Source of the DNA: Humulus lupulus
Taxonomy: Eukaryota > Streptophyta > Magnoliopsida > Rosales > Cannabaceae
Direction: 5' to 3'
DNA length: 64,000 nucleotides
Assembly: GCF_963169125.1 (NCBI RefSeq)
Contig: NC_084797.1
Span: 103,565,868-103,629,867 of the forward strand
The notes below the pieces were generated by a model. The model was not told where the DNA came from, made no database searches, and saw nothing but the letters and a program-made list of their open reading frames with translations. This document shows positions 1 through 64,000 of the stretch, one piece after another. The translations under genes were made by a program, and so were the position numbers. The stretch's first letter is position 1, and each line of letters begins with the position of its first letter.

Positions 1-30
1 CCTTCCCTCGCACCTCGGTCCTTCGTACGT

Positions 31-260
31 CCATCTCGCGAGGCGCACCAGCCTCGTACGTTCGTCTTGCGAACCACGGGCCTTGTGCAGCCATCTCATG
101 AGGCGCACCAGCCACATACGTCTGTCTCATGAACCACGGGCCTCGCACAGCCATCTCACGAGGCGCATCAGCCTTGTACGTTTGTCTCGCAAACTACGGG
201 CCTAGTGCAGCCATCTCGCAAGGCATACCAGTCTCGTACATCCGTCTCACGCACCGCCTC
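31..260 (+). repeat. 60-bp tandem repeat inside the 5' LTR
   Basis: About 3.7 units start with CCATCTCGCGAGGCGCACCA or variants at 31, 91, 151 and 211, spaced exactly 60 bp. Units are CpG-rich and differ mainly by C-to-T and G-to-A changes, as expected for methylated DNA. The other LTR has the same array at about 8219-8480. Confidence 0.85.
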
Positions 261-883
261 CCCCGTGCATGTCTTGCGAGGCCGTGTCGTGAGGGTCTCA
301 TGCGCCCGACCCGTATGCCCATCTCGCGAGGCACCCCCACCTTATGCACTACGATCATGCCGCTTGTAAGGCATCCGTGCCTAGTGCAACCAAAGGATGG
401 TGGGCCTCATGTCTTAATATCATCGAGGAGCTACGGGACTCACGTAGAGCAAAGAAGACACCATTATGGATGAGACTCTGGCTAGGCAAGGCCCGACACC
501 CTTCTATGCATCAAGGAGACCTAAGCTACCCAACTGAAGAATCCATAAGTCATTTAACACTTAGCCAAAGATAATGAAACTTGGAGCAATGGTGTGTCTT
601 GGACATGTAAGAATTACCATCAGGTACAGGGTGCACGTACGAGCACAGGATGTACGACCATGTGGAGGACAGAGGCGTGACTCTGACATCCGTATCATAC
701 ATGTAGTGGTGGTACGAACTAGTACAAGGAGTGGAGGCACTACTTGCACGCCTCTAACCATATACCAGAGCCAACATCACAGCCTCCTGCACCACTACGT
801 CTGGTGCCACTGTCCTGACAATGTACATATGTATAATTTTGTCCCCCGGGACCACAATGTATCAGGAGCCATTAGGGCTCCAC

Positions 884-892
884 TATAAATAG
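884..892 (+). promoter_or_regulatory. LTR TATA box
   Basis: TATAAATAG in the 5' LTR, followed by CTTCACCC. It is conserved in the 3' LTR at 9104-9112 and lies about 200 bp upstream of the LTR end, a normal U3/R arrangement. It would drive the element transcript rightwards. Confidence 0.6.
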
Positions 893-1090
893 ACCTTCAC
901 CCTTCCAGCAAATGGGTTGGGAAGATTCATTGTATACTCTGGCTATGAAGAAATATACGAATGTTGATTCCATTGTTGATCTGTGTTTATTTTTCCTTAA
1001 GTCTATTCTAAGTTCATATCTAGCTATCTCCATATTTACCTTTGAGTTTTCCGACCTAACATTGTTGACGAGTTTTCACCGTCAATAGTT

Positions 1091-1107
1091 TGGCGTCGTC
1101 TATGGGA
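1091..1107 (+). other. Primer-binding-like site
   Basis: TGGCGTCGTCTATGGGA begins three bases after the 5' LTR end. Plant gypsy elements often have a TGGCGCCGTCTGTGGGA-like site in this position, so this looks like a mutated primer-binding site. I did not assign the tRNA. Confidence 0.5.
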
Positions 1108-1666
1108 AGGACGACTATCAAGCAATCATTCTTCCATCAAATTTGACAAGAAAAAAAATGCCAAGTTGTTCAAAATGCCTACGGGGATCTCAGGATGCTG
1201 AGATCCACCTTGATGGAGGCCAACCGAAGGCCTCCAGAAGAGACCCTCCACCACCCGAGATGGAGACATGCCAGCGGAACATTCAACCCCTGGAAAGGAG
1301 AAGGAGGCAACACTCCCAGTAGTCCAACCTAGGGGAGGTCATCGTGAACCATCTACGACCCGTGTGGGTGGCCTGAGTATGCACCCTCCTCCTTAAGCAC
1401 CGATTGCACCACGCTTTGGCCAGCGGGACCCATGCTCCTCTTTCCATAGGCCTGACAACAGTTTGCGGCTACATTCTGTGAGTCCCAGCTCCAAGGCCAG
1501 CTTTTACGAAAATGAGATACGCGATTTGCACATAAAAAATAAAAGACTGGAAGTCGCAATAGAGAACATGCAGGAGGCGTTGCATGACTTGTTGCAAGGA
1601 AGGTCAAGCATACCCCTTCCCTAGCGTAGGAGAGAAAAGCATGCGTGAGGAGAAACCACCATACCC

Positions 1667-2518
1667 ATGGACGGTGACAAAATGCGGCTCTCCACTTGTT
1701 ATAGCCCTCACTTAGAACGTGAGGAATATTATACACCATTGGCGAAGCCTAGTGCAAACCCCACGTACGGGAGGTGCGGACCCAAGATTACCCCCACAAA
1801 AGCCTCACCTGACTTAAGGGGGAAGTTTAAGCAGAGAGGGTCTGGGGTAAAAACCACACCCCCTGTAGCTTCCCCGAGGGACACAATCAAAGCAAGGGTT
1901 CAGTCTGAGAACCCGCAAGATTCCTTAATTCAAAAGAAGAAGGAACTAGACACCGAAATGCGAAGCCCTCAAAGCAAGATTATCACTGCACCTGGGGGGC
2001 ACAGAGATGATGAAGAATTTGACCATGATTTGCCCTTCACAAGGGAGATCCAGGTTGAGCTACTCCCCACCAGCTTCAAAGAACCTCGCATGGCTTCGTA
2101 CGAGGGTACTACAGATCCAAAGTATCACTTAGACTCCTTCAATAACTTGATGAGGTTAAGGGGGGTCAACAGCAGAGCAAAGTGCCATTGCTTTTTCATT
2201 ACACTTAAAGGAGTTGCGTACAAGTGGTTCAAGAGGTTAAGGCCAGGAACCATCAAGTCGTGGCAGCAATTCTCTGACGAATTTATTCAACAACACCGTC
2301 TAGTCTGTGATTATGTTCTGCCAATTACCAGCCTCGCTAACATAAAACAAGGCAAGAAGGAAAGTTTGAAGAGCTATATCCATAGGTTCATATATGGAAG
2401 CAGCAAAGTTGAGATGTTCAATTAGAGAGGAGCTCAAGATGGCTATTACGGCCGGAGTTCGATCATGAAGCAGGTTATGGGGTAACATGCTCAAGATAGA
2501 AGTTACAAACTAAGATGA
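1667..2518 (+). pseudogene. gag of the non-autonomous element, N-terminal part
   Basis: The frame from 1667 to 2425 encodes about 252 residues ending in a capsid-type Retrotrans_gag domain (roughly residues 130-250). Its landmarks are a PRMASYEGTTDPKYHLDSF-like start, then an AYKWFKRLRPGTIKSW segment and the LANIKQGKKESLKSYIHRF motif. A stop at 2423-2425 and a frame shift follow; the next residues (ELKMAITAGV in another frame) still match gag. At 2518 the 2519-4820 insertion breaks the gene. The product would be a structural capsid protein acting in cytoplasmic particles, but this copy is broken. Confidence 0.75.
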
Positions 2519-4820
2519 TGTATCGACCCCAAATTCGCTAATGAGGCTTAAAGGCCTTGATTAGTGTGCTGGGAGGGCATAATTGGGTTAAATGTGATTT
2601 GGATGGTTTTATTGATTTAAATGCATAATTATATGGTTAATAATGCTTGTATGACTATATTGATGTTAATATGATATATATATGGTATTTGTGAGAACCA
2701 CATTATTATGTGGGTAGGTTTGCAGAGCACGACTCGAGGCGATCCTAGGGCTAGATAGCAGGAAAAGTCACAACGGGGGCTTAGCAGTTGACTTTGGATA
2801 AGTCAGGGGTATTTTAGGTATCGGGTAGTTATTTAGATTATCGGGTTATGAAAATAAATATATGGATATATATTTGAGGTTAGGAAGTCTAGGCGGGAAT
2901 ATTGGGGAATTTTACCGTTTTGCCCTCGGGGACTGTTCCGGCACCCCGAGCCTCGGGATTGACTTAACGGGATAAGGGTAAACTGAATTAAAGGGAAAAC
3001 ATTAGAACAAAAATAAGACCGACTCTTATTCTCAGCCTTTTCTCTCTCTTCTCTCTCAAGGAAAACATAAGCAAACACTAAAAATCTTAGGGGAATTCAG
3101 CTGGAATTCAGTGGATTGAAGGAGTGATGTAGAGGCTTAGCTCAAGAATCAACCAGGAAACTTAATCAGTACTAAGGTAAGCATTGAATTCCCTTCTTTG
3201 TGGTTAGAAATCCCGAGTTTTGGCTGGGTATTGAGATAATTGTAATTTTGATGTTAAGGGCAGAATTAAGGTGGAAAAGCTTGGGAATTGACTTGGATTC
3301 TCCTTAGAGAAGTGGTTCAACAGAAGAGGTAAGCTCTAATTCATGATTTAGAGGTTTCAATTTGAGTTTGTATGGCTGGTTTTAGTGTTTGAAGTTCTTG
3401 AGTTTCAAAAATTGAAAATGGGATTCTAGTAGGTTTTTGGGCTGGATTTCTGTTGGGATGTGTTGTTAGAGTCATGATAAAAGTGTTGTGATTAATGGGT
3501 TTTTAATTAGGGAGCTTTGGGATGGCTTTGGACGAGGTTTAGATGTTGGAAATGGTGGGTTTTCTGGGCATGAAGGGAAAGGCCGTGGCTCTGTTCTAGA
3601 GTGCTGCGGCCCTAGGATGAAGATGAGCCAGGAGGGCTCGGCCAGGGGTGAGCGCCGTGGTGCCCAAAGCAAGGGCCGCGACATGTGTCTTCTTCCAGGG
3701 AGGCCTTGGGTTCTGTTTTAGGGCAAGGCCGCGGCTAGGATTCAAGGGCCGCAACCCTTAGATGCATACTTGAACGTTTAGGGCTTTAAAGCACGGGAAT
3801 CTAGCCTAGAGTGCTCGGGATCGATTTCACCACCGTTCTTGGTGGAATTCAGATTCCCGGAAGTTAGTTTTGTATCCAGAAACCCTTATTTGAATATTAA
3901 TGGAACCCTACACCTTGGTTTTGACTAGGTGATAAAAGCTAGGGCTCGGGAACTGATTGTGCTTGAGGAGCGTTGCTCGTAATCAGTAACCGCAAAGATC
4001 AAAGGTAAGAGAACTGCACCTGGTTGTATATATGTAATGGGACTAAGGGTTCCCTATTGTGTATGCTTGAAAGGATGGTATTATGCCATGCAAACTAATC
4101 AGTGAACCAATGGCCTAAGAGTGCCAAGGGTTACACTAGTGCACAGGGCGCGACTTGGCCACTGGTAGCCGAGGACAACTTATTATGCACTGTGCTCGGT
4201 TTAAGCGGACCGGAGTCAGTGGGATAAACAGAGGGTGTGGCCTAAGTTGTCGGCCCTGATTATTATGTGATATGAATGTTATAAGTGATTGATTGCATCC
4301 TTGACTCTGAATATATACTGAATGGTTAATGTGGACTATTTGATGAGAGTTCATGCTTAGTGAATTTACTATCTGTTATTATTGTTTGTGTTGCACATCA
4401 TGTTTTCTTGCTGGGCCTTAGCTCACGGGTGCTACGTGGTGCAGGTAAAGGCAATGGAAAACTTAATCAGCCTTGATTTGGAGAGCTCTACGAGCGGAAT
4501 GTACATGGCCAGCTGGTCAGCCACCACTGTTGAGGTTTAGGTAGGGACGCGAGACCCAGAAATTGTTCATTTTTCCTTAGTATGGCTGACAGTTGTTTGT
4601 ATTTTGGGGAGTCTGTAATCCAACTTTTAAACTCTGTTTCTTTTGGGATCCCATGTATATAACCGCTTAATTATATAAAGTGAAACTTTTGAGACCAAAA
4701 CCTTTTTAACCCTAGTTCATACATGTTTAGTGACACGTTTTTAAATTGATGACTTGATTAGCAAGTCTTGCACCTTTATAAGTACATAGTGTAGCGGTCT
4801 TGGATATGCAGGGCGTTACA
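2519..4820 (-). mobile_element. Solo LTR, 2.2-kb TGTAACGCCC family (inverted copy)
   Basis: Read on the minus strand it begins TGTAACGCCCTGC and ends GGGTCGATACA. It is flanked by the exact 5-bp direct repeat GATGA (2514-2518 and 4821-4825). It shares landmarks with five other copies here, such as the block around CACCCGTGAGCCAAGGCCCA. At 2302 bp and with no gag or pol, it is a solo LTR left by recombination. Long LTRs with these termini suggest the Del/Tekay chromovirus group, which is inference from the ends only. Confidence 0.85.
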
Positions 4821-4946
4821 GATGACCTCTTCAAAAGAGCACAGAAGTATATACATGTGGAAGAGGGCCATAAGAACTTGCATGTGGAGGAAAGCGAACC
4901 TTCCTCTGATCACCTTTCTATCAATACGCGTGAAGATTTCGTGTAA
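4821..4946 (+). pseudogene. gag remainder after the solo LTR
   Basis: Directly after the target duplication the gag frame resumes with DDLFKRAQKYIHVEEG, a typical segment C-terminal to the capsid domain, and runs to a stop at 4944-4946. This confirms that the 2.3-kb LTR landed inside gag. No zinc knuckle follows. Confidence 0.6.
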
Positions 4947-6446
4947 AAAAGAACGTTGTGATAGAGGAGTCGCTGATCAAGTTGAAAATTGGAAGAGGAC
5001 TACAAAAATGATTCAAAGAAGAAGTTAGCAGGATTCATCAAATCATCGCAATCGACCCCCATAAAGATTCAAAGCAGGCGCCTAGCCTCACGAGCCCCAA
5101 TAGGTGATTGGCCAAGTGCAAAACAGGCATCTTGTCTTGCGACATACATATGTATAAAAGTATTTATAATACACATATGTGAGAGCAGTGAACCTTATGA
5201 GACAACATTTGAATCTATAAGGACTAGCCATCCTTATAGAATTCGAAAAAGTCAAAAGGTCCCTCAAAAGTAACCTCGTCACGAACAAACCCATCCTGTA
5301 AAGGGACCACCTCGCCAAAGACGAAAGGGGAACCCAAAGAGATCCCTAAGTCTAGATTGACCGAGTTGTCTTACTAAGGGAAAAAGGGCCTTGGAAATAG
5401 GTGTCTGCAAGGTTTCAAAAGGACCATCTCCCTACAAGGGTCCCGACTCGAGGAAAGATCACCTCAAAAACCATAAAAGGGTCTCAAAGAAGACGCTTAT
5501 GAAAAGGGCCTCAAAGAAGACGCTTATGACAAGGGTCTCAAAGAAGACACTTGCAAAAAGGGTCTCGAAGAAGACACTTGTGAAAAGGGTCTCACAGAAG
5601 ACGCTTGAAAAAAGGGTCTCGAAGAAGACGCTTGCAAAAATAGTACTATGCATAATGAAAAAAAGGACGCTTCTCGCACAAAATAAAACGCGCGCGCAAA
5701 GATATATAAAAGGATAGCGAGAACCCAAAGGGTCAACATATCCTTACGAGTAATCAAGGTGCACCAACAGAAACGAATCACACGCAGTAAAGGGGTCCCA
5801 AGGGGAACCCTTTTCAAAATAAAGCTAGTGACCATGAGGACTTGCAAGGATCCCTCACAAAAAGAAAAAAGGAATGGCTTGTCAAAGTCCTAGACTAAGG
5901 AAAATAAGGCGGCGAGACACCTCACACCTTGCAAGAGGATCTCGCATAGCAAGGGCACCCTCCCTCGGCAAGACTACCCTCAACTTTACAAGTCAATCAG
6001 GCTCCATTCATTTATTGGACATCTATATAAATGCCACCTTTAGACATAAATGAAGAATGAAGTCACAGAAACACAAAAGAAGGTTAAGAGGCCTCGCACA
6101 TTAGGAGGGGGCTCGCATAGCGAGACCAACTATAGCCAAGTGCTTGCAAACACTCTTGTCTAAATGTTTAACATGCCCCTAAGCCTCATATAAGCCTTAT
6201 CCTTGGAAGGAAGGTCGTTGAAGACCTCGGGATGGAAGCGCGAAGAAAAGGAGGCAAGCCTTACCCTATGAGAGGGTCCTGCTGTGCCAGACCATCTTGC
6301 ATAGCAAGATCTTCATTGCCCAACAATGCTGAATGATATCCTTCGCTGCTTTATAGGCCTCCGAGAATAATGAAAGTATCGCACTCATGAAAAATAAGTA
6401 TAAACATCATAATAAGTCTACAAGAACACCTAAAGACCTCCTCATA
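4947..6446 (+). other. Non-coding interior of the gag-only element
   Basis: Apart from the 27-bp repeat at 5474-5655, I see no protein similarity in this stretch and no trace of protease or polymerase. Scattered words such as CTCGCATAGCAAG recur several times. It presumably serves as spacer and 3' untranslated sequence. Confidence 0.5.
5474..5655 (+). repeat. 27-bp tandem repeat
   Basis: About seven units resembling AAGGGTCTCAAAGAAGACGC follow each other at about 25-28 bp. In one frame they read as a 9-residue repeat around KRVSKKTL, inside an open stretch at 5391-5717. Whether this is translated is unknown; it could equally be a non-coding minisatellite. Confidence 0.8.
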
Positions 6447-6460
6447 GACTGGGGGGCAAG
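6447..6460 (+). other. Polypurine tract of the gag-only element
   Basis: GACTGGGGGGCAAG lies immediately before the TGTAGATGCC that starts the 3' LTR. A G-run with this spacing is the usual plus-strand primer of plant gypsy elements. It fixes the true 3' LTR start well upstream of the region that visibly repeats the 5' LTR. Confidence 0.75.
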
Positions 6461-6576
6461 TGTAGATGCCAAAATCCACCAAGGAAAAAAGGCCCGGTCA
6501 CTTATTGAAATAAATGGCTATGGGTCACTTAGTCAGTCCATTGGGATCGCAACTATGGGTCTCACAAGACCATAGT

Positions 6577-7985
6577 TGTTGCGGATTTTATAGCTACGGA
6601 AGTGCACGTATCGCAATTCAGTAATAATCTTGGTAAAACCAAGTATTGTCCTCAAGGACTAAATCACCAATTACCAGTCGATTAATCTTTTTGTTCTATT
6701 TGGTCGATTAGACTTTTGATTCTTGTAGACAAAGCAAAGGAAAATATAAACTGCAGAAACAATAATTAAAAATTCAATAAAACAATAAGTAATAACAACA
6801 CCTTAGATTAAAACAATGAAAGAGTGAATAGGGCGTTTAATCTCATCAACTACCCTCCTTATTAATCCCTAATATAGATTATCAATTTCTTTTTATTTCT
6901 ACCTATTTCCGTTAACGAGTTGACAAAAGCAGTTTATAATCATATTATCAATTATAAACTCAACCTAGGTGAAAATTCCCTATATTTCTATGGCAAATTT
7001 AATCACAAAGATTTCATTAACCGCAACAACTCACAGAGATAGTTACACAATTAATCTAGATACTCTTGTTCAAATTAGAATTGTGTCCTGAACAACCAGA
7101 GCAGATTCAAATCGCACTTTTCAAATTTTGATTCAAAACATACATATAATGACTGTAGATGGCCAATCAATAATCAATCAATAAACACAAATTGTATGGA
7201 ATTGAAATGAAGATGAAGAAGAGATGAAAATTGCATTAGTTCATAATAAGAATTCAAGTGATTCAACTAATAGCCCTAAACAGAAAATTAGTTCATAACG
7301 GTCATCCTAATAACCATTGAAATTAAAAACAACCTAAAGAAGTAAAAAAAATAACAAACACTTGAGAAATCTCCCAGCTTATTGCAGCCACCAAAAATTG
7401 TCTTAATTTCCTCCTCTCTGTCCTTTTTCGATTTTTCTTTTTCTTTATAAAACCTAATTTTTCGATTTTCGGAAAGGTGGGTCGCGACTCAACTTGCACC
7501 ATGCCGCGACCCGTGTCCGTAATTCTTGAGGATCTGCAGATTTGGGCTGCGACACTCCCATAGCCATGTTGCGGCCCGTGTCTCTAATTTCTGGGATTTG
7601 GATCTTCTATGCCGCGGCCCTCCTTAGCCATCCCGCGACTTGAATCTCTCCTCTGATACAATGGTTCTATTAAGAGGGCTGGCCGCGACTCCAAAGCGCT
7701 CATGCCGCGACTCTTAAGCAATTTTTCAACTCATGGATTTTTAAGCCCGAAAATTCACCAACGCCTCCAAATCATGTTGAGATCCATCCTTTGTCAAAAA
7801 TATCATCGAAACTTGGATATTTCTTATCTTTTTGGACCTTTTCCTCCAAGTACCCAAATCTTTCTTTTATTCACAAAAAACTACAAAACAAACAAACAAA
7901 AGCATAAACCTGCACTAAATGAAAGAAAAATGGTTATGAGACTACCTAAAACACCACCTAAATATGACATAAACTAGACTCAACA
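6577..7985. mobile_element. Solo LTR (TGTTGCGG...CAACA family)
   Basis: 1409 bp, starting TGTTGCGGATTTTATAGC and ending GACTCAACA, flanked by the exact direct repeat ATAGT (6572-6576 and 7986-7990). No gag or pol sequence is inside, so it is a solo LTR. A central part (about 7480-7710) holds several GCCGCGAC or TCGCGAC words in an otherwise AT-rich sequence. Family and orientation are not assigned. Confidence 0.85.
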
Positions 7986-8218
7986 ATAGTCTAAGAAACA
8001 CTCCCATGTTGTGAGACCCTAAAGGGTGATGTCGTGAGGGCCAAGTTGCGTCGCGAGGCCAAGGTGCGAGGCCGTGTCGTAAAGGCCTCAAGGGCTTGAT
8101 CCGTATGCCCATTTCGTGAGGTGCCCCTGGCCTCGTACAACCATCTCGCAAACTGCCTGCCCTCGTGCCTCGGCCCCTCGCATTGCGACTGTCCCTCACA
8201 CCTCAGCCCCTCGCGCAA

Positions 8219-8480
8219 CCATCTCGCAAGGTACACACCAGCCTCGTACGTCCATCTCGCAAGGCACACTAGCCTCGTAAGTCCGTCTTACGAACCATGG
8301 GCCTCGTGCAACCATCTCGCGAGGCGCACCAGCCTTGTACATCTGTCTCGTGAACCACGGGCCTTGCGCAACCATCTCACGAGGCGCACCAGCCTCGTAC
8401 ATCCATCTCGTGAACTACGAGCCTCGTGCAGCCATCTCGCGAGGCATACTAGCCTCGTACATCTGTCTCGCACACCGCCT
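8219..8480 (+). repeat. 60-bp tandem repeat inside the 3' LTR
   Basis: About four CpG-rich units of 60 bp with CCATCTCGC anchors at about 8252, 8312, 8372 and 8432. It is the same array as at 31-260 with independent C-to-T and G-to-A changes. Confidence 0.85.
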
Positions 8481-9307
8481 CCCTCGTGCATGTCTTGCGA
8501 GGCCGTGTCGCAAGGTTCTCATGCACCCGACCTGTATGCCCATCTTGCAAGGCACCCCCACCTTATGTACTATGATCATGTCGCTTGCAAGGCATCTGTG
8601 CCTGGTGCAACCAAAGGACGGTGGGCCTCGTGCCTAAATGTCATTGAGGAGCTACAAAACTCACGTAGAGTAGAGAAGACACCATTATGGGTGAGACTCT
8701 GGCTATGCAAGGCTCGACACCCCTCTATGCATCAAGGAGATCCAAGCTACCCAACTGAAGAATCCATAAGTCATTTAACACTTAGCCAAAGATAATGAAA
8801 CTTGGAGCAATGGTGTGTCTTGGACATGTAAGAACTACCATCAGGTACAGGGTGCACGTACGAGCACATGATGTATGACCATGTGGAGGACAGAGTCATG
8901 ACTCTGACATCCGTATCATACATGTGGTGGTGGTTCGAACTAGTACAAGGAGTGGAGGCACTACTTACACGCCTCTGACCATATACCAAACCAACATCAC
9001 AGTCTCCTGCGCCACTACGTTTGGTGCCACCGTCCTGACAATGTACATATGTATAATTTTGTCCCCTAAGACCACAATGTATCAGGAGCCATTAGGGCTC
9101 CACTATAAATAGACCTTCACCCTTCCAACAAAGGGGTTGGGAAAATTCATTTTAAACTCAGGCTATTAAGCAATATACGAATGTTGACTCCGTTGTTGAT
9201 CTGTGTTTATTTTTCCTTAAGTCTATTCTAAATTCATACCTAGCTATCTCCATATTTACCTTTGAGTTTTCTGACCTAACATCGTTGACGAGTTTTCACC
9301 ATCAACA

Positions 9308-9877
9308 GTTGTCTTAACGTCCATTATCCATATCTCATAATCCATGCAAGTAGCTATGGACAAGAGTATGCGAATTGATTTTAGCATGGTTACAAGAGAA
9401 AATGTTTCTTCATAATCAACCCCTTTTCTCCTCTGAGTATAGCATTTGGCTACAAGCCTAGATTTGAAAGTCTCTAGTTTCCCATCCACTCATCTTTTCT
9501 TCTTGAATATCCATTTCAACTGATATGTTTAACATTTTCTGGTAGATCTTGAAGAATCCAGATTGAATCGGAATACATCGATTCCATTTCAAGCTTCACA
9601 GCGTCTTGCCATTTTTCTTTGTCAGAATCTCTCCTTGCATCTCTATATGTCAATGGATCATCTTTGTATGTGTCAAACACAAGCATTTGAACGTCATGTT
9701 CATAGAGAATTGGTTGTTTGAAAACCCTCCCACTACGACCAAGCTCTCTATTATTCTGACCATAAATAGTGGCTTCTTCTTGTCGTTGTTCATTGTGAAA
9801 AGTTGGTGATCTATTTACTTGATCTGAGACCATTTCCTCTAGTACAACCTTACTCCAAGGCTTGTGATTATTAATAT
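9308..9877 (-). pseudogene. copia reverse transcriptase, N-terminal fragment
   Basis: On the minus strand, 9833-9516 encodes the linker before a Ty1/copia reverse transcriptase (EKWQDAVKLEMESMYS). After a stop, 9489-9308 encodes the polymerase start with the diagnostic RLVAKCYTQRRKGVDYEETF and DYEIWIMDVKT segments. Translation ends abruptly at the gag-only element. The upstream coding part resumes at 23781-23715, beyond the 13.8-kb insertion. Stops and substitutions (for example AKCYTQ where AKGYTQ is usual) show it is dead. Confidence 0.8.
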
Positions 9878-11602
9878 TGTAACGCCCTGGATAACCAAGA
9901 ACGTTACACTATGTATTTGAAATAGTGCAAGACTTGCTAATCAAGTCATTTGAACAAAAATGTGTTCCTAAAGTCAACCATCAGGTTAGGGTTAAAAGAT
10001 TTTGAACATAAATGATTAATTTTCATTAAAATTGATGTTTAATACATGGGATCCCAAAAAAAACAAGGTATAAGTGATAATTTAAAATCCTCAAAAGTTT
10101 TATACAACCAAAAGCCACTTTAATGGCAAAATACAAATTTTAAGGCTCTGTCCCTGTACTTTCCCTCGACTATGGAGGATGAGTAGCTGATAATGTACAC
10201 CTCGCCCCCAGAGCTCTCCAACTCATGGCTGGTCCAGATTTCCTTTACCTTTACCTGCACCATGTAGCTCCCGTGAGCCAAGGTTCAACAAGAAAACCAA
10301 AGAAAGCTGAAGATACACGTAGCAATAATGGTATTTGATCAAGCTTAGCTTAGTAAATTCAACCACAAAACAGAGTACGAACATTCAACTAATCAATGAT
10401 GAACACATAATTTCAAGTCCACAAATATTCAGGTTTGGCACACTTATGCTGAGCCCCATGTTGATCTTACTGACTCCGACTTGCTTAGGCCGAGTTGTGT
10501 TCAGTACGCTTACCGTCAGCCCCGACTCTCTTAGGCCATTCATTCTCGTATATCACATCAATCTTACAAACACACAGTACAAGTAATCAATAATCGGGAA
10601 CCTCAGTCCCGTTCTCAACCACACGAGGGTGCAATTTTCTTTCCTCGAATCCCAAGCGAAGAACATAAAACGGTCCCGAGCATGATCTTTGTCTTGAGCC
10701 TTAGCGATAAACCTAGTCACAGTATCAATGGGAAATCATCAATTTTAAACCCAAATAAATACTTAGGAAACATTAGCTAGTCATCGGGACCTCAATTTAT
10801 ACTAAACCGGGTAGTAGAAATCATCTCGAGCTCTTAGGTTCAAACCCTCGAGCCTTACTAATCCCAAAAACCATCCTAGGCCAAAACCCCCTAGGCGGGC
10901 AACGACCTGGCCCTAGGGGTCACTTTGCACCCTTAAGACAAAGATACAACCCCATGCATCTTGGGGAGGCGGGCCGTGACTTGCCCCCCTAGGGTCGCGG
11001 CGCGCCCCCATCTACCCAGAATTTCTGGGTTTTCTTCTCAAACTTCCCAACAAAAAATCTCAAAACTTCAACCAAACTTTCAGCAAAATTCTGAACCAAA
11101 CCTAGACTTCTTATCCCCACAACCTAATCTTATAAGAAATTCACACTTTTATAAAACACTCAAATTCAATCCGAAACCAACTAACAAAAGTAGGCCTCAT
11201 GAAAACTTAAACCTTAACATGATTTCAGCAGAATTCTAGAAAAACTAACTTGAATTCTTACCTCAGATTGTAGTTGAATCCCTTAGCTTTAAATCTTCAA
11301 TCTTTGAGCAAATTCCCAAGTTTTTTCCTTACTAATTTCCCTGGTTCAATTCTTTAGCTCCTCAAGATTTTTTCAAAAATAAAAGAGAGAGGAAGAAGTC
11401 GTATAGAAGGAAAGGGAGAGAGAGTATTTGAGACTTCCATTTGTGTCTACTGGGTTCTGTCAACTTCTAGGGCATTAGATGATCATAACCTTGATCAAAC
11501 AATGACTAAAATGCCCCCTTGAATTTACTTAGCCATTTTAATTCCTCTAAGGGTAAATAAGTCTTTTCCCCCTTGTTCCTGCTATTCCTCAGGTGTTCCT
11601 AC

Positions 11603-12208
11603 TGTTATCCCAAAAATCAGAAGTGAATGACATGGCAGGAATTAATTGCACGTGGCTGACATCTGGCAAAACCTATGCTCGACCATCAACCAGGATGGTG
11701 TTTGGCGTTACGTAATCGAACTCTCCATACGACCAGTCTGGTTGTAGGCACGCAACACGCGGAGGAAATCTTAGGCAGTTATGATGGAATCCGAAATTCT
11801 CTCCCATGATTTCCTAAATATCCGATTATTTAGGAAATAATATCTGTAACAAATCAAGAAAAATCTCCCCTGAGCTTATAAATAGAGGAAGAGGACTCAG
11901 GGAAAGGGGCGGACTCTTATTTTCTCTTTTCAGACTTCTAAATCGCTTGTGATTAGAAATATCATAGAAATCATATTGTATTTGTTCTTCAGAGGCTAGT
12001 GAAACTCATTGAACCCTAGTTCTTTGATCACTCCTTTGAGTTTTACATCAATAACAATCTAAGTGGACGTAGGTTATTACCAGATCCTGGGGCCGAACCA
12101 CTATAAAACATCGTGTTCTTATTATTTTCACTATTACGTTCTTTCCAACGCATTCATCCACGTCAAGTGTTTTGACTCCGTGTCAGTTGCCCAAAATCAG
12201 GGTCAACA
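11603..12208 (+). repeat. Tat-A 5' LTR
   Basis: 606 bp, TGTTATCCC...GGGTCAACA. It contains a TATA box (CTTATAAATAG at 11875-11885) about 330 bp before its end. Near-identical copies are at 22641-23246 (3' LTR) and, more divergent, as a solo LTR at 24865-25471. Confidence 0.92.
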
Positions 12209-12211
12209 GTC

Positions 12212-12230
12212 TGGTGCTTTCATTGAGAGC
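12212..12230 (+). other. Tat-A primer-binding site
   Basis: TGGTGCTTTCATTGAGAGC starts three bases after the LTR. The identical 19-mer occurs on the minus strand at 62777-62795, also three bases from the Tat-C 5' LTR, which supports the role. Confidence 0.8.
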
Positions 12231-12256
12231 TTGATCTATCCCTGTTGAGAAAAACA

Positions 12257-15148
12257 ATGGCGAAAACTGCGAGGAAAACTGGACAGGCGGCCGCCGCTGC
12301 ACCGTCAAACCCGCCTCCTCCTCCTCCTCCTTCAAGCGTGGCTGAGGATGAGCCGCATTTGGACTTTGAGGAGGAAGAAATGGATGACGCGACGCTGAAA
12401 AGTACTCTGGGGGCGTTGCATGAAGAACTAGCCAATCTGAGGGCCAGTCAAGAAAGTGCTGCCAAAGTCATGGCAAGGCAGCATCAAAAGATTGAACGGC
12501 AGCACGCAGAGCTAAGTGAGAGGCAAGCGGAGATGGACCGCCGCCAGAGCGAGGCCATGGCAGCCTTAGAGGCAGCCTTGCAATTGGCTAGGAATCAGGT
12601 CGCACCTGTCTCGCAGCCTGATCAACCTGCGAATGGGCCACCCCACAGGGGTCCCAATCCAAGCCCACCTATCCAACCTTCGAGCCCGTAAAGGCCCGAG
12701 CAGCCTCAGGTGCCTCATGACGATGTCCCACAGGACCCTGAGGCACAGCCTCCATCCCAAGGTGGTCGCGGAAATCCCCCGCATCAGAGGCAGAATAGGA
12801 CCGAGCATCAGCCTCGTAGTCCTAGACGCCATAGGGGCGATGAGCCGAACCTACCGAACAGAGGTCAGAATCCTCCTGGTAACAGGAGGAACTTAGAGTT
12901 AGGCTCTGCGGTCCAGGGTCCCCCACGGCATGATAATGCACGGGGACACAACGACCAGCGCAGGCCACCCTCTAACGTTCGGGACTCTTCAGCCCGGGAT
13001 GGAAATCGAGGGAACAGTCGATCCCACCATAGCCAATCAAGATTCAGAGATGGCCATGGGTATAATGCTGGTCGGAGGAATGAAGAAAGAGGTGGAAACA
13101 GGAATCAGCTACCTAAGGATGACCAACCCGGCAGACGGGACGCTGGGGGGCAATCCAGACAGAATAACGTCTTCAACTGGCTCGGGGATAGCGAGCAGCG
13201 GAGAAGAGACGAGGATTTGAGAGACGTACTCAATGATCGCCACGAGCGGCATGGCGAGAACGTCCCCCCAGCAACAGAGGCCACAACAATTCCTGTCGCT
13301 GTACAGGCCCAGATAGATGCCCTCAACCAGGCAGTACAACAGCTGGTCGGGGGAAGAATGTCTTATATCGACCACGATAGGAGGAAAGGCACTCCTTTCG
13401 TCCAAAGGATAGCCATGGCGGAGACTCCTAGCAAGTTTAAAATGCCTACGCTTCCGAACTTTGACGGGTACGGAGACCCAGTATCTCATGTCAATAAGTT
13501 TGAGATACAAATGGACATTCAGAAAGTGTCCGAAGACGCTCGGTGCAGGATCTTCCCTGCAACACTTTCTGAGGCCGCGCAGGAGTGGTTTTTTAATTTC
13601 CCTCTTGCAAGCATAGTTTCCTGGGAGATGTTCGTAAGGGAGTTCTACGAACAATTCTATGCCGATCGCGTGCATCCAACCGAGGCAAACCAGCTGGTTG
13701 AGATCCGCTAGCAGGATGGAGAATCGCTGAAGGACTACATCCAGCGCTTTATGCGAGCAGCAATTGGAGCGAAAACAATGGGGGATAAGGGCAAAATGAT
13801 GGCCATAACCGCAGGGGTTAGGCGTCACTCCCCCCTCTGGAAGAGCCTTCGCAAAGATGGGGTTAGAACTACCCAAGAATTCTTGGACCGAGCTGATCGA
13901 TACATCAAGCTCGAAGATGCCATTGCCGATGATGGAAAGCCTTCAGGCAAGGATAAGAAGGCTGTCGAGCCCGCCAAAGCCGCCAATGGGTCTAAATCCA
14001 ACGGCAATGGCAAAGGCAAAGGCAACGGGAATGGTAACGGCAATGGTAAGAATGGTGGAAAATGGCCACACAATGAGCCTTCCACCTCCGACAATAAACG
14101 AGCCAAGGGTAACCGTTATGGACCTCGGTTCACTAACTACACTGCCTTTGTTGAGTCTCGGGGAGAGGTTTCTCAGGCCACGAGTTCCAGTGTGCCTTAC
14201 AAGAAGCCTGCCCCCATTCGAAAGGATATTTCGAAAAGAGACACTACCAAGTTTTGTCGTTATCATAACGACTACGGACATGACACCAATGAATGCAACC
14301 AGATGAAAGACGAAATCGAGTTCCTTATTAGACAAGGACACTTGAGAAGATACGTACGGGCCTCGAGAAGTTCCCAACGAGAAGCTCCGGGTAGCAACGA
14401 GCAAGCGCCCACGCGCCAACGCTTGCCACCTTTACAGCCTGCCCCCGTGACTGGCACACTGCTAACCATTTGTGGAGGCCCGCACCTCGCGGGAAATAGT
14501 GGTAAGGCCAGGGAAAGATACGCTCGGACCCTGCGCCATGAATTGGACATCGAGATGATGACTGTGGAGGACCGTGCACCAAAAAAGGCTCGATCAGAAG
14601 AGGGGGAAATAAACTTCTCTGATTGCGATGCCCAACATGTCCGCTTCCCACATTCTGATCCGCTGGTCGTGGACATCCAAATGGCCAACATGATGGTGAT
14701 GAAGGTGCTGGTCGATACAGGGAGTTCAGTGAATATCCTGTATAAATATTCGTTGGAACGCATGAAATTGTTCGTTAAGGACTTGGAGCCTTGCAACCAA
14801 ACGATATACGGCTTCTCGGGTGAAGGACTCGCCCCTGCCGGATTGATCAGACTACCAGTGACGACAGGTACAACACCTGCTACAAGGACATTACTCGCTA
14901 CCTTTGTAGTAGTCGATTGTCCTTCGGCATACAATGCCGTCATTGGGAGGCCTATACTGGTTGATCTACGGGCCGTCATCTCTATGTGGCACTTAGCCAT
15001 GAAGTTCCCGACAGACGCAGGGGTAGGACGCGTGTTGGGGAACCAGAGGGAAGCCAGAGAGTGCTACGACGCCTCAATCACGAAGGCGAAAAAGGGAACA
15101 TCGAAGAGCACTACCTCAAATAGGTTGCAAATGGAAGTTGATACATAA
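12257..15148 (+). pseudogene. Tat-A gag and aspartic protease
   Basis: One reading frame runs from the ATG at 12257 to the stop at 15146-15148, broken by in-frame stops at 12689-12691 (TAA) and 13709-13711 (TAG). Order: Ala/Pro-rich N-terminus, a charged helix with KIERQHAELSERQAEMDRR, a basic Arg/Asn/Gly-rich stretch, a Retrotrans_gag capsid domain (about 13440-13930, FKMPTLPNFDGYGDP to RADRYIKLEDA), a Lys/Gly/Asn-rich stretch, a zinc-knuckle variant with spacing C-X2-H-X4-H-X4-C (CRYHNDYGHDTNEC, near 14254), and a retropepsin active site VDTGSS (near 14710). The protein would assemble particles and be processed by the protease; the stops make this copy inactive. Confidence 0.88.
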
Positions 15149-16323
15149 GCCCAATCCGGTGATGAAATCACCAAATAGGGTGTTGCCCAAAGTGAGGATA
15201 GAGATCTAGATCCTCGCTTTGGGGATTTTGAAGAGAACGTTGGACCTGTCGAGGACCTGGAAGAGGTCCAACTCGATGAAAAAGACCCGACCAGAGTCGT
15301 AAAGGTCGGGAAAAATCTAGAACCAACCACAAAGCATACATTGGTGGAATTTTTGTGAAGGAACCAGGTTGTCTTTGTCTGGTCGCATAAAGACATGGCT
15401 GGGATAGACCCTGCAGTTATCAGCCATGTCCTGAACATAGACAAGACCTTTCCACCCGTGCAACAAAAAAAAGGCTGCTCGATAAGGACCGATCGAGAGC
15501 CCTAAAAGAAGAAGTTGAAAGATTAAAGGAGAATGGGTTCATCAGGGTGGCCTTTTATCCATCGTGGGTCTCCAATCCAGTGTTGGTTCCCAAGCCTAAC
15601 GGCAAATGGCGAACCTGTGTGGATTTCACAGATCTCAATAAAGCCTGCCCAAAGAATTGCTTCCCACTCCCAAGAATCGATCAGTTGGTCGATGCTACTA
15701 CAGGACACGAGATCCTCTCGTTCATGGATGCCTATTCAGGCTACAATCAAATTAGCATGCATCCCCCTGACGAGGATCACACCAGCTTTCGGACTGATAC
15801 GTGCTTATACTGTTATAAAGTAATGCCCTTCGGACTGAAAAACGTAGGTGCGACTTACCAGTGGCTAGTCAATCACATGTTTAAAGAGCTGATCGGAGTG
15901 AACATGGAGGTATATGTGGACGACAAGCTGGTAAAGTCTAAAATGGCAGAAGGACATGTGAAGGATTTGTAAGGATGTTTTGATGTACTAAACAAGTACT
16001 AGATGAAATTAAATCCTCTCAAATGTTCCTTCGGAGTTGGATCAGGAAAGTTTTTGGGGTTCATTGTAAATTCAAGAGGAATCGAGGCCAACCCCGACAA
16101 GATAAAAGCCCTGATCGACATGAAATTGCTAGAGAAAATTAAAGATGTACAAAGTCTAACTGGGAGAATCGTCGCCCTGAGTAGATTTATTTCAAAGTCA
16201 ACGGACAAGTGTGTCCCCTTTTTTAATCTACTTAGGGGCAATAAGAAATTTGAATGGACAGGAGACTACGAGCAAGCTTTTCAAGACTTGAAAGTGCATT
16301 GGCACAGCCACCCGTTTTATTAA
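15149..16323 (+). pseudogene. Tat-A reverse transcriptase
   Basis: In the gag frame, stops occur at 15176-15178 and 15356-15358. At an eight-A run (15465-15472) the frame shifts, and from 15481 the polymerase reads DKDRSRALKEEVERLKENGF and then a classical palm and fingers: [38 protein letters not shown], and catalytic YVDD in MEVYVDDKLVKSK near 15910. Stops at 15970-15972 and 16000-16002 split off the thumb part ([20 protein letters not shown]). Another shift near 16290 moves the frame to the RNase H part. Several independent lesions indicate long inactivity. Confidence 0.88.
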
Positions 16324-18485
16324 AGCCGATTGAAGGAGAGACTTTGTTCATTTACCTGGCGATCACAGAAGTTGCTGCTAGTGCGGTACTAGTACGAGAG
16401 GAAGAAGGCGTACAAAAAGCGGTATACTATGTTAGCAAGAGGTTGATTGGGGCAGAACTAAGATATCCACCCATTGAAAGGTTAGCATATTGCTTAATCC
16501 TGGCCTCAAGGAAGCTACACCCTTACTTCCAAGCCCATCCCATCACAGTGCTAACCGACCAGCCCCTTCGGCAAGTCCTCCAAAAACCAGAGGCGGCTGG
16601 GCGATTATTAAAATGGGCAGTCAAATTAGGGCAGTTTGATATCACGTATTCACCGCGAGCAGCAGTAAAAGGACAAGTCTTGGCTGATCTTATTGCAGAG
16701 TTCACCGAACTCCTAGACAGCGAGCAGTGCGAACAACCTAGTGCGCCTGAGCCTCAAGAGAAAGCTCCTTCGTGGAAGTTATTCACGGATGGGTCGTCCA
16801 TCGAATCCCACTCAGGAGCGGGAGTGATATTGATAACGCCGGAAGGGCATCGATTTCACTGCACTATTAGGTTCAACTTCACCGCGTCAAATAATGAAGC
16901 CAAATATGAAGCCCTCATCGCTGGACTGAGAATGGCCAAAGACATGGGCATAAAGACGCTTGATATTTACAGCGATTCACAGTTGGTGGTGAATCAAGTT
17001 CTAGGGGAATATCAAGCGCGGGGCTTAAAAATGGTAGCCTACTTGAATAAAACCAAAAACCTGCTAGCCCAGCTTACAAAGTATACCCTCCAACAAATAC
17101 CGAGGGGTCAGAATTCAAATGCAGACGCCTTAGCCAAACTTGCGAGCACGAAAGATGCTGACACTTTGAACATTGTACCAGTAGAAAGATTGAGTGAGCC
17201 AAGCATACAGGTAACAGAGACCAGTATGGAAATTCGAATGGAGGATACATGGATGGCGCCTTACTTGGAGTATCTGACAAAAGGTGTGTTACCAACAGAT
17301 AGAAACAAGGCCAGAACTCTGCAAAGGCAGGCCGCTAGGTACATACTGGTCGATTGTGTCATGTACAGAAGAGGATATTCCATGCCACTACTCAGGTGTA
17401 TTACACCAGAAAAAGCTAAGGAGCTAATGAGAGAGGTACATGAAGGCTTCTGTGGGGATCACGCTGGGGGGCAGAGTTTGGCAAAAAAGATTCTAAGGCA
17501 GGGATACTTCTGGCCAACTATGAACGAGGATTCGATGGAATTTGTACGAAGATGTGATAAATGTCAAAGGTTCTCCAAAATTCCACGAGCAGCTCCAAAT
17601 GAGTTGAAACAAATGCAAAGTCCGTGGCCTTTTGCGGTATGGGGGATAGATTTGATTGGATCCCTACCAACGGGAAAAGGCAGAGTAAAGTACGCAGTCG
17701 TGGCAGTCGATTACTTCACCAAGTGGGCCGAAGCTGAACCACTCGCTACCATAACGACCAAGAAAGTTCTTGACTTTGTCATCAAGAACATTGTTTGCCG
17801 GTATGGCTTGCCCCGAAAGATAGTTTCAGACAACGAAACCCAATTTGACAGTGGCTTGTTCACCGACTTCTGCGAAAGGCACGGAGTTATCAAAAGCTTT
17901 TCTTCAGTTGCACATCCCCAAGAAAACGGGCAGGTCGAAGCCGTGAACAAGAATCTTAAGGGCACCCTGAAGAAAAGGCTTGAAGATGCTAAAGGAGTGT
18001 GGCCAGAACAGCTGCCTGAAGTCCTCTGGTTGTATAGAACGTCTCACCGAACAGCGACAGGTCACACCCCATTTTCCTTAGCTTATGGATATGAGGCTAT
18101 GTTACCTGTCGAGTTAGATCCCCCCTCACATCGGCGCTTAACATACGACCAAAACTAGAACGACCAATTAATGATAGAGTCCCTAGACTCGATTGACGAG
18201 ATACGGGAGAAAGCCCAACTCCGAGTTGCTGCGTACCAGCAAAAGGTCGCCCGATACTTTAACTCCAAAGTAAAAGAAAGAAAATTCAACGTTGGTGACT
18301 TGGTGCTACGACGAGTTTTCTTGAATACCCGCGACCCCACTGCTGGAGTACTCGGACCTAACTGGGAAGGACCTTACGAGATTGAAGAAGTCCTTCACCC
18401 GGGCACCTACAAACTTGCACGCCTGAATGGAGATCTCGTTCCACGTTATTGGAATGGAGAACACCTGCGCAAGTATTATCAATGA
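16254..18485 (+). pseudogene. Tat-A RNase H, second RNase H and integrase
   Basis: One frame from about 16290 to 18158. It holds the polymerase-linked RNase H region (YYVSKRLIGAELRYPPIE), then a second RNase H starting LFTDGSSIESHSGAGVIL with IYSDSQLVVNQV, then the integrase zinc finger (HEGFCGDHAGG...CDKCQRF) and core with GIDLIGS, SDNETQFDS and the catalytic Glu in [15 protein letters not shown] at 18156-18158 separates the C-terminal domain (18171-18485), which has the GPNWEGPYE segment and ends EHLRKYYQ. The tandem pair of RNase H domains is the key evidence for the Tat lineage. Confidence 0.9.
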
Positions 18486-19222
18486 ACAGTCCTTTTTAAA
18501 GAACTGGCTTGTATTAAAATTCTACTTTTTACAAGTTTTGCAAAAAGGGTTAGCCACGTTGTATGGCTAATCGCTTATAAATGTAAGATCTTTTTAAGAT
18601 CACTCGTAAAGACATGTTTAGTCCATTTTTAATACGAGATTATAAGGGACTGTGCGCAGCCAGTCATTCTTGCTAACTATTGTAAATTTATTTTTACAAG
18701 TATTTGTTCATTACGTGTGTTGTTTTGCTGTATTACGTGTTAAATTATGCAACGAGCAGTAATGTTCGCATAGGTCGTGGTCAAGGAAAGTGACCAAGGA
18801 CCTAAAGCTCCTCGATCTCTTGGGGGGCATATAAGGAACATCGATAGCAAAGCATACCATGAGGTATGTAAACACATGAACAAAATAATGGAAAGCATGC
18901 TACGGTACTTAGAGTATTTTTCAAAATTTATGATTTTGTTAAATCAAACCAAAGTACTATGCTAAGTTCGTTCATGCGAACATGTATTATAATAAAAGAT
19001 TATAATATCAAAGGCAAACGTTTACACCGCGAGCATTAGCGCTCGGATGTAAAAATTGAATTAAAAGGAATAAAAACCTTTACACTGCGAGCAGTATTGC
19101 CCGGATGTAATTGTTCAAACATAAGCAAAAGAGCTGCCCTCGCAGCAATAAAATTAAAAAAGGATTGTCTTTACAAAAAGACCCGTGGGCCATAAAAAGA
19201 AAAAAAATATGTATTAATTTTG
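18486..19222. repeat. Hairpins and short repeats between converging genes of Tat-A
   Basis: No coding sequence. A hairpin with perfect arms TTAGCCA and TGGCTAA (18550-18570), a palindromic GATCTTTTTAAGATC (about 18588-18602), and a direct repeat of about 28 bp with a GCGAGCA core (19021 and 19080) lie between the end of pol (plus) and the end of the antisense gene (minus). They may help end or polyadenylate converging transcripts; that is inference. Confidence 0.55.
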
Positions 19223-21672
19223 CTAGGGGGCAGGAGGGTCTTCTGGATTAGGAGCGTTTGGACCAGCCGGAGGTTTAGCCACAGCAGCAGCAGCAGGAGT
19301 TTGGGCCTTGGCGGCCTTGGCTTTCTCTTCTGCTTCCAGCCGAGCAACACACTGCATCATCAGCGTCTCTTGCAACTGCTCGGAGAGATAGCTGATGCTG
19401 CCTCCCGATTGTGCTTCCAAAAGTCGTAGAAGCAAAGGAAGGTGGCTTCCTTATACTTCTTCAGAGTTTTAACTCCGTCCTCCTCGAGCTCGCGCACCCG
19501 TTCCTCAAGCTTCCTTACCTCATCCCTGCTGGCGGTCAGGTCGAGTGTGAGCTGCTTGCACTCTTGGGTGTTGAGTTTGCAGTTCTCCTTCCATTTATGC
19601 CGCTCGTCGATGGCTTTGTTCCGGGCCGCCTCGCTCTCCTGAAGCTCTCCGGTAAGAGTGGATTGGTCCTCGCATAACTGCTCGTTCAACTTAACCAGCT
19701 CCTTGTTCTCCTCGAGCAGCTTAGCCTTCTCATCCTCGAGCGCTTGCGTGGCCTAGGCAAGCCTGGAGTCATAGTTCCTCTCTCGAGAAACCATCGCCCT
19801 AGCTCGACGCCAGCTGGCAGTCAAGGACAAAAACCCCTGAAGAAAAAAGTGAGTTAAGAAAGGAAGTTTAACATAAATGACAAAGCAGCGAAAGACGACT
19901 TACACTGGCTATCTCATTCAGCCCCCTGTTAATGATTTCGTTGATGTCCATCGTGGCAGTATCGGTGATGGTGACTTGGGCACGCTTATGCTTGGAGAGC
20001 CGATATAATCTCTCCCTGGCCATGCCAACTATGTGGCTGGGCAGGGAGCCTTCAGACAGTTGGTCCGTGGTCTCTTTGTCTGCGGCCTTTGAGGAAGGCC
20101 GAGTGCTGGCAGGCGTGGGAGTTTGCTGCTCGGAGGCGGACGGATGTGTTAAGTTCTCTCTGGAGGGAGCGTCGGCAGGAGAATCTTCTGTGCGGGCCTT
20201 CTTCGCGGGGGTCTTGCTGCTTTCCCCACTTGTTCTTTTGCTGTCCTTCTTCGAGGCAGAAGCTTCAGCAGCTGCTTGGTAATGTGCAAAGAAGTCCCCG
20301 GGGTCCATGCCTGCACAAAGAATGACATTTCAAACGATGAGTTTAAAGGGTCGCAGAGAAACAAAGGATAGAGTATAAGAGATGCAAAAGTAAGGTACCC
20401 GAGCTACACCTACTGGTCGTAACATTATCTACTAAACTACCTAGTTCCTGGAAGAAATCTGAATTTAAAGAAGGAGCGTTCCTAAAGTTGCCGTCCCCAT
20501 CAAACAAGTGGATGGGAATGGGCAAGTTATTTAAAAATGAGAATGGTGTACCGTGTAGATCCGACGAGTCATCAGACTGTTCAGCAGGCTTGGTAGCCTT
20601 TTGTTTCCCCTTGCCCTTGGGGACCGACGGTTCTGCTGCTCGGTGGGGAGCAGCAGGTTCCCTGATTGTAACCCCAGTTGGCCTCCTCCTAGGAGGGGGT
20701 GATTGAGGTTGCTGCTCGGGACCCTGCTCGCGTCCCACACCAGCATGGACACCACCCGCCCCAGGATGGCTGGTCGCGGGAGAGGAGCCCTTAAGGCCAG
20801 CCAACCTAAGGTTAGCCTCGGTGATCAAGTTTTTCACACTCTTAGTAGCATTGGACATACTGGCTAAGAGTGCTGCCCTCGACTCCATTCCTGGAGTGGG
20901 GGTCGGGCGCAACCATGGACCTGGAGTACAGTGGAACAGTAGAATATTATGACAAGGAAAAATTTAAAGGGCAAGAACTACTGGTTTAACGCTCGTTATT
21001 CCCCTTACCTCCTCGGGTGAATGCCAGGTTGTTCGCAGCAATGTCAGGTGTGAGAAAGTATTCCAGGTGATACTTCCCCACATTGGAGATATGGGTAGTC
21101 TCAGACAGAAACGTGCGTCCAGTCTCCTGATGGCAAAAGTGGAAGAACCCCATACCGTCCTGGTTGGGGTTGGACTTAAGGTCAAAAAGATAATTGACCT
21201 CATGAGGAGAGGGGGCTGGCCAATTCTTAAGTTTGTAAAGGATATAGAGCGTGGTTAGCATCCTATATCCGTTCGGGGTAATCTGAAAAGGGGCCACCCC
21301 GAAGTAATTAGCCACCCCTTGGAAAAATGAATGCAGAGGCAAGGTGGCACCCGCCTCAAGATGATATCTCATCCAGGCGCTGAAAGCCCCCCCTGGTAGG
21401 TTGGCTCGCTGGTCGATGGAAGGCCTAACTAGGGTCACCCCCGTCAGATTGTACTTGGTTAAATAATTGGAGACTATGCGAATGGTCACCGTACTCGGAG
21501 ATACCACGTGCCACTCGACAGCTGGCTGGTCGGCATGACGAGGACAGGCACGCGCCTGAACTTCGGTCTCAGGAGGAAATTCTCGTCGACCACTGGTCGA
21601 GGGGGCGTCGGCAGGAGGCTGACTTGGAGAAGGGTTGCGTCTTTTTCTGGCCTTGGTTTTTGTTCTGGCCAT
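19223..21672 (-). pseudogene. Tat-A antisense multi-exon gene (decayed)
   Basis: Read on the minus strand. ATG at 21672 just after a CAG acceptor; exon 1 21672-21009; exon 2 20920-20399; exon 3 20310-19904; exon 4 from 19836. GT-AG introns have phases 1, 1 and 0, and the first three exons sum to 1593 nt, a multiple of three. Exon 1 encodes a basic start (MARTKTKARKRR) and a domain resembling Pfam PF04195, 'putative gypsy type transposon' (LPLHSFFQGVANYFGVAPFQ; NWPAPSPHEVNYLFDLKSN). Exons 2-3 are low-complexity. Exon 4 is a coiled coil with the FLCFYDFWKHN motif. A TAG at 19755-19753 and a frame shift near 19400 kill this copy. Function unknown; homologous to the genes at 41869-46629 and 50957-55104. 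Confidence 0.75.
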
Positions 21673-22403
21673 TTTCTGGGTAGGAGCTGGTGGAGGATTT
21701 GGGTTAGAGCATGAGAATGGGATATCTGGAATTAACGTGGATGGATTTTCTTCGCCTTCAAGCAGTTGGCTAAGAGATCGTCTTCGATAGGTCTTTCTCC
21801 TCCCCAAGGGTCTTGCATATGAATTGCAAACAGACAATGGAGGAGATAAGACAATCCGCGAAGTAGTGTGGGGAAGCTGGGATAATGTTGCTCGTGCCTA
21901 AATAGCCAGCAGCATCCTAATCCTACGTTAACTTCAACGCGAGTAAATAACAAAAAAGAGCAGGGAAAGAAGAACGTTTTCTGGGCAGAACTTTTTTCAA
22001 CTCCCAAAGAGCGGGAAAAAATTTCAGTTTTTTCGTCTAGCTTAAAGGTTGAATCTTTCGACAACCTAACGTCCCAAATCAGAAACTCTATCTATCAAAG
22101 TACTGGATTGACCCATACAAGGTATAAAAACGCAGTTTTGCAGAATATCAGGTGATTTGTATCATAAACCCTAAAAACCCTATTTAAGAGCACAAAGATA
22201 GCATGCATGGCATAGTACAGAGCTTAAAGGATGGAATCCTTACCTGAGAGAAGGAGGAGATGCAGAGGAAAAGGAAAACTTACGGCGGAAGACCTGCGGC
22301 ACGACGTCAGACTGCTTTTCGAAGCTCTGAACAACTGGGGCAATTTCTTGAAATTTTTGACAAGAATGACGGGTAAAGATTTCTTGAAAAAGAAGGAAGG
22401 CTA

Positions 22404-22412
22404 CTTATAAAG
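22404..22412 (-). promoter_or_regulatory. TATA box of the Tat-A antisense gene
   Basis: On the minus strand CTTTATAAG sits about 740 nt upstream of the antisense ATG and just inside the 3' LTR. Two good splice donors follow in the leader (near 22283 and at 22243, the latter CAG|GTAAGG), matching the spliced leaders of the other two Tat elements. Confidence 0.55.
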
Positions 22413-22630
22413 ATTGAAAGGGTAGCCCAAAAGACGGTAATCATCACTTCCCACTTTCGAAACGTGGGGAAGTGGACAAGCCGTCAGATTGCCTTTTTGG
22501 AAACTGAAAAGACTTGATTAGACATAATTATGTCACAGTTTTCGAAAGCGCACGGGGATTCTGATAGATGTGGGAAGATGAACGGTTGTTCCCTTAAGTT
22601 TCTTTATTGCTGGTCACACTAAACAAACTT

Positions 22631-22640
22631 GAGGGGAAAA
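22631..22640 (+). other. Tat-A polypurine tract
   Basis: GAGGGGAAAA immediately precedes the 3' LTR start at 22641. Corresponding tracts precede the 3' LTRs of Tat-B and Tat-C on the minus strand. Confidence 0.8.
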
Positions 22641-23246
22641 TGTTATCCCAAAAATCTGAAGTGAATGACATGGCAGGAATTAATTGCGCGTGGCTGACAC
22701 CTGGCAAAACCTGTGCTCGACCATCGACCAGGAAGGTGTTCGGCGTTACGTAATCGAACTCTCCATACGACCAGTCTGGTCGTAGGCACGCAACACGCGG
22801 AGGAAATCTTAGGCAGTTATGATGGAATCTGAAATTCTCTCCCATGATTTCCTAAATGTCCGATTATTTAGGAAATAATATCTGTAACAAATCAAGAAAA
22901 ATCTTCCCTGAGCTTATAAATAGAGGAAGAGGACTCAGGGAAAGGGGCAGACTCTTATTTTCTCTTTTCAGACTTCTAAATCGCTTGTGATTAGAAATAT
23001 CATAGAAATCATATTGTATTTGTTCTTCAGAGGCTAGTGAAACTCATTGAACCCTAGTTCTTTGATCACTCCTTTGAGTTTTACATCAATAACAATCTAA
23101 GTGGACGTAGGTTATTACCAGATCCTGGGGCCGAACCACTATAAAACATCGTGTTCTTATTATTTTTGCTATTACGTTCTTTCCAACGCATTCATCCACG
23201 TCAAGTGTTTTGACTCCGTGTCAGTTGCCCAAAATCAGGGTCAACA
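22641..23246 (+). repeat. Tat-A 3' LTR
   Basis: 606 bp, TGTTATCCC...GTCAACA, the same length as the 5' LTR and about 97.7% identical by eye. It contains a perfect dyad TACGACCAG-T-CTGGTCGTA at 22766-22784 and the same TATA box as the 5' LTR. Confidence 0.92.
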
Positions 23247-23714
23247 CCTACATTTAACCAATTAACCTTGTCATGTCTAACTAATTACCAAATACTTTCT
23301 CATTACTCAATGAACCCCAAAATATTCTCCAAGTTCCCAAAATACCCCTAGGCTCACCCCGAGCCGGGTATTAAACCCCAATGTGACTATTTCGCTAATC
23401 CGCTCACTAGGATTGCCTCAAGCCATATTCAGCAAATATATCCACATAATATTGTGGTCTCGATCATATATCACATAAAATCACATTTATGCCCTCAACT
23501 GGCCAAAATTACAATTATGCCCTTATAAGCTATAAAGGGCCCACATGCATATCTAATACTCATAAACCTACATATAATATATTCAAATAATCGTATTAAT
23601 CATGCATGCCACATAGTCACACATTTAACCAATTAAACATACATATAACCAATTGTGCCCTCTCGACACGCTAATCAAGGCCCTAAGCCCTATTAGCAAT
23701 TTTGGGTCGTTACA

Positions 23715-23781
23715 AATATAGTCATATTTAAGAAAGGTAGCATTTGTCAAAACAAATGTTTTTTTTTTCTTTTGGACTATA
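23715..23781 (-). pseudogene. copia fragment upstream of reverse transcriptase
   Basis: On the minus strand it reads YSPKEKKTFVLTNATFLKYD, the segment between integrase and reverse transcriptase of Ty1/copia polyproteins. It continues the fragment at 9308-9877 across the inserted LTR. A second copia element of the same general type (23782 onward) truncates it on the other side. Confidence 0.7.
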
Positions 23782-26179
23782 TCTAGGAAATACATATTAC
23801 TGGATCATTTTTTATTTTCATGCAATTTACATATTATTAAACAAGCATGTAAATTCCTAGAGTATGCTCCATTGAAATTGATACAAATACAAAGTTAAGT
23901 ACAAAAACTTACATATACGCAGTGGAACTAGAACAACTCCATCCTTTAATCTCTCTAACCCTTGATTCCTATATGTAGCAAAGTATTATCAAGACATTGA
24001 ACTAGATCAGCAACACAGTCTTCCTCACCAAGCCTTTGATCAACCTAGAACTAGTGTGGGCTGGTTCCCAACACATGAGATAGAGATCTAGAAAGAGAAG
24101 AAGAGATTGTGGCTAAGACAGGATAAGATTGTCTAGGTTTTCACTTACCCAGTGAATCAACTGAGACTTACTTCCTTATGAAAACCCTAGATATCATATT
24201 CCTTATATAGGAAACTTAATGAGCTTTATTTAAATTAATTAAAAATAATAAACGAAAAATAAAAGCCTTGGGCTGCCATAAATGGACTTGGGACCAATCT
24301 CTTTGTTTTGAAATTAAATCACAATCGGGCCTAAATTCAAAACCTTTTATTTATTTATTTTTCTTAATTAATTATTTGAATCCTTATTCAAATTAACTAA
24401 TTATAATTTGAAACTTGATTTAATATTATTTATTTATATTGACACCAATTTATCAATATTAATAAATTTACCCAAAGATTCTCTTTTATTCTCTAAATCT
24501 CACATCTCAGTAAATTTTCCAAAATTGACCTAGTAAACTTTAAAAATACTAATTGATAATTAAATAAATTAATTGAGACATTCTAAATGATTTACTCAAA
24601 GGTGATGCGGGGAGCATGGATCCATGAAATCAAGCTCCAATAAGTTACCGTGCATTTATTTACGAATAATTTCCCTAACGTATTAATTCCTCGTGACTCC
24701 ACTATAGACTCAGAATTGAACTCTTAAATACGTTATCCATTGTTATAACCATTATAGTCAGTCAATCCTCTATCGATGGCTTAATAACGAGCTGGGTGCA
24801 AATTACCATTTTACCCCTCATCAGTATTTTATCCTTAGCTCCCACTAAGTTCCTGATAAATGATTGTTATCCAAAAAACAAGTATGGATGACGTGGCGAA
24901 AATTTTGTACACGTGGCTAACATCTGGCAGAATTCGTGTTCGACTATCGACCAGGAGTACATCTAGTATCATGATGTTCTATCTTTTCATGCGACCAGTC
25001 TGGTCGTACGAATGATATACGCGGAAAAGATCTTATGTAGTTATGATAGTATCTGAAATTATCTCCCATGATTTCCTGAGTATCCGACTATTTAGGAAAT
25101 AATATCTGTAACAATTTAATGTAAATCCTCCTTAAGCCTATAAATAGAGAAGGAGGGCTCAAGGGAAGGGGATCTTCGACTTCTTTTTCTTTTCTTGCTT
25201 TCTGATCACTGGATATTAGAGTTATCTTATCCTATATATTGTCTTGTTCTTCAGAGGTTGGTGAAACTCATTGAACCCTAGTTCTTTGATCACTCCTTTG
25301 AGTCGTATATCAATAACAATTCAAGTGGACGTAGGTTATTACCAGGTTCTGGGGCCGAACCACTATAAACCCTTGTGTTCTTTATATTTTCGTCATCACA
25401 TTCTTTCCAACGTGTTTTTCCACATCAAGCAAATTTGACTCCGTGTCAGTTGGCCAAAATCAGGGTCAACAATGATATTTTTGTGAACTTAATCACAGAA
25501 ATGAGATCTCAATCATTTAACCTTTTGAACAAAGCAATTAAGCAAATCATCTTTTCACTTCTCATACAGAAGTTCTAGATTTCATATCTATGAATAATAC
25601 TTCCACTCAATTACACTACTAAATCTCCAAGATGTAAGTATGGGCTAAACAGTAGAGTAAGTTGGTAACGAACAAGTCAAAAGATTTAAATAATATAATT
25701 AGTAGAATATTATTACTCGGAATTAAGATCGAATTAACGTATGGTGAACGTTGTGACATTGATTAGATTCGATAACAACGACACTTATTTATCAATCAAA
25801 ATCTGTCCTAGTCTGATGTAACCAAATACATTCTATCTTATCTACTTGGCCATTGCCTTGGACAAGACATCACGCCCCGAATGTATAAGTAGATCATATC
25901 ATTGATTGCCTAATCAGTGAAAGTCCAATGCACTGATCTAATCTTAGGACTCGTTCTTTTGAACATATAATTACAACTATAATCCACTGTGACCTAGTCA
26001 CTATAATTGTAACTATCCATATGTTTGGGACTTTATAAATGTTTGTATTATTTGAATAATCATGTAATAAAACAAGCAAGCAACATGGTTGTCAAACTAA
26101 ATTATTTCTACTTCTTTTATTGACAATATGAAATTGTGTTACATGTCCGACATGGTTTTATAAGGGCATAAACCCAACA
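23782..26179 (-). repeat. copia 3' LTR (minus strand), interrupted by a solo LTR
   Basis: Read on the minus strand it starts TGTTGGGTTTATGCCC at 26179, right after the polypurine tract AAGTGGGAGTT, and ends at 23782 (...TATTTCCTAGA; a sister copy ends CCTACA). Without the solo LTR at 24865-25471 it is about 1.79 kb. A sister fragment at 33340-35384 shows the uninterrupted sequence at the insertion point. Confidence 0.75.
24865..25471 (+). mobile_element. Solo LTR of the Tat-A family
   Basis: 607 bp, TGTTATCCAAAAAACAAG...CAGGGTCAACA, with the exact target duplication ATGAT (24860-24864 and 25472-25476). It is similar to the Tat-A LTRs throughout, including the CGACCAGTCTGGTCG dyad and a TATAAATAG box near 25139. 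The homologous empty site is visible near 35340. Confidence 0.9.
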
Positions 26180-29100
26180 AACTCCCACTTGCCCATTTAT
26201 AAGAAATGGGACATGTTTCTCAAAACCATGCATTCTACACGCTTCACAATTATGTTCTCTGCTTATATCTTTGTAAAGGGATATGAAAGATTGCCTTCCA
26301 ATGCTATCTTTATCACCTTCACATCACGCCTTCACCACTCATCCTCTATAATGTGATAGTTTCTCACTATATGCTTTGTCTTTTGTAGCTTTGAGGTTCT
26401 TTTGAATTTGCTATTGCCTCATTATTGTCACTAGACAAAATTAGTGGTTTATCAATTTCAGGAATAACACCGAGATCCATATAAAAATTCCTTAGCCAAA
26501 TTATTTCCTTATTCTCCATGGACACAGCTATGTACTCAGCCTCCAAGGTGGATTCTGAAATGGCAGATAGCCTTACGCTTCTCCAAATCACAGCTACTGA
26601 GATGGCAGACAACCTATCGCTTCTCCAAATCATAGCTCCACCCCCAAGAGTAAACACATTTTTTAGAAGTAGACTTCCTATCATCAATCATCAGTCTAAA
26701 ATCTGAATCTGTGTAGCCTAACAGGTTCAAAGATCCACCTGAAAAGACTAACATATAGTCTCTAGTCCATCAAAGATACCGACCTCCATCTATTGTTCAT
26801 TTCCATGATTTTACTAACACTTGCTCACCACTCCCACTTCATAGTTGATCTTCAGTCACAACACACAACATAACATGCAATAGACTTCTAATTGCATATG
26901 CATAAGGAATTCATTACATCTTTTCTTTCTCTTGAGGAGTTTGTGGTGACTACTGCTTAGAAAAATAAATTCCCTGTCAAGACGCTAAACATCATTTCTC
27001 AGAATTTGTTAAAGAGTAACGACCAAGCACCTCACAGAAGTAGGTTGCCTGAGTTAGAGCCAAAATTCAGTTATTTCTATCCTTGATGATCTAGATACCA
27101 AGAACACGAATTGCTACAACAAAATCTGGAAATTTGTTTTCAATCAGTTCTTTATGTTTGATAATTTCTTGACATTGTTTCTAATAAATAAGATATCATC
27201 TACATAAAGGATTAAGAACACCACAATTTCTTTTTCCCTAAGTTGTTGAACACAAGGTTCAACTACATTTTGTTCAAAACCACAGGTCTTAATGTTTCAA
27301 TTTAACTTTAATTCCAGGAGCGAGAAGCTTGTTTAAGTCCATAGATTGACCTACTCAGCTTGCTGACTTTCTTGTCCAACTACTTTAAATCTTTCTAATT
27401 GATCCATGTTAATGGTCTCATCAAGATATCCATTAAAAATGCTTCTTTGATGTCCATTTTCCTTATCTCTTAATCAAGAGTTGTGGCTATGGATAAGAGT
27501 ATACTAAATGAATTTTAACATGGCTACTGGAGAAAAAGTTTGCTCTAATTCAACTTTCTCTCTCTGCCATGAGTTGAGCCTTTAATGTCTCAACCTTTCC
27601 ATCAGCTCCTCTCTTCTTCTTATAGATTCACTTGCACCCTATGGGCCTAAATTCCAATGGCACATCTACAAGATCTTAGAAAAATTAAGAGTACTTAGAC
27701 TCTATTTCTTGGTACATGGATTCAAGTCAAAGATCCCTTTCAGACTTACCCATTGCCTATTTAAAGGCCAACGGGTCATCGTTACTTGTGTCCCCAACCA
27801 AGTTGTGGGTTTCGCTATCCATATCATAGGTATTAGGTTTGGAGAAACCCTCCCACTATGACGAGGCACCGTAACTTTCTTACTTGGATTAGTTGTTTCT
27901 AAATCTACCTTGTTTTCATCAACATGTGTTGGTGAGGATGGAACAATAGTTTATCATTTTTCCATCTAATACCATTTTGCTACGAGATATGAAATTCATT
28001 ATGTAGTCGTTATCCAAAAAAGTAGCATTTGTAGAGGTAAACACTTTCTTGTCTACTGGACTATAAAACATACCACTCTGAGTACCTTTAGAATAGCCAA
28101 CAAACAATCAAACCTCAGTTCGTTGATCTAGCTTTTCTACCTTTTTCCTCAGGACATAATCATGACACCCCAAATTCCATAATGACATAAACCAGGTTCA
28201 CGACCATTCCATAATTCTAGAGGTGTCTTGGAGACAACTTTGAGACGACACAACATTTAAAAAATGTCACATGCGGTCTAGGTAGTAGGTCTCCAGAAAA
28301 GATTTTGGTAAGAAGTTGGTAGAGTTGAATAGCTTATCATAGAAAACACATGTTCATAAACGCGCGATTCACACCGCTCAGCAACAACATTATGTTCATA
28401 AATGATCTTGGTTCTGATTATCAAAATATCCTCCGCCCCAATCAGATTGCCAGATCTCTATATTTTTACCTAATATGGTTTTAAAGCCAGAGCAATGAAA
28501 TCTTTGAACTTCTTAACAAATTCTCAGAATTCCTAGGCTTTAGGTACTTACATGAGTCTCTAGAGAAATCATCGATGAAGGTGACGAAATACTCATAACC
28601 ACCCGTTTCTTGAACATTCATTTGTCCCTAGACATCTGAATATACTAGCTTTAGTGGTTCTTTGGCCCTTTTTTCCTATCACAGAGAATGGACACTTTGT
28701 CATTCTGTCCTCGAGACTAGATTCACAAACAGGTAGGTCACCCTAGGTGAGTTCCCTCAGAAGCCCAGCCTTTGTTAGTCCTTGAATCCTATCATAGCAA
28801 ATATGTCCAAAGCAAAGATGCCAAAGGTACGTCATTTATAACGTTATTGACCTTTTGTCGTTTGATGATCCTAGATTTAGCTATCTTAAAAATCTCATTA
28901 TTTAGAACATAGGGTGCGTTTAGTTGCAATAGGTATAGCCTGTTTTTCATACATCCACCCCACAATTCACATCCATTGAAAGAAAGAGGAATTTATTACT
29001 TGTGAAAGTAACTACAAATTGTTGTTGATGTAATAAGAAAAACTGAAATTAAAATTTCCATTCAAAATCGAAATAAAATAAACATTGTCGTAAAACAATA

Positions 29101-29830
29101 TTTATATTTACAAAATTCATTCAAGCTTATCATTTTGCCTTGTTTGATACGAACAACCCTTGATGGATTCCAAGCTTTGGCTTTTTATCCTTCGTGGATT
29201 TCCTAATGCTAAAAGGTGTAAAAAAATACATGCATGTTTAGTAGATCTTGATTCAGCAATCCAAAACTGAAGTATCATCCTCTAAAATCACATGCATCCA
29301 AGACAAATTTTGTTATCTTGGGTTCCATATGCCTTGAGTGCCGGGCAATCTTGTTCCAATTCCCAGTCTCCTTGCAGTTGGAAACACTCCCATTTTTGTG
29401 TACTTATAATCAGGCCTTGATCCAAGATGCTTTGTGGAATTTGGTGCCTTGCCAATAGACTTCTTGTTCTTTTTGTTTGAATTTCTTCCTCATTTTCTCT
29501 TCAAAGAAGAAGCTTAATGAAGCTTCTCCTTGAGCTTGTTTAGTAGTACTAGCATTCTTTCCTTTGCTCAAACCACCATAAAAAATCTTCTTTGAAGGAT
29601 TTGGTGATCGTTGCATAGGAAAAATAGGAATATCTTTGATTATCATGAACTCGATGATGTCCATAATCAACACCATGTCGATGTTGGACAAACATTTTAT
29701 GAGGTTCTCACCATAGAGTAACCTTTTAGAGATTTGAGAGAGTATGGGGTGGAAGCCTAGAGCTACTATTATCAACTAAGTTGAAATCAATGCATTGTTT
29801 GACAAACATTTATTCATTACACTTTTAGAA
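26180..29830 (-). pseudogene. copia gag-pol polyprotein, heavily decayed
   Basis: Minus-strand fragments in the correct order: gag C-terminal part (29775-29410, Lys-rich) and a relic zinc knuckle near 29350; integrase relics about 29200-28200; the integrase-polymerase linker at 28107-27919 (FVGYSKGTQSGMFYSPVDKK); reverse transcriptase relics about 27750-26900; and RNase H at 26687-26367 with SESTLEAEYIAVS. Frames change repeatedly and stops abound. It would have encoded a single Ty1/copia polyprotein. Right of gag lies the 5' untranslated part; the 5' LTR is not recognisable. Confidence 0.75.
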
Positions 29831-30163
29831 ATAGCATAGCATATAAAATGTTTTGAGATAAGCAAAATACTAAAACACTTATCTTCTATTTCTTAGGTAC
29901 TTTAACTAGACATGAACCCATGTGTCCCGGTAGGTGAGAGTCACAAATATTCACTTAGTTAAATAGAGAAACATCTGAATTAATAAAACATCATAGAATT
30001 TTATTAACTACTTATTTCATCCGATCAAAGTAACGAAAACCCATGTGTCCCGGTAGGCGAGAGTCACAAATATTTCTTACTTTATGAGTTTGACCCACGG
30101 TTTTGATTATTATAGACTTAATTCCTATAGTCATCATAGGGATGAGTCCATAGAAGGTCCATC
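29831..30163 (-). repeat. 5' untranslated region of the copia element with a duplicated block
   Basis: A block beginning CCCATGTGTCCCGGTAGG occurs at about 29917 and 30040, about 123 bp apart and nearly identical over about 35 bp. No coding potential. It is cut at 30164 by a 2.2-kb-family LTR. Confidence 0.55.
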
Positions 30164-31979
30164 TATAACGCTCTGGATAGCCAAGACCGTTACACTGTGT
30201 GTATATAAAAGTGCTAGACTTGCTAATCAAGTCATGTAGTTGAAAACGTGTTACTGAAACTATAGTGGAACTAGGGTTAAAAGATTTTGGTCTCAAAAGC
30301 CGCATTTCTTATAAATAACATTTTCTATTTACACGGGATCCCAAAAATAATAAGATTAAAACCATTTACAAAGATTCAAGATTTAAATACTAGCCACTCT
30401 AAGGCAAAACAGACTGTTAAGCATTCCTTGTCCTGATCCACTCCTCGACCTTGGCGGCCGAACAGCTGGCTATGTACATTCAGCCCCGCAGCTCTCCGTC
30501 TCAAGGTTGATCCAACTTGCCTTTGCCTTTACCTGCACCCGTGAGCCAAGGCCCAGCAAGAAAACACAATAATAGAGCATAATCAATCAACAGACAGTAA
30601 ATATCTCATATCGCATAAGCATGTACTTAAATCGGTTTAAGCATTCATGACAATCAAGTTTTCATCATACCAAGTATATCAATTCATATCAATAATAAAT
30701 CCACATATGATAACTAGGGTTAGCGCCCTTAGGTCGCACCCTCTGTTTATCCCACTGACTCCGGCCCGCTTAAACTGAGCTCAGTGAATATTAAGCTGTC
30801 CTCGGCTACCAATGGCCAAGTCGCGCCCTATGCACAAATGTTGTATATGGCACCCTTAGGTCGTTTATCACATGTCCCATGACATAATACCATCTTTGAC
30901 ATTATACAGATATGGGGAGCACTTAGTCCCATCACAAACACATAACGAGGTGCAGTTTTCTTACCTTTAAATTCGCTAGCTTCGTTCGTTTTGATCCTTG
31001 AGCACGATCCCTCTTGAGCCCTAGCGCACACCTAGTCACAACCACAGATCAAAATCATCACCAAACCTCAAGTTCAAAACCTAGCCTCGGGAAGCCCCAA
31101 TTCCACCAAACGGGGTGGTGGAATTGAACCCCGAACCCCCGGGAAAAAACCCTTGAAAATAACTCCAAAACCCATTTCTGGAAACAGGGTAGCGCTACAG
31201 TGCTCTAAGGAGGGCACTACAGCGCTACAAACAGAGCCCAAAATCACCCCAGGGTATATGGCCTAGCGCTACAGCGTCCAAAGGCTAGCGCTAGTCACAG
31301 AACAACAAGTGATGTTTTTCCCTCCTTCGATTTTCCCCGAGCCAAACCTTACCAAAACTTCTCCAAACTTCAACCAAACTTATGATCAAGCTTACTCACA
31401 TGTATAACTCATCCCAAGCATCCCAACCACATAAAATTTTAACACATGCACTCCCAATATCAAAATTCACCATGGTTGAACCTCAAACTCAGAAACTTTA
31501 GCAAAACAACCAAAACCTCAGAATTTAGAGCTAGAATTTCATACCTTCAATGGGGATTCGACCTTAAGTTAGCCTCTACACCCCCTTGGCTTACTCCTCC
31601 TCAAACCCTTAGCTTGAATTCCCTAGAATTCCCATAAAATTTAGCTTAGACATCTTAGTTCAACATGAAAACCAGAAACTGAAGAAAACCTCAAAGTCTT
31701 ACCTCAACTGATGAATAACCCCAGCTAGATTTCCCCAATCTGATCAAGACCTCAAGCTCACAATCTCAGCCTTAAGCTCCTTTGATTTTAGCCTCAACCC
31801 CCAGATGAAAATGATGAAGAGGTCCTAAAGGACCTTAGAAATGCCCTGCTTTTCCTTCCCCTTTCTTTCCCTTCTTTTTCTTTCTTTCAGACTTCTATTA
31901 TTTTCTACAAGTTCCACTAAGTGTAAAGCCTCAGTTTTACCTATCCTTTATAAGCCAAATGACCAAAATACCCTTTTTG
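30164..31979 (+). mobile_element. 2.2-kb-family LTR, 3' end lost
   Basis: Starts TATAACGCTCTGGATAGCC (TG mutated to TA) and follows the other family members, including the CACCCGTGAGCCAAGGCCCA block near 30540. The usual GTTACA end is absent: similarity stops near 31979, where unrelated AT-rich sequence begins. No target duplication can be confirmed (left candidate CCATC). Confidence 0.7.
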
Positions 31980-32454
31980 ATAATTTCTTCATTATTATTA
32001 TTATGGTAATAATTTCTATATACACTTTTTGATAGAAAATAGAAACAACAAGTTTTATACAGAGAATAAAATCTATCATATTTTCACAAAAACATAATTC
32101 TATTCTCTCTAGCCTATAATCAAAAGTTTCATGTGTTGAGAATACTTTTGATTCACAAAATTGATCATTATACTCTATGTGCCCACCCACATATTGAGGT
32201 GTAGAGAACGTCTTGGAAGATCTAGGTGTGAGTACTCAAGTAAGGATAGGAAGATCGAAATACATACGAAAAGATCCAAGGATTCTTGATAGGCTACATG
32301 AGGTAAATCATTTCGTATTATTTTTAATATTCATAATATATATTGGTTAACATATTGCATATTAAAGGATCATCATATAAAGATTATTTATAAGATTTTT
32401 TTTTTGTATACCATTAACGCAATTTATGCTGCGCACTAGGAACCGTTCCTAACA
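31980..32454 (+). repeat. Probable 3' half of a copia LTR
   Basis: The stretch ends with CTGCGCACTAGGAACCGTTC followed by CTAACA, a form common at the 3' ends of plant copia LTRs. The preceding words (GTGTAGAGAACGTCTTGG, GATCTAGGTGTGAGTAC) fit the same family. No primer-binding site follows, so it would be a solo or truncated LTR. Left end not defined. Confidence 0.4.
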
Positions 32455-33339
32455 CCTAACATGTTACTTTATAAGAATGTATTATTAAATTATGCAAATA
32501 TACCACAACAATATACTATTTTACAAAATACCATAATTAATTAACATAGAATTCATTAGACAAAATTCAATATAATTAATTAAACAAGTTGCAAAATATT
32601 AAATTAATTAAAATAGAATTTATCAAACAAAAGTGAATTTCAAATAATTAATTTAAACTAGGCTGTTAAGTTGTTAGAAATGACATGATATTTAATTTTT
32701 AAATATTTTAACCAATTTTAAAATATCAAAATATCTTTTAACCAAATTTAAAATATCTAGAATTATCTCATAACCAATTTCAAATATTTTATATAATAAA
32801 AATATCATAAATAATCAGATAACTAATTTTAATATTTCTTTTATAACAAAATAAAAAAAATATCTTGACTATGAGATAACAAATTCAAAATATTTAAAAA
32901 AGCAAAAATATCAAAAATAATAAGATATTCAATTTTAAATATTTTAAACTTAACTGCACAAAATATCCAATTAATTTTTTTTTTAATATTTTTTTTTGCA
33001 AAAAAGTGCTGACGCGGGGTACGACACCGATGCTGTACAGACATCCGTACGACCGAGTCTCGTGGGTGGTTTCATTCGTGGACAGCACCCACACTGCCCA
33101 ATCAGTCAAATTTTTTTTTTTTAAAAACTTGTGCAGTTTTTTTAATCCAAAACAAACTAAAAAAACAACCAAATTATTGCTAAACTTACATAACAAAACA
33201 TATACATGCAGCAATAACATGTACCGTCCAATTAATATTCTAACATATCAATCAATTTCATACATGTTCATTCATGAAAATAAACTAGCAACCTATGACT
33301 CTAGGGACGTTTGTGTATTTTCATACATATCAATCAATT
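32455..33339. other. AT-rich stretch without recognisable genes
   Basis: Mostly poly-A/T-rich sequence with many TTTAAATATTTTA-like words. A short GC-rich island (about 33006-33100) stands out. I see no protein similarity or clear element ends. It may be degenerate copia sequence. Confidence 0.4.
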
Positions 33340-35384
33340 GTAGGAAATACATATTACAGGACGTTTGTGTATTTTCATGCAATATACATATTATAAAAAA
33401 AACATTTAAATTCCTAAAACATGCTCCTATGAAATTGATACAAGTACTTAGTTAAGTAAAAAAAACTTACATATACGCAGCGAAACTGGAACAACTCCAT
33501 CCTTCAATCTCTCTAACCCTTGATTCCTTTCTGTAGCAGAGTATTATCAAGAGATTGAACTAGTCCAACAACACAGTCTTCCTCACCAAGCCTTTGATCA
33601 ACCTAGAATTAGTTTGGGTTGGTTCTCAACACATGAGATAGAGATCTAGAAAGAGAAGAAGAGATTGTGGATAAGAAAAGATTAGATTGTCTAGGTTTTC
33701 ACTTACCCAATGAATCAAATGAAACTTACTTCCTTATGTAAACCCTAGATATCATATTCTTTTATATAGGCAACTTAATGGGCTTTATTTAAGTTTAAAT
33801 TATTTAAAAATAATAAATAAAAAATAAAAGCCTTGGGCTGCCATAAATGGACTTGGGCCCATCTCTTTGTTTTGAATTTAAATCCCAATTGGGCCTAAAT
33901 TCAAAACCTTTTTGTTTACCGAGTTTTTCGGAAACGAATAACTAACGGAATAATAAAAAGATAAGAACTGTAGAAATCCTGAAATGTAACTAAACAAACA
34001 GCGTTTTTACGTGGTTCAGGCGTTAACAAGCCCTAGTCCACGAGTCGATGTTATTATACTTGGAAAAGGTTACAGTAAGATGGCTGGTGCACAAGAACTT
34101 CACACACTCACAGTGTTTCTCTCGGGTTCTCTTGAAGAAGATGAAGCTAGAGAGATTTTAGTAGAGTTTTTGCTATATGATTTTTTCGTCCCCCTTCTTG
34201 TAAAATGAAGGGGTCTTTATAGCTAGGGTTTTTGGATTAGGGTTTTTCTCTACGTACATGCGTCTTAATTACACCAGCCATAAATAGGGATACAATTACT
34301 GTAGTAGCATGGCTACAAGACTCTATGTGGGTATATTTACGTGAAAGTATGGGGAACACACAAAGTCAGCCGTCTTTTCCAAGTTGTCAGCGGAACAGTA
34401 GGCGAAAAGGTACCCTTAGGCGTGCTGGGATGTGTGCGGCTTTGACCTGACGGGCGTGTCAGGCGGGATCCTGTGTCAGGCGGATATCATTCCAAATATG
34501 CCTCCTCCAGGACTCGACCGTTTGGCTTTGTTCCGTGCGAGGCACGGAACTGCTTCCGCGGAGACCACTCGAAGAGCTTCTCCTGGAAGGAGCTTCCCCG
34601 AAGGATACCCCTTCGGGAGTCCGGGAGAGTTGACGAGTTTCCGTATTGTGTTTGCTTGGAAGAGTAATCCGGACACCAAGCGGGAGAGGTGAAGCCTTTC
34701 TGTTCATCCGCGAGCTCTGGTCACCTATCGTGAAAGACATCGATAATTCTGCTTCCCCGAGGCCATCAATCTAAACGCTATCCGGAAATCTGGATAACAC
34801 TTTTATTTATTTATTTTTCTTAATTAATTAATTAAATCCTTATTCAAATTAATTAATTATAATTTGAAACTTGATTTAATATTATTTATTTATATTGACA
34901 CAAATTTATCAATATTAATAAATTTATCCAAAGATTCTCTTTTATTCTCTAAATCTCATATCTCTATAAATTTTCCAAAATTAGCCTAGTCAACTTTAAC
35001 AACCCTAATTGATAATTAAATCAATTAATTGAGACATTCTAGGTGATTTACTGATGCGGGGACCATAAATCCATGAAATCAAGCTCCAATAAGTTATCGT
35101 GAATTTTTTTAAGAATAATTTCACTACCTTATTAATTCCTCGTGACTCGAATATAGACTCGGAATTGAACTCTTGAATTCATAGAACATATTTTCCAAAC
35201 CATATGTACGTTATCCATTGTTATAACCATTATAGTCTGTCAATCCTGTATCGATGACTTACTAACGAGCTAGGTGCAAATTACCATTTTACCCCTCATC
35301 AGAATTTTATCCTTAACTCCCACTAAGTTCCTTATAAATGATATTTCCGTGAACTTAATCACAGAAATAAGATCTCATTCATTT
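33340..35384 (-). repeat. Truncated copia LTR containing a solo LTR
   Basis: TGTAGGAAATACATATTACA at the left end and most of the rest match the copia LTR at 23782-26179. It is interrupted by the 887-bp solo LTR at 33913-34799. Similarity ends at 35384, where copia gag sequence follows directly in the same orientation, so an internal deletion removed pol and part of this LTR. Confidence 0.65.
33913..34799 (-). mobile_element. Solo LTR of the Tat-C family
   Basis: 887 bp, the same length as the Tat-C LTRs and about 97% identical by eye. Flanked by the exact duplication CTTTT (33908-33912 and 34800-34804). On the minus strand it starts TGTTATCCAGATTTCC. The short open frames inside are shared by all three copies simply because they are the same LTR. 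Confidence 0.92.
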
Positions 35385-35790
35385 AATAGTTGGTGGTAAA
35401 TGTGAAAAAATTGGCGTTAGTGATTCAAGTGTCATGCTAACTTGAGTCCTTTTATTAATGGTTGCTCTATGAACTTCCGCATCATGCATTGTACTGATCA
35501 TGTTTAGAACATGTTCCCTGACAGAAACACCTTTCTTAATTTTCATGTTCATGTTCATGTTCTCATATATCATATGCAGTTTCCATGTCTTCATGATTAT
35601 TTCCGAGTACATCACTCATACTAGCAAGAATATAGCATTTACCTTTATTATTGGATAAAATCCAAGCATAATATTTCTCACTAGCATTTTTGGCAGCAGT
35701 GGCAGCATAGACCTCAGGGCATTCCTTAGTAAAGACAAACTTGTGGTTCTCACAAATCAACACAATGTTCATGTTTGATTTCTATTTCAT
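35379..35790 (-). pseudogene. copia gag fragment
   Basis: On the minus strand, 35772-35563 and, in another frame, 35615-35379 encode copia gag segments: an N-terminal CPEVYAATAAKNASEKYYAW segment, then KKGVSVREHVLNMI and TQVSMTLESLTP. A frame shift near 35600 joins them. The gene is truncated on its 3' side by a deletion that fuses it to LTR sequence. Confidence 0.7.
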
Positions 35791-36355
35791 AAAATTATTA
35801 CCTGTAAGTTTCTCATTTCCAAGTGAAGCAATAACAGGTTATGAGCAAGACATAATTTTTGAAATAAATAAAATAAAATGAAGTTAACATATATAATAAA
35901 TATACGTATTTTCGGAATAGTAAATATGATGCATGAATGTAATAAATTCAAATATTACATAAAAACAATTATTACTAATTCCACGATAAATTAAATTGAC
36001 AATTAATGGACAAACCTTATCGTAGGTCAGACTAATCTCAAATTAATTTTGAGTCACATCTCAAATTTATAAGTGATAACTTAAAATCAATTATTTTCTT
36101 TTTTGACTTAAGAACACCTACTTATTTGGTCAAGAGTGACTAGTCCGCTCGGAAGCATAGTCAACCTATGTGAGTGTAACCCATTATTTTTTATTAATGA
36201 ATTAACTAAAGAGTGTGCCTTATGGTCTATCAAACTTGAAATACATCATTCAATCCTATTCTTTAAAGAAGTTAACCTTGAATAATGACACAAATAGAAA
36301 CTTTCCTTTGGAGGATGCAAACAAAGGCACCTCGAGACCTATTCCATGAAACATA
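35791..36355 (-). other. AT-rich leader upstream of the copia gag fragment
   Basis: No coding potential. Position and orientation suggest the 5' untranslated region of the truncated copia element. It ends at the next 2.2-kb-family LTR. Confidence 0.4.
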
Positions 36356-38510
36356 TGTAACGCCATACTACCTTAGAGTCGTTACCATGTAATTTATAAA
36401 TGTGCCATTAGCTCGCTAATCGAGGTTTAGGTTAAAAAATGTGATTAAATTGAAATAAAGACTCATGTGAAAACATTGAATATAAAATATTTGGAATTTT
36501 CTTTAAAATCATAAAAGTTATACATTGGGATCCTAGAATACTGTTTCGAAATGTTTTACAACTCAAAATGACAAATACAGTCGACCTAAGCGACAAAGAA
36601 AATCATTACAACACATTTCCCCAAAATAACCCTTGCCATGGCAGTCATAGGCCGAACATGTACACGCCGCTCCATGCTCTCCAACTTATGGTTGGTCGAC
36701 CTTTCACTTGCCCTTACCTGCACCATAGAGCACCCGTGAGCCAAAGCCTAGCAAGAAATCCTAACACATAACAAATCACATATCAATCCAGTAATATAAA
36801 GCAAAATAGTCAACAGAATAAACACATACCGGCCTACGCCGACCCAGGTTCTTTACCAAGCCTTGGGTTCGTGGTCTTCACCAAGCTGGTGGAGACAACA
36901 TCCTTGGATGGTATCGCCCTAGTAGCCTGCACTCATCGTGCTTAATGTCGATCCCAACCCTTGCTGTCTTCGGCCTTCGTCGTTCATTCAAAAGCATGCA
37001 CAACATGGCATAATATTTACAATTATTCACACATACATTAAACGAAAATAAAGGGGCCACACCCTAAATCACAAATACCAGGGCCATGCCCTGTTCTACA
37101 GGCACCAACAGTTTTCTTACCTGTGTCCTGAGCTGACAAGTTAATGCAATCCCGAGCACGATCCCCTAACCCGAGCTTTGACATCAAAACCTAGTCAGAA
37201 AGCCATAATAAATAAATATCCATCAATATCTAATCAATTTAGAACTTTAGATTAAAATACTAGCCTTTGGAACCTCGAATCCTACTAAACTGGGTAGTAG
37301 GGTGCTTCCTGAGCCTTAACACTTGGGTTCCCGAGCCTAAAACTCTCAAATAGCCAACAATTTTCCATTTGAGTCGCAGCCCTGCCATTAAGGGCCGCGA
37401 CACGCTGAAGTCAGAGAGAATAACTCTCACATTTGGGGGACATGGGTCGCGATGCGCCTCAGCCTGCATCGCGGCGTCTGGCCAAATATCTGAGGCTCCC
37501 AAGCCTCGAAGTTCAAGCGGGCCACAACGTCTGAAGAACAACCTAACTTAAAATTTCTTAGCCAAATCAACCCCTACATGAAAAATTTAGCCTACAGTTC
37601 ATATCCAAGCAGCATAACTAACCTAACTACCTCAAAATTTACTTCACTAACTCAGAAAAACTCAAGGATCACATTCCATAGTTTAACTCCATAAATTCTC
37701 AAAACTAGAATTGAAAACTCAGTAATATCACCAGAAATTAATACCTCAGCTGGTAGTTCGACTTGAGCTAACTCCAACCTCCACAAGCTTTAGATTTCCC
37801 CAAGCTTCAACCTCAAATTCAGAGCCTCGCCACCGGAATTTTCCAAAATTTCTTATGTCACCAAGAGAGGGAAAAAGAGTCGAGAGAGAGAGAGAGTGTG
37901 TGTGTGGCAAAGCTAAGAAGAGTCTAAATGTCTCCCTTAGTTCTAGTGTGCTGTTGGTTTAAGTCTATTCTAGCTGCCTAATGACCAAATGTCCCCAAGT
38001 CTACCCTCAATCCTTTAGTGCCAACAAGCGCAATCCCATCATATCCCACATTCCGCTAATTCCTCGAGTGTTCGTATAAACCCTCCTTTAATCACTGACA
38101 TACTTAAACAAACAGTAAATCACTCCCCTTTATCCGATAATCCTGAACACATATTATATCCCCAAGATACCCTTAGGCTCCTCCTGAGCTGGGTACTTGA
38201 CCCCATTGTGACTATTTCCCTACCCCGCTCCCTAGGACCATCTCGGATCGCACATCACAAATATTTAACCACAATCTTGTGGTATCAAGCAAAACATACA
38301 TATATATTGGATTTATGCCCTCAATGGGCTAAAACTACAAATATGCCCGTATTAACCAAATTGGTCCCACATTCATATTTAATTCACCTAAACATGCATT
38401 TTTAATCACATAATCACTTAATTCACAAATTAACATAATTAAATCAACTATTGCCCTCTCGGTATGCTAGTCAAGACACTAAGCCTTATTAGAAAATTTG
38501 GGATGTTACA
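36356..38510 (+). mobile_element. 2.2-kb-family LTR
   Basis: Begins TGTAACGCCATACTACC and ends GGGATGTTACA, 2155 bp, with the family block CACCCGTGAGCCAAAGCC near 36732. The flanks (ACATA left, ACACC right) agree only in the first three bases, so the target duplication has mutated or the copy is recombinant. No internal domain: a solo LTR. Confidence 0.8.
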
Positions 38511-39947
38511 ACACCGGTGTTAACTAACAATGGAGTGTTAGGGTTATGCCCTAAGAGAATGTAAAAATACATTTTATTAATTTAAATAAAAGTACAATTT
38601 TATTATAATTGAATGATGTAATTATTATTTGAATAATTTGTATAAATATAACAAAATTCCATATTCATTTATAAGGATATGATATTGCATTAACACAAGA
38701 GAATTAAGATCATATACAATGAATAAAATAGTCAATAACATATTAAACTATATAATCTTTAATGAATGATTACTAATACTGTTTACTAAGCATACGGGAT
38801 GCAAATAATCTAGATTCAGATTAATTATGTGGGTAGACATCATTGTAAATGTGCTACATATAATAGTGATTATATATGATAGGATCGATATGAATTAACT
38901 ATGTTTATAAACTTACCATTTTCCATAAATATTTAATTCTTATCATAGTAGATGATCATTTGTAGATCAATCTAAATCCTAAGTGACCGTGAACTCCTAT
39001 TTGTAATTATTAGATTTTTTGATTCATTCGTTAATGTCTCTTGATATAATGAGGATAGTGACTTTTGTTTTGGAGATTCAATATTATGAATGGCTGGCAA
39101 TATGATTTTACAATAATGGAATTCATGCCTTACTAACGAATCGAATATTGGTTCCATTAAGGGTTAATTCTGGAACTGAATAGTTATTGAGATCAAATAT
39201 ATAATTTTATTATAGATTAATTATTCGCTAGTGAATTAATGATACTAAAGGAAAAAGAGGTAATTACAAGGGTAAAATAGTAATTGTGACTAGCTCTAAC
39301 TAACGAATCAGTAAATGGTGGACATGACTACATTTATTAATTATATCAATGGACTACAAGAAGAAAACTTTTTAAATATAATTCTATAAATACTTAGGGT
39401 GCAATTCCATATTTGTTAGTAAGTAATCATGGAATTAATAAATAAGATTATTGAATTAAAGAGTTTAATTAATAATTTGGTTTATTGGAGCTTTGTATTA
39501 TACGTCCATGGTCCATAGGTCTCCTCTGTCCTACACTACCAAGGGTAATGATGTCACAAGAAAAATTTACAAAGAGAAGGACTAAATTGTAAATAAATAA
39601 AATTTTCAGGCCAAGGAAATAATTATGAATAATTTATTAATTGTGAATTCATTAATTAATTAACTATATAATTTTAGTTTAAAAAACTGTATATTAAAAT
39701 AAATATTAATCATGTTTGTATTAATATTTGAGAGAGTTTAATTATTATCTTATAATAAGATAATTATTTAAAGTTGATAGCTTTTTAAGATAAAGTTAAT
39801 TTTTAATTAACTGATATTTATTTTGGGATAAATATTTTGTCTTAAAATTAATTAAACAAACAAATGAGAAAATCAGGGATACACACTATTTAGCTCACAC
39901 CACTCACTATGTATGATAGTTAGTGGCGCCATATGTGTATATACCAT
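38511..39947 (+). repeat. copia-type LTR, plus strand, interrupted by Tat-B
   Basis: From 38536 the sequence starts TGTTAGGGTTATGCCC, similar in form to the copia LTR start at 26179 (minus). The AT-rich body has comparable landmarks (the GGTTTATTGGAGCTTTG region near 39480). It is cut at 39948 by Tat-B. Bases 38511-38535 are unassigned. No coding content. Confidence 0.5.
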
Positions 39948-40340
39948 TGTTATCCCTAAAAAAATACAAGGATGACGTGGCGAATGAAAATGTGACACTT
40001 GACATCAAAAATCAGGAAAAAACCGATGGGCAAAAAGGATAGGTCCAGGACCCCTAAGGTCCTTGGGCATATTGGGCCGACAACCCCTAGGGGGTACAGG
40101 GCTTGCTTAGGCCGACCACCCCTAGGGGATATAGGGCCTGCTTGGGCCGACCACCCCTAGGGGTAGGGGTCAGGCCAACCACCCCTAGGGGTACTGGCTT
40201 GGTCGATTTTCCTATAGGTCCTGGACCTATCCTTTTTGCCTTTCAGTCTTTTCTCAATACTTTGTCGCTTTTCCCTGATTTGTGATGTCACGTGTCACAT
40301 TCTCATTCGCCACATCATCCTTGTATTTTTGAGGGATAAC
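39948..40340 (-). repeat. Tat-B 3' LTR with a long inverted repeat
   Basis: 393 bp starting TGTTATCCCTAAAAAAATAC and ending GAGGGATAACA. The first roughly 110-140 bases are nearly the reverse complement of the last ones (GGATGACGTGGCGAATGA against GGATGATGTGGCGAATGA read from the other end). The loop carries about four copies of GGCCGACCACCCCTAGGGG. On the minus strand AAAGGGCAAA precedes it like a polypurine tract. No flanking duplication exists around this unit alone, which argues against an independent inverted-repeat transposon. Confidence 0.6.
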
Positions 40341-40489
40341 ATTTGCCCTTTATTGCCATGTACTCAACATTATGATAAACTTGATTCAGGCCCAAGAAAC
40401 ATACCGTAGCAGTACTTAAATAGTCAAGTCCCTTGAGACATTATATAGTACTTGTTACTATCGATACTTTGCTTGGTACATATTTTTCA

Positions 40490-40855
40490 AGGATGATTAG
40501 TAATTCCTAAAAATAATTAGGTTTTTCAAGGAAATTAATTTCCTAAAAATCTAATATATTTTTCAAGGAAATTTGAAATCCTAAAAATATAATATATTTT
40601 TCAAGGAGTTTTTGGGGTCCTAAATATATAATATATTTTTTAAGGATATTAATTCCTAAAAATAATAAATACTTTTCAAGGAATTTGATTTCTTAAAAAT
40701 ATAAATATTTTTCAAGGAATTTTAAATTCATAAAAATATAGACATTTTTCAAGGAAATTTAAATTCCTAAAAGTATATATATTTTTCAAAGAACTTAAAT
40801 TTAAACCATATTAGATATTTTTCAAGGAAATTTGAATTCCTAAAAATATCTTGTG
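40490..40855. repeat. AT-rich array of hairpin-like units
   Basis: About nine or ten degenerate units of about 36-40 bp, each with TTTTTCAAGGAA on one side and TTCCTAAAAATAT on the other, so each unit can fold on itself. It lies between the Tat-B 3' LTR and the antisense TATA box. Confidence 0.75.
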
Positions 40856-40867
40856 TGCCTGAGAGGT

Positions 40868-40875
40868 TATAAATA
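40868..40875 (+). promoter_or_regulatory. TATA box of the Tat-B antisense gene
   Basis: TATAAATA followed by GATCCTCTC. About 100 bp downstream is a splice donor, TTTG|GTAAGTATT (GT at 40966), whose acceptor TTGTAG at 41868 directly precedes an ATG. The Tat-C leader has a nearly identical donor, TTTTG|GTAAGTAT. Confidence 0.55.
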
Positions 40876-41079
40876 GATCCTCTCTTCTCATTCATACTCC
40901 ATGCGCCACTTTCAAACAGGATCCAAGTATGATTTTTCAAGGTCCTCATCAAACTCAGATCTTTGGTAAGTATTCTCTTCTAATCATCACATCATTTAAT
41001 TTAAATGTGCTTAGATTCATAAGAAGCACTTTGCCTTTTTGAGGAATTTTTGTCTGAATCTTTTTTTAATGTATCTTGA

Positions 41080-41800
41080 TACAAAATAATGGACCGAGTA
41101 CTCCATAGGCCGAGCACACCCTTTTCTTCCTTAGGCGATTTCAAGGGATGGACTCACGTTTGGATCGAGCACCTCCTGATTCTCCTTGTGCGATTTTCAG
41201 GCATAGGAACTGGGATGGGCCGAGCACCTCTAGAGCTTGGTGGGCTGAGTACTTCCTTCCCTTCCCTTAGGAGATTTCCAGACCGAGAATTAGGGCTAGG
41301 CCGACCACTCATAGATCATAGGCTGAGTACTCCTTTCCTTCCTTTAGGCGATTTCCAACCTAGAATTAGGGCTAGGCCGACCACCATACGGGTCCATGGG
41401 CCGAGGACCTCCTTGGCATGGGCCGAGCACTCCCTTTCCTCCCCTTGGGCGATTTCCAGGGATAGAATTATGGCCAAGCCGAATAGCCTAGGGGTCCCTA
41501 GGCCGAGGACCTCCTTGGCATGGGCCGAGCATTCCCTTTCCTACCCTTGGGATTTCCAAGGATAGAATTATGGCTAGGCCAACCACCCCTTCCCTTAAAC
41601 GATTTTCAAGGATTCAGGGTGGTCGGCCCAAGCATAAGCTGGCCACTTGGGTTCCCAAAAAATATTATGGAGAATTAAATAGTCCTTAGGAACCTTTCTG
41701 AAGCTTACTTCCCTAAGGTGGTCGGCCTATGCTTAATCTCACTAGGTCGACTCCTTGTCTTGCTCCTGATTCCTTCATTTTGACTCTATAGTTCATGAAC
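41080..41800 (+). repeat. Degenerate repeats in the leader intron of the Tat-B antisense gene
   Basis: GGCGATTTCCAGG-like and GGGCCGAGCACC-like words recur about seven times at irregular 60-100 bp spacing. The same GGCCGACCACC motif is found in the Tat-B LTR loop and again near 47030-47100, so it is dispersed through this element. Confidence 0.55.
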
Positions 41801-41868
41801 CTGCCCCCAGCTGTTGTCTTCATTATGCTCATTCACTAACTTTAATCTTTATTTCTCCTCTGTTGTAG

Positions 41869-44800
41869 ATGTCCAGCTCCTCTTCATCAGACAAGTCAGT
41901 AGATGAGCGTAATCCTCAAAAGTTTTTGGAAAGGTTGAAAAGGATTCTTCCTGTTCCGCTTTATACTTATTCAGCGAGGAAGATTTCTTAAAGAGGTATT
42001 GTCCAATGGCGAGAGTGAAACAAACAACCCGAAAACCCTCTAAAGATGATCCTCAGATTTCCAGGCATATCACTCAGGGCTCCTCGCTGGGCTCTTCTTA
42101 GATTACTTCTCAGCATAGTACGCCCCACAGCTCCCAAGGTACCCAATGCACACCTCATCGGAGTCATTCTTCTCAGAGGGAAAGGTCAGGTCAGCAAGAA
42201 CCATTGCAACGCCCTTCGCACAGAGATACTAGTCGGATTCTCCATCGATCTTCTTCTCAGCAAGATTATACAGAGGGCTCACGTTGCTACACTTCTCATC
42301 CCCAGGAGCGTCTCAATAAAAAATTTCCTCCTAAGGTAGTTCGCCCTCCTTCCAAGAGCAAAACAGTCTCGCTAGCTAAACAGTAGAAGAAGAGACAACA
42401 AAAGGAGTTCCATTCATTAGATTCTGGGGACACCTTCGCTAGAGAGATCATATGGAAACTGGTTGAGAAGCCTCGCCCAGCTGATTATGAGGTTGTTTGG
42501 TTCAATAGGGCGGCCTCTAACATGATTGAGGAGAAGGTAAAGAGTTTGTGTAACGCCCTACTACCTTAGAGTCGTTACTAAGTGAGTTTAAAACAGAAAT
42601 TGTGCATTTAATTGACTCAAAGTGGTTTCTAAAACCAAAAGTGTGATTAAACCAGAGTTTAAGGCTGTATTCTTTTAAAATGGTCAACTTCATTGAAAAC
42701 GTTAAATATAAAACATCTGGGATCCCAAAATAAGGTTTACAACTCAAAAATAGATTTACACTTGATCAGCTATCAAAAGAATGGTTAAATACAGCCATAT
42801 ACAAAATGCCCCCAACCAAAGCAGTCGGGCAGGCCGAACATGTACGCGCCGCCCCCACGCTCTCCATACTCATGGCCGATTGACTGACTCCTTGCTTTTA
42901 CCTGCCACAGGAGCACCCGTGAGCCAAAGCCCAGCAAGAAAACCCAAATAGCACATAACATATGCAAATCAAATAGCTGGCATAATTCACTGACACATAG
43001 GAAAAACCATCATAATAAACAAGTACGGCCATGCCGCCCCCAAGGCCTTACCAAAGCCTGGAGTTTCGGTTCTCACCACGAGGATAACTCATGTATCCCT
43101 TGGGTCCCACCCTGAATATAAGCATCCCATGTGCTGTGTGTTACTTTCGGCCCCACGGCCACCCCGGCCTACGCCGCACTCGGCCCTTGCCGTTCATTTC
43201 ATCATAATCACACATATAGTACATTCGAAATAATCATTCACACACATCATGATTCATTTAAGGTTAAACATTTGCACATAGTACAATCTGGGGCCATGCC
43301 CTACAATCACACAGTGGGGCCATGCCCTATTCTCGGGTGTTACGGTTTTCTTACCTGTATCCCGAGCTTTCCAAAGTACCACGGTCACGAGCACGGTCCA
43401 CTAGCACGAGCCTCTCCCAAAATCCTAGTCACAACACACAAAAGACACTTTTAACAACCTTAAATGAGCTTCCAGGCCAAGTTCTAGTACTCGGAACGTT
43501 GAAATTCACCAATCATGGTAAAAGACTCAACCCCGAGCACCCTAGGTTAAATTCCCAAGCCTAAAATCCTAAAATCCCAAAATCCCTTAAGCGCCGCGGC
43601 ATAGGCCACCCATGCCGCGGCATGGCCCCCAAACAGAACCCTCAAAGGCCCAAAAACAGGTAAGGGCCGCGGCATTGCTTGGGCCATGCCGCGGCCCGCC
43701 CTTCTCCATCAGCATACAACTTCTTCGAAGGGCCGCGGCTCACCAAGAACCATGCCGCAGCTCGACCCTTCGAACCCAGAAAAACCCACCATTTTACTCT
43801 CTAATCCTCACCTTAAACCATACCAAACACATATCTCAACCACAAAACTCAATTCCAAACTTTATATGAACAATCTAACAACCTATAGACACTAGAATCA
43901 AGATCAAAACATCAACACACCAAAACATCAAAACATCAAGATCCAAACCTTTGATCTTAAATTTCAGCAACTAACCCAAAACTTAAAAATGCCTAGCTTA
44001 GGCATTAAATTCCTCAAATCAAAACAGAACCCAAACTTAAATGTGTATAAAACCCTTACCTCAAATGGAGAATCCACACAAATCTTCCTTGATCTCCTCC
44101 TAGACTCCCACTTCTCCTTCTCTTCTTCTTCTTGCCCTAACCTTTCTTTCTTCTTCTCTTTCCTTTCTTCTAATTTTATCAAAACACCCAAATGCCCAAT
44201 GCCCCAAACCGTGCCCCCCTATATCCCAGCTGCCTTTTGTCTATTACCCTTGCCAAAAGACCATTTTACCCCTTCTTAATAATCCTTCCTAACTAAACCT
44301 TCAAGGGCACTTAAGTCTTTACACTTCTATTTCAATTCTATCACTTTCTATCTTAAAACTTGTTACCCACCACAGTTACAAATGGTTACCCAAGTTACCC
44401 AATAACTAATCACTCGTTCTCAACTCAACTTATAAGATTCCCGAAGTACCCCTAGGCTCCTCCCGAGCCGGGTACAACATCCCGTTGTGACTTTTAGACT
44501 AACTGGCTCACTAGGACCGTCTCGATGCGAGCATCCTGATAAAACATCACACTCACATGGCACAATTCACATAGTACAATTATCACAGATATGCCCAAAC
44601 ATGGCCAGATTACAATCATGCTCATTCTAAGACAATCAGGTCTACATGCATACTAATTCACATAGTCATGCATCTCAATTAATCAACTAAACACATAGCG
44701 TGCAATAAATCGTAATCATGCATTAAGCTCATTAAAGTCACACACAAAATCCCATTATGCCCTCCAGGCACACTTCCCCAGGCCCTTAAGCCTAAACACT

Positions 44801-46629
44801 GAATTTGGGTCGTTACAGTTTGAGGAAGACCTTTTAACTCTGCAGGGTTTCCATCACTATCCTTGGTCCAGATGACAGAGCTGAGGACCCCCCTCTAGGT
44901 ATGTGCTCTTGGACATGCTCCACCATTAGGTCTGGGGCTCTACTTCTTCTTCATCCGTACTTCTGAAGTGTAGCAGACAATTTTGGTATTAGTCCTTCTC
45001 AACTGGCTCCTAATGCGATCTTGGCCTTATCTGCATTGTACATTATTTATTGCCGCAAAAAATGGGTTGCTCCAGTACCTCACGAGATCCACTATCTATT
45101 TTACCTAAAGACAAACCCTTCTCCGCGTAACTCGGGGTATTTCCATTTCCACCATTATATGAGTGAGGGTACCAACACCTTCTTGGAAGAGATCTCTAGC
45201 AATAGCAAGGAAGTTAGATATGCCGACAACTATTTCTTTTCTAAGGACGCAGAGGCCAATTACTCCAGGTTTAAGCACGTTGGGCCCTTTTATAGACCAC
45301 TCCTGACTCAGGATATGACAGTTAGGGCCAAGGAATTGATTGCCATGACCCCTGAAGAGAAGAATGTCAAGACTCTCGTTATTCCAAAGAACCTTAGGAA
45401 GGTGGGGCTGTTTCCTCCTACCATATCAGATGTTCAGGATGACGATGGTCCCGAGCCCATGATAGGCATAGACTCCCGAGACCTATTCATGTCGAGGATA
45501 TACCCTCTTCGCTGGTGCTAGTCGGGCATGAGGGTGATGAGGTGGGTGCATCTGCTACAAACTCATCGCTTGCTTCGCACGATTTTGATGATGCTACGTT
45601 CGAACTCGAATCACATTCAAAAGGTCCACACTTTATCACCTTTATTTTATGATTCATCTATGTTTAATATCCTTCTAACATTTGATCATCATTTGCAGGC
45701 TTAAACATGTTTGGCTTTGTTTATACCCAGTAAAGGTTGACTCCCACTGAGGCCAGTCCTTTTATTCGAGCGGAAAAAAGGGCCAGGGTTAAGGCTGAGT
45801 CGGTCATGGAGGTTCCTCTTGAGGTGTCTCCTCCGAATCCTTTGGCGTCTAGCCCTGTCACAGAGGTAGAGCTATTTTTTTCTACACCAGTTCCACCCAC
45901 TTTCAATGATGTGGGTGGTTCTTGCTCTGCGCTTGCCCCTTTATCTTAGCCGCATCAGTCTGCTATGCGAAACTAAGCGCCTTCATGGACCGAGCATCGT
46001 ATCTGGAGCAAACAACAAAAAACTTTAATGGGATCAAGAATGAGGACCTGAACACCATTCTCACATAGTCACTCTTAGACATTCAGAGTGTGAGTCATTC
46101 ACAGTTTCCTTCTTGCCTATTTAGCTTGTGTTCTGATGTTTATCTAACACTTGTATGTTTTTTCCATGCATTGATGCTTGTATCTCATGTCCGTGATAGG
46201 TCTGTAGAGTGTACTTCTATGCTCTCCAACCTTCGTTCTGAGCTTGAAGTCGTCCTCTAAGAGGTACTAGACCTTAGGCGCGTTCTTGGCTCTAGGGATG
46301 CAGATATTGCCTTAAAGGATGAAGAAATCAACACCCTTCGCAGTATCGTGGAGCTCAAATAGAAGGAAATGACCGAGTTGACTCTGAGGATAAACCAGAT
46401 GGAGGGGGAACTTGTCGATTAGCTCCAACTGTCTGAAGTGGAGAAAGAGAAGCTAATTGCCGACATGGACCAATTGCGAAAGGATTCTCTTGTCGAGAAG
46501 GAGCAAGAGGTCAAAGTTGCTCGAGACAAGGCTCAACAGGAGTTTTCAAAGACAACTTTCTCTTGCTTCTATTTGATCTGGAAGTCCAATAAATATGTAA
46601 ACTTGGATTTCCTTCCCGAGAAGACGTGA
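41869..46629 (+). pseudogene. Tat-B antisense multi-exon gene (decayed, interrupted)
   Basis: ATG at 41869 right after a TAG acceptor starts a Ser-rich N-terminus that soon meets a stop. A 2.2-kb-family solo LTR (42549-44817) interrupts it. 45021-45521 encodes the PF04195-like domain C-terminal part (ALSALYIIYCRKKWVAPVP, HEIHYLFYLKTNPS). Later exons start at 45699 (CAG acceptor) and 46200 (TAG acceptor), with a donor at 46090 (GAGT|GTGAGTC) at the place corresponding to the Tat-A donor. The end has a coiled coil with FSCFYLIWKSN, matching FLCFYDFWKHN in Tat-A. Many stops: dead. Function unknown. Confidence 0.65.
42549..44817 (+). mobile_element. Solo LTR, 2.2-kb TGTAACGCCC family
   Basis: 2269 bp, TGTAACGCCCTACTACC...GGGTCGTTACA, with the exact duplication GTTTG (42544-42548 and 44818-44822). 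It is very similar to the copy starting at 48835, including the stretch that resumes at 63686. It disrupts the Tat-B antisense gene. GC-rich GCCGCGGC words cluster at about 43590-43760. Confidence 0.9.
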
Positions 46630-47639
46630 GCGAAAGAGCTTAGGTAGTGTCTAGCTCGTGAGGCTGCCGAGGCTCAGGGTAGTCTATCAAACGATACTCC
46701 TCGCCCTAGTTAGTCTTCTTGCTCTTCTATTCTGTTTTTCCTCTCATGCCATTGGTAGGGCACCTTATACTTGACAGTATTTACATATGACATTTTACGC
46801 CTTTATTCCTTTTTGTTACGAGTACTCAGTGTATTGATTGAAATTTTTTATTTCCAATGCTTACTAAGTATATCAACTCACAACCCTTATTGGTTCAGGT
46901 ATTAGTATACTCTGAACACATGTATTTTGCGTGCCATACTAACCTTACTCTTTTACGTTTTTCATGCTAACAACCATGGTAATGTGAGTAGTATAGTACT
47001 TCACAAAGTACCATGAACAAAACGGTATGGTTGACCACCCCATGGGTGATAGGCTGACCACCCTATAGGGTTGATGAACTGGTCAACCACCTTATAAGGG
47101 ACATGGATAGGAGTTCTATACCAATGCCTTTTTTGTTTTTGTTTTTTGCACTTTTGGAACATATGTTGAACAAAAGTCCTAGAAGAACTTGAGCTCGCTT
47201 AGTACTTAAGGTCATGCCCTCATTGCTTGTGTATAACCCGATCAGTATGTACTATATGCCCCCTAAGTGATCATGGGTTTAAAAGCCTTGGTCACTTGCT
47301 ACTTGACTATGCCTTGCTTCGAGCATTTAGACACATAGTACTATCCTTTTCATCCAATGATGCAAGCAGCAAATGCTTGTCCCTCATTGGTAGTCGGGTG
47401 ATGGTTTCATACTCAGTAGTAATGCTACCTATACATAGATGCAGCTTTGTAGCAAGTGTCGATCAGAATCTACCTAATCTCTCATGTACTCGTTATAATG
47501 ATTGTAGACATAAATGTCTAAGTTGGACCAATTAGGTCTAGATGGGCTAATCAAGCCTGTAACAAGTCTTAGATCAAATTATCGATTGGTCCCTCACAAA
47601 ACAGATTCGATGATGATCCAATAATGGCAACTGGTCCTC
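46630..47639. other. Tat-B region downstream of the antisense gene
   Basis: No coding similarity. It contains two or three copies of a TTGACCACC/CTGACCACCC motif (47030-47100) related to the LTR loop. Probably 3' untranslated sequence of the antisense transcript. Confidence 0.4.
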
Positions 47640-48260
47640 CGACCAGTCTCTTTTGTTGATCGTATAGGTCGATTGGTTCCTCAAGAACCAGAATCGTATG
47701 GGTCCTTAGACCAGTCTCTTGTTTGGATCGTATGGGTCGATAGGTCTCTCAAGGACCAAAACCGAACATGATCTAATATTTTGGGCGACAAGGTCCTAGG
47801 ACCCGTCTCTTGTTTGAATCGTATGGGTCGATAGGTCCCTCAAGGACCAGAATCGAACATGATCCTCTATTTGGCGACAAGGTCCACAGACCGTCTCTCA
47901 TTTGGATCGTACGGTTCGATAGGTCCCTCAAGGACCAGAATCAAACATGATCCAATATTTTGGGTGACGAGGTCCTAGGACCTGTCTCTCCTTTGGATCA
48001 TATGGGTCGATAGGTCCCTCAAGGACCAGAATCAAACATGATCCAATATTTTTGGCGACAAGGTCCTAGGACCTGTCTCTCATTTGGATCGTATGGGTTG
48101 ATAGGTCCTTCTTGGACCAGGATCAAACATGATCCATTAATTTGGGCGACAAGGTCCTAGGACCTGTCTCTTATTTGGATCTTATGGGTCGATAGGTCCA
48201 TCAAGGACCATAATCGAACATGATCCGATGGGGTTGATAGGTCCTTAGGACAAGTCCCTT
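47640..48260. repeat. 91-bp tandem repeat between converging genes of Tat-B
   Basis: About seven units with the anchor GTATGGGTCGATAGGTCC at about 47730, 47821, 47909, 48000, 48091 and 48182, spaced 88-92 bp; each also has CTAGGACCTGTCTC and AAGGACCAGAATC. The repeated GGTCC/GGACC words give each unit internal dyad symmetry. It lies between the antisense gene (plus) and pol (minus). Confidence 0.85.
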
Positions 48261-48372
48261 ATTGAAAGAAATTTAAAGAACTATAGAAACTTTAGAAATT
48301 AAATTCATTCATTGAAGTGCAATGGCTGTTATGTAGATAATTCGTAAATACTACATTTGCAAATTAAAACTT

Positions 48373-48834
48373 ATGTTGCTGCTGATTAGTCTTCACTGAT
48401 AGTACCAGCGGAGGTGTTCACCATTCTAGTATTTTTTTTATTAGTTCTCCATTTAGTCGAGCTATCGTGTACGTCCATGGTGGGATCACATCCTCCACAA
48501 GGTATGGCCCTTCCCAGTTAGGTACTAGTACCCCTGCCGTAGTGTCCTTAGTTTTTAGGAACACCCTCCAGAGTACTAAGTCCCCAACTTGAAATTTTTC
48601 ATCTTTCACTCTAGAGTTGATGTATTTGGCCACATTTTGTTGATGTGCTGCTACTCTAAGACTTGCCTTTTCTCATCTCTTTTCGATTAAATCGAGTTAC
48701 ACTTCTATTAGTTGATGGTTCCTCCCTTGATCGTATGTCTCTCGTCTATGAGATGGGGGAGTGATTTCAACTGGCAGCATGGCTTCATGTCCAAATGCCA
48801 AAGAGAATAGCGCATGTCCTGTCGTCGTTCGCGC
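48373..48834 (-). pseudogene. Tat-B integrase C-terminus
   Basis: The minus strand encodes TTTGHALFSLAFGHEAMLPV, then, after stops, VAKYINSRVKDEKFQVGDLV and VPNWEGPYLVEDV, the end of a Tat integrase. It matches the Tat-A C-terminus closely (VARYFNSKVKERKFNVGDLV). Upstream coding sequence is cut at 48835 by an inserted LTR. Confidence 0.8.
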
Positions 48835-49326
48835 TGTAACGCCCTACTACCTTAGAGCCGTTACTTAGTGAGTTTAAATTAGAAATCGTGCTTTTGACTG
48901 ACTCTAAGTGGTTTCTAAAACCAAAAGTGTGGATAAATCAGAATTTAAGGCTGTACTCTTTGAAAATGTTTAACTTCATTAAAACGTTAAATATAAAACA
49001 TCTGGGATCCCAAAAATAAGGTTTACAAAATATTTACAACTCAAAAATAGATTTACACTTGATTAGTTATCAAAAGAATGATTTAATACAGCCATGTACA
49101 AAATGCCCCCAACCAAAGCAGTCGGGCAGGCCGAACATGTACGCGCCGCCCCCACGCTCTCCATACTCAGGGCCGGTTGACTGACTCCTTGCTTTTACCT
49201 GCCACACGGAGCACCCGTGAGCCGAAGCCCAGCAAGAAAACCCAAATAGTACATAACATATGCAAATCAAATAGCTGGCATAATTCACTGATACATAGGA
49301 AAACCATCATAATAAACAAGTACGGC

Positions 49327-50213
49327 TGTTTACCGAGTTTTTCGGAAACGAATAACTAACAGAATAATAAAAAGATAAGAACTGTAGAAATACTGAAATG
49401 TAACTAAACAAACAGTGTTTTTACGTGGTTCAGGCGTTAACAAGCCCTAGTCCACGAGTCGATGTTATTATACTTGGAAAAGATTACAGTAAGATGGCTG
49501 GTGCATAAGAACTTCACACGCTCACAATGTTTCTCTCGGGTTCTCTTGAGGAAGATGAAGCTAGAGAGATTTTAGTAGAGTTTTTGCTATATGATTTGTT
49601 CGTCTCCCCTCTTGTAAAATGAAGGGGTCTTTATAGCTAGGGTTTTGGATTAGGGTTTTTCTCTACGTACATGAGTTTTAATTACACCAGCCATAAATAG
49701 GGATACAATTACTGTAGTAGCATGGCTACAAGACTCTATGTGGGTATATTTACGTGAAAGTATGGGGAACACACAAAGTCAGCCGTCTTTTCCAAGTTGT
49801 CAGCGGAACAGTAGGCGAAAAGGTACCCTTAGGCGTGCTGGGATGTGTGCGGCTTTGACCTGACGGGCGTGTCAGGCGGGATCCTGTGTCAGGCGGATAT
49901 CATTCCAAATATGCCTCCTCCAGGACTCGACCGTTTGGCTTTGTTCCGTGCGAGGCACGGAACTGCTTCCGCGGAGACCACTCGAAGAGCTTCTCCTGGA
50001 AGGAGCTTCCCCGATGGATACTCCTTCGGGAGCTCCGGGAGAGTTGACGAGTTTCCGTATGGTGTTTGCTTGGAAGAGTAATCCGGACACCAAGCGGGAG
50101 AGGTGAAGACTTTCTGTATATCCGCGAACTCTGGTCACCTATCGTGAAAGACATCGATAATTCTGTTTCCCCGAGGCCATCAATCTAAACGCTATCCGGA
50201 AATCTGGATAACA
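49327..50213 (-). repeat. Tat-C 3' LTR
   Basis: 887 bp. On the minus strand it starts TGTTATCCAGATTTCC and ends GAAAAACTCGGTAAACA. Compared with 62799-63685 it differs at two sites (A/G in CGCGAACTCTGG and G/T in CTATCCGGAAATC). Confidence 0.95.
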
Positions 50214-50225
50214 TTTACCCCCCAA
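50214..50225 (-). other. Tat-C polypurine tract
   Basis: On the minus strand TTGGGGGGTAAA directly precedes the TGTTATCC start of the 3' LTR. Confidence 0.8.
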
Positions 50226-50668
50226 GGTCACGGAGCTTTGAGGGATCCGGGAGCTTGTACAATCGGTTTCTTAGATTAGGCGAGGGGGCACCTTCTGTGT
50301 TCCCGGAAGGGTTCCTTTTTCCCGCCTGAGTGTTAGTATGGAAAAGAAAGAGAATTTCTTCTGTTTGAGGTCAAGTACTCAAGTGCGGCAAGGACCACGT
50401 GTCATTCTGGGAATGGTTCTGCGACCAAGACGTGTGCGTGAGGCGACTGGTTGAGTATGCGTGCGTCAGTCATCTAACTAATGATTTGACGGTTTTTAAT
50501 GGTACTCCGGGCCCGAGGTGGTGTAATGATGGGAAATAAATACTTTATTCCCATCCGAGGAGTCATAAATAGGATCGTCGCTTCCTCTCCAGCCGTTGGA
50601 TCTGATGCACACGGAATGGGAAGATCGGGACCGTCCACTTGAGGAATTCGAAACGGCCTCTTCCCTGC

Positions 50669-50676
50669 TATAAAAA
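50669..50676 (+). promoter_or_regulatory. TATA box of the Tat-C antisense gene
   Basis: TATAAAAA preceded by TTCCCTGC and followed about 30 bp later by a pyrimidine-rich start region (CTTTCTTCCTCTTTACGC). The leader has donors at 50803 (TTTTG|GTAAGTAT) and 50958 (CATCA|GTAAGTAT) and acceptors at 50887 and 51410. Distance to the coding start (about 740 nt unspliced) equals that in Tat-A. Confidence 0.6.
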
Positions 50677-50956
50677 CGAGGGAAAGGACCTTTCTTCCTC
50701 TTTACGCTTTTAGATTCTCCATCTTTAGGATTTTCAGATTTCCAAACCTTCGAACTCTCAGGCTTCCCAGCTTACGTTCCCCCGAACTTGCCATTTCTTT
50801 TGGTAAGTATCTGGAAACTTTTCTTTTTGATTTGGCAGTGGGTTTATTCCCGAAGTTCCTGGTTTGAATCGCCGTTCGTCTTTGCAGCTTTTACTTCTCG
50901 CGATCGTGCTGTGCAGTGATCCAGTTACTCCCTCAACCTCCAACTACCCGAACATC

Positions 50957-53900
50957 AGTAAGTATTTCTACTTTGCTCTTTCCTCCCAAACCTTAGGTTG
51001 TTGGTAGTTGTTAGAGTAGAGGTTTCTGCCATTATTGCTTATGTGCATTTGTGAATAGGGCTTTGGTAGGCATGTGATTGATTGTGAGTCGATAAGTAGC
51101 CTTTTCTGCATGTTTTGGCGATTTGCGTTTGGAAAGTCGTCCCGTGTTTTGCTGTTTTAGGGCATAAGCATGAACGCCTTTAGGGTGTCTTTCTCTGGAA
51201 AAACACTTCTTTTGGTGGGCTTAGGCTCGGGGTCTGAGTCTGGTTCCTTGCTGTCCTTCGGGTGGCATGGTGCCAATCCCTCGGTAAGCTCGGTGGGAGC
51301 CTCTCCAAGCAGTTTTCGAGGAGGGTCTCCCCGACGCCTTTGATACCACTAGGGTATGACAAGGGTGCTGACTGCTTAGAGTGTTTTCTTCTTTCTTTTC
51401 TTTTATCCAGTGACGAACATCTCGAAGGAACAACTCCTTGCTGCGGGGGAGGCTGATTCTGCCCAAGAGAAGGGCTCTCCTGTCGCTGGTGGAAAGGGGA
51501 AAGGAAAAGCGAAAGCGGTCGCGGCTAGCCCACCAACCTCCAATAGTTCCATCTGGGAGATGGACCAAAAACCGAACCTTTTCAGGAATTATGGCATGCT
51601 AGAGCTGTATTCCTCCGAGGCAGGCCTGAAGAACATCCCAGGTCTGATGTGGCACCGTCTGTCGGTGCTGGGCGAGTCAGCTAGCCAGAGCCACGAGGGC
51701 TTTGGTGCCTGGAGTTGGGCACACATAGTGTGCGGAGCGCACTTGCCCCTAAGGAGTTACTTCGCCAATTTCTGTGTGAAGGCGGGGATTGCCCCCTTCC
51801 AGTTAATTCCTCCCAGTTACAAGCTCTTAGCGGGGTGGTTCATCTTTTGCAAGTCCCAGAGACTGGAAGCTCCTACCCCGGAGGAGGTGCTGTACTTTTA
51901 TGGGTTGAAGTCTCAGCCTATGAGGGGTCACTCAGACAAGGTGGGGTTTTACAGGCTAGAAAGGCACCCGGATGTGATGTGCCCCACTTGTCATACCGCG
52001 AGGGTTCCAGACCTCCGGGAATACTGGTTCCTGACGACTGGCTTCCCGCTGAAGAGGGTGCCAGCTCTATCTTTGGATTTCAAAATCCCTGGTAAGTGTT
52101 TCCTCTTTTCCTTTTCAACTTTGTTTCTTTGTGTTTGATTTGCCTTTTGGGAGGATCTCTAACGCTTGTATTTGATTTTTGCAGAAGTCGTTCCGCGGAC
52201 ACCTCGCTGCGCGGAGATGATAAGGAGGTCCAAATTCTACGAAGGGCTTTCCGAGGAAGAGTTGAGAGTGGAGGGACTTGTGACCTCCGAATCGTTGAGG
52301 GAGTATGGGTTACTCGCCTCCTTCCAAAATATCGAGCCAGTAAGTGGTAGGGGGCAGACTCAGGTGTCGGCTGACATCCGGGAGCAGATTGCCCTGGAGC
52401 TGTCTAAGGTGATCACCCAAGCCGCTCGGGACGAAAATACTCTATCTCCTAGTTGGGCGGAGAGGTTCCCCGACCCCCAGCCGGAGGGAGAGGAGATCGA
52501 GGCTCGCCACGCCGCGGCTTACCCTAACGAAGGGGCTCCGGGGGCTAGTTCCTCCGGGAGAGGTAAGACTAGTTTTCGATTGATCCACACCCCCAGCCTG
52601 TCTGAAGTTTCCCAAACCTCTCAGATGGGGTTTGATCCTCGTTTCCTTAGGCTAGATCCGCGTAGGATACCTTTCGACAGGTACTGTGATAGGGTAGATG
52701 AGCTCCTCTGGTGTCTGAGTGATGGTAGTCTGCCAGAAGGTGTCATCATGGTTGACCCTTCTTCTCTCAGCATGTTCTTCCCGGACTTCAAGGAGTACGG
52801 GAGCTTCCTGGAGCAGGAAGCGATGTTTTGTTTTGCTCGGGGAAGGCCATCCACGTTTCTCGTGCATGGTCGTCCCTTTCAAACTTTTCTTTTTCTTGTT
52901 TCTTGTTCCCTGCTGGCGGGCTTGCTTGTACTTTTATGTTGCTGATTGTCTTGTCTTCCGCTTATCTTCTTTCTCATTTCTTGTTGGTTCGTTAACCTTG
53001 CTTTGTACGTTTCTTGCAGAGTATCCCGAAGCCAAGATGTTGGGGAGGGTTACTTTGCTTATTAAGAAGGCTGCCACCAGCCAGGACCCGCCCACGGGGA
53101 AAGGACGGAAGCCCAAGGCTGGTAGGGGAGGTAAGGCTGCCTCCCCCAAGAAGACAAGTGGCGAGGCGCAAGCGTCTCCGAGGGTAGAGAAGTCCCCTGC
53201 TGAAGGGCCTTCCGAGACTATGATGGTCTCGAGTAGCAGTAGCGACGGGGAAGGGCTTGTGTTCCCCGTGAGGACAACTGGGGTGAGCAAGCGTCCCGGA
53301 GGAGATGCTGAGGGTGCTAAGAACAAACGCCTTAGACACTCTTCTCCCGGTCGAAGGCAACAACAACAGCAACGACAGCAATCACAACTACAACAACAGC
53401 AGCAACAGGAACAAGAGAGACAATCACCAACGCCGCAGCAGCAGCAACAGCAACATCCAAACCAGCAGCAGCAACAAGGGCAATTACTTCTGCTACCGCA
53501 GCAGCAAAAGCAACAGACCGGGGCCTTAATACCCCGGCTGCCTCCTCCTCCAGTCCAAAGGGGGTCCACCCTTCCGGGGTCTCCGTCTTCTCAGACAACC
53601 AATCTTCCCCTGCCTGGCCTGAAGTTCCACTTTCCGCGGAAGCCGACCAGTTTTCCCGCTGCCCTCCTGGAGGGTGTAAGACGGGCCGATAGTTTTTTGA
53701 AGAGGCGGCTAGAGGCGGAGAAGGCCGTTACTCAGGGAAGGGCAGATAACTTGTCTGCCGTGAAGAGGGCTGAGCTGGCCGAGGGGGTGAGATCTCCTCA
53801 CCCGGCCGGAGCGGTTCTGGATGGTCCAGCCTTGGAGAAGAGGCTGGTGCCTAGGCTTGGACGTGCATTGGCGCCGTTCGGAGCTGAGATGATGGAGGAC

Positions 53901-55104
53901 ATGGCCCTGAGCTTATGCGAGCTCAATTCTGAGAAATGGGCCATCAGTAGCAGCAAGGATCCGCTGTTGCTGACACACGCTGTGAAGCAGCAACTGTCCG
54001 GGGTAAGCCGTCAGTTGTTATTTTTTGGGATCACCTCTCTTTTGGTCCGGCTTTAGCTCATCCGGTTGTCTTTCCTTGCAGGCCTCTATGATCGCGGAAC
54101 GCTCGTTCCGGGAGGTTGGTGCGGCTCTGGTTCAGCTGGAGGAGAGCCAGCTGGCTCGCCAGGCCCTGGAGGCGGAGAAACAGAAGCTGACCCAACAGGC
54201 CTTGGGGGCTTCGGAGAAGATTGATCAGGCCCGGCGCACGGCTGAAGAAGAGGCGGAGAAGAAATATCTTGCCAAATATCAAGAGTACCGGGCCAAGGCA
54301 GAGAATGAGTTTAGACAGCGGTCGGATGGGATTAAGACCGAAAACTCCAAGCTCCGGGAAGAGCTGTCCCAAGCCAAGGTGGAGAAAGATACCCTGGAAG
54401 CCCGCTTGCAATCAAAGAACGATCTCCTCCTTAAGCGGCAAGAGGAATATTCCACTCTTCAGAGTAAGCTGCACGACGAGGAGCAACTCCATAAGAGGAG
54501 CAGGGATCTCGTGTCTATGCTTCAGTTGGGGCTCGCCGAGAAGGATAAAGAGATCGGGGCTTTGCAATTCACTGCCAGGGGGCATGTGACCGAGAAGCAA
54601 TCCGTGCTGAACCAAAATAGGGAGCAGCGCAAGGCGATTGATTCTCTTAAGGGGGAGCGGGATGCCTCCAAGGCCGAAATGGAAAAATTGAGGGCCCAAC
54701 TAACTGCCGCGGAAGCACAGCTGGCAACCTCCGAGGCGGAGCGGTTGAAGGAGAAGGAGGATGCTGAGGTGATACTGAACAGGACTATTAATATATCGCA
54801 TGTGGTCCTCATGCATCAACTCTGGAAAGTGAACCCGGAGGTGTTAGGCTATCTGGGAGATGATGCCGAAGCCATGAGGGAGAAGCTACTCGTGTGGGAT
54901 CAGGGCCCAGAGGCGTATGTCCAAACTTATAACATTGACGATCGTGCTGAAGCTCCTGAGGCGGGAGATCCCGGAGAGGCGGGGACTTCTGAACCTTCTC
55001 ATGACCAAATTCCTCCTTCCAATGAGCCGACTCCGCCAGCCTCAGCTGAAACAGATGCCCCCGAAGCTGCGGTCGTGGACGCTGTAGTTACCCCCAATGC
55101 TTGA
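50957..55104 (+). CDS. Tat-C antisense gene, intact, multi-exon (PF04195-like domain plus coiled coil)
   Basis: Coding pieces: A of the start codon at 50957, then 51411-52091, 52185-52868, 53020-54002 and 54082-55104 (stop TGA). All introns are GT-AG; phases after the split ATG are 1, 1 and 0. Total 3372 nt = 1123 residues plus stop. The first intron splits the ATG (A|TG). Residues about 100-220 resemble Pfam PF04195, 'putative gypsy type transposon' (LPLRSYFANFCVKAGIAPFQ; RLEAPTPEEVLYFYGLKSQ). Residues about 568-622 are Gln-rich. Residues about 790-1015 form a long coiled coil (LEAEKQKLTQQALGASEKID), and the tail is acidic and Pro-rich. Intron phases and domain order match the Tat-A gene. 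Function unknown; a nuclear or particle-associated accessory role is inference. An optional 63-nt intron (52562-52624) would keep the frame. Confidence 0.8.
53357..53519 (+). repeat. CAA/CAG-rich tract encoding polyglutamine
   Basis: Interrupted runs of CAA and CAG codons inside the fourth coding piece of the antisense gene give a Gln-rich segment with scattered Arg, His, Pro and Leu. Likely length-variable between copies. Confidence 0.85.
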
Positions 55105-56495
55105 AGGGGTTTTATCTTTAATTATTTTTCATTTTGAGTTTTTCATTGCGGACATTTTTACCATAATCATAGCATTCTCCTTTCTTTTCTGCCGAGTTCT
55201 TTATTTATCCTTGCGCTTAGGGTAGACATTTATACGGTAGAAACTGTTGTAGGGGCGTATGGGGTTTTGGTTCCAACGGCCAAAACCTATGCACTTCCCA
55301 CTTGAAGCTTTAACGGATGATGTCTTTTTCCCATGTAGTTTCTAGGTTACGAAGGTTTCCTGGTTCCAACGGTCAGGCTCCTTTCACCGTACTTTATCTT
55401 TCCTGAGGCAAATAGCCAATCCAGGGACTTGTAGTTATACTGTTCGCTGGGATTGCTAAGGTGAGTCGTTCCATTGTTTGGAACGGGAGTTCTTTTGGTG
55501 AGCGTCGCTAGACTTAAGGTTAGATCTTTGCGAAGCAAAACTAACTGTTGTTGCGAACCTCATTGTGGCTGACTTCAGGGACCTGGCATGGAGCCCTGCG
55601 AGGCAAGGCTTATTGCTGTTGGGGAAATCGCCACGCCCACCAGGTGTGATCCTGGAGCAGGGGCTTTGCGAAGCAAAGCCGGCTGTGAGTGGGGGGATCA
55701 AGTATGTCTGCTTCTGGAGCTGAAACTTGCAATGGCCATGGAGCTTGCCATGCATTATTTTGTGAGATCCGGAGTTGGAGCCTGCGAAGCAAGGCTTACA
55801 ACCGTCGCGGATCTTGCCATCTTTCGCCTCGCTGGACCCGGAGCTGGAGCTTGCGAAGCAACGCTCTACAGCGCTCGCGGATCTTGCCATCTTTCGCCTT
55901 GCGGGATCCGGAGCTGGAGCTTGCGAAGCAAAGCTCTACAGCGATCGCGGAGAATTCTGCAAAGGACTTGTCAGGGAGTTGGGGGTGTTTTGGCGTAGCT
56001 CTATGAGCGTGCCTCGACCCCCAGTCCCGTCCATCGCTGGGCTACACAGGAGATAATACTTATGATACATAATGGCAGGCATTTCCATGGCAATTTTCAC
56101 ATAAGCACATATGACACGTAATGCAAGCATGTTCATGGCAACAAATAAACCTAAGCTCAACAATTTAAACATTTCAAACAATTTAAAAATTTCAAACACA
56201 ATGCTAGCACATAAGTGGTGTTCTGTGTACGTTTTGTTCAAGGGGCGTATGGTTATGCCTTAGCCATGTATACCCCCCAAGTGAGCGTGGGGTCCGGACG
56301 TCTCCGGACCGCGTGGTCACTTGTTAAAACGCAGCTTTGAACACAGGGATAAAAAGTGCAGTAAAAGCGGAGTGAATCTCTCCGTGTTTCATTGAATTAG
56401 CCTGCTAGGCGTGAGTTTTACAACAGGGAGGATTATTTCCACATTTTTCACTTTTGTTATTTTCACCAAGGACTTCCGACTGGATGGTCCGGGGC
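55105..56495. other. Region between the converging antisense gene and pol of Tat-C
   Basis: No protein similarity. It holds the 3' ends of both transcripts and, at 55531-55960, a set of hairpin-containing repeats described separately. Confidence 0.5.
55531..55960. repeat. Repeated hairpin units between converging genes of Tat-C
   Basis: At least six copies of a core like TTGCGAAGCAA. One is the perfect hairpin GCTTTGCGAAGCAAAGC (about 55667-55683). The last three are in a 69-70 bp tandem unit (anchors at 55781, 55850 and 55920) containing GCGGATCTTGCCATCTTTCG. The 20-mer GAGCTTGCGAAGCAAAGCTC at 55917-55936 recurs exactly at 61187-61206 inside gag of the same element. Confidence 0.8.
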
Positions 56496-59400
56496 CTACT
56501 GGTAGTAACGGCGGAGGTGCTCCGCGTTCCAGGCGCGCGGGACTTTAGATCCGTCGAGTCTCTTTAAGTGATACGTCCCATGGCCCACTTTTTGCTGGAC
56601 TTCGTAGGGGCCTTCCCAGTTGGGTCCGAGGACTCCTACTCCCGGGTCCTGCGTAGCAGGAAATACTCTCCGTAGGACAAGATCTCCAACTTCGAATGTA
56701 CGGCTCTGGACTCTCATGTTAAAGTGTCGGGCTATCTTGCCTTGGTACATTTTTAGTTGGACCTGCGACTGCTCCCGGAGCTCCTCGATCATGTCCAAGG
56801 ACTCCTGGAGGAGGGCATGGTTCCGGGTAGGATCGTAGGTGTCTTGCCTGTGAGAGGGGATCATAGCTTCTACTGGGATGACGGCCTCGCAACCGAAGGT
56901 CATGGAATAAGGCGTGTGCCCCGTCGAAGTTCTCTCTGTTGTGCGATAAGCCCAAAGTACTCGCGGAAGTTCTTCCGGCCAGTGAGCCTTGCAGGCTTGG
57001 AGTTTTTTCTTCAACGTGGTCTTTAATATTTTGTTTACAGCTTCCACTTGTCCATTAGCCTGTGGTCTGGCGACCGCGGAAAAGCTTTTGATAATTCCAT
57101 GCGAAGCACAGAAGTTCGTGAAGTGTTCACTGTCAAACTGCTTTCCGTTGTCGGACACAATTTTCCGTGGAAGCCCAAAACGACACACTATATTCCTGAT
57201 GACAAAATCCAGTGCTTTTTTAGATGTGACCGTGTTCATAGGTTCAGCTTCAGCCCATTTGGTGAAGTAGTCTACCGCGACTATGGCGTACTTCACTCCA
57301 CCCTTTCCAGTGGGGAGGGAACCTACTAGGTCAATGCCCCAAACGGCGAACGGCCAGGGGCTGGTCATTAGGGTAATTTCCGTAGGCGGCGCTCGCGGAA
57401 CCTTGGCGTACCTCTGGCACTGCTCACACTTCCTAACATAATCCACACAATCCTTCTTCATGGTGGGCCAGAAGTATCCTTGTCGAAGGATTTTTTTGGA
57501 GAGGCTCAGCCCGGAGGTATGATCGCCACAGAAGCCTCCGTGAATCTCATGGATGATGGTGCTGACTTCGGTTCCGGCAACACACCTAAGGAAGGGTATG
57601 GACAACCCCCTGCGGTAAAGCTTTCCATCCATAACCACGTATCGGGGAGCTTGATACTGGAGCTTCCTTGCGTCCGCTTTATCGGTGGGGAGTTCTCCGG
57701 TGGTGAGAAATCTGAGGATGGGTCCTATCCAGGAGTGGGAATGGTCGATGATGGCGTTTATCCTTCGCGTCTCAGTACTGGGGGCTTCTAAGTGCCCGAT
57801 GGGGACTAAGCCATACTGTTCAATCTCCGGGTCCGTTGCAAGCTTGGCCAGCGTGTCCGCAAGTGAGTTCTGGTCCCGGGGGACCTGGCGGATTTTGTAG
57901 CCTTTGAAATGCTGCAGTAGGCCGCGGGAGAGAGACACGTAGGCAGCCATCCTTTCGCCTTTCGTCTGGTATTCCCCGGATATTTGGTTTACCACAAGCA
58001 GGGAGTCGCTGTACACTTCGATTTTTTGGGCTCCGACTTCTCTGGCCAGTCGTAACCCAGCTAACATGGCTTCGTGTTCTGCCTCGTTGTTGGATGCTGG
58101 GAATGCGAAACGGAGGGCGCTCTGGAGCTGATGCCCTTGGGGAGATATTAGGATAACCCCCGCTCCAGCTCCTTTTTCATTTGAGGCTCCGTCTACGTAG
58201 ACCTTCCAGGTGGGAAGTTCCGGGACAGGATCTTCTGGGAGGTCATTCATTCCCGAGCACTCCACAATAAAGTCCGCGAGAGCTTGACCTTTTATGGAAA
58301 CACGCGGTTGGTAGTGGACGTCGAACTGGCTTAGTTCCATGGCCCACTTAAGCAATCTGCCAGAAGACTCGGGCTTCTGTAGGACTTGTCGGAGAGGGTG
58401 GTTGGTGAGTACTTTGATGGTGTGCGCCTGGAAATATGGCCTCAGCTTCCGTGAAGCGATCAGCAAGCAGGGGGAGAGTTTCTCGATCATCGAATATCTG
58501 GACTCAGCGTCCAATAACCTCTTGCTTACGTAATACACAGGGAGCTGGATACGGCCATCTTCCCGGACGAGAGCGGCACTTACTGCGTGCTCAGTCACAG
58601 CTAGGTACAAGAACAACGCCTCTCCTTCGACCGGTTTGGACAAAATGGGGGCTCGGGTTAAATGTTCTTTGAGGTGTTGGAAGGCCGCTTCGCATTCGGG
58701 GGTCCACTCGAACTTCTTGTTCCCTCGCAGAACATTGAAGAAGGGGATACACTTGTCGGTGGCCTTGGATACGAAGCGACTGAGAGCAGCTATCCTTCCG
58801 GTAACGCTCTGGACATCCTTATGCTTCCGGGGGGAAGGCATATCTATGAACGCCTTTATTTTTTCAGGGTTGGCTTCCACGCCGCGGGAGCTGACAATAA
58901 AACCGAGGAACTTTCCAGACGAGACCCCGAAAGTACATTTCTTTGGATTTAGCTTCATCCCGTACTTTCGGATCACGGCGAAAGCTTCCTCAAGGTCGTT
59001 ACTGTGGTCCCCGGAGGTCTTGGACTTTACCAACATGTCGTCCACGTACACCTCCATGTTCCTCCCCAGTTGGTCCTTGAACATTCTGTTTACCAGACGC
59101 TGGTAAGTCGCCCCAGCATTCTTCAAACCGAAAGGCATGACCACGTAACAGTAGACACCCTTATCCGTGAGGAAGCTGGTGTGTTCCTGGTCCGCGACAT
59201 GCATCTTGATCTGGTTGTATCCGGAGTACGCATCCATGAAGGATAAGAGTTCGTACCCGGAAGTAGCGTCCACCATCTGATCGATTCGCGGGAGAGGGAA
59301 ACAATCTTTCGGGCAGGCCCTGTTTAGGTCCGTGAAGTCAATGCACATTCTCCAGGACCCATCGGGTTTCGGGACCAGAACTGGGTTGGCCAACCACACG

Positions 59401-62012
59401 GGATAGTGCGACTCCTGGAGAAAGCCTATGGACATCAATTTGTCCACTTCAGCTTTGACGGCTTCGGCTCTCACTGGGTCCAGCGGCCTCCTCTTTTGGC
59501 GAATTGGAGTTGCAGCTGGGTCTATGTTGAGTGCGTGGCACGCAACATTGGGATTAATCCCTGTCATATCAGCGTGGCACCATGCCAGGATATCCTGATT
59601 ATCCTTCACAGTGGCCACGATCTTATCTCGAACGGCCGACGGCAGGTTTTTCCCCACCTGAATGACCTTGGTGGGTTCTCCCGGATTGAGGATCACCTCT
59701 TCGACTTCCTCCATCGGCTCTATTGCTTTCTCGATTCCCACTCTTGGGTCGAGTTCGTCAAAGTATGCCTCCTGAGCATCCCTAGTTTCTGGAAATACTT
59801 CCGCCAAAGGAATGGCAGCAAACGTCTCTCGGACCGTGTAGACGGCTCGGACGGAGACGTTATAACAGCTCCGTGCACTTCTCTGGTCTCCTCGGAGGGT
59901 GCCAATACGCCCATCGTCGCAGGGAAACTTCAAGCATAAGTGACGTATCGAGGTTATGGCCCCACAATCGATCAGGACCGGTCGGCCTAAGATGGCATTA
60001 TACGCCGTGGGGCAGTCGACCACCACGAATGTGCTATGCTTGAAGGCACAAGCGTCGCTTTCTCCTCTGAGGGTGACCGGAAGTTGAATTTTGCCTAATG
60101 GCATGAGTGCGTCCCCATTGAAACCTTGAAGCTGGATGGGGCATGGGGCCAGGTCCGTCTCGGTCAATCCGATCGCGTGGAAGGCCGCTTTGAAGAGGAT
60201 GTTCACGGAGCTTCCGTTATCGATCAAGATCCGTGAGACCTTCTTATTGGCAATCTGGGCTTCCACTACGAGGGGATCGTTGTGGGGGAAGTGCACATGT
60301 CGAGCATCGTCCTCCGTGAAGGTGATGGGAAGATCCATCATTCGGGGACGTTGAGCAGGTGATTGGACCAAAGCGCACATCTCCTCGGCGTGCTCTAACT
60401 CCTTCAAGTACCTCTTCTGGGAGTTGCGGGTACTTCCGGCAAGGTGTGGTCCTCCGGAAATGGTGGCGACGTGTCCGTCAACGGGTGGCGGAGCAAGGCT
60501 GGGTGGATATGGGTTGCCTGGTCCTGGAGCCAACAAGGCAATGGGCGCCGGAGCGGGTGGAGCAGGAAGTGCTGGGAACTGAGACCCGGGAGCTTGGGGG
60601 TGACCGGCTCCAGGTGCACTAGCGGCTCCCCTCTGTCCCGGGGAATATGCAGCTCCGTGAACCACCCCCTGTCCGGGATAGATTATGGGTATTCTCACCC
60701 ACTGACCGAGGTGTCCCGCTCTTGCCAGGGACTCGATTTCATCCTTCAGCTGAAGGCACTCATTCGTGGTGTGCCCCACGTCTCCGTGGAACTCACACCT
60801 CTTATTGGAGTCTCGCGGACGCCTTCCTCCGTGAGACACTTTCGGGGGCTTCCTGTAGTTGACCATATTACAGGTCGCCCGATAGACATTCTCTCGCGAG
60901 TCTATTAAACTGGTATATTCCGTGAACTTGGGCTCATAATCCTTTCGGGGTTTCTTTGAATGGTCTCCCCGGTTGGAGTTTTTTCCGCTTCGTTTGCTCC
61001 GCGATTGGCTCAAACTTCGTTCCGGGGCTTCCGCTTGCGGCTGCGGCATGCTAGGAGCGATACTACATCCGGTTTGTACCGCTCCATACCCAGAGAAATG
61101 TGTTTGACCCGGCGTCTGAACAGACGCGGAAGGCCCATACACACTCGGAGTGAATCGGGCTCCTGGAAGCGTGAGGACTGGTGCGGGAGCTTGCGAAGCA
61201 AAGCTCGGCGCAGTCACGGAAGGGGTTGGAGCCGGGGGAACTCCAAAGGCTTGCTGGTAGGCATCCTCAAGGTTGATGATTCCCTGAGCTTTTGACATGA
61301 ATTCGGACAGGGTTTCTGCCCGTCTCCTTTGCATTTCCCCCCATAGCAGGGAGCCGACAGTAAGGCCCGATTGAAGGGCGATCAGCTTCATGTCATCGCT
61401 GACCTTGGTTTTTGCAGCAGCTTCCATCATTCTCTGAATGAAAGCTTTGAGGTTCTCAGTGGGTTGCTGTTTGATGTTGGTTAAGGAACCAACCTCCATG
61501 TCGTGGTCGCGGGCAGCAATAAACTGCCTCCTAAACGCGGACTGTAGCTCCTTCCAACTGTGGATTGATCCGGGAGCTAATCTTTTCCACCAGTCCTCCG
61601 CAGACTTGGTAAGGGTGAGTGAGAAGCACATGCATTTGGCGTCCTCACTGACGCGCGCCACTTGCATCATTTTATTGTATTTAGCTAGGTGGGTACGCGG
61701 GTCTGTCCTCCCATCATATAATTCTATGTGAGGCATTTTGAAGTTATCCGGGAGGGACGTTTCCGCGATCCTCCTAATACATGGTTCCGGGTCTTCCTCC
61801 TCAGAATCTGACAGGGCCCCACTTTGCTTCCGGACCAGCTTGGTCAAGGCAGCAATCTGTTCCTCGAGCCTCTTCGTATCACTTTCCGGGAGGTCACGTC
61901 CCCGGAGCTTGTCATTAATATGATTTCGGAGGTCATCTCCGCGAGGCCGGGCTTTTTCCCCTTTGGCCTTCTCATACTTGGCCTCCAACCTTCTTCTTAG
62001 GTCCACCGTGGA
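56496..62012 (-). CDS. Tat-C gag(capsid)-protease-polymerase-integrase polyprotein
   Basis: One uninterrupted minus-strand frame of about 1838 codons up to the stop at 56496. Numbering from 62006: capsid Retrotrans_gag about 95-210; zinc knuckle [14 protein letters not shown] at 404-417 (C-X2-H-X4-H-X4-C); protease active site IDNGSS near 595; reverse transcriptase about 840-1030 with YVDD at 986; linked RNase H about 1090-1210; second RNase H about 1268-1395 ([20 protein letters not shown]); integrase zinc finger ([11 protein letters not shown]...CEQCQRY) and core with Asp 1559, Asp 1619 and Glu 1655 (D,D35E); C-terminal GPNWEGPYE, ending EHLRRYYQ. All catalytic residues are present. It has no ATG until about residue 90, so it probably depends on reading through the TAG at 62015-62013. 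Confidence 0.93.
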
Positions 62013-62711
62013 CTAGCTATCTTCGGAGTGCGAGTTCGCAGCCCGACCGTCCTGATTGACGGAATCACTGGGGCGGTTGTTCCTTCCCCTAGGCCTGGGT
62101 GCCTTAGCACCGGGCCCTTTAGGCACAGAGTGCCCCCTTGGGGCTGAAGGGCGTCTGGGCTTAGGAGCGCCAGAGACCTTCTGCGCGCGGGGGGGGCAGT
62201 CGGCCTGGTGATTCACGCCTTTAGGAGGTGCGGGGGCGTCAGCGCGCACAGGCTCTCCCACTTTTTCTTTGCCCTTGTTAGGGGCGGCTTTGGATGGTCC
62301 AGCAGCGGCTGGATCCGGCATGGGGGCATCAGCACCACCTCGAACAGAGGTATCCTCGTCCGAGTCGCCTAGATCTCCGAACCTACTTTGGAGGCGTTCC
62401 ATCATGCGTTGCATTCTTTCGGAGACGCGCTCCTGCTCAGCAAGCTTGGCCTTAGTGGCCACCAGTTCTTCGGCTACTTGGACCAGTTCTGGGTCCTTCT
62501 CATAGTAGCAGCCGTCCCTGTAATAACCGTCTTGGACATACTCTTCTTCGTCTTCTAAGTATGTTGTATCTTCGGTACTGACCTGATCCTGGCGGGATGT
62601 CGGGTCTTCACCTTGGTAGTCTAAGGGATCGCTTTGCACCACATCTTCCATCACGGTATCGGGGTTGACCGTAGCATTTTTGTCAACAGCGGATTTTCTC
62701 GTAGTCACCAT
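62013..62711 (-). CDS. Tat-C gag N-terminal frame
   Basis: ATG at 62711 (MVTTRKSAVDK), 232 residues, ending in TAG at 62015-62013. It is acidic and Tyr-rich early (EEEYVQDGYYRDGCYY), then a helix LVATKAKLAEQERVSERMQR, then a basic Pro/Arg-rich end. It is in the same frame as the following gag-pol frame with only that TAG between. In Tat-A the equivalent N-terminal part is continuous with capsid apart from stops, so this looks like one gag gene divided by a stop codon, either leaky or a recent nonsense change. The product would be the N-terminal part of the particle protein. Confidence 0.8.
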   Translation of the reverse strand: MVTTRKSAVDKNATVNPDTVMEDVVQSDPLDYQGEDPTSRQDQVSTEDTTYLEDEEEYVQDGYYRDGCYYEKDPELVQVAEELVATKAKLAEQERVSERMQRMMERLQSRFGDLGDSDEDTSVRGGADAPMPDPAAAGPSKAAPNKGKEKVGEPVRADAPAPPKGVNHQADCPPRAQKVSGAPKPRRPSAPRGHSVPKGPGAKAPRPRGRNNRPSDSVNQDGRAANSHSEDS

Positions 62712-62776
62712 CTCTTTAGCACGAAGTGAATACAAAAAACGTACACAGAAAAAGAGCTGACTAACAACTTCCTACC

Positions 62777-62795
62777 GCTCTCAATGAAAGCACCA
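62777..62795 (-). other. Tat-C primer-binding site
   Basis: On the minus strand TGGTGCTTTCATTGAGAGC, three bases after the 5' LTR end. Identical to the Tat-A site at 12212-12230. Confidence 0.85.
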
Positions 62796-62798
62796 AAA

Positions 62799-63685
62799 TG
62801 TTTACCGAGTTTTTCGGAAACGAATAACTAACAGAATAATAAAAAGATAAGAACTGTAGAAATACTGAAATGTAACTAAACAAACAGTGTTTTTACGTGG
62901 TTCAGGCGTTAACAAGCCCTAGTCCACGAGTCGATGTTATTATACTTGGAAAAGATTACAGTAAGATGGCTGGTGCATAAGAACTTCACACGCTCACAAT
63001 GTTTCTCTCGGGTTCTCTTGAGGAAGATGAAGCTAGAGAGATTTTAGTAGAGTTTTTGCTATATGATTTGTTCGTCTCCCCTCTTGTAAAATGAAGGGGT
63101 CTTTATAGCTAGGGTTTTGGATTAGGGTTTTTCTCTACGTACATGAGTTTTAATTACACCAGCCATAAATAGGGATACAATTACTGTAGTAGCATGGCTA
63201 CAAGACTCTATGTGGGTATATTTACGTGAAAGTATGGGGAACACACAAAGTCAGCCGTCTTTTCCAAGTTGTCAGCGGAACAGTAGGCGAAAAGGTACCC
63301 TTAGGCGTGCTGGGATGTGTGCGGCTTTGACCTGACGGGCGTGTCAGGCGGGATCCTGTGTCAGGCGGATATCATTCCAAATATGCCTCCTCCAGGACTC
63401 GACCGTTTGGCTTTGTTCCGTGCGAGGCACGGAACTGCTTCCGCGGAGACCACTCGAAGAGCTTCTCCTGGAAGGAGCTTCCCCGATGGATACTCCTTCG
63501 GGAGCTCCGGGAGAGTTGACGAGTTTCCGTATGGTGTTTGCTTGGAAGAGTAATCCGGACACCAAGCGGGAGAGGTGAAGACTTTCTGTATATCCGCGAG
63601 CTCTGGTCACCTATCGTGAAAGACATCGATAATTCTGTTTCCCCGAGGCCATCAATCTAAACGCTATCCTGAAATCTGGATAACA
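62799..63685 (-). repeat. Tat-C 5' LTR
   Basis: 887 bp, next to the primer site. Contains a minus-strand TATA box (CTATAAAG, 63109-63102) that would drive the gag-pol transcript. Two differences from the 3' LTR. Confidence 0.95.
63102..63109 (-). promoter_or_regulatory. Tat-C LTR TATA box
   Basis: CTATAAAG on the minus strand, followed by ACCCCTTCATTTTAC. Preserved in the 3' LTR at about 49630-49637 and in the solo LTR near 34216-34223. Confidence 0.6.
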
Positions 63686-64000
63686 ACGGCCAAGCCGCCC
63701 CCGAGGCCTTACCAAAGCCTGGGGTTTCGGTTTTCACCGCGAGGATAATTCATGTATCCCTTGGGTCCCACCCTGAATATAAGCATCCCATGTGCTGTGT
63801 GCTACTTTCGGCCCCACGGCCGCCCCGGCCTACGCCGTACTCGGCCCTTGCCGTTCATTTCATCATAATCACACATATAGTACATTCAAAATAAACATTC
63901 ACACACATCACGGTTCATTTAAGGTTAAGCATTTGCACGTAATACAATCCGGGGCCATGCCCTACAATCACACAGTGGGGCCATGCCCTAATCTCGGGTG

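Follow-up and report, generated by a model that had tools for sequence, protein, structure and literature searches.

A putative multi-exon antisense gene with a predicted splice-made start codon in a Retand-like retrotransposon of Humulus lupulus

A young LTR retrotransposon in the genome of Humulus lupulus carries, opposite gag-pol, a putative multi-exon gene whose start codon would be created by splicing. Two lines of evidence support this prediction: selection at the protein level, and retention of the split ATG and the splice sites in other copies. Judging from these sequences, the gene is very probably a real spliced protein-coding gene, an accessory gene that probably encodes a nuclear protein. 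All coordinates refer to the window, the whole stretch of 64,000 nucleotides that was analyzed (NC_084797.1, positions 103,565,868 to 103,629,867).

The retrotransposon (element A) occupies 49327-63685 on the minus strand, with LTRs at 49327-50213 and 62799-63685 that are 99.8% identical across 887 bp, and is flanked by the target duplication ACGGC at 49322-49326 and 63686-63690. Element A is young but not intact. Its gag-pol open frame (56496-62012, minus strand), identified by open frame and Pfam matches, covers gag, protease (the match being under the Pfam cut-off), RT, RNase H, and integrase. A stop at 62013-62015 separates it from an open stretch upstream in the same frame (62013-62771, minus strand); in all eight other copies covering the site, this in-frame gag stop is replaced by a sense codon. 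Pfam domains follow the order gag (130-218), RT (880-1040), RNase H (~1103-1392), and integrase (1482-1650), with integrase after RT and RNase H as in gypsy elements. The region between pol and the 3' LTR is ~6.3 kb long and holds four antisense open stretches, each of at least 252 codons; a long region of this kind with antisense open frames characterizes Retand elements, in which it measures 2,933-6,566 bp (PMC11963269). From the domain order and the antisense gene, we infer that element A is a Retand-type Ty3/gypsy (Tat) element. A tandem repeat with a 70-bp unit (2.6 copies, 55769-55951) lies between the antisense gene and pol.

The sequence bears out the preliminary description of four open plus-strand exons at 50957-55104, opposite gag-pol and joined by GT-AG introns. 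The exon set consists of the A at 50957, followed by 51411-52091, 52185-52868, 53020-54002, and 54082-55104; together these give, as described, 3372 nucleotides, a multiple of three, in a frame of 1123 codons; it has no internal stop and a terminal TGA. The four longest plus-strand open stretches of 51380-55104 have 445, 365, 260, and 252 codons. Their sum of 1322 exceeds anything seen in 500 dinucleotide shuffles (mean 453, maximum 758). The claim that all phases fit also holds, but the fit is partly a product of splice-site choice, as many plus-strand GTs rival the weak donor at 52868. Coding exon 1, supported by dN/dS, would contain a TRP28-like domain, going by homology to the PF04195-positive element B (see below). 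Exon 2 is well supported by dN/dS across 52185-52723, while its described end (52724-52868) is conserved as nucleotides and doubtfully coding. Exon 3 is glutamine-rich and basic in composition, and exon 4, which ends in TGA, appears coiled-coil-like by inspection; dN/dS supports both. Upstream, also on the plus strand, a TATA-box-like TATAAAAA (50669-50676) is identical in three of three sister copies, and a probable intron of the 5' leader (50803-50887, GTAAGT...TTTGCAG) keeps its GT and AG in the same three; its donor is GC in 3 of 38 close copies.

Selection on the predicted protein is visible among copies from the same genome. Between subfamilies, dN/dS was computed exon by exon against two sister copies, and values ranged from 0.06 to 0.33, apart from the doubtful 52724-52867. 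They were 0.06 and 0.07 in exon 1, 0.09 and 0.13 in the well-supported part of exon 2, 0.17 and 0.25 in exon 3 (gapped codons skipped), and 0.32 and 0.33 in exon 4. Within the subfamily, we sampled 38 close copies from the host genome. The preliminary description had held that frame-breaking changes at neutral frequency would count against the gene, and the copies favor the gene: the frame is unbroken in 28 of the 38, a share biased upwards because the copies were picked by exon 2 likeness, and the synonymous bias is strong among shared variants and weaker among singletons. Eight of the ten broken frames result from a private change, and two (L020 and L045) from a shared stop. In exons 1, 3, and 4, the shared SNPs divide into 26 synonymous and 14 nonsynonymous changes (pN/pS 0.23, p 3.7e-6), and a six-frame control found the synonymous excess in the gene's frame and its antisense mirror only. 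Total SNP density in these exons (4.7-6.7 per 100 bp) was close to that of introns 1-3 (6.5-6.8), and conservation of intron 1 between subfamilies (0.85-0.89) equaled that of the exons. We rejected a reading of the indels as evidence of selection; the exons were not poorer in distinct indels (5 in 3371 bp, versus 1 in 697 bp of introns 1-3), and apart from one length-variable site in intron 4 there was no contrast.

Relatives of the antisense gene occur within the window and in Cannabis. Element B, whose pol matches that of element A at 58% and 68%, has an antisense gene (21672 to about 19360, minus strand) with the homologous domain, a coiled-coil-like end, and, read by eye, phase-1 introns where introns 2 and 3 of the element A gene sit. 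Its start is an ATG within the exon, unlike the split start of element A, so the split start is not general. Element C also encodes the homologous domain in antisense (44967-45518, plus strand) but, unlike element A, reads through the intron 2 place intron-free. Searching with the full 1123-residue protein found no homologue among the 7987 scored candidates sharing most words, while the exon-1 piece found eight and a region search one more, nine in total. Alignments to Cannabis P0008 and P0010 cross two exon junctions; the exon 3/exon 4 junction is spanned by P0010, which continues into sequence antisense to pol. In viral contigs and genome contigs, no relative of exon 1 was found.

The predicted protein appears to be a divergent TRP28 relative that is missed by Pfam's model. 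A Pfam search gave no match to PF04195 (Transposase_28) for exon 1 at E up to 10 or for the whole protein at E up to 1. The PF04195 label of the preliminary description is thus not carried by a direct match and rests only on homology to element B, whose antisense protein is above the PF04195 cut-off (28.1 versus 26.2 bits) and matches that of element A (tblastn E 1.8e-15; hhalign 98%). Residues 456-783, encoded by exon 3, include 40 Q and have a net charge of +20; no run of 5 K/R in 8 residues was found in the protein. A TFIIA match (18.2 bits, cut-off 36.2) was taken as low complexity. Structure prediction, which the preliminary description had proposed as a check, gave a model with a mean pLDDT of 48.9, and a structure search with this poor model returned 16 matches at E up to 10 and zero at 0.001.

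At the split start, the A at 50957, the final base of the leader exon, is followed by intron 1 (50958-51410, plus strand, GTAAGTAT...CCAG) and the TG at 51411-51412, giving A | GTAAGTAT ... TTATCCAG | TG. The earlier claim that the ATG is made only by splicing is correct, but it concerns this particular start, since exon 1 contains an in-frame ATG at 51560 (M50). We consider it likely that the split ATG is the main start. Neither it nor the GT/AG pairs had any substitution among the 38 close copies; all 23 sister copies have the A, and 22 of them the entire A|GT...AG|TG, the GT being lost in one (L055). A real gene with its main start elsewhere, at M50 or in another leader exon, seems rather unlikely, but has evidence of its own. 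The M of WEMDQ (M50) is among the invariant columns of seven aligned homologues, in 20 of 21 sister sequences the exon 1 frame stays open back into the end of intron 1 for at least 45 codons, and the P0003 and P0006 homologues read through that end. Against this stand the retention of the split start in sister copies and the rarity of an in-frame ATG upstream of it (2 of 22 sequences), which also led us to reject the N-terminal extension suggested by P0003 as a general start. In the window copy, the frame upstream of AG|TG stops after 10 codons without any ATG. Likewise, no ATG occurs in the spliced leader of the window copy, of 37 of the 38 close copies, or of three of three sister copies, though the chance of finding none is itself ~0.46.

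The exon 2/exon 3 junction is doubtful, and a model in which all is right save intron 3, with the true donor at 52724 (or 52739) and 52725-52868 an intron or a separate cis element, is somewhat favored over the donor at 52868. By an approximate matrix, 46% of the window's plus-strand GTs score at least as high as that donor, and those at 52724 and 52739 score higher in the same phase. Coding substitution patterns are lacking in 52724-52867 (dN/dS 0.73 and 1.42 against the two sister copies, with dS just 0.06 and 0.05), and element B's exon 2 seems, by eye, to end right after the matching motif. The excess of third-position variation also ends near 52723: third positions account for 17 of the 32 variable sites up to this point and for 3 of the 16 beyond it, although there are only those 16 variable sites in the later stretch. 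Conversely, L085 has no GT at 52725, whereas all nine sequences retain GT at 52869, and 52724-52880 is conserved as nucleotides above the other introns. The predicted protein would have 1075 residues with donor 52724 and 1123 with donor 52868. This conserved block also bears on whether the product is the antisense RNA itself, pairing with genomic RNA to tune or silence the element, as discussed for antisense transcripts in PMC7264820 and PMC12786077. The fold z of 52724-52868 is -2.46, compared with -0.78 and 0.17, respectively, for the conserved block and a control piece of intron 1; an RNA product is improbable in view of how strongly synonymous the changes in the gene's frame are. Capture of a host gene is more improbable still. 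Several exons and a promoter-like leader would suit a captured gene, but elements B and C carry relatives in the corresponding antisense position, the P0010 sequence extends into a stretch antisense to pol, and the nine homologues from our limited search include no identified host gene.

The best explanation is an antisense accessory gene of a Retand-type element, which, taken as a whole reading from promoter to nuclear product, we regard as fairly likely. Plus-strand RNA would arise from a promoter lying between the gene and the 3' LTR, with its TATA at 50669; four coding-region introns and probably one leader intron would then be removed, joining A to TG as the start codon. The resulting protein would begin with a TRP28-like domain, continue through a basic, glutamine-rich middle, and close with a coiled-coil-like segment, and would most likely be an oligomeric nuclear factor, associated with nucleic acid or chromatin, that serves the element, for example in expression regulation. 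The nuclear location is proposed by analogy; that such a factor acts on the element has about an even chance. The introns would survive retrotransposition because the reverse-transcribed RNA is the opposite strand, without these splice sites. This offers a reason for antisense placement, as an intron-bearing gene so oriented escapes loss when genomic RNA is reverse transcribed. More speculatively, and probably not in full, splicing may gate the gene: as the start codon would exist only in spliced plus-strand RNA, read-through antisense RNA could not yield the full protein, which would require a dedicated transcript processed in the nucleus. Antisense orientation may preserve a multi-exon gene through repeated reverse transcription, and 52724-52880 may act as a further element at the nucleotide level, either in the control of splicing or as a genomic-RNA signal on the other strand.

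The preliminary description noted that antisense open frames are known in Tat-lineage elements such as Grande, but held that a multi-exon, own-promoter gene with a splice-made start deserved description. The class of gene is known: antisense TRP28 (Transposase_28, PF04195) genes are present in 97% of recent Retand clusters (Vicient 2025, PMC11963269), and Grande gene23 of maize is reported to be transcribed from a promoter of its own (as told in PMC7264820). The Retand genes share with element A a nearby tandem repeat, a TRP28-related domain, and the size of the pol-3'LTR region. They were counted as single open frames, whereas the element A gene is multi-exon and its clade unrecognised by Pfam; a survey built on single open frames or on matches to PF04195 would overlook the clade. 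The word "intron" does not occur in the available part of PMC11963269, and our literature search, which also covered split start codons, found no mention of introns in Retand antisense genes in the portions of text it reached. Like the gene proposed here for element A, Grande gene23 is an accessory gene in antisense that has a promoter of its own upstream (Gomez-Orte 2013, as told in PMC7264820 and PMC11963269); it is reported to be transcribed and nuclear, while the element A gene is known here from sequence. Reviews describe the role of Retand antisense genes as an open question. Copies within one genome provide evidence of protein-level selection across exons, and the gene model can be checked with existing RNA-seq. 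A functional analogy, with no sequence relation claimed, is HBZ of HTLV-1, an antisense-encoded nuclear retroelement protein (PMC11963269). In HTLV, the antisense promoter is located within the 3' LTR (PMC7264820), whereas that of the element A gene seems to be internal.

The antisense gene under study (50957–55104, + strand) reads as four coding exons, and the coordinates given in the preliminary description proved exact to the base. Its start codon is formed by A at 50957 and TG at 51411–51412, the further joins lie at 52091/52185, 52868/53020, and 54002/54082, and a TGA at 55102–55104 ends a joined frame of 3372 nt with no stop inside. The four open stretches of the + strand total 1322 codons, compared with a highest value of 758 in 500 dinucleotide shuffles. 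With an approximate scoring matrix, the acceptors of all four introns ranked in the best 1% of window AGs and the donors of introns 2 and 4 in the best 2.5% of window GTs. The intron 1 donor, a perfect GTAAGT preceded by a poor A, ranked at 16%, and the intron 3 donor (52868) at only 46%. The earlier claim that all exon phases fit therefore holds for the frame, but not as independent evidence at intron 3.

Selection on the frame was examined among close copies and between subfamilies. A search of the host genome (2.48 Gb, 121 contigs) with exon 2 gave 40 scored matches from 1639 first-look candidates, including the window copy; the 39 others were fetched, and 38 were analysed after the divergent L032 was dropped. 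It had been suggested that frame-breaking changes at neutral frequency in many copies would count against the gene. The model was free of stops and frameshifts in 28 of the 38, counting L009 and L016, whose indels keep the frame, while 10 were broken by a frameshift (L010, L013, L022) or a stop (L012, L017, L020, L024, L031, L035, L045). Neither the split ATG nor the GT/AG pair of any of the four introns carried a substitution in these 38 copies.

Since copies had been selected by exon 2, SNPs were counted in exons 1, 3, and 4. Shared SNPs (two or more copies) were 26 synonymous versus 14 not, against 29.5% synonymous expected (pN/pS 0.23, p = 3.7e-6), and singletons were 49 versus 67 (pN/pS 0.57, p = 0.002). 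A six-frame comparison placed the synonymous excess only in the gene's frame and its opposite-strand mirror. Shared SNPs per 100 bp numbered 1.49 in coding sequence, 2.84 in introns, and 4.54 in flanks. However, two patterns run counter to selection: total SNP density in exons 1, 3, and 4 (4.7–6.7) was near that of introns 1–3 (6.5–6.8), and the contrast in indels between exons and introns was confined to one length-variable site in intron 4, with distinct indels elsewhere numbering 5 in 3371 bp of exons and 1 in 697 bp of introns 1–3. This site, at about 54020 within intron 4 (54003–54081), had 17 distinct insertion forms of 1–35 bases among the 38 copies.

The homologous protein P0003 pointed to a sister subfamily within the host genome (124 scored matches of 53,983 first-look candidates). 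Three of its genes were fetched (L048–L050), and L049, interrupted from intron 3 onward, was excluded from dN/dS, which skipped gapped codons, mostly exon 3 repeats. Against L048 and L050, respectively, dN/dS was 0.06 and 0.07 in exon 1, 0.09 and 0.13 in exon 2 up to 52723, 0.17 and 0.25 in exon 3, and 0.32 and 0.33 in exon 4. Every GT/AG pair was retained in L048, and the intron 4 AG was gone in L050. Intron 1 was as conserved between subfamilies as the exons (identity 0.85–0.89).

The end of exon 2 behaved differently. For 52724–52867, dN/dS was 0.73 and 1.42, with dS of only 0.06 and 0.05, and the synonymous share differed from that of exons 1–2 (Fisher p = 0.019 and 0.005, rounded counts). 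Across nine sequences, third positions made up 17 of 32 variable sites just before 52724 and 3 of 16 within the stretch. A donor at 52724 outscores that at 52868; its GT is absent in L085, and the stretch from 52724 (identity 0.92–0.97) is more conserved than the surrounding introns. We lean towards 52724, rather than 52868, as the true intron 3 donor. Two blocks, 52724–52880 and 51260–51379, exceeded their neighbours in nucleotide identity between subfamilies (0.92–0.97 and 0.92–0.95); the former folds better than shuffles (z = -2.46), whereas the latter does not.

The split start, A|GT...AG|TG, was present in L048–L050 and in 19 of 20 further sister copies, with the GT lacking in L055. An in-frame upstream ATG before a stop or fragment end occurred in two of 22 sequences (L053 and L067; window, L048, and L051–L070). 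The spliced leader, 178 nt long if transcription starts near 50695, was ATG-free in the window copy, 37 of 38 close copies judged by SNPs only (L021 has one), and all three sister copies, whereas intron 1 holds 6–8 ATGs; a leader free of ATG nevertheless has a chance probability of about 0.46. Read unspliced, AG|TG gives valine, which is kept in the protein alignment by the homologs P0003, P0006, and, placed less surely, P0007. An in-frame ATG at 51560 is retained downstream and would allow a shorter protein. Among 21 sister sequences (L051–L070 and L048), 20 had an intron 1 end that continued the exon 1 frame without a stop over at least 45 codons, mostly lacking an ATG; the window subfamily differs by one base that alters this open end. 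Simple gene finders would be led to extend the protein there, as in P0003 and P0006.

The window holds two relatives. Element B (LTRs at 11603–12208 and 22641–23246) has a pol 58% and 68% identical to that of element A in two matches, with gag lower. Its antisense gene carries a PF04195 domain (28.1 bits); by eye, this gene also has phase-1 introns where the window gene has introns 2 and 3, and its end resembles a coiled coil. The start codon of the element B gene lies inside an exon, so the split start is a feature of the window gene's clade. The PF04195 search proposed for the window protein gave no match, and only two of 12 aligned proteins scanned matched this domain. The window protein is nevertheless 31.5% identical to that of element B (E = 1.8e-15, hhalign 98%). 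The relative in element C (44967–45518) scored 15.7 bits for PF04195, below the cut-off (hhalign 39%), and has an uninterrupted frame where intron 2 would lie. Two Cannabis proteins, P0008 and P0010, cross the exon 1–2 and 3–4 junctions, and P0010 extends into sequence antisense to pol.

This gene class is already known. Antisense frames are reported in all recent Retand clusters, with TRP28 in 97% (PMC11963269), and Transposase_28 in 23% of Retand elements (PMC6317226); the function of these genes is called unknown and a search for antisense and spliced transcripts is urged (PMC7264820), and effects of antisense RNA are discussed (PMC12786077). Our literature search, covering sources other than the original paper on gene23 of the maize element Grande, found no prior account of the exon structure, splice-made start, or selection result.

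On the most likely reading, a promoter near 50669 would drive a spliced mRNA whose protein would be nuclear and act on chromatin or nucleic acid, serving the element. We propose nuclear action by analogy, because gene23 is described as a nuclear protein expressed from a promoter of its own, and the TRP28 domain as predicted to bind DNA. Our own data add to this reading only the basic, glutamine-rich middle of the protein. No dense basic run was found in the protein, and structure prediction did not identify its fold. Intron places common to elements A and B imply that the introns survived cycle after cycle of retrotransposition, as would follow if the opposite strand alone is copied.

Element A (49327–63685, - strand) has an LTR pair of 887 bp, 99.8% identical, with a target duplication of ACGGC, and inserted into an LTR of the older element C. 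Pfam identified gag, RT, RNase H, and integrase, with protease slightly below the cut-off. About 6.3 kb separate the end of pol (56496) from the 3' LTR (50213), and the opposite strand of this region holds the four long open exons. The gag-pol frame is interrupted by an in-frame stop at 62013–62015 (- strand). All eight other copies covering this site have a sense codon (10 fetched; L075 and L076 end short of it), so intact copies exist. Element C (42549–49326 and 63686–64000), with integrase-end sequence directly adjoining one LTR and otherwise little pol, is an internally deleted or non-autonomous relative with the antisense gene still present. The segment 33913–34802, inside the LTR of another element, is 97.3% identical to the element A LTR with no internal region adjoining, and is a solo LTR of this family.
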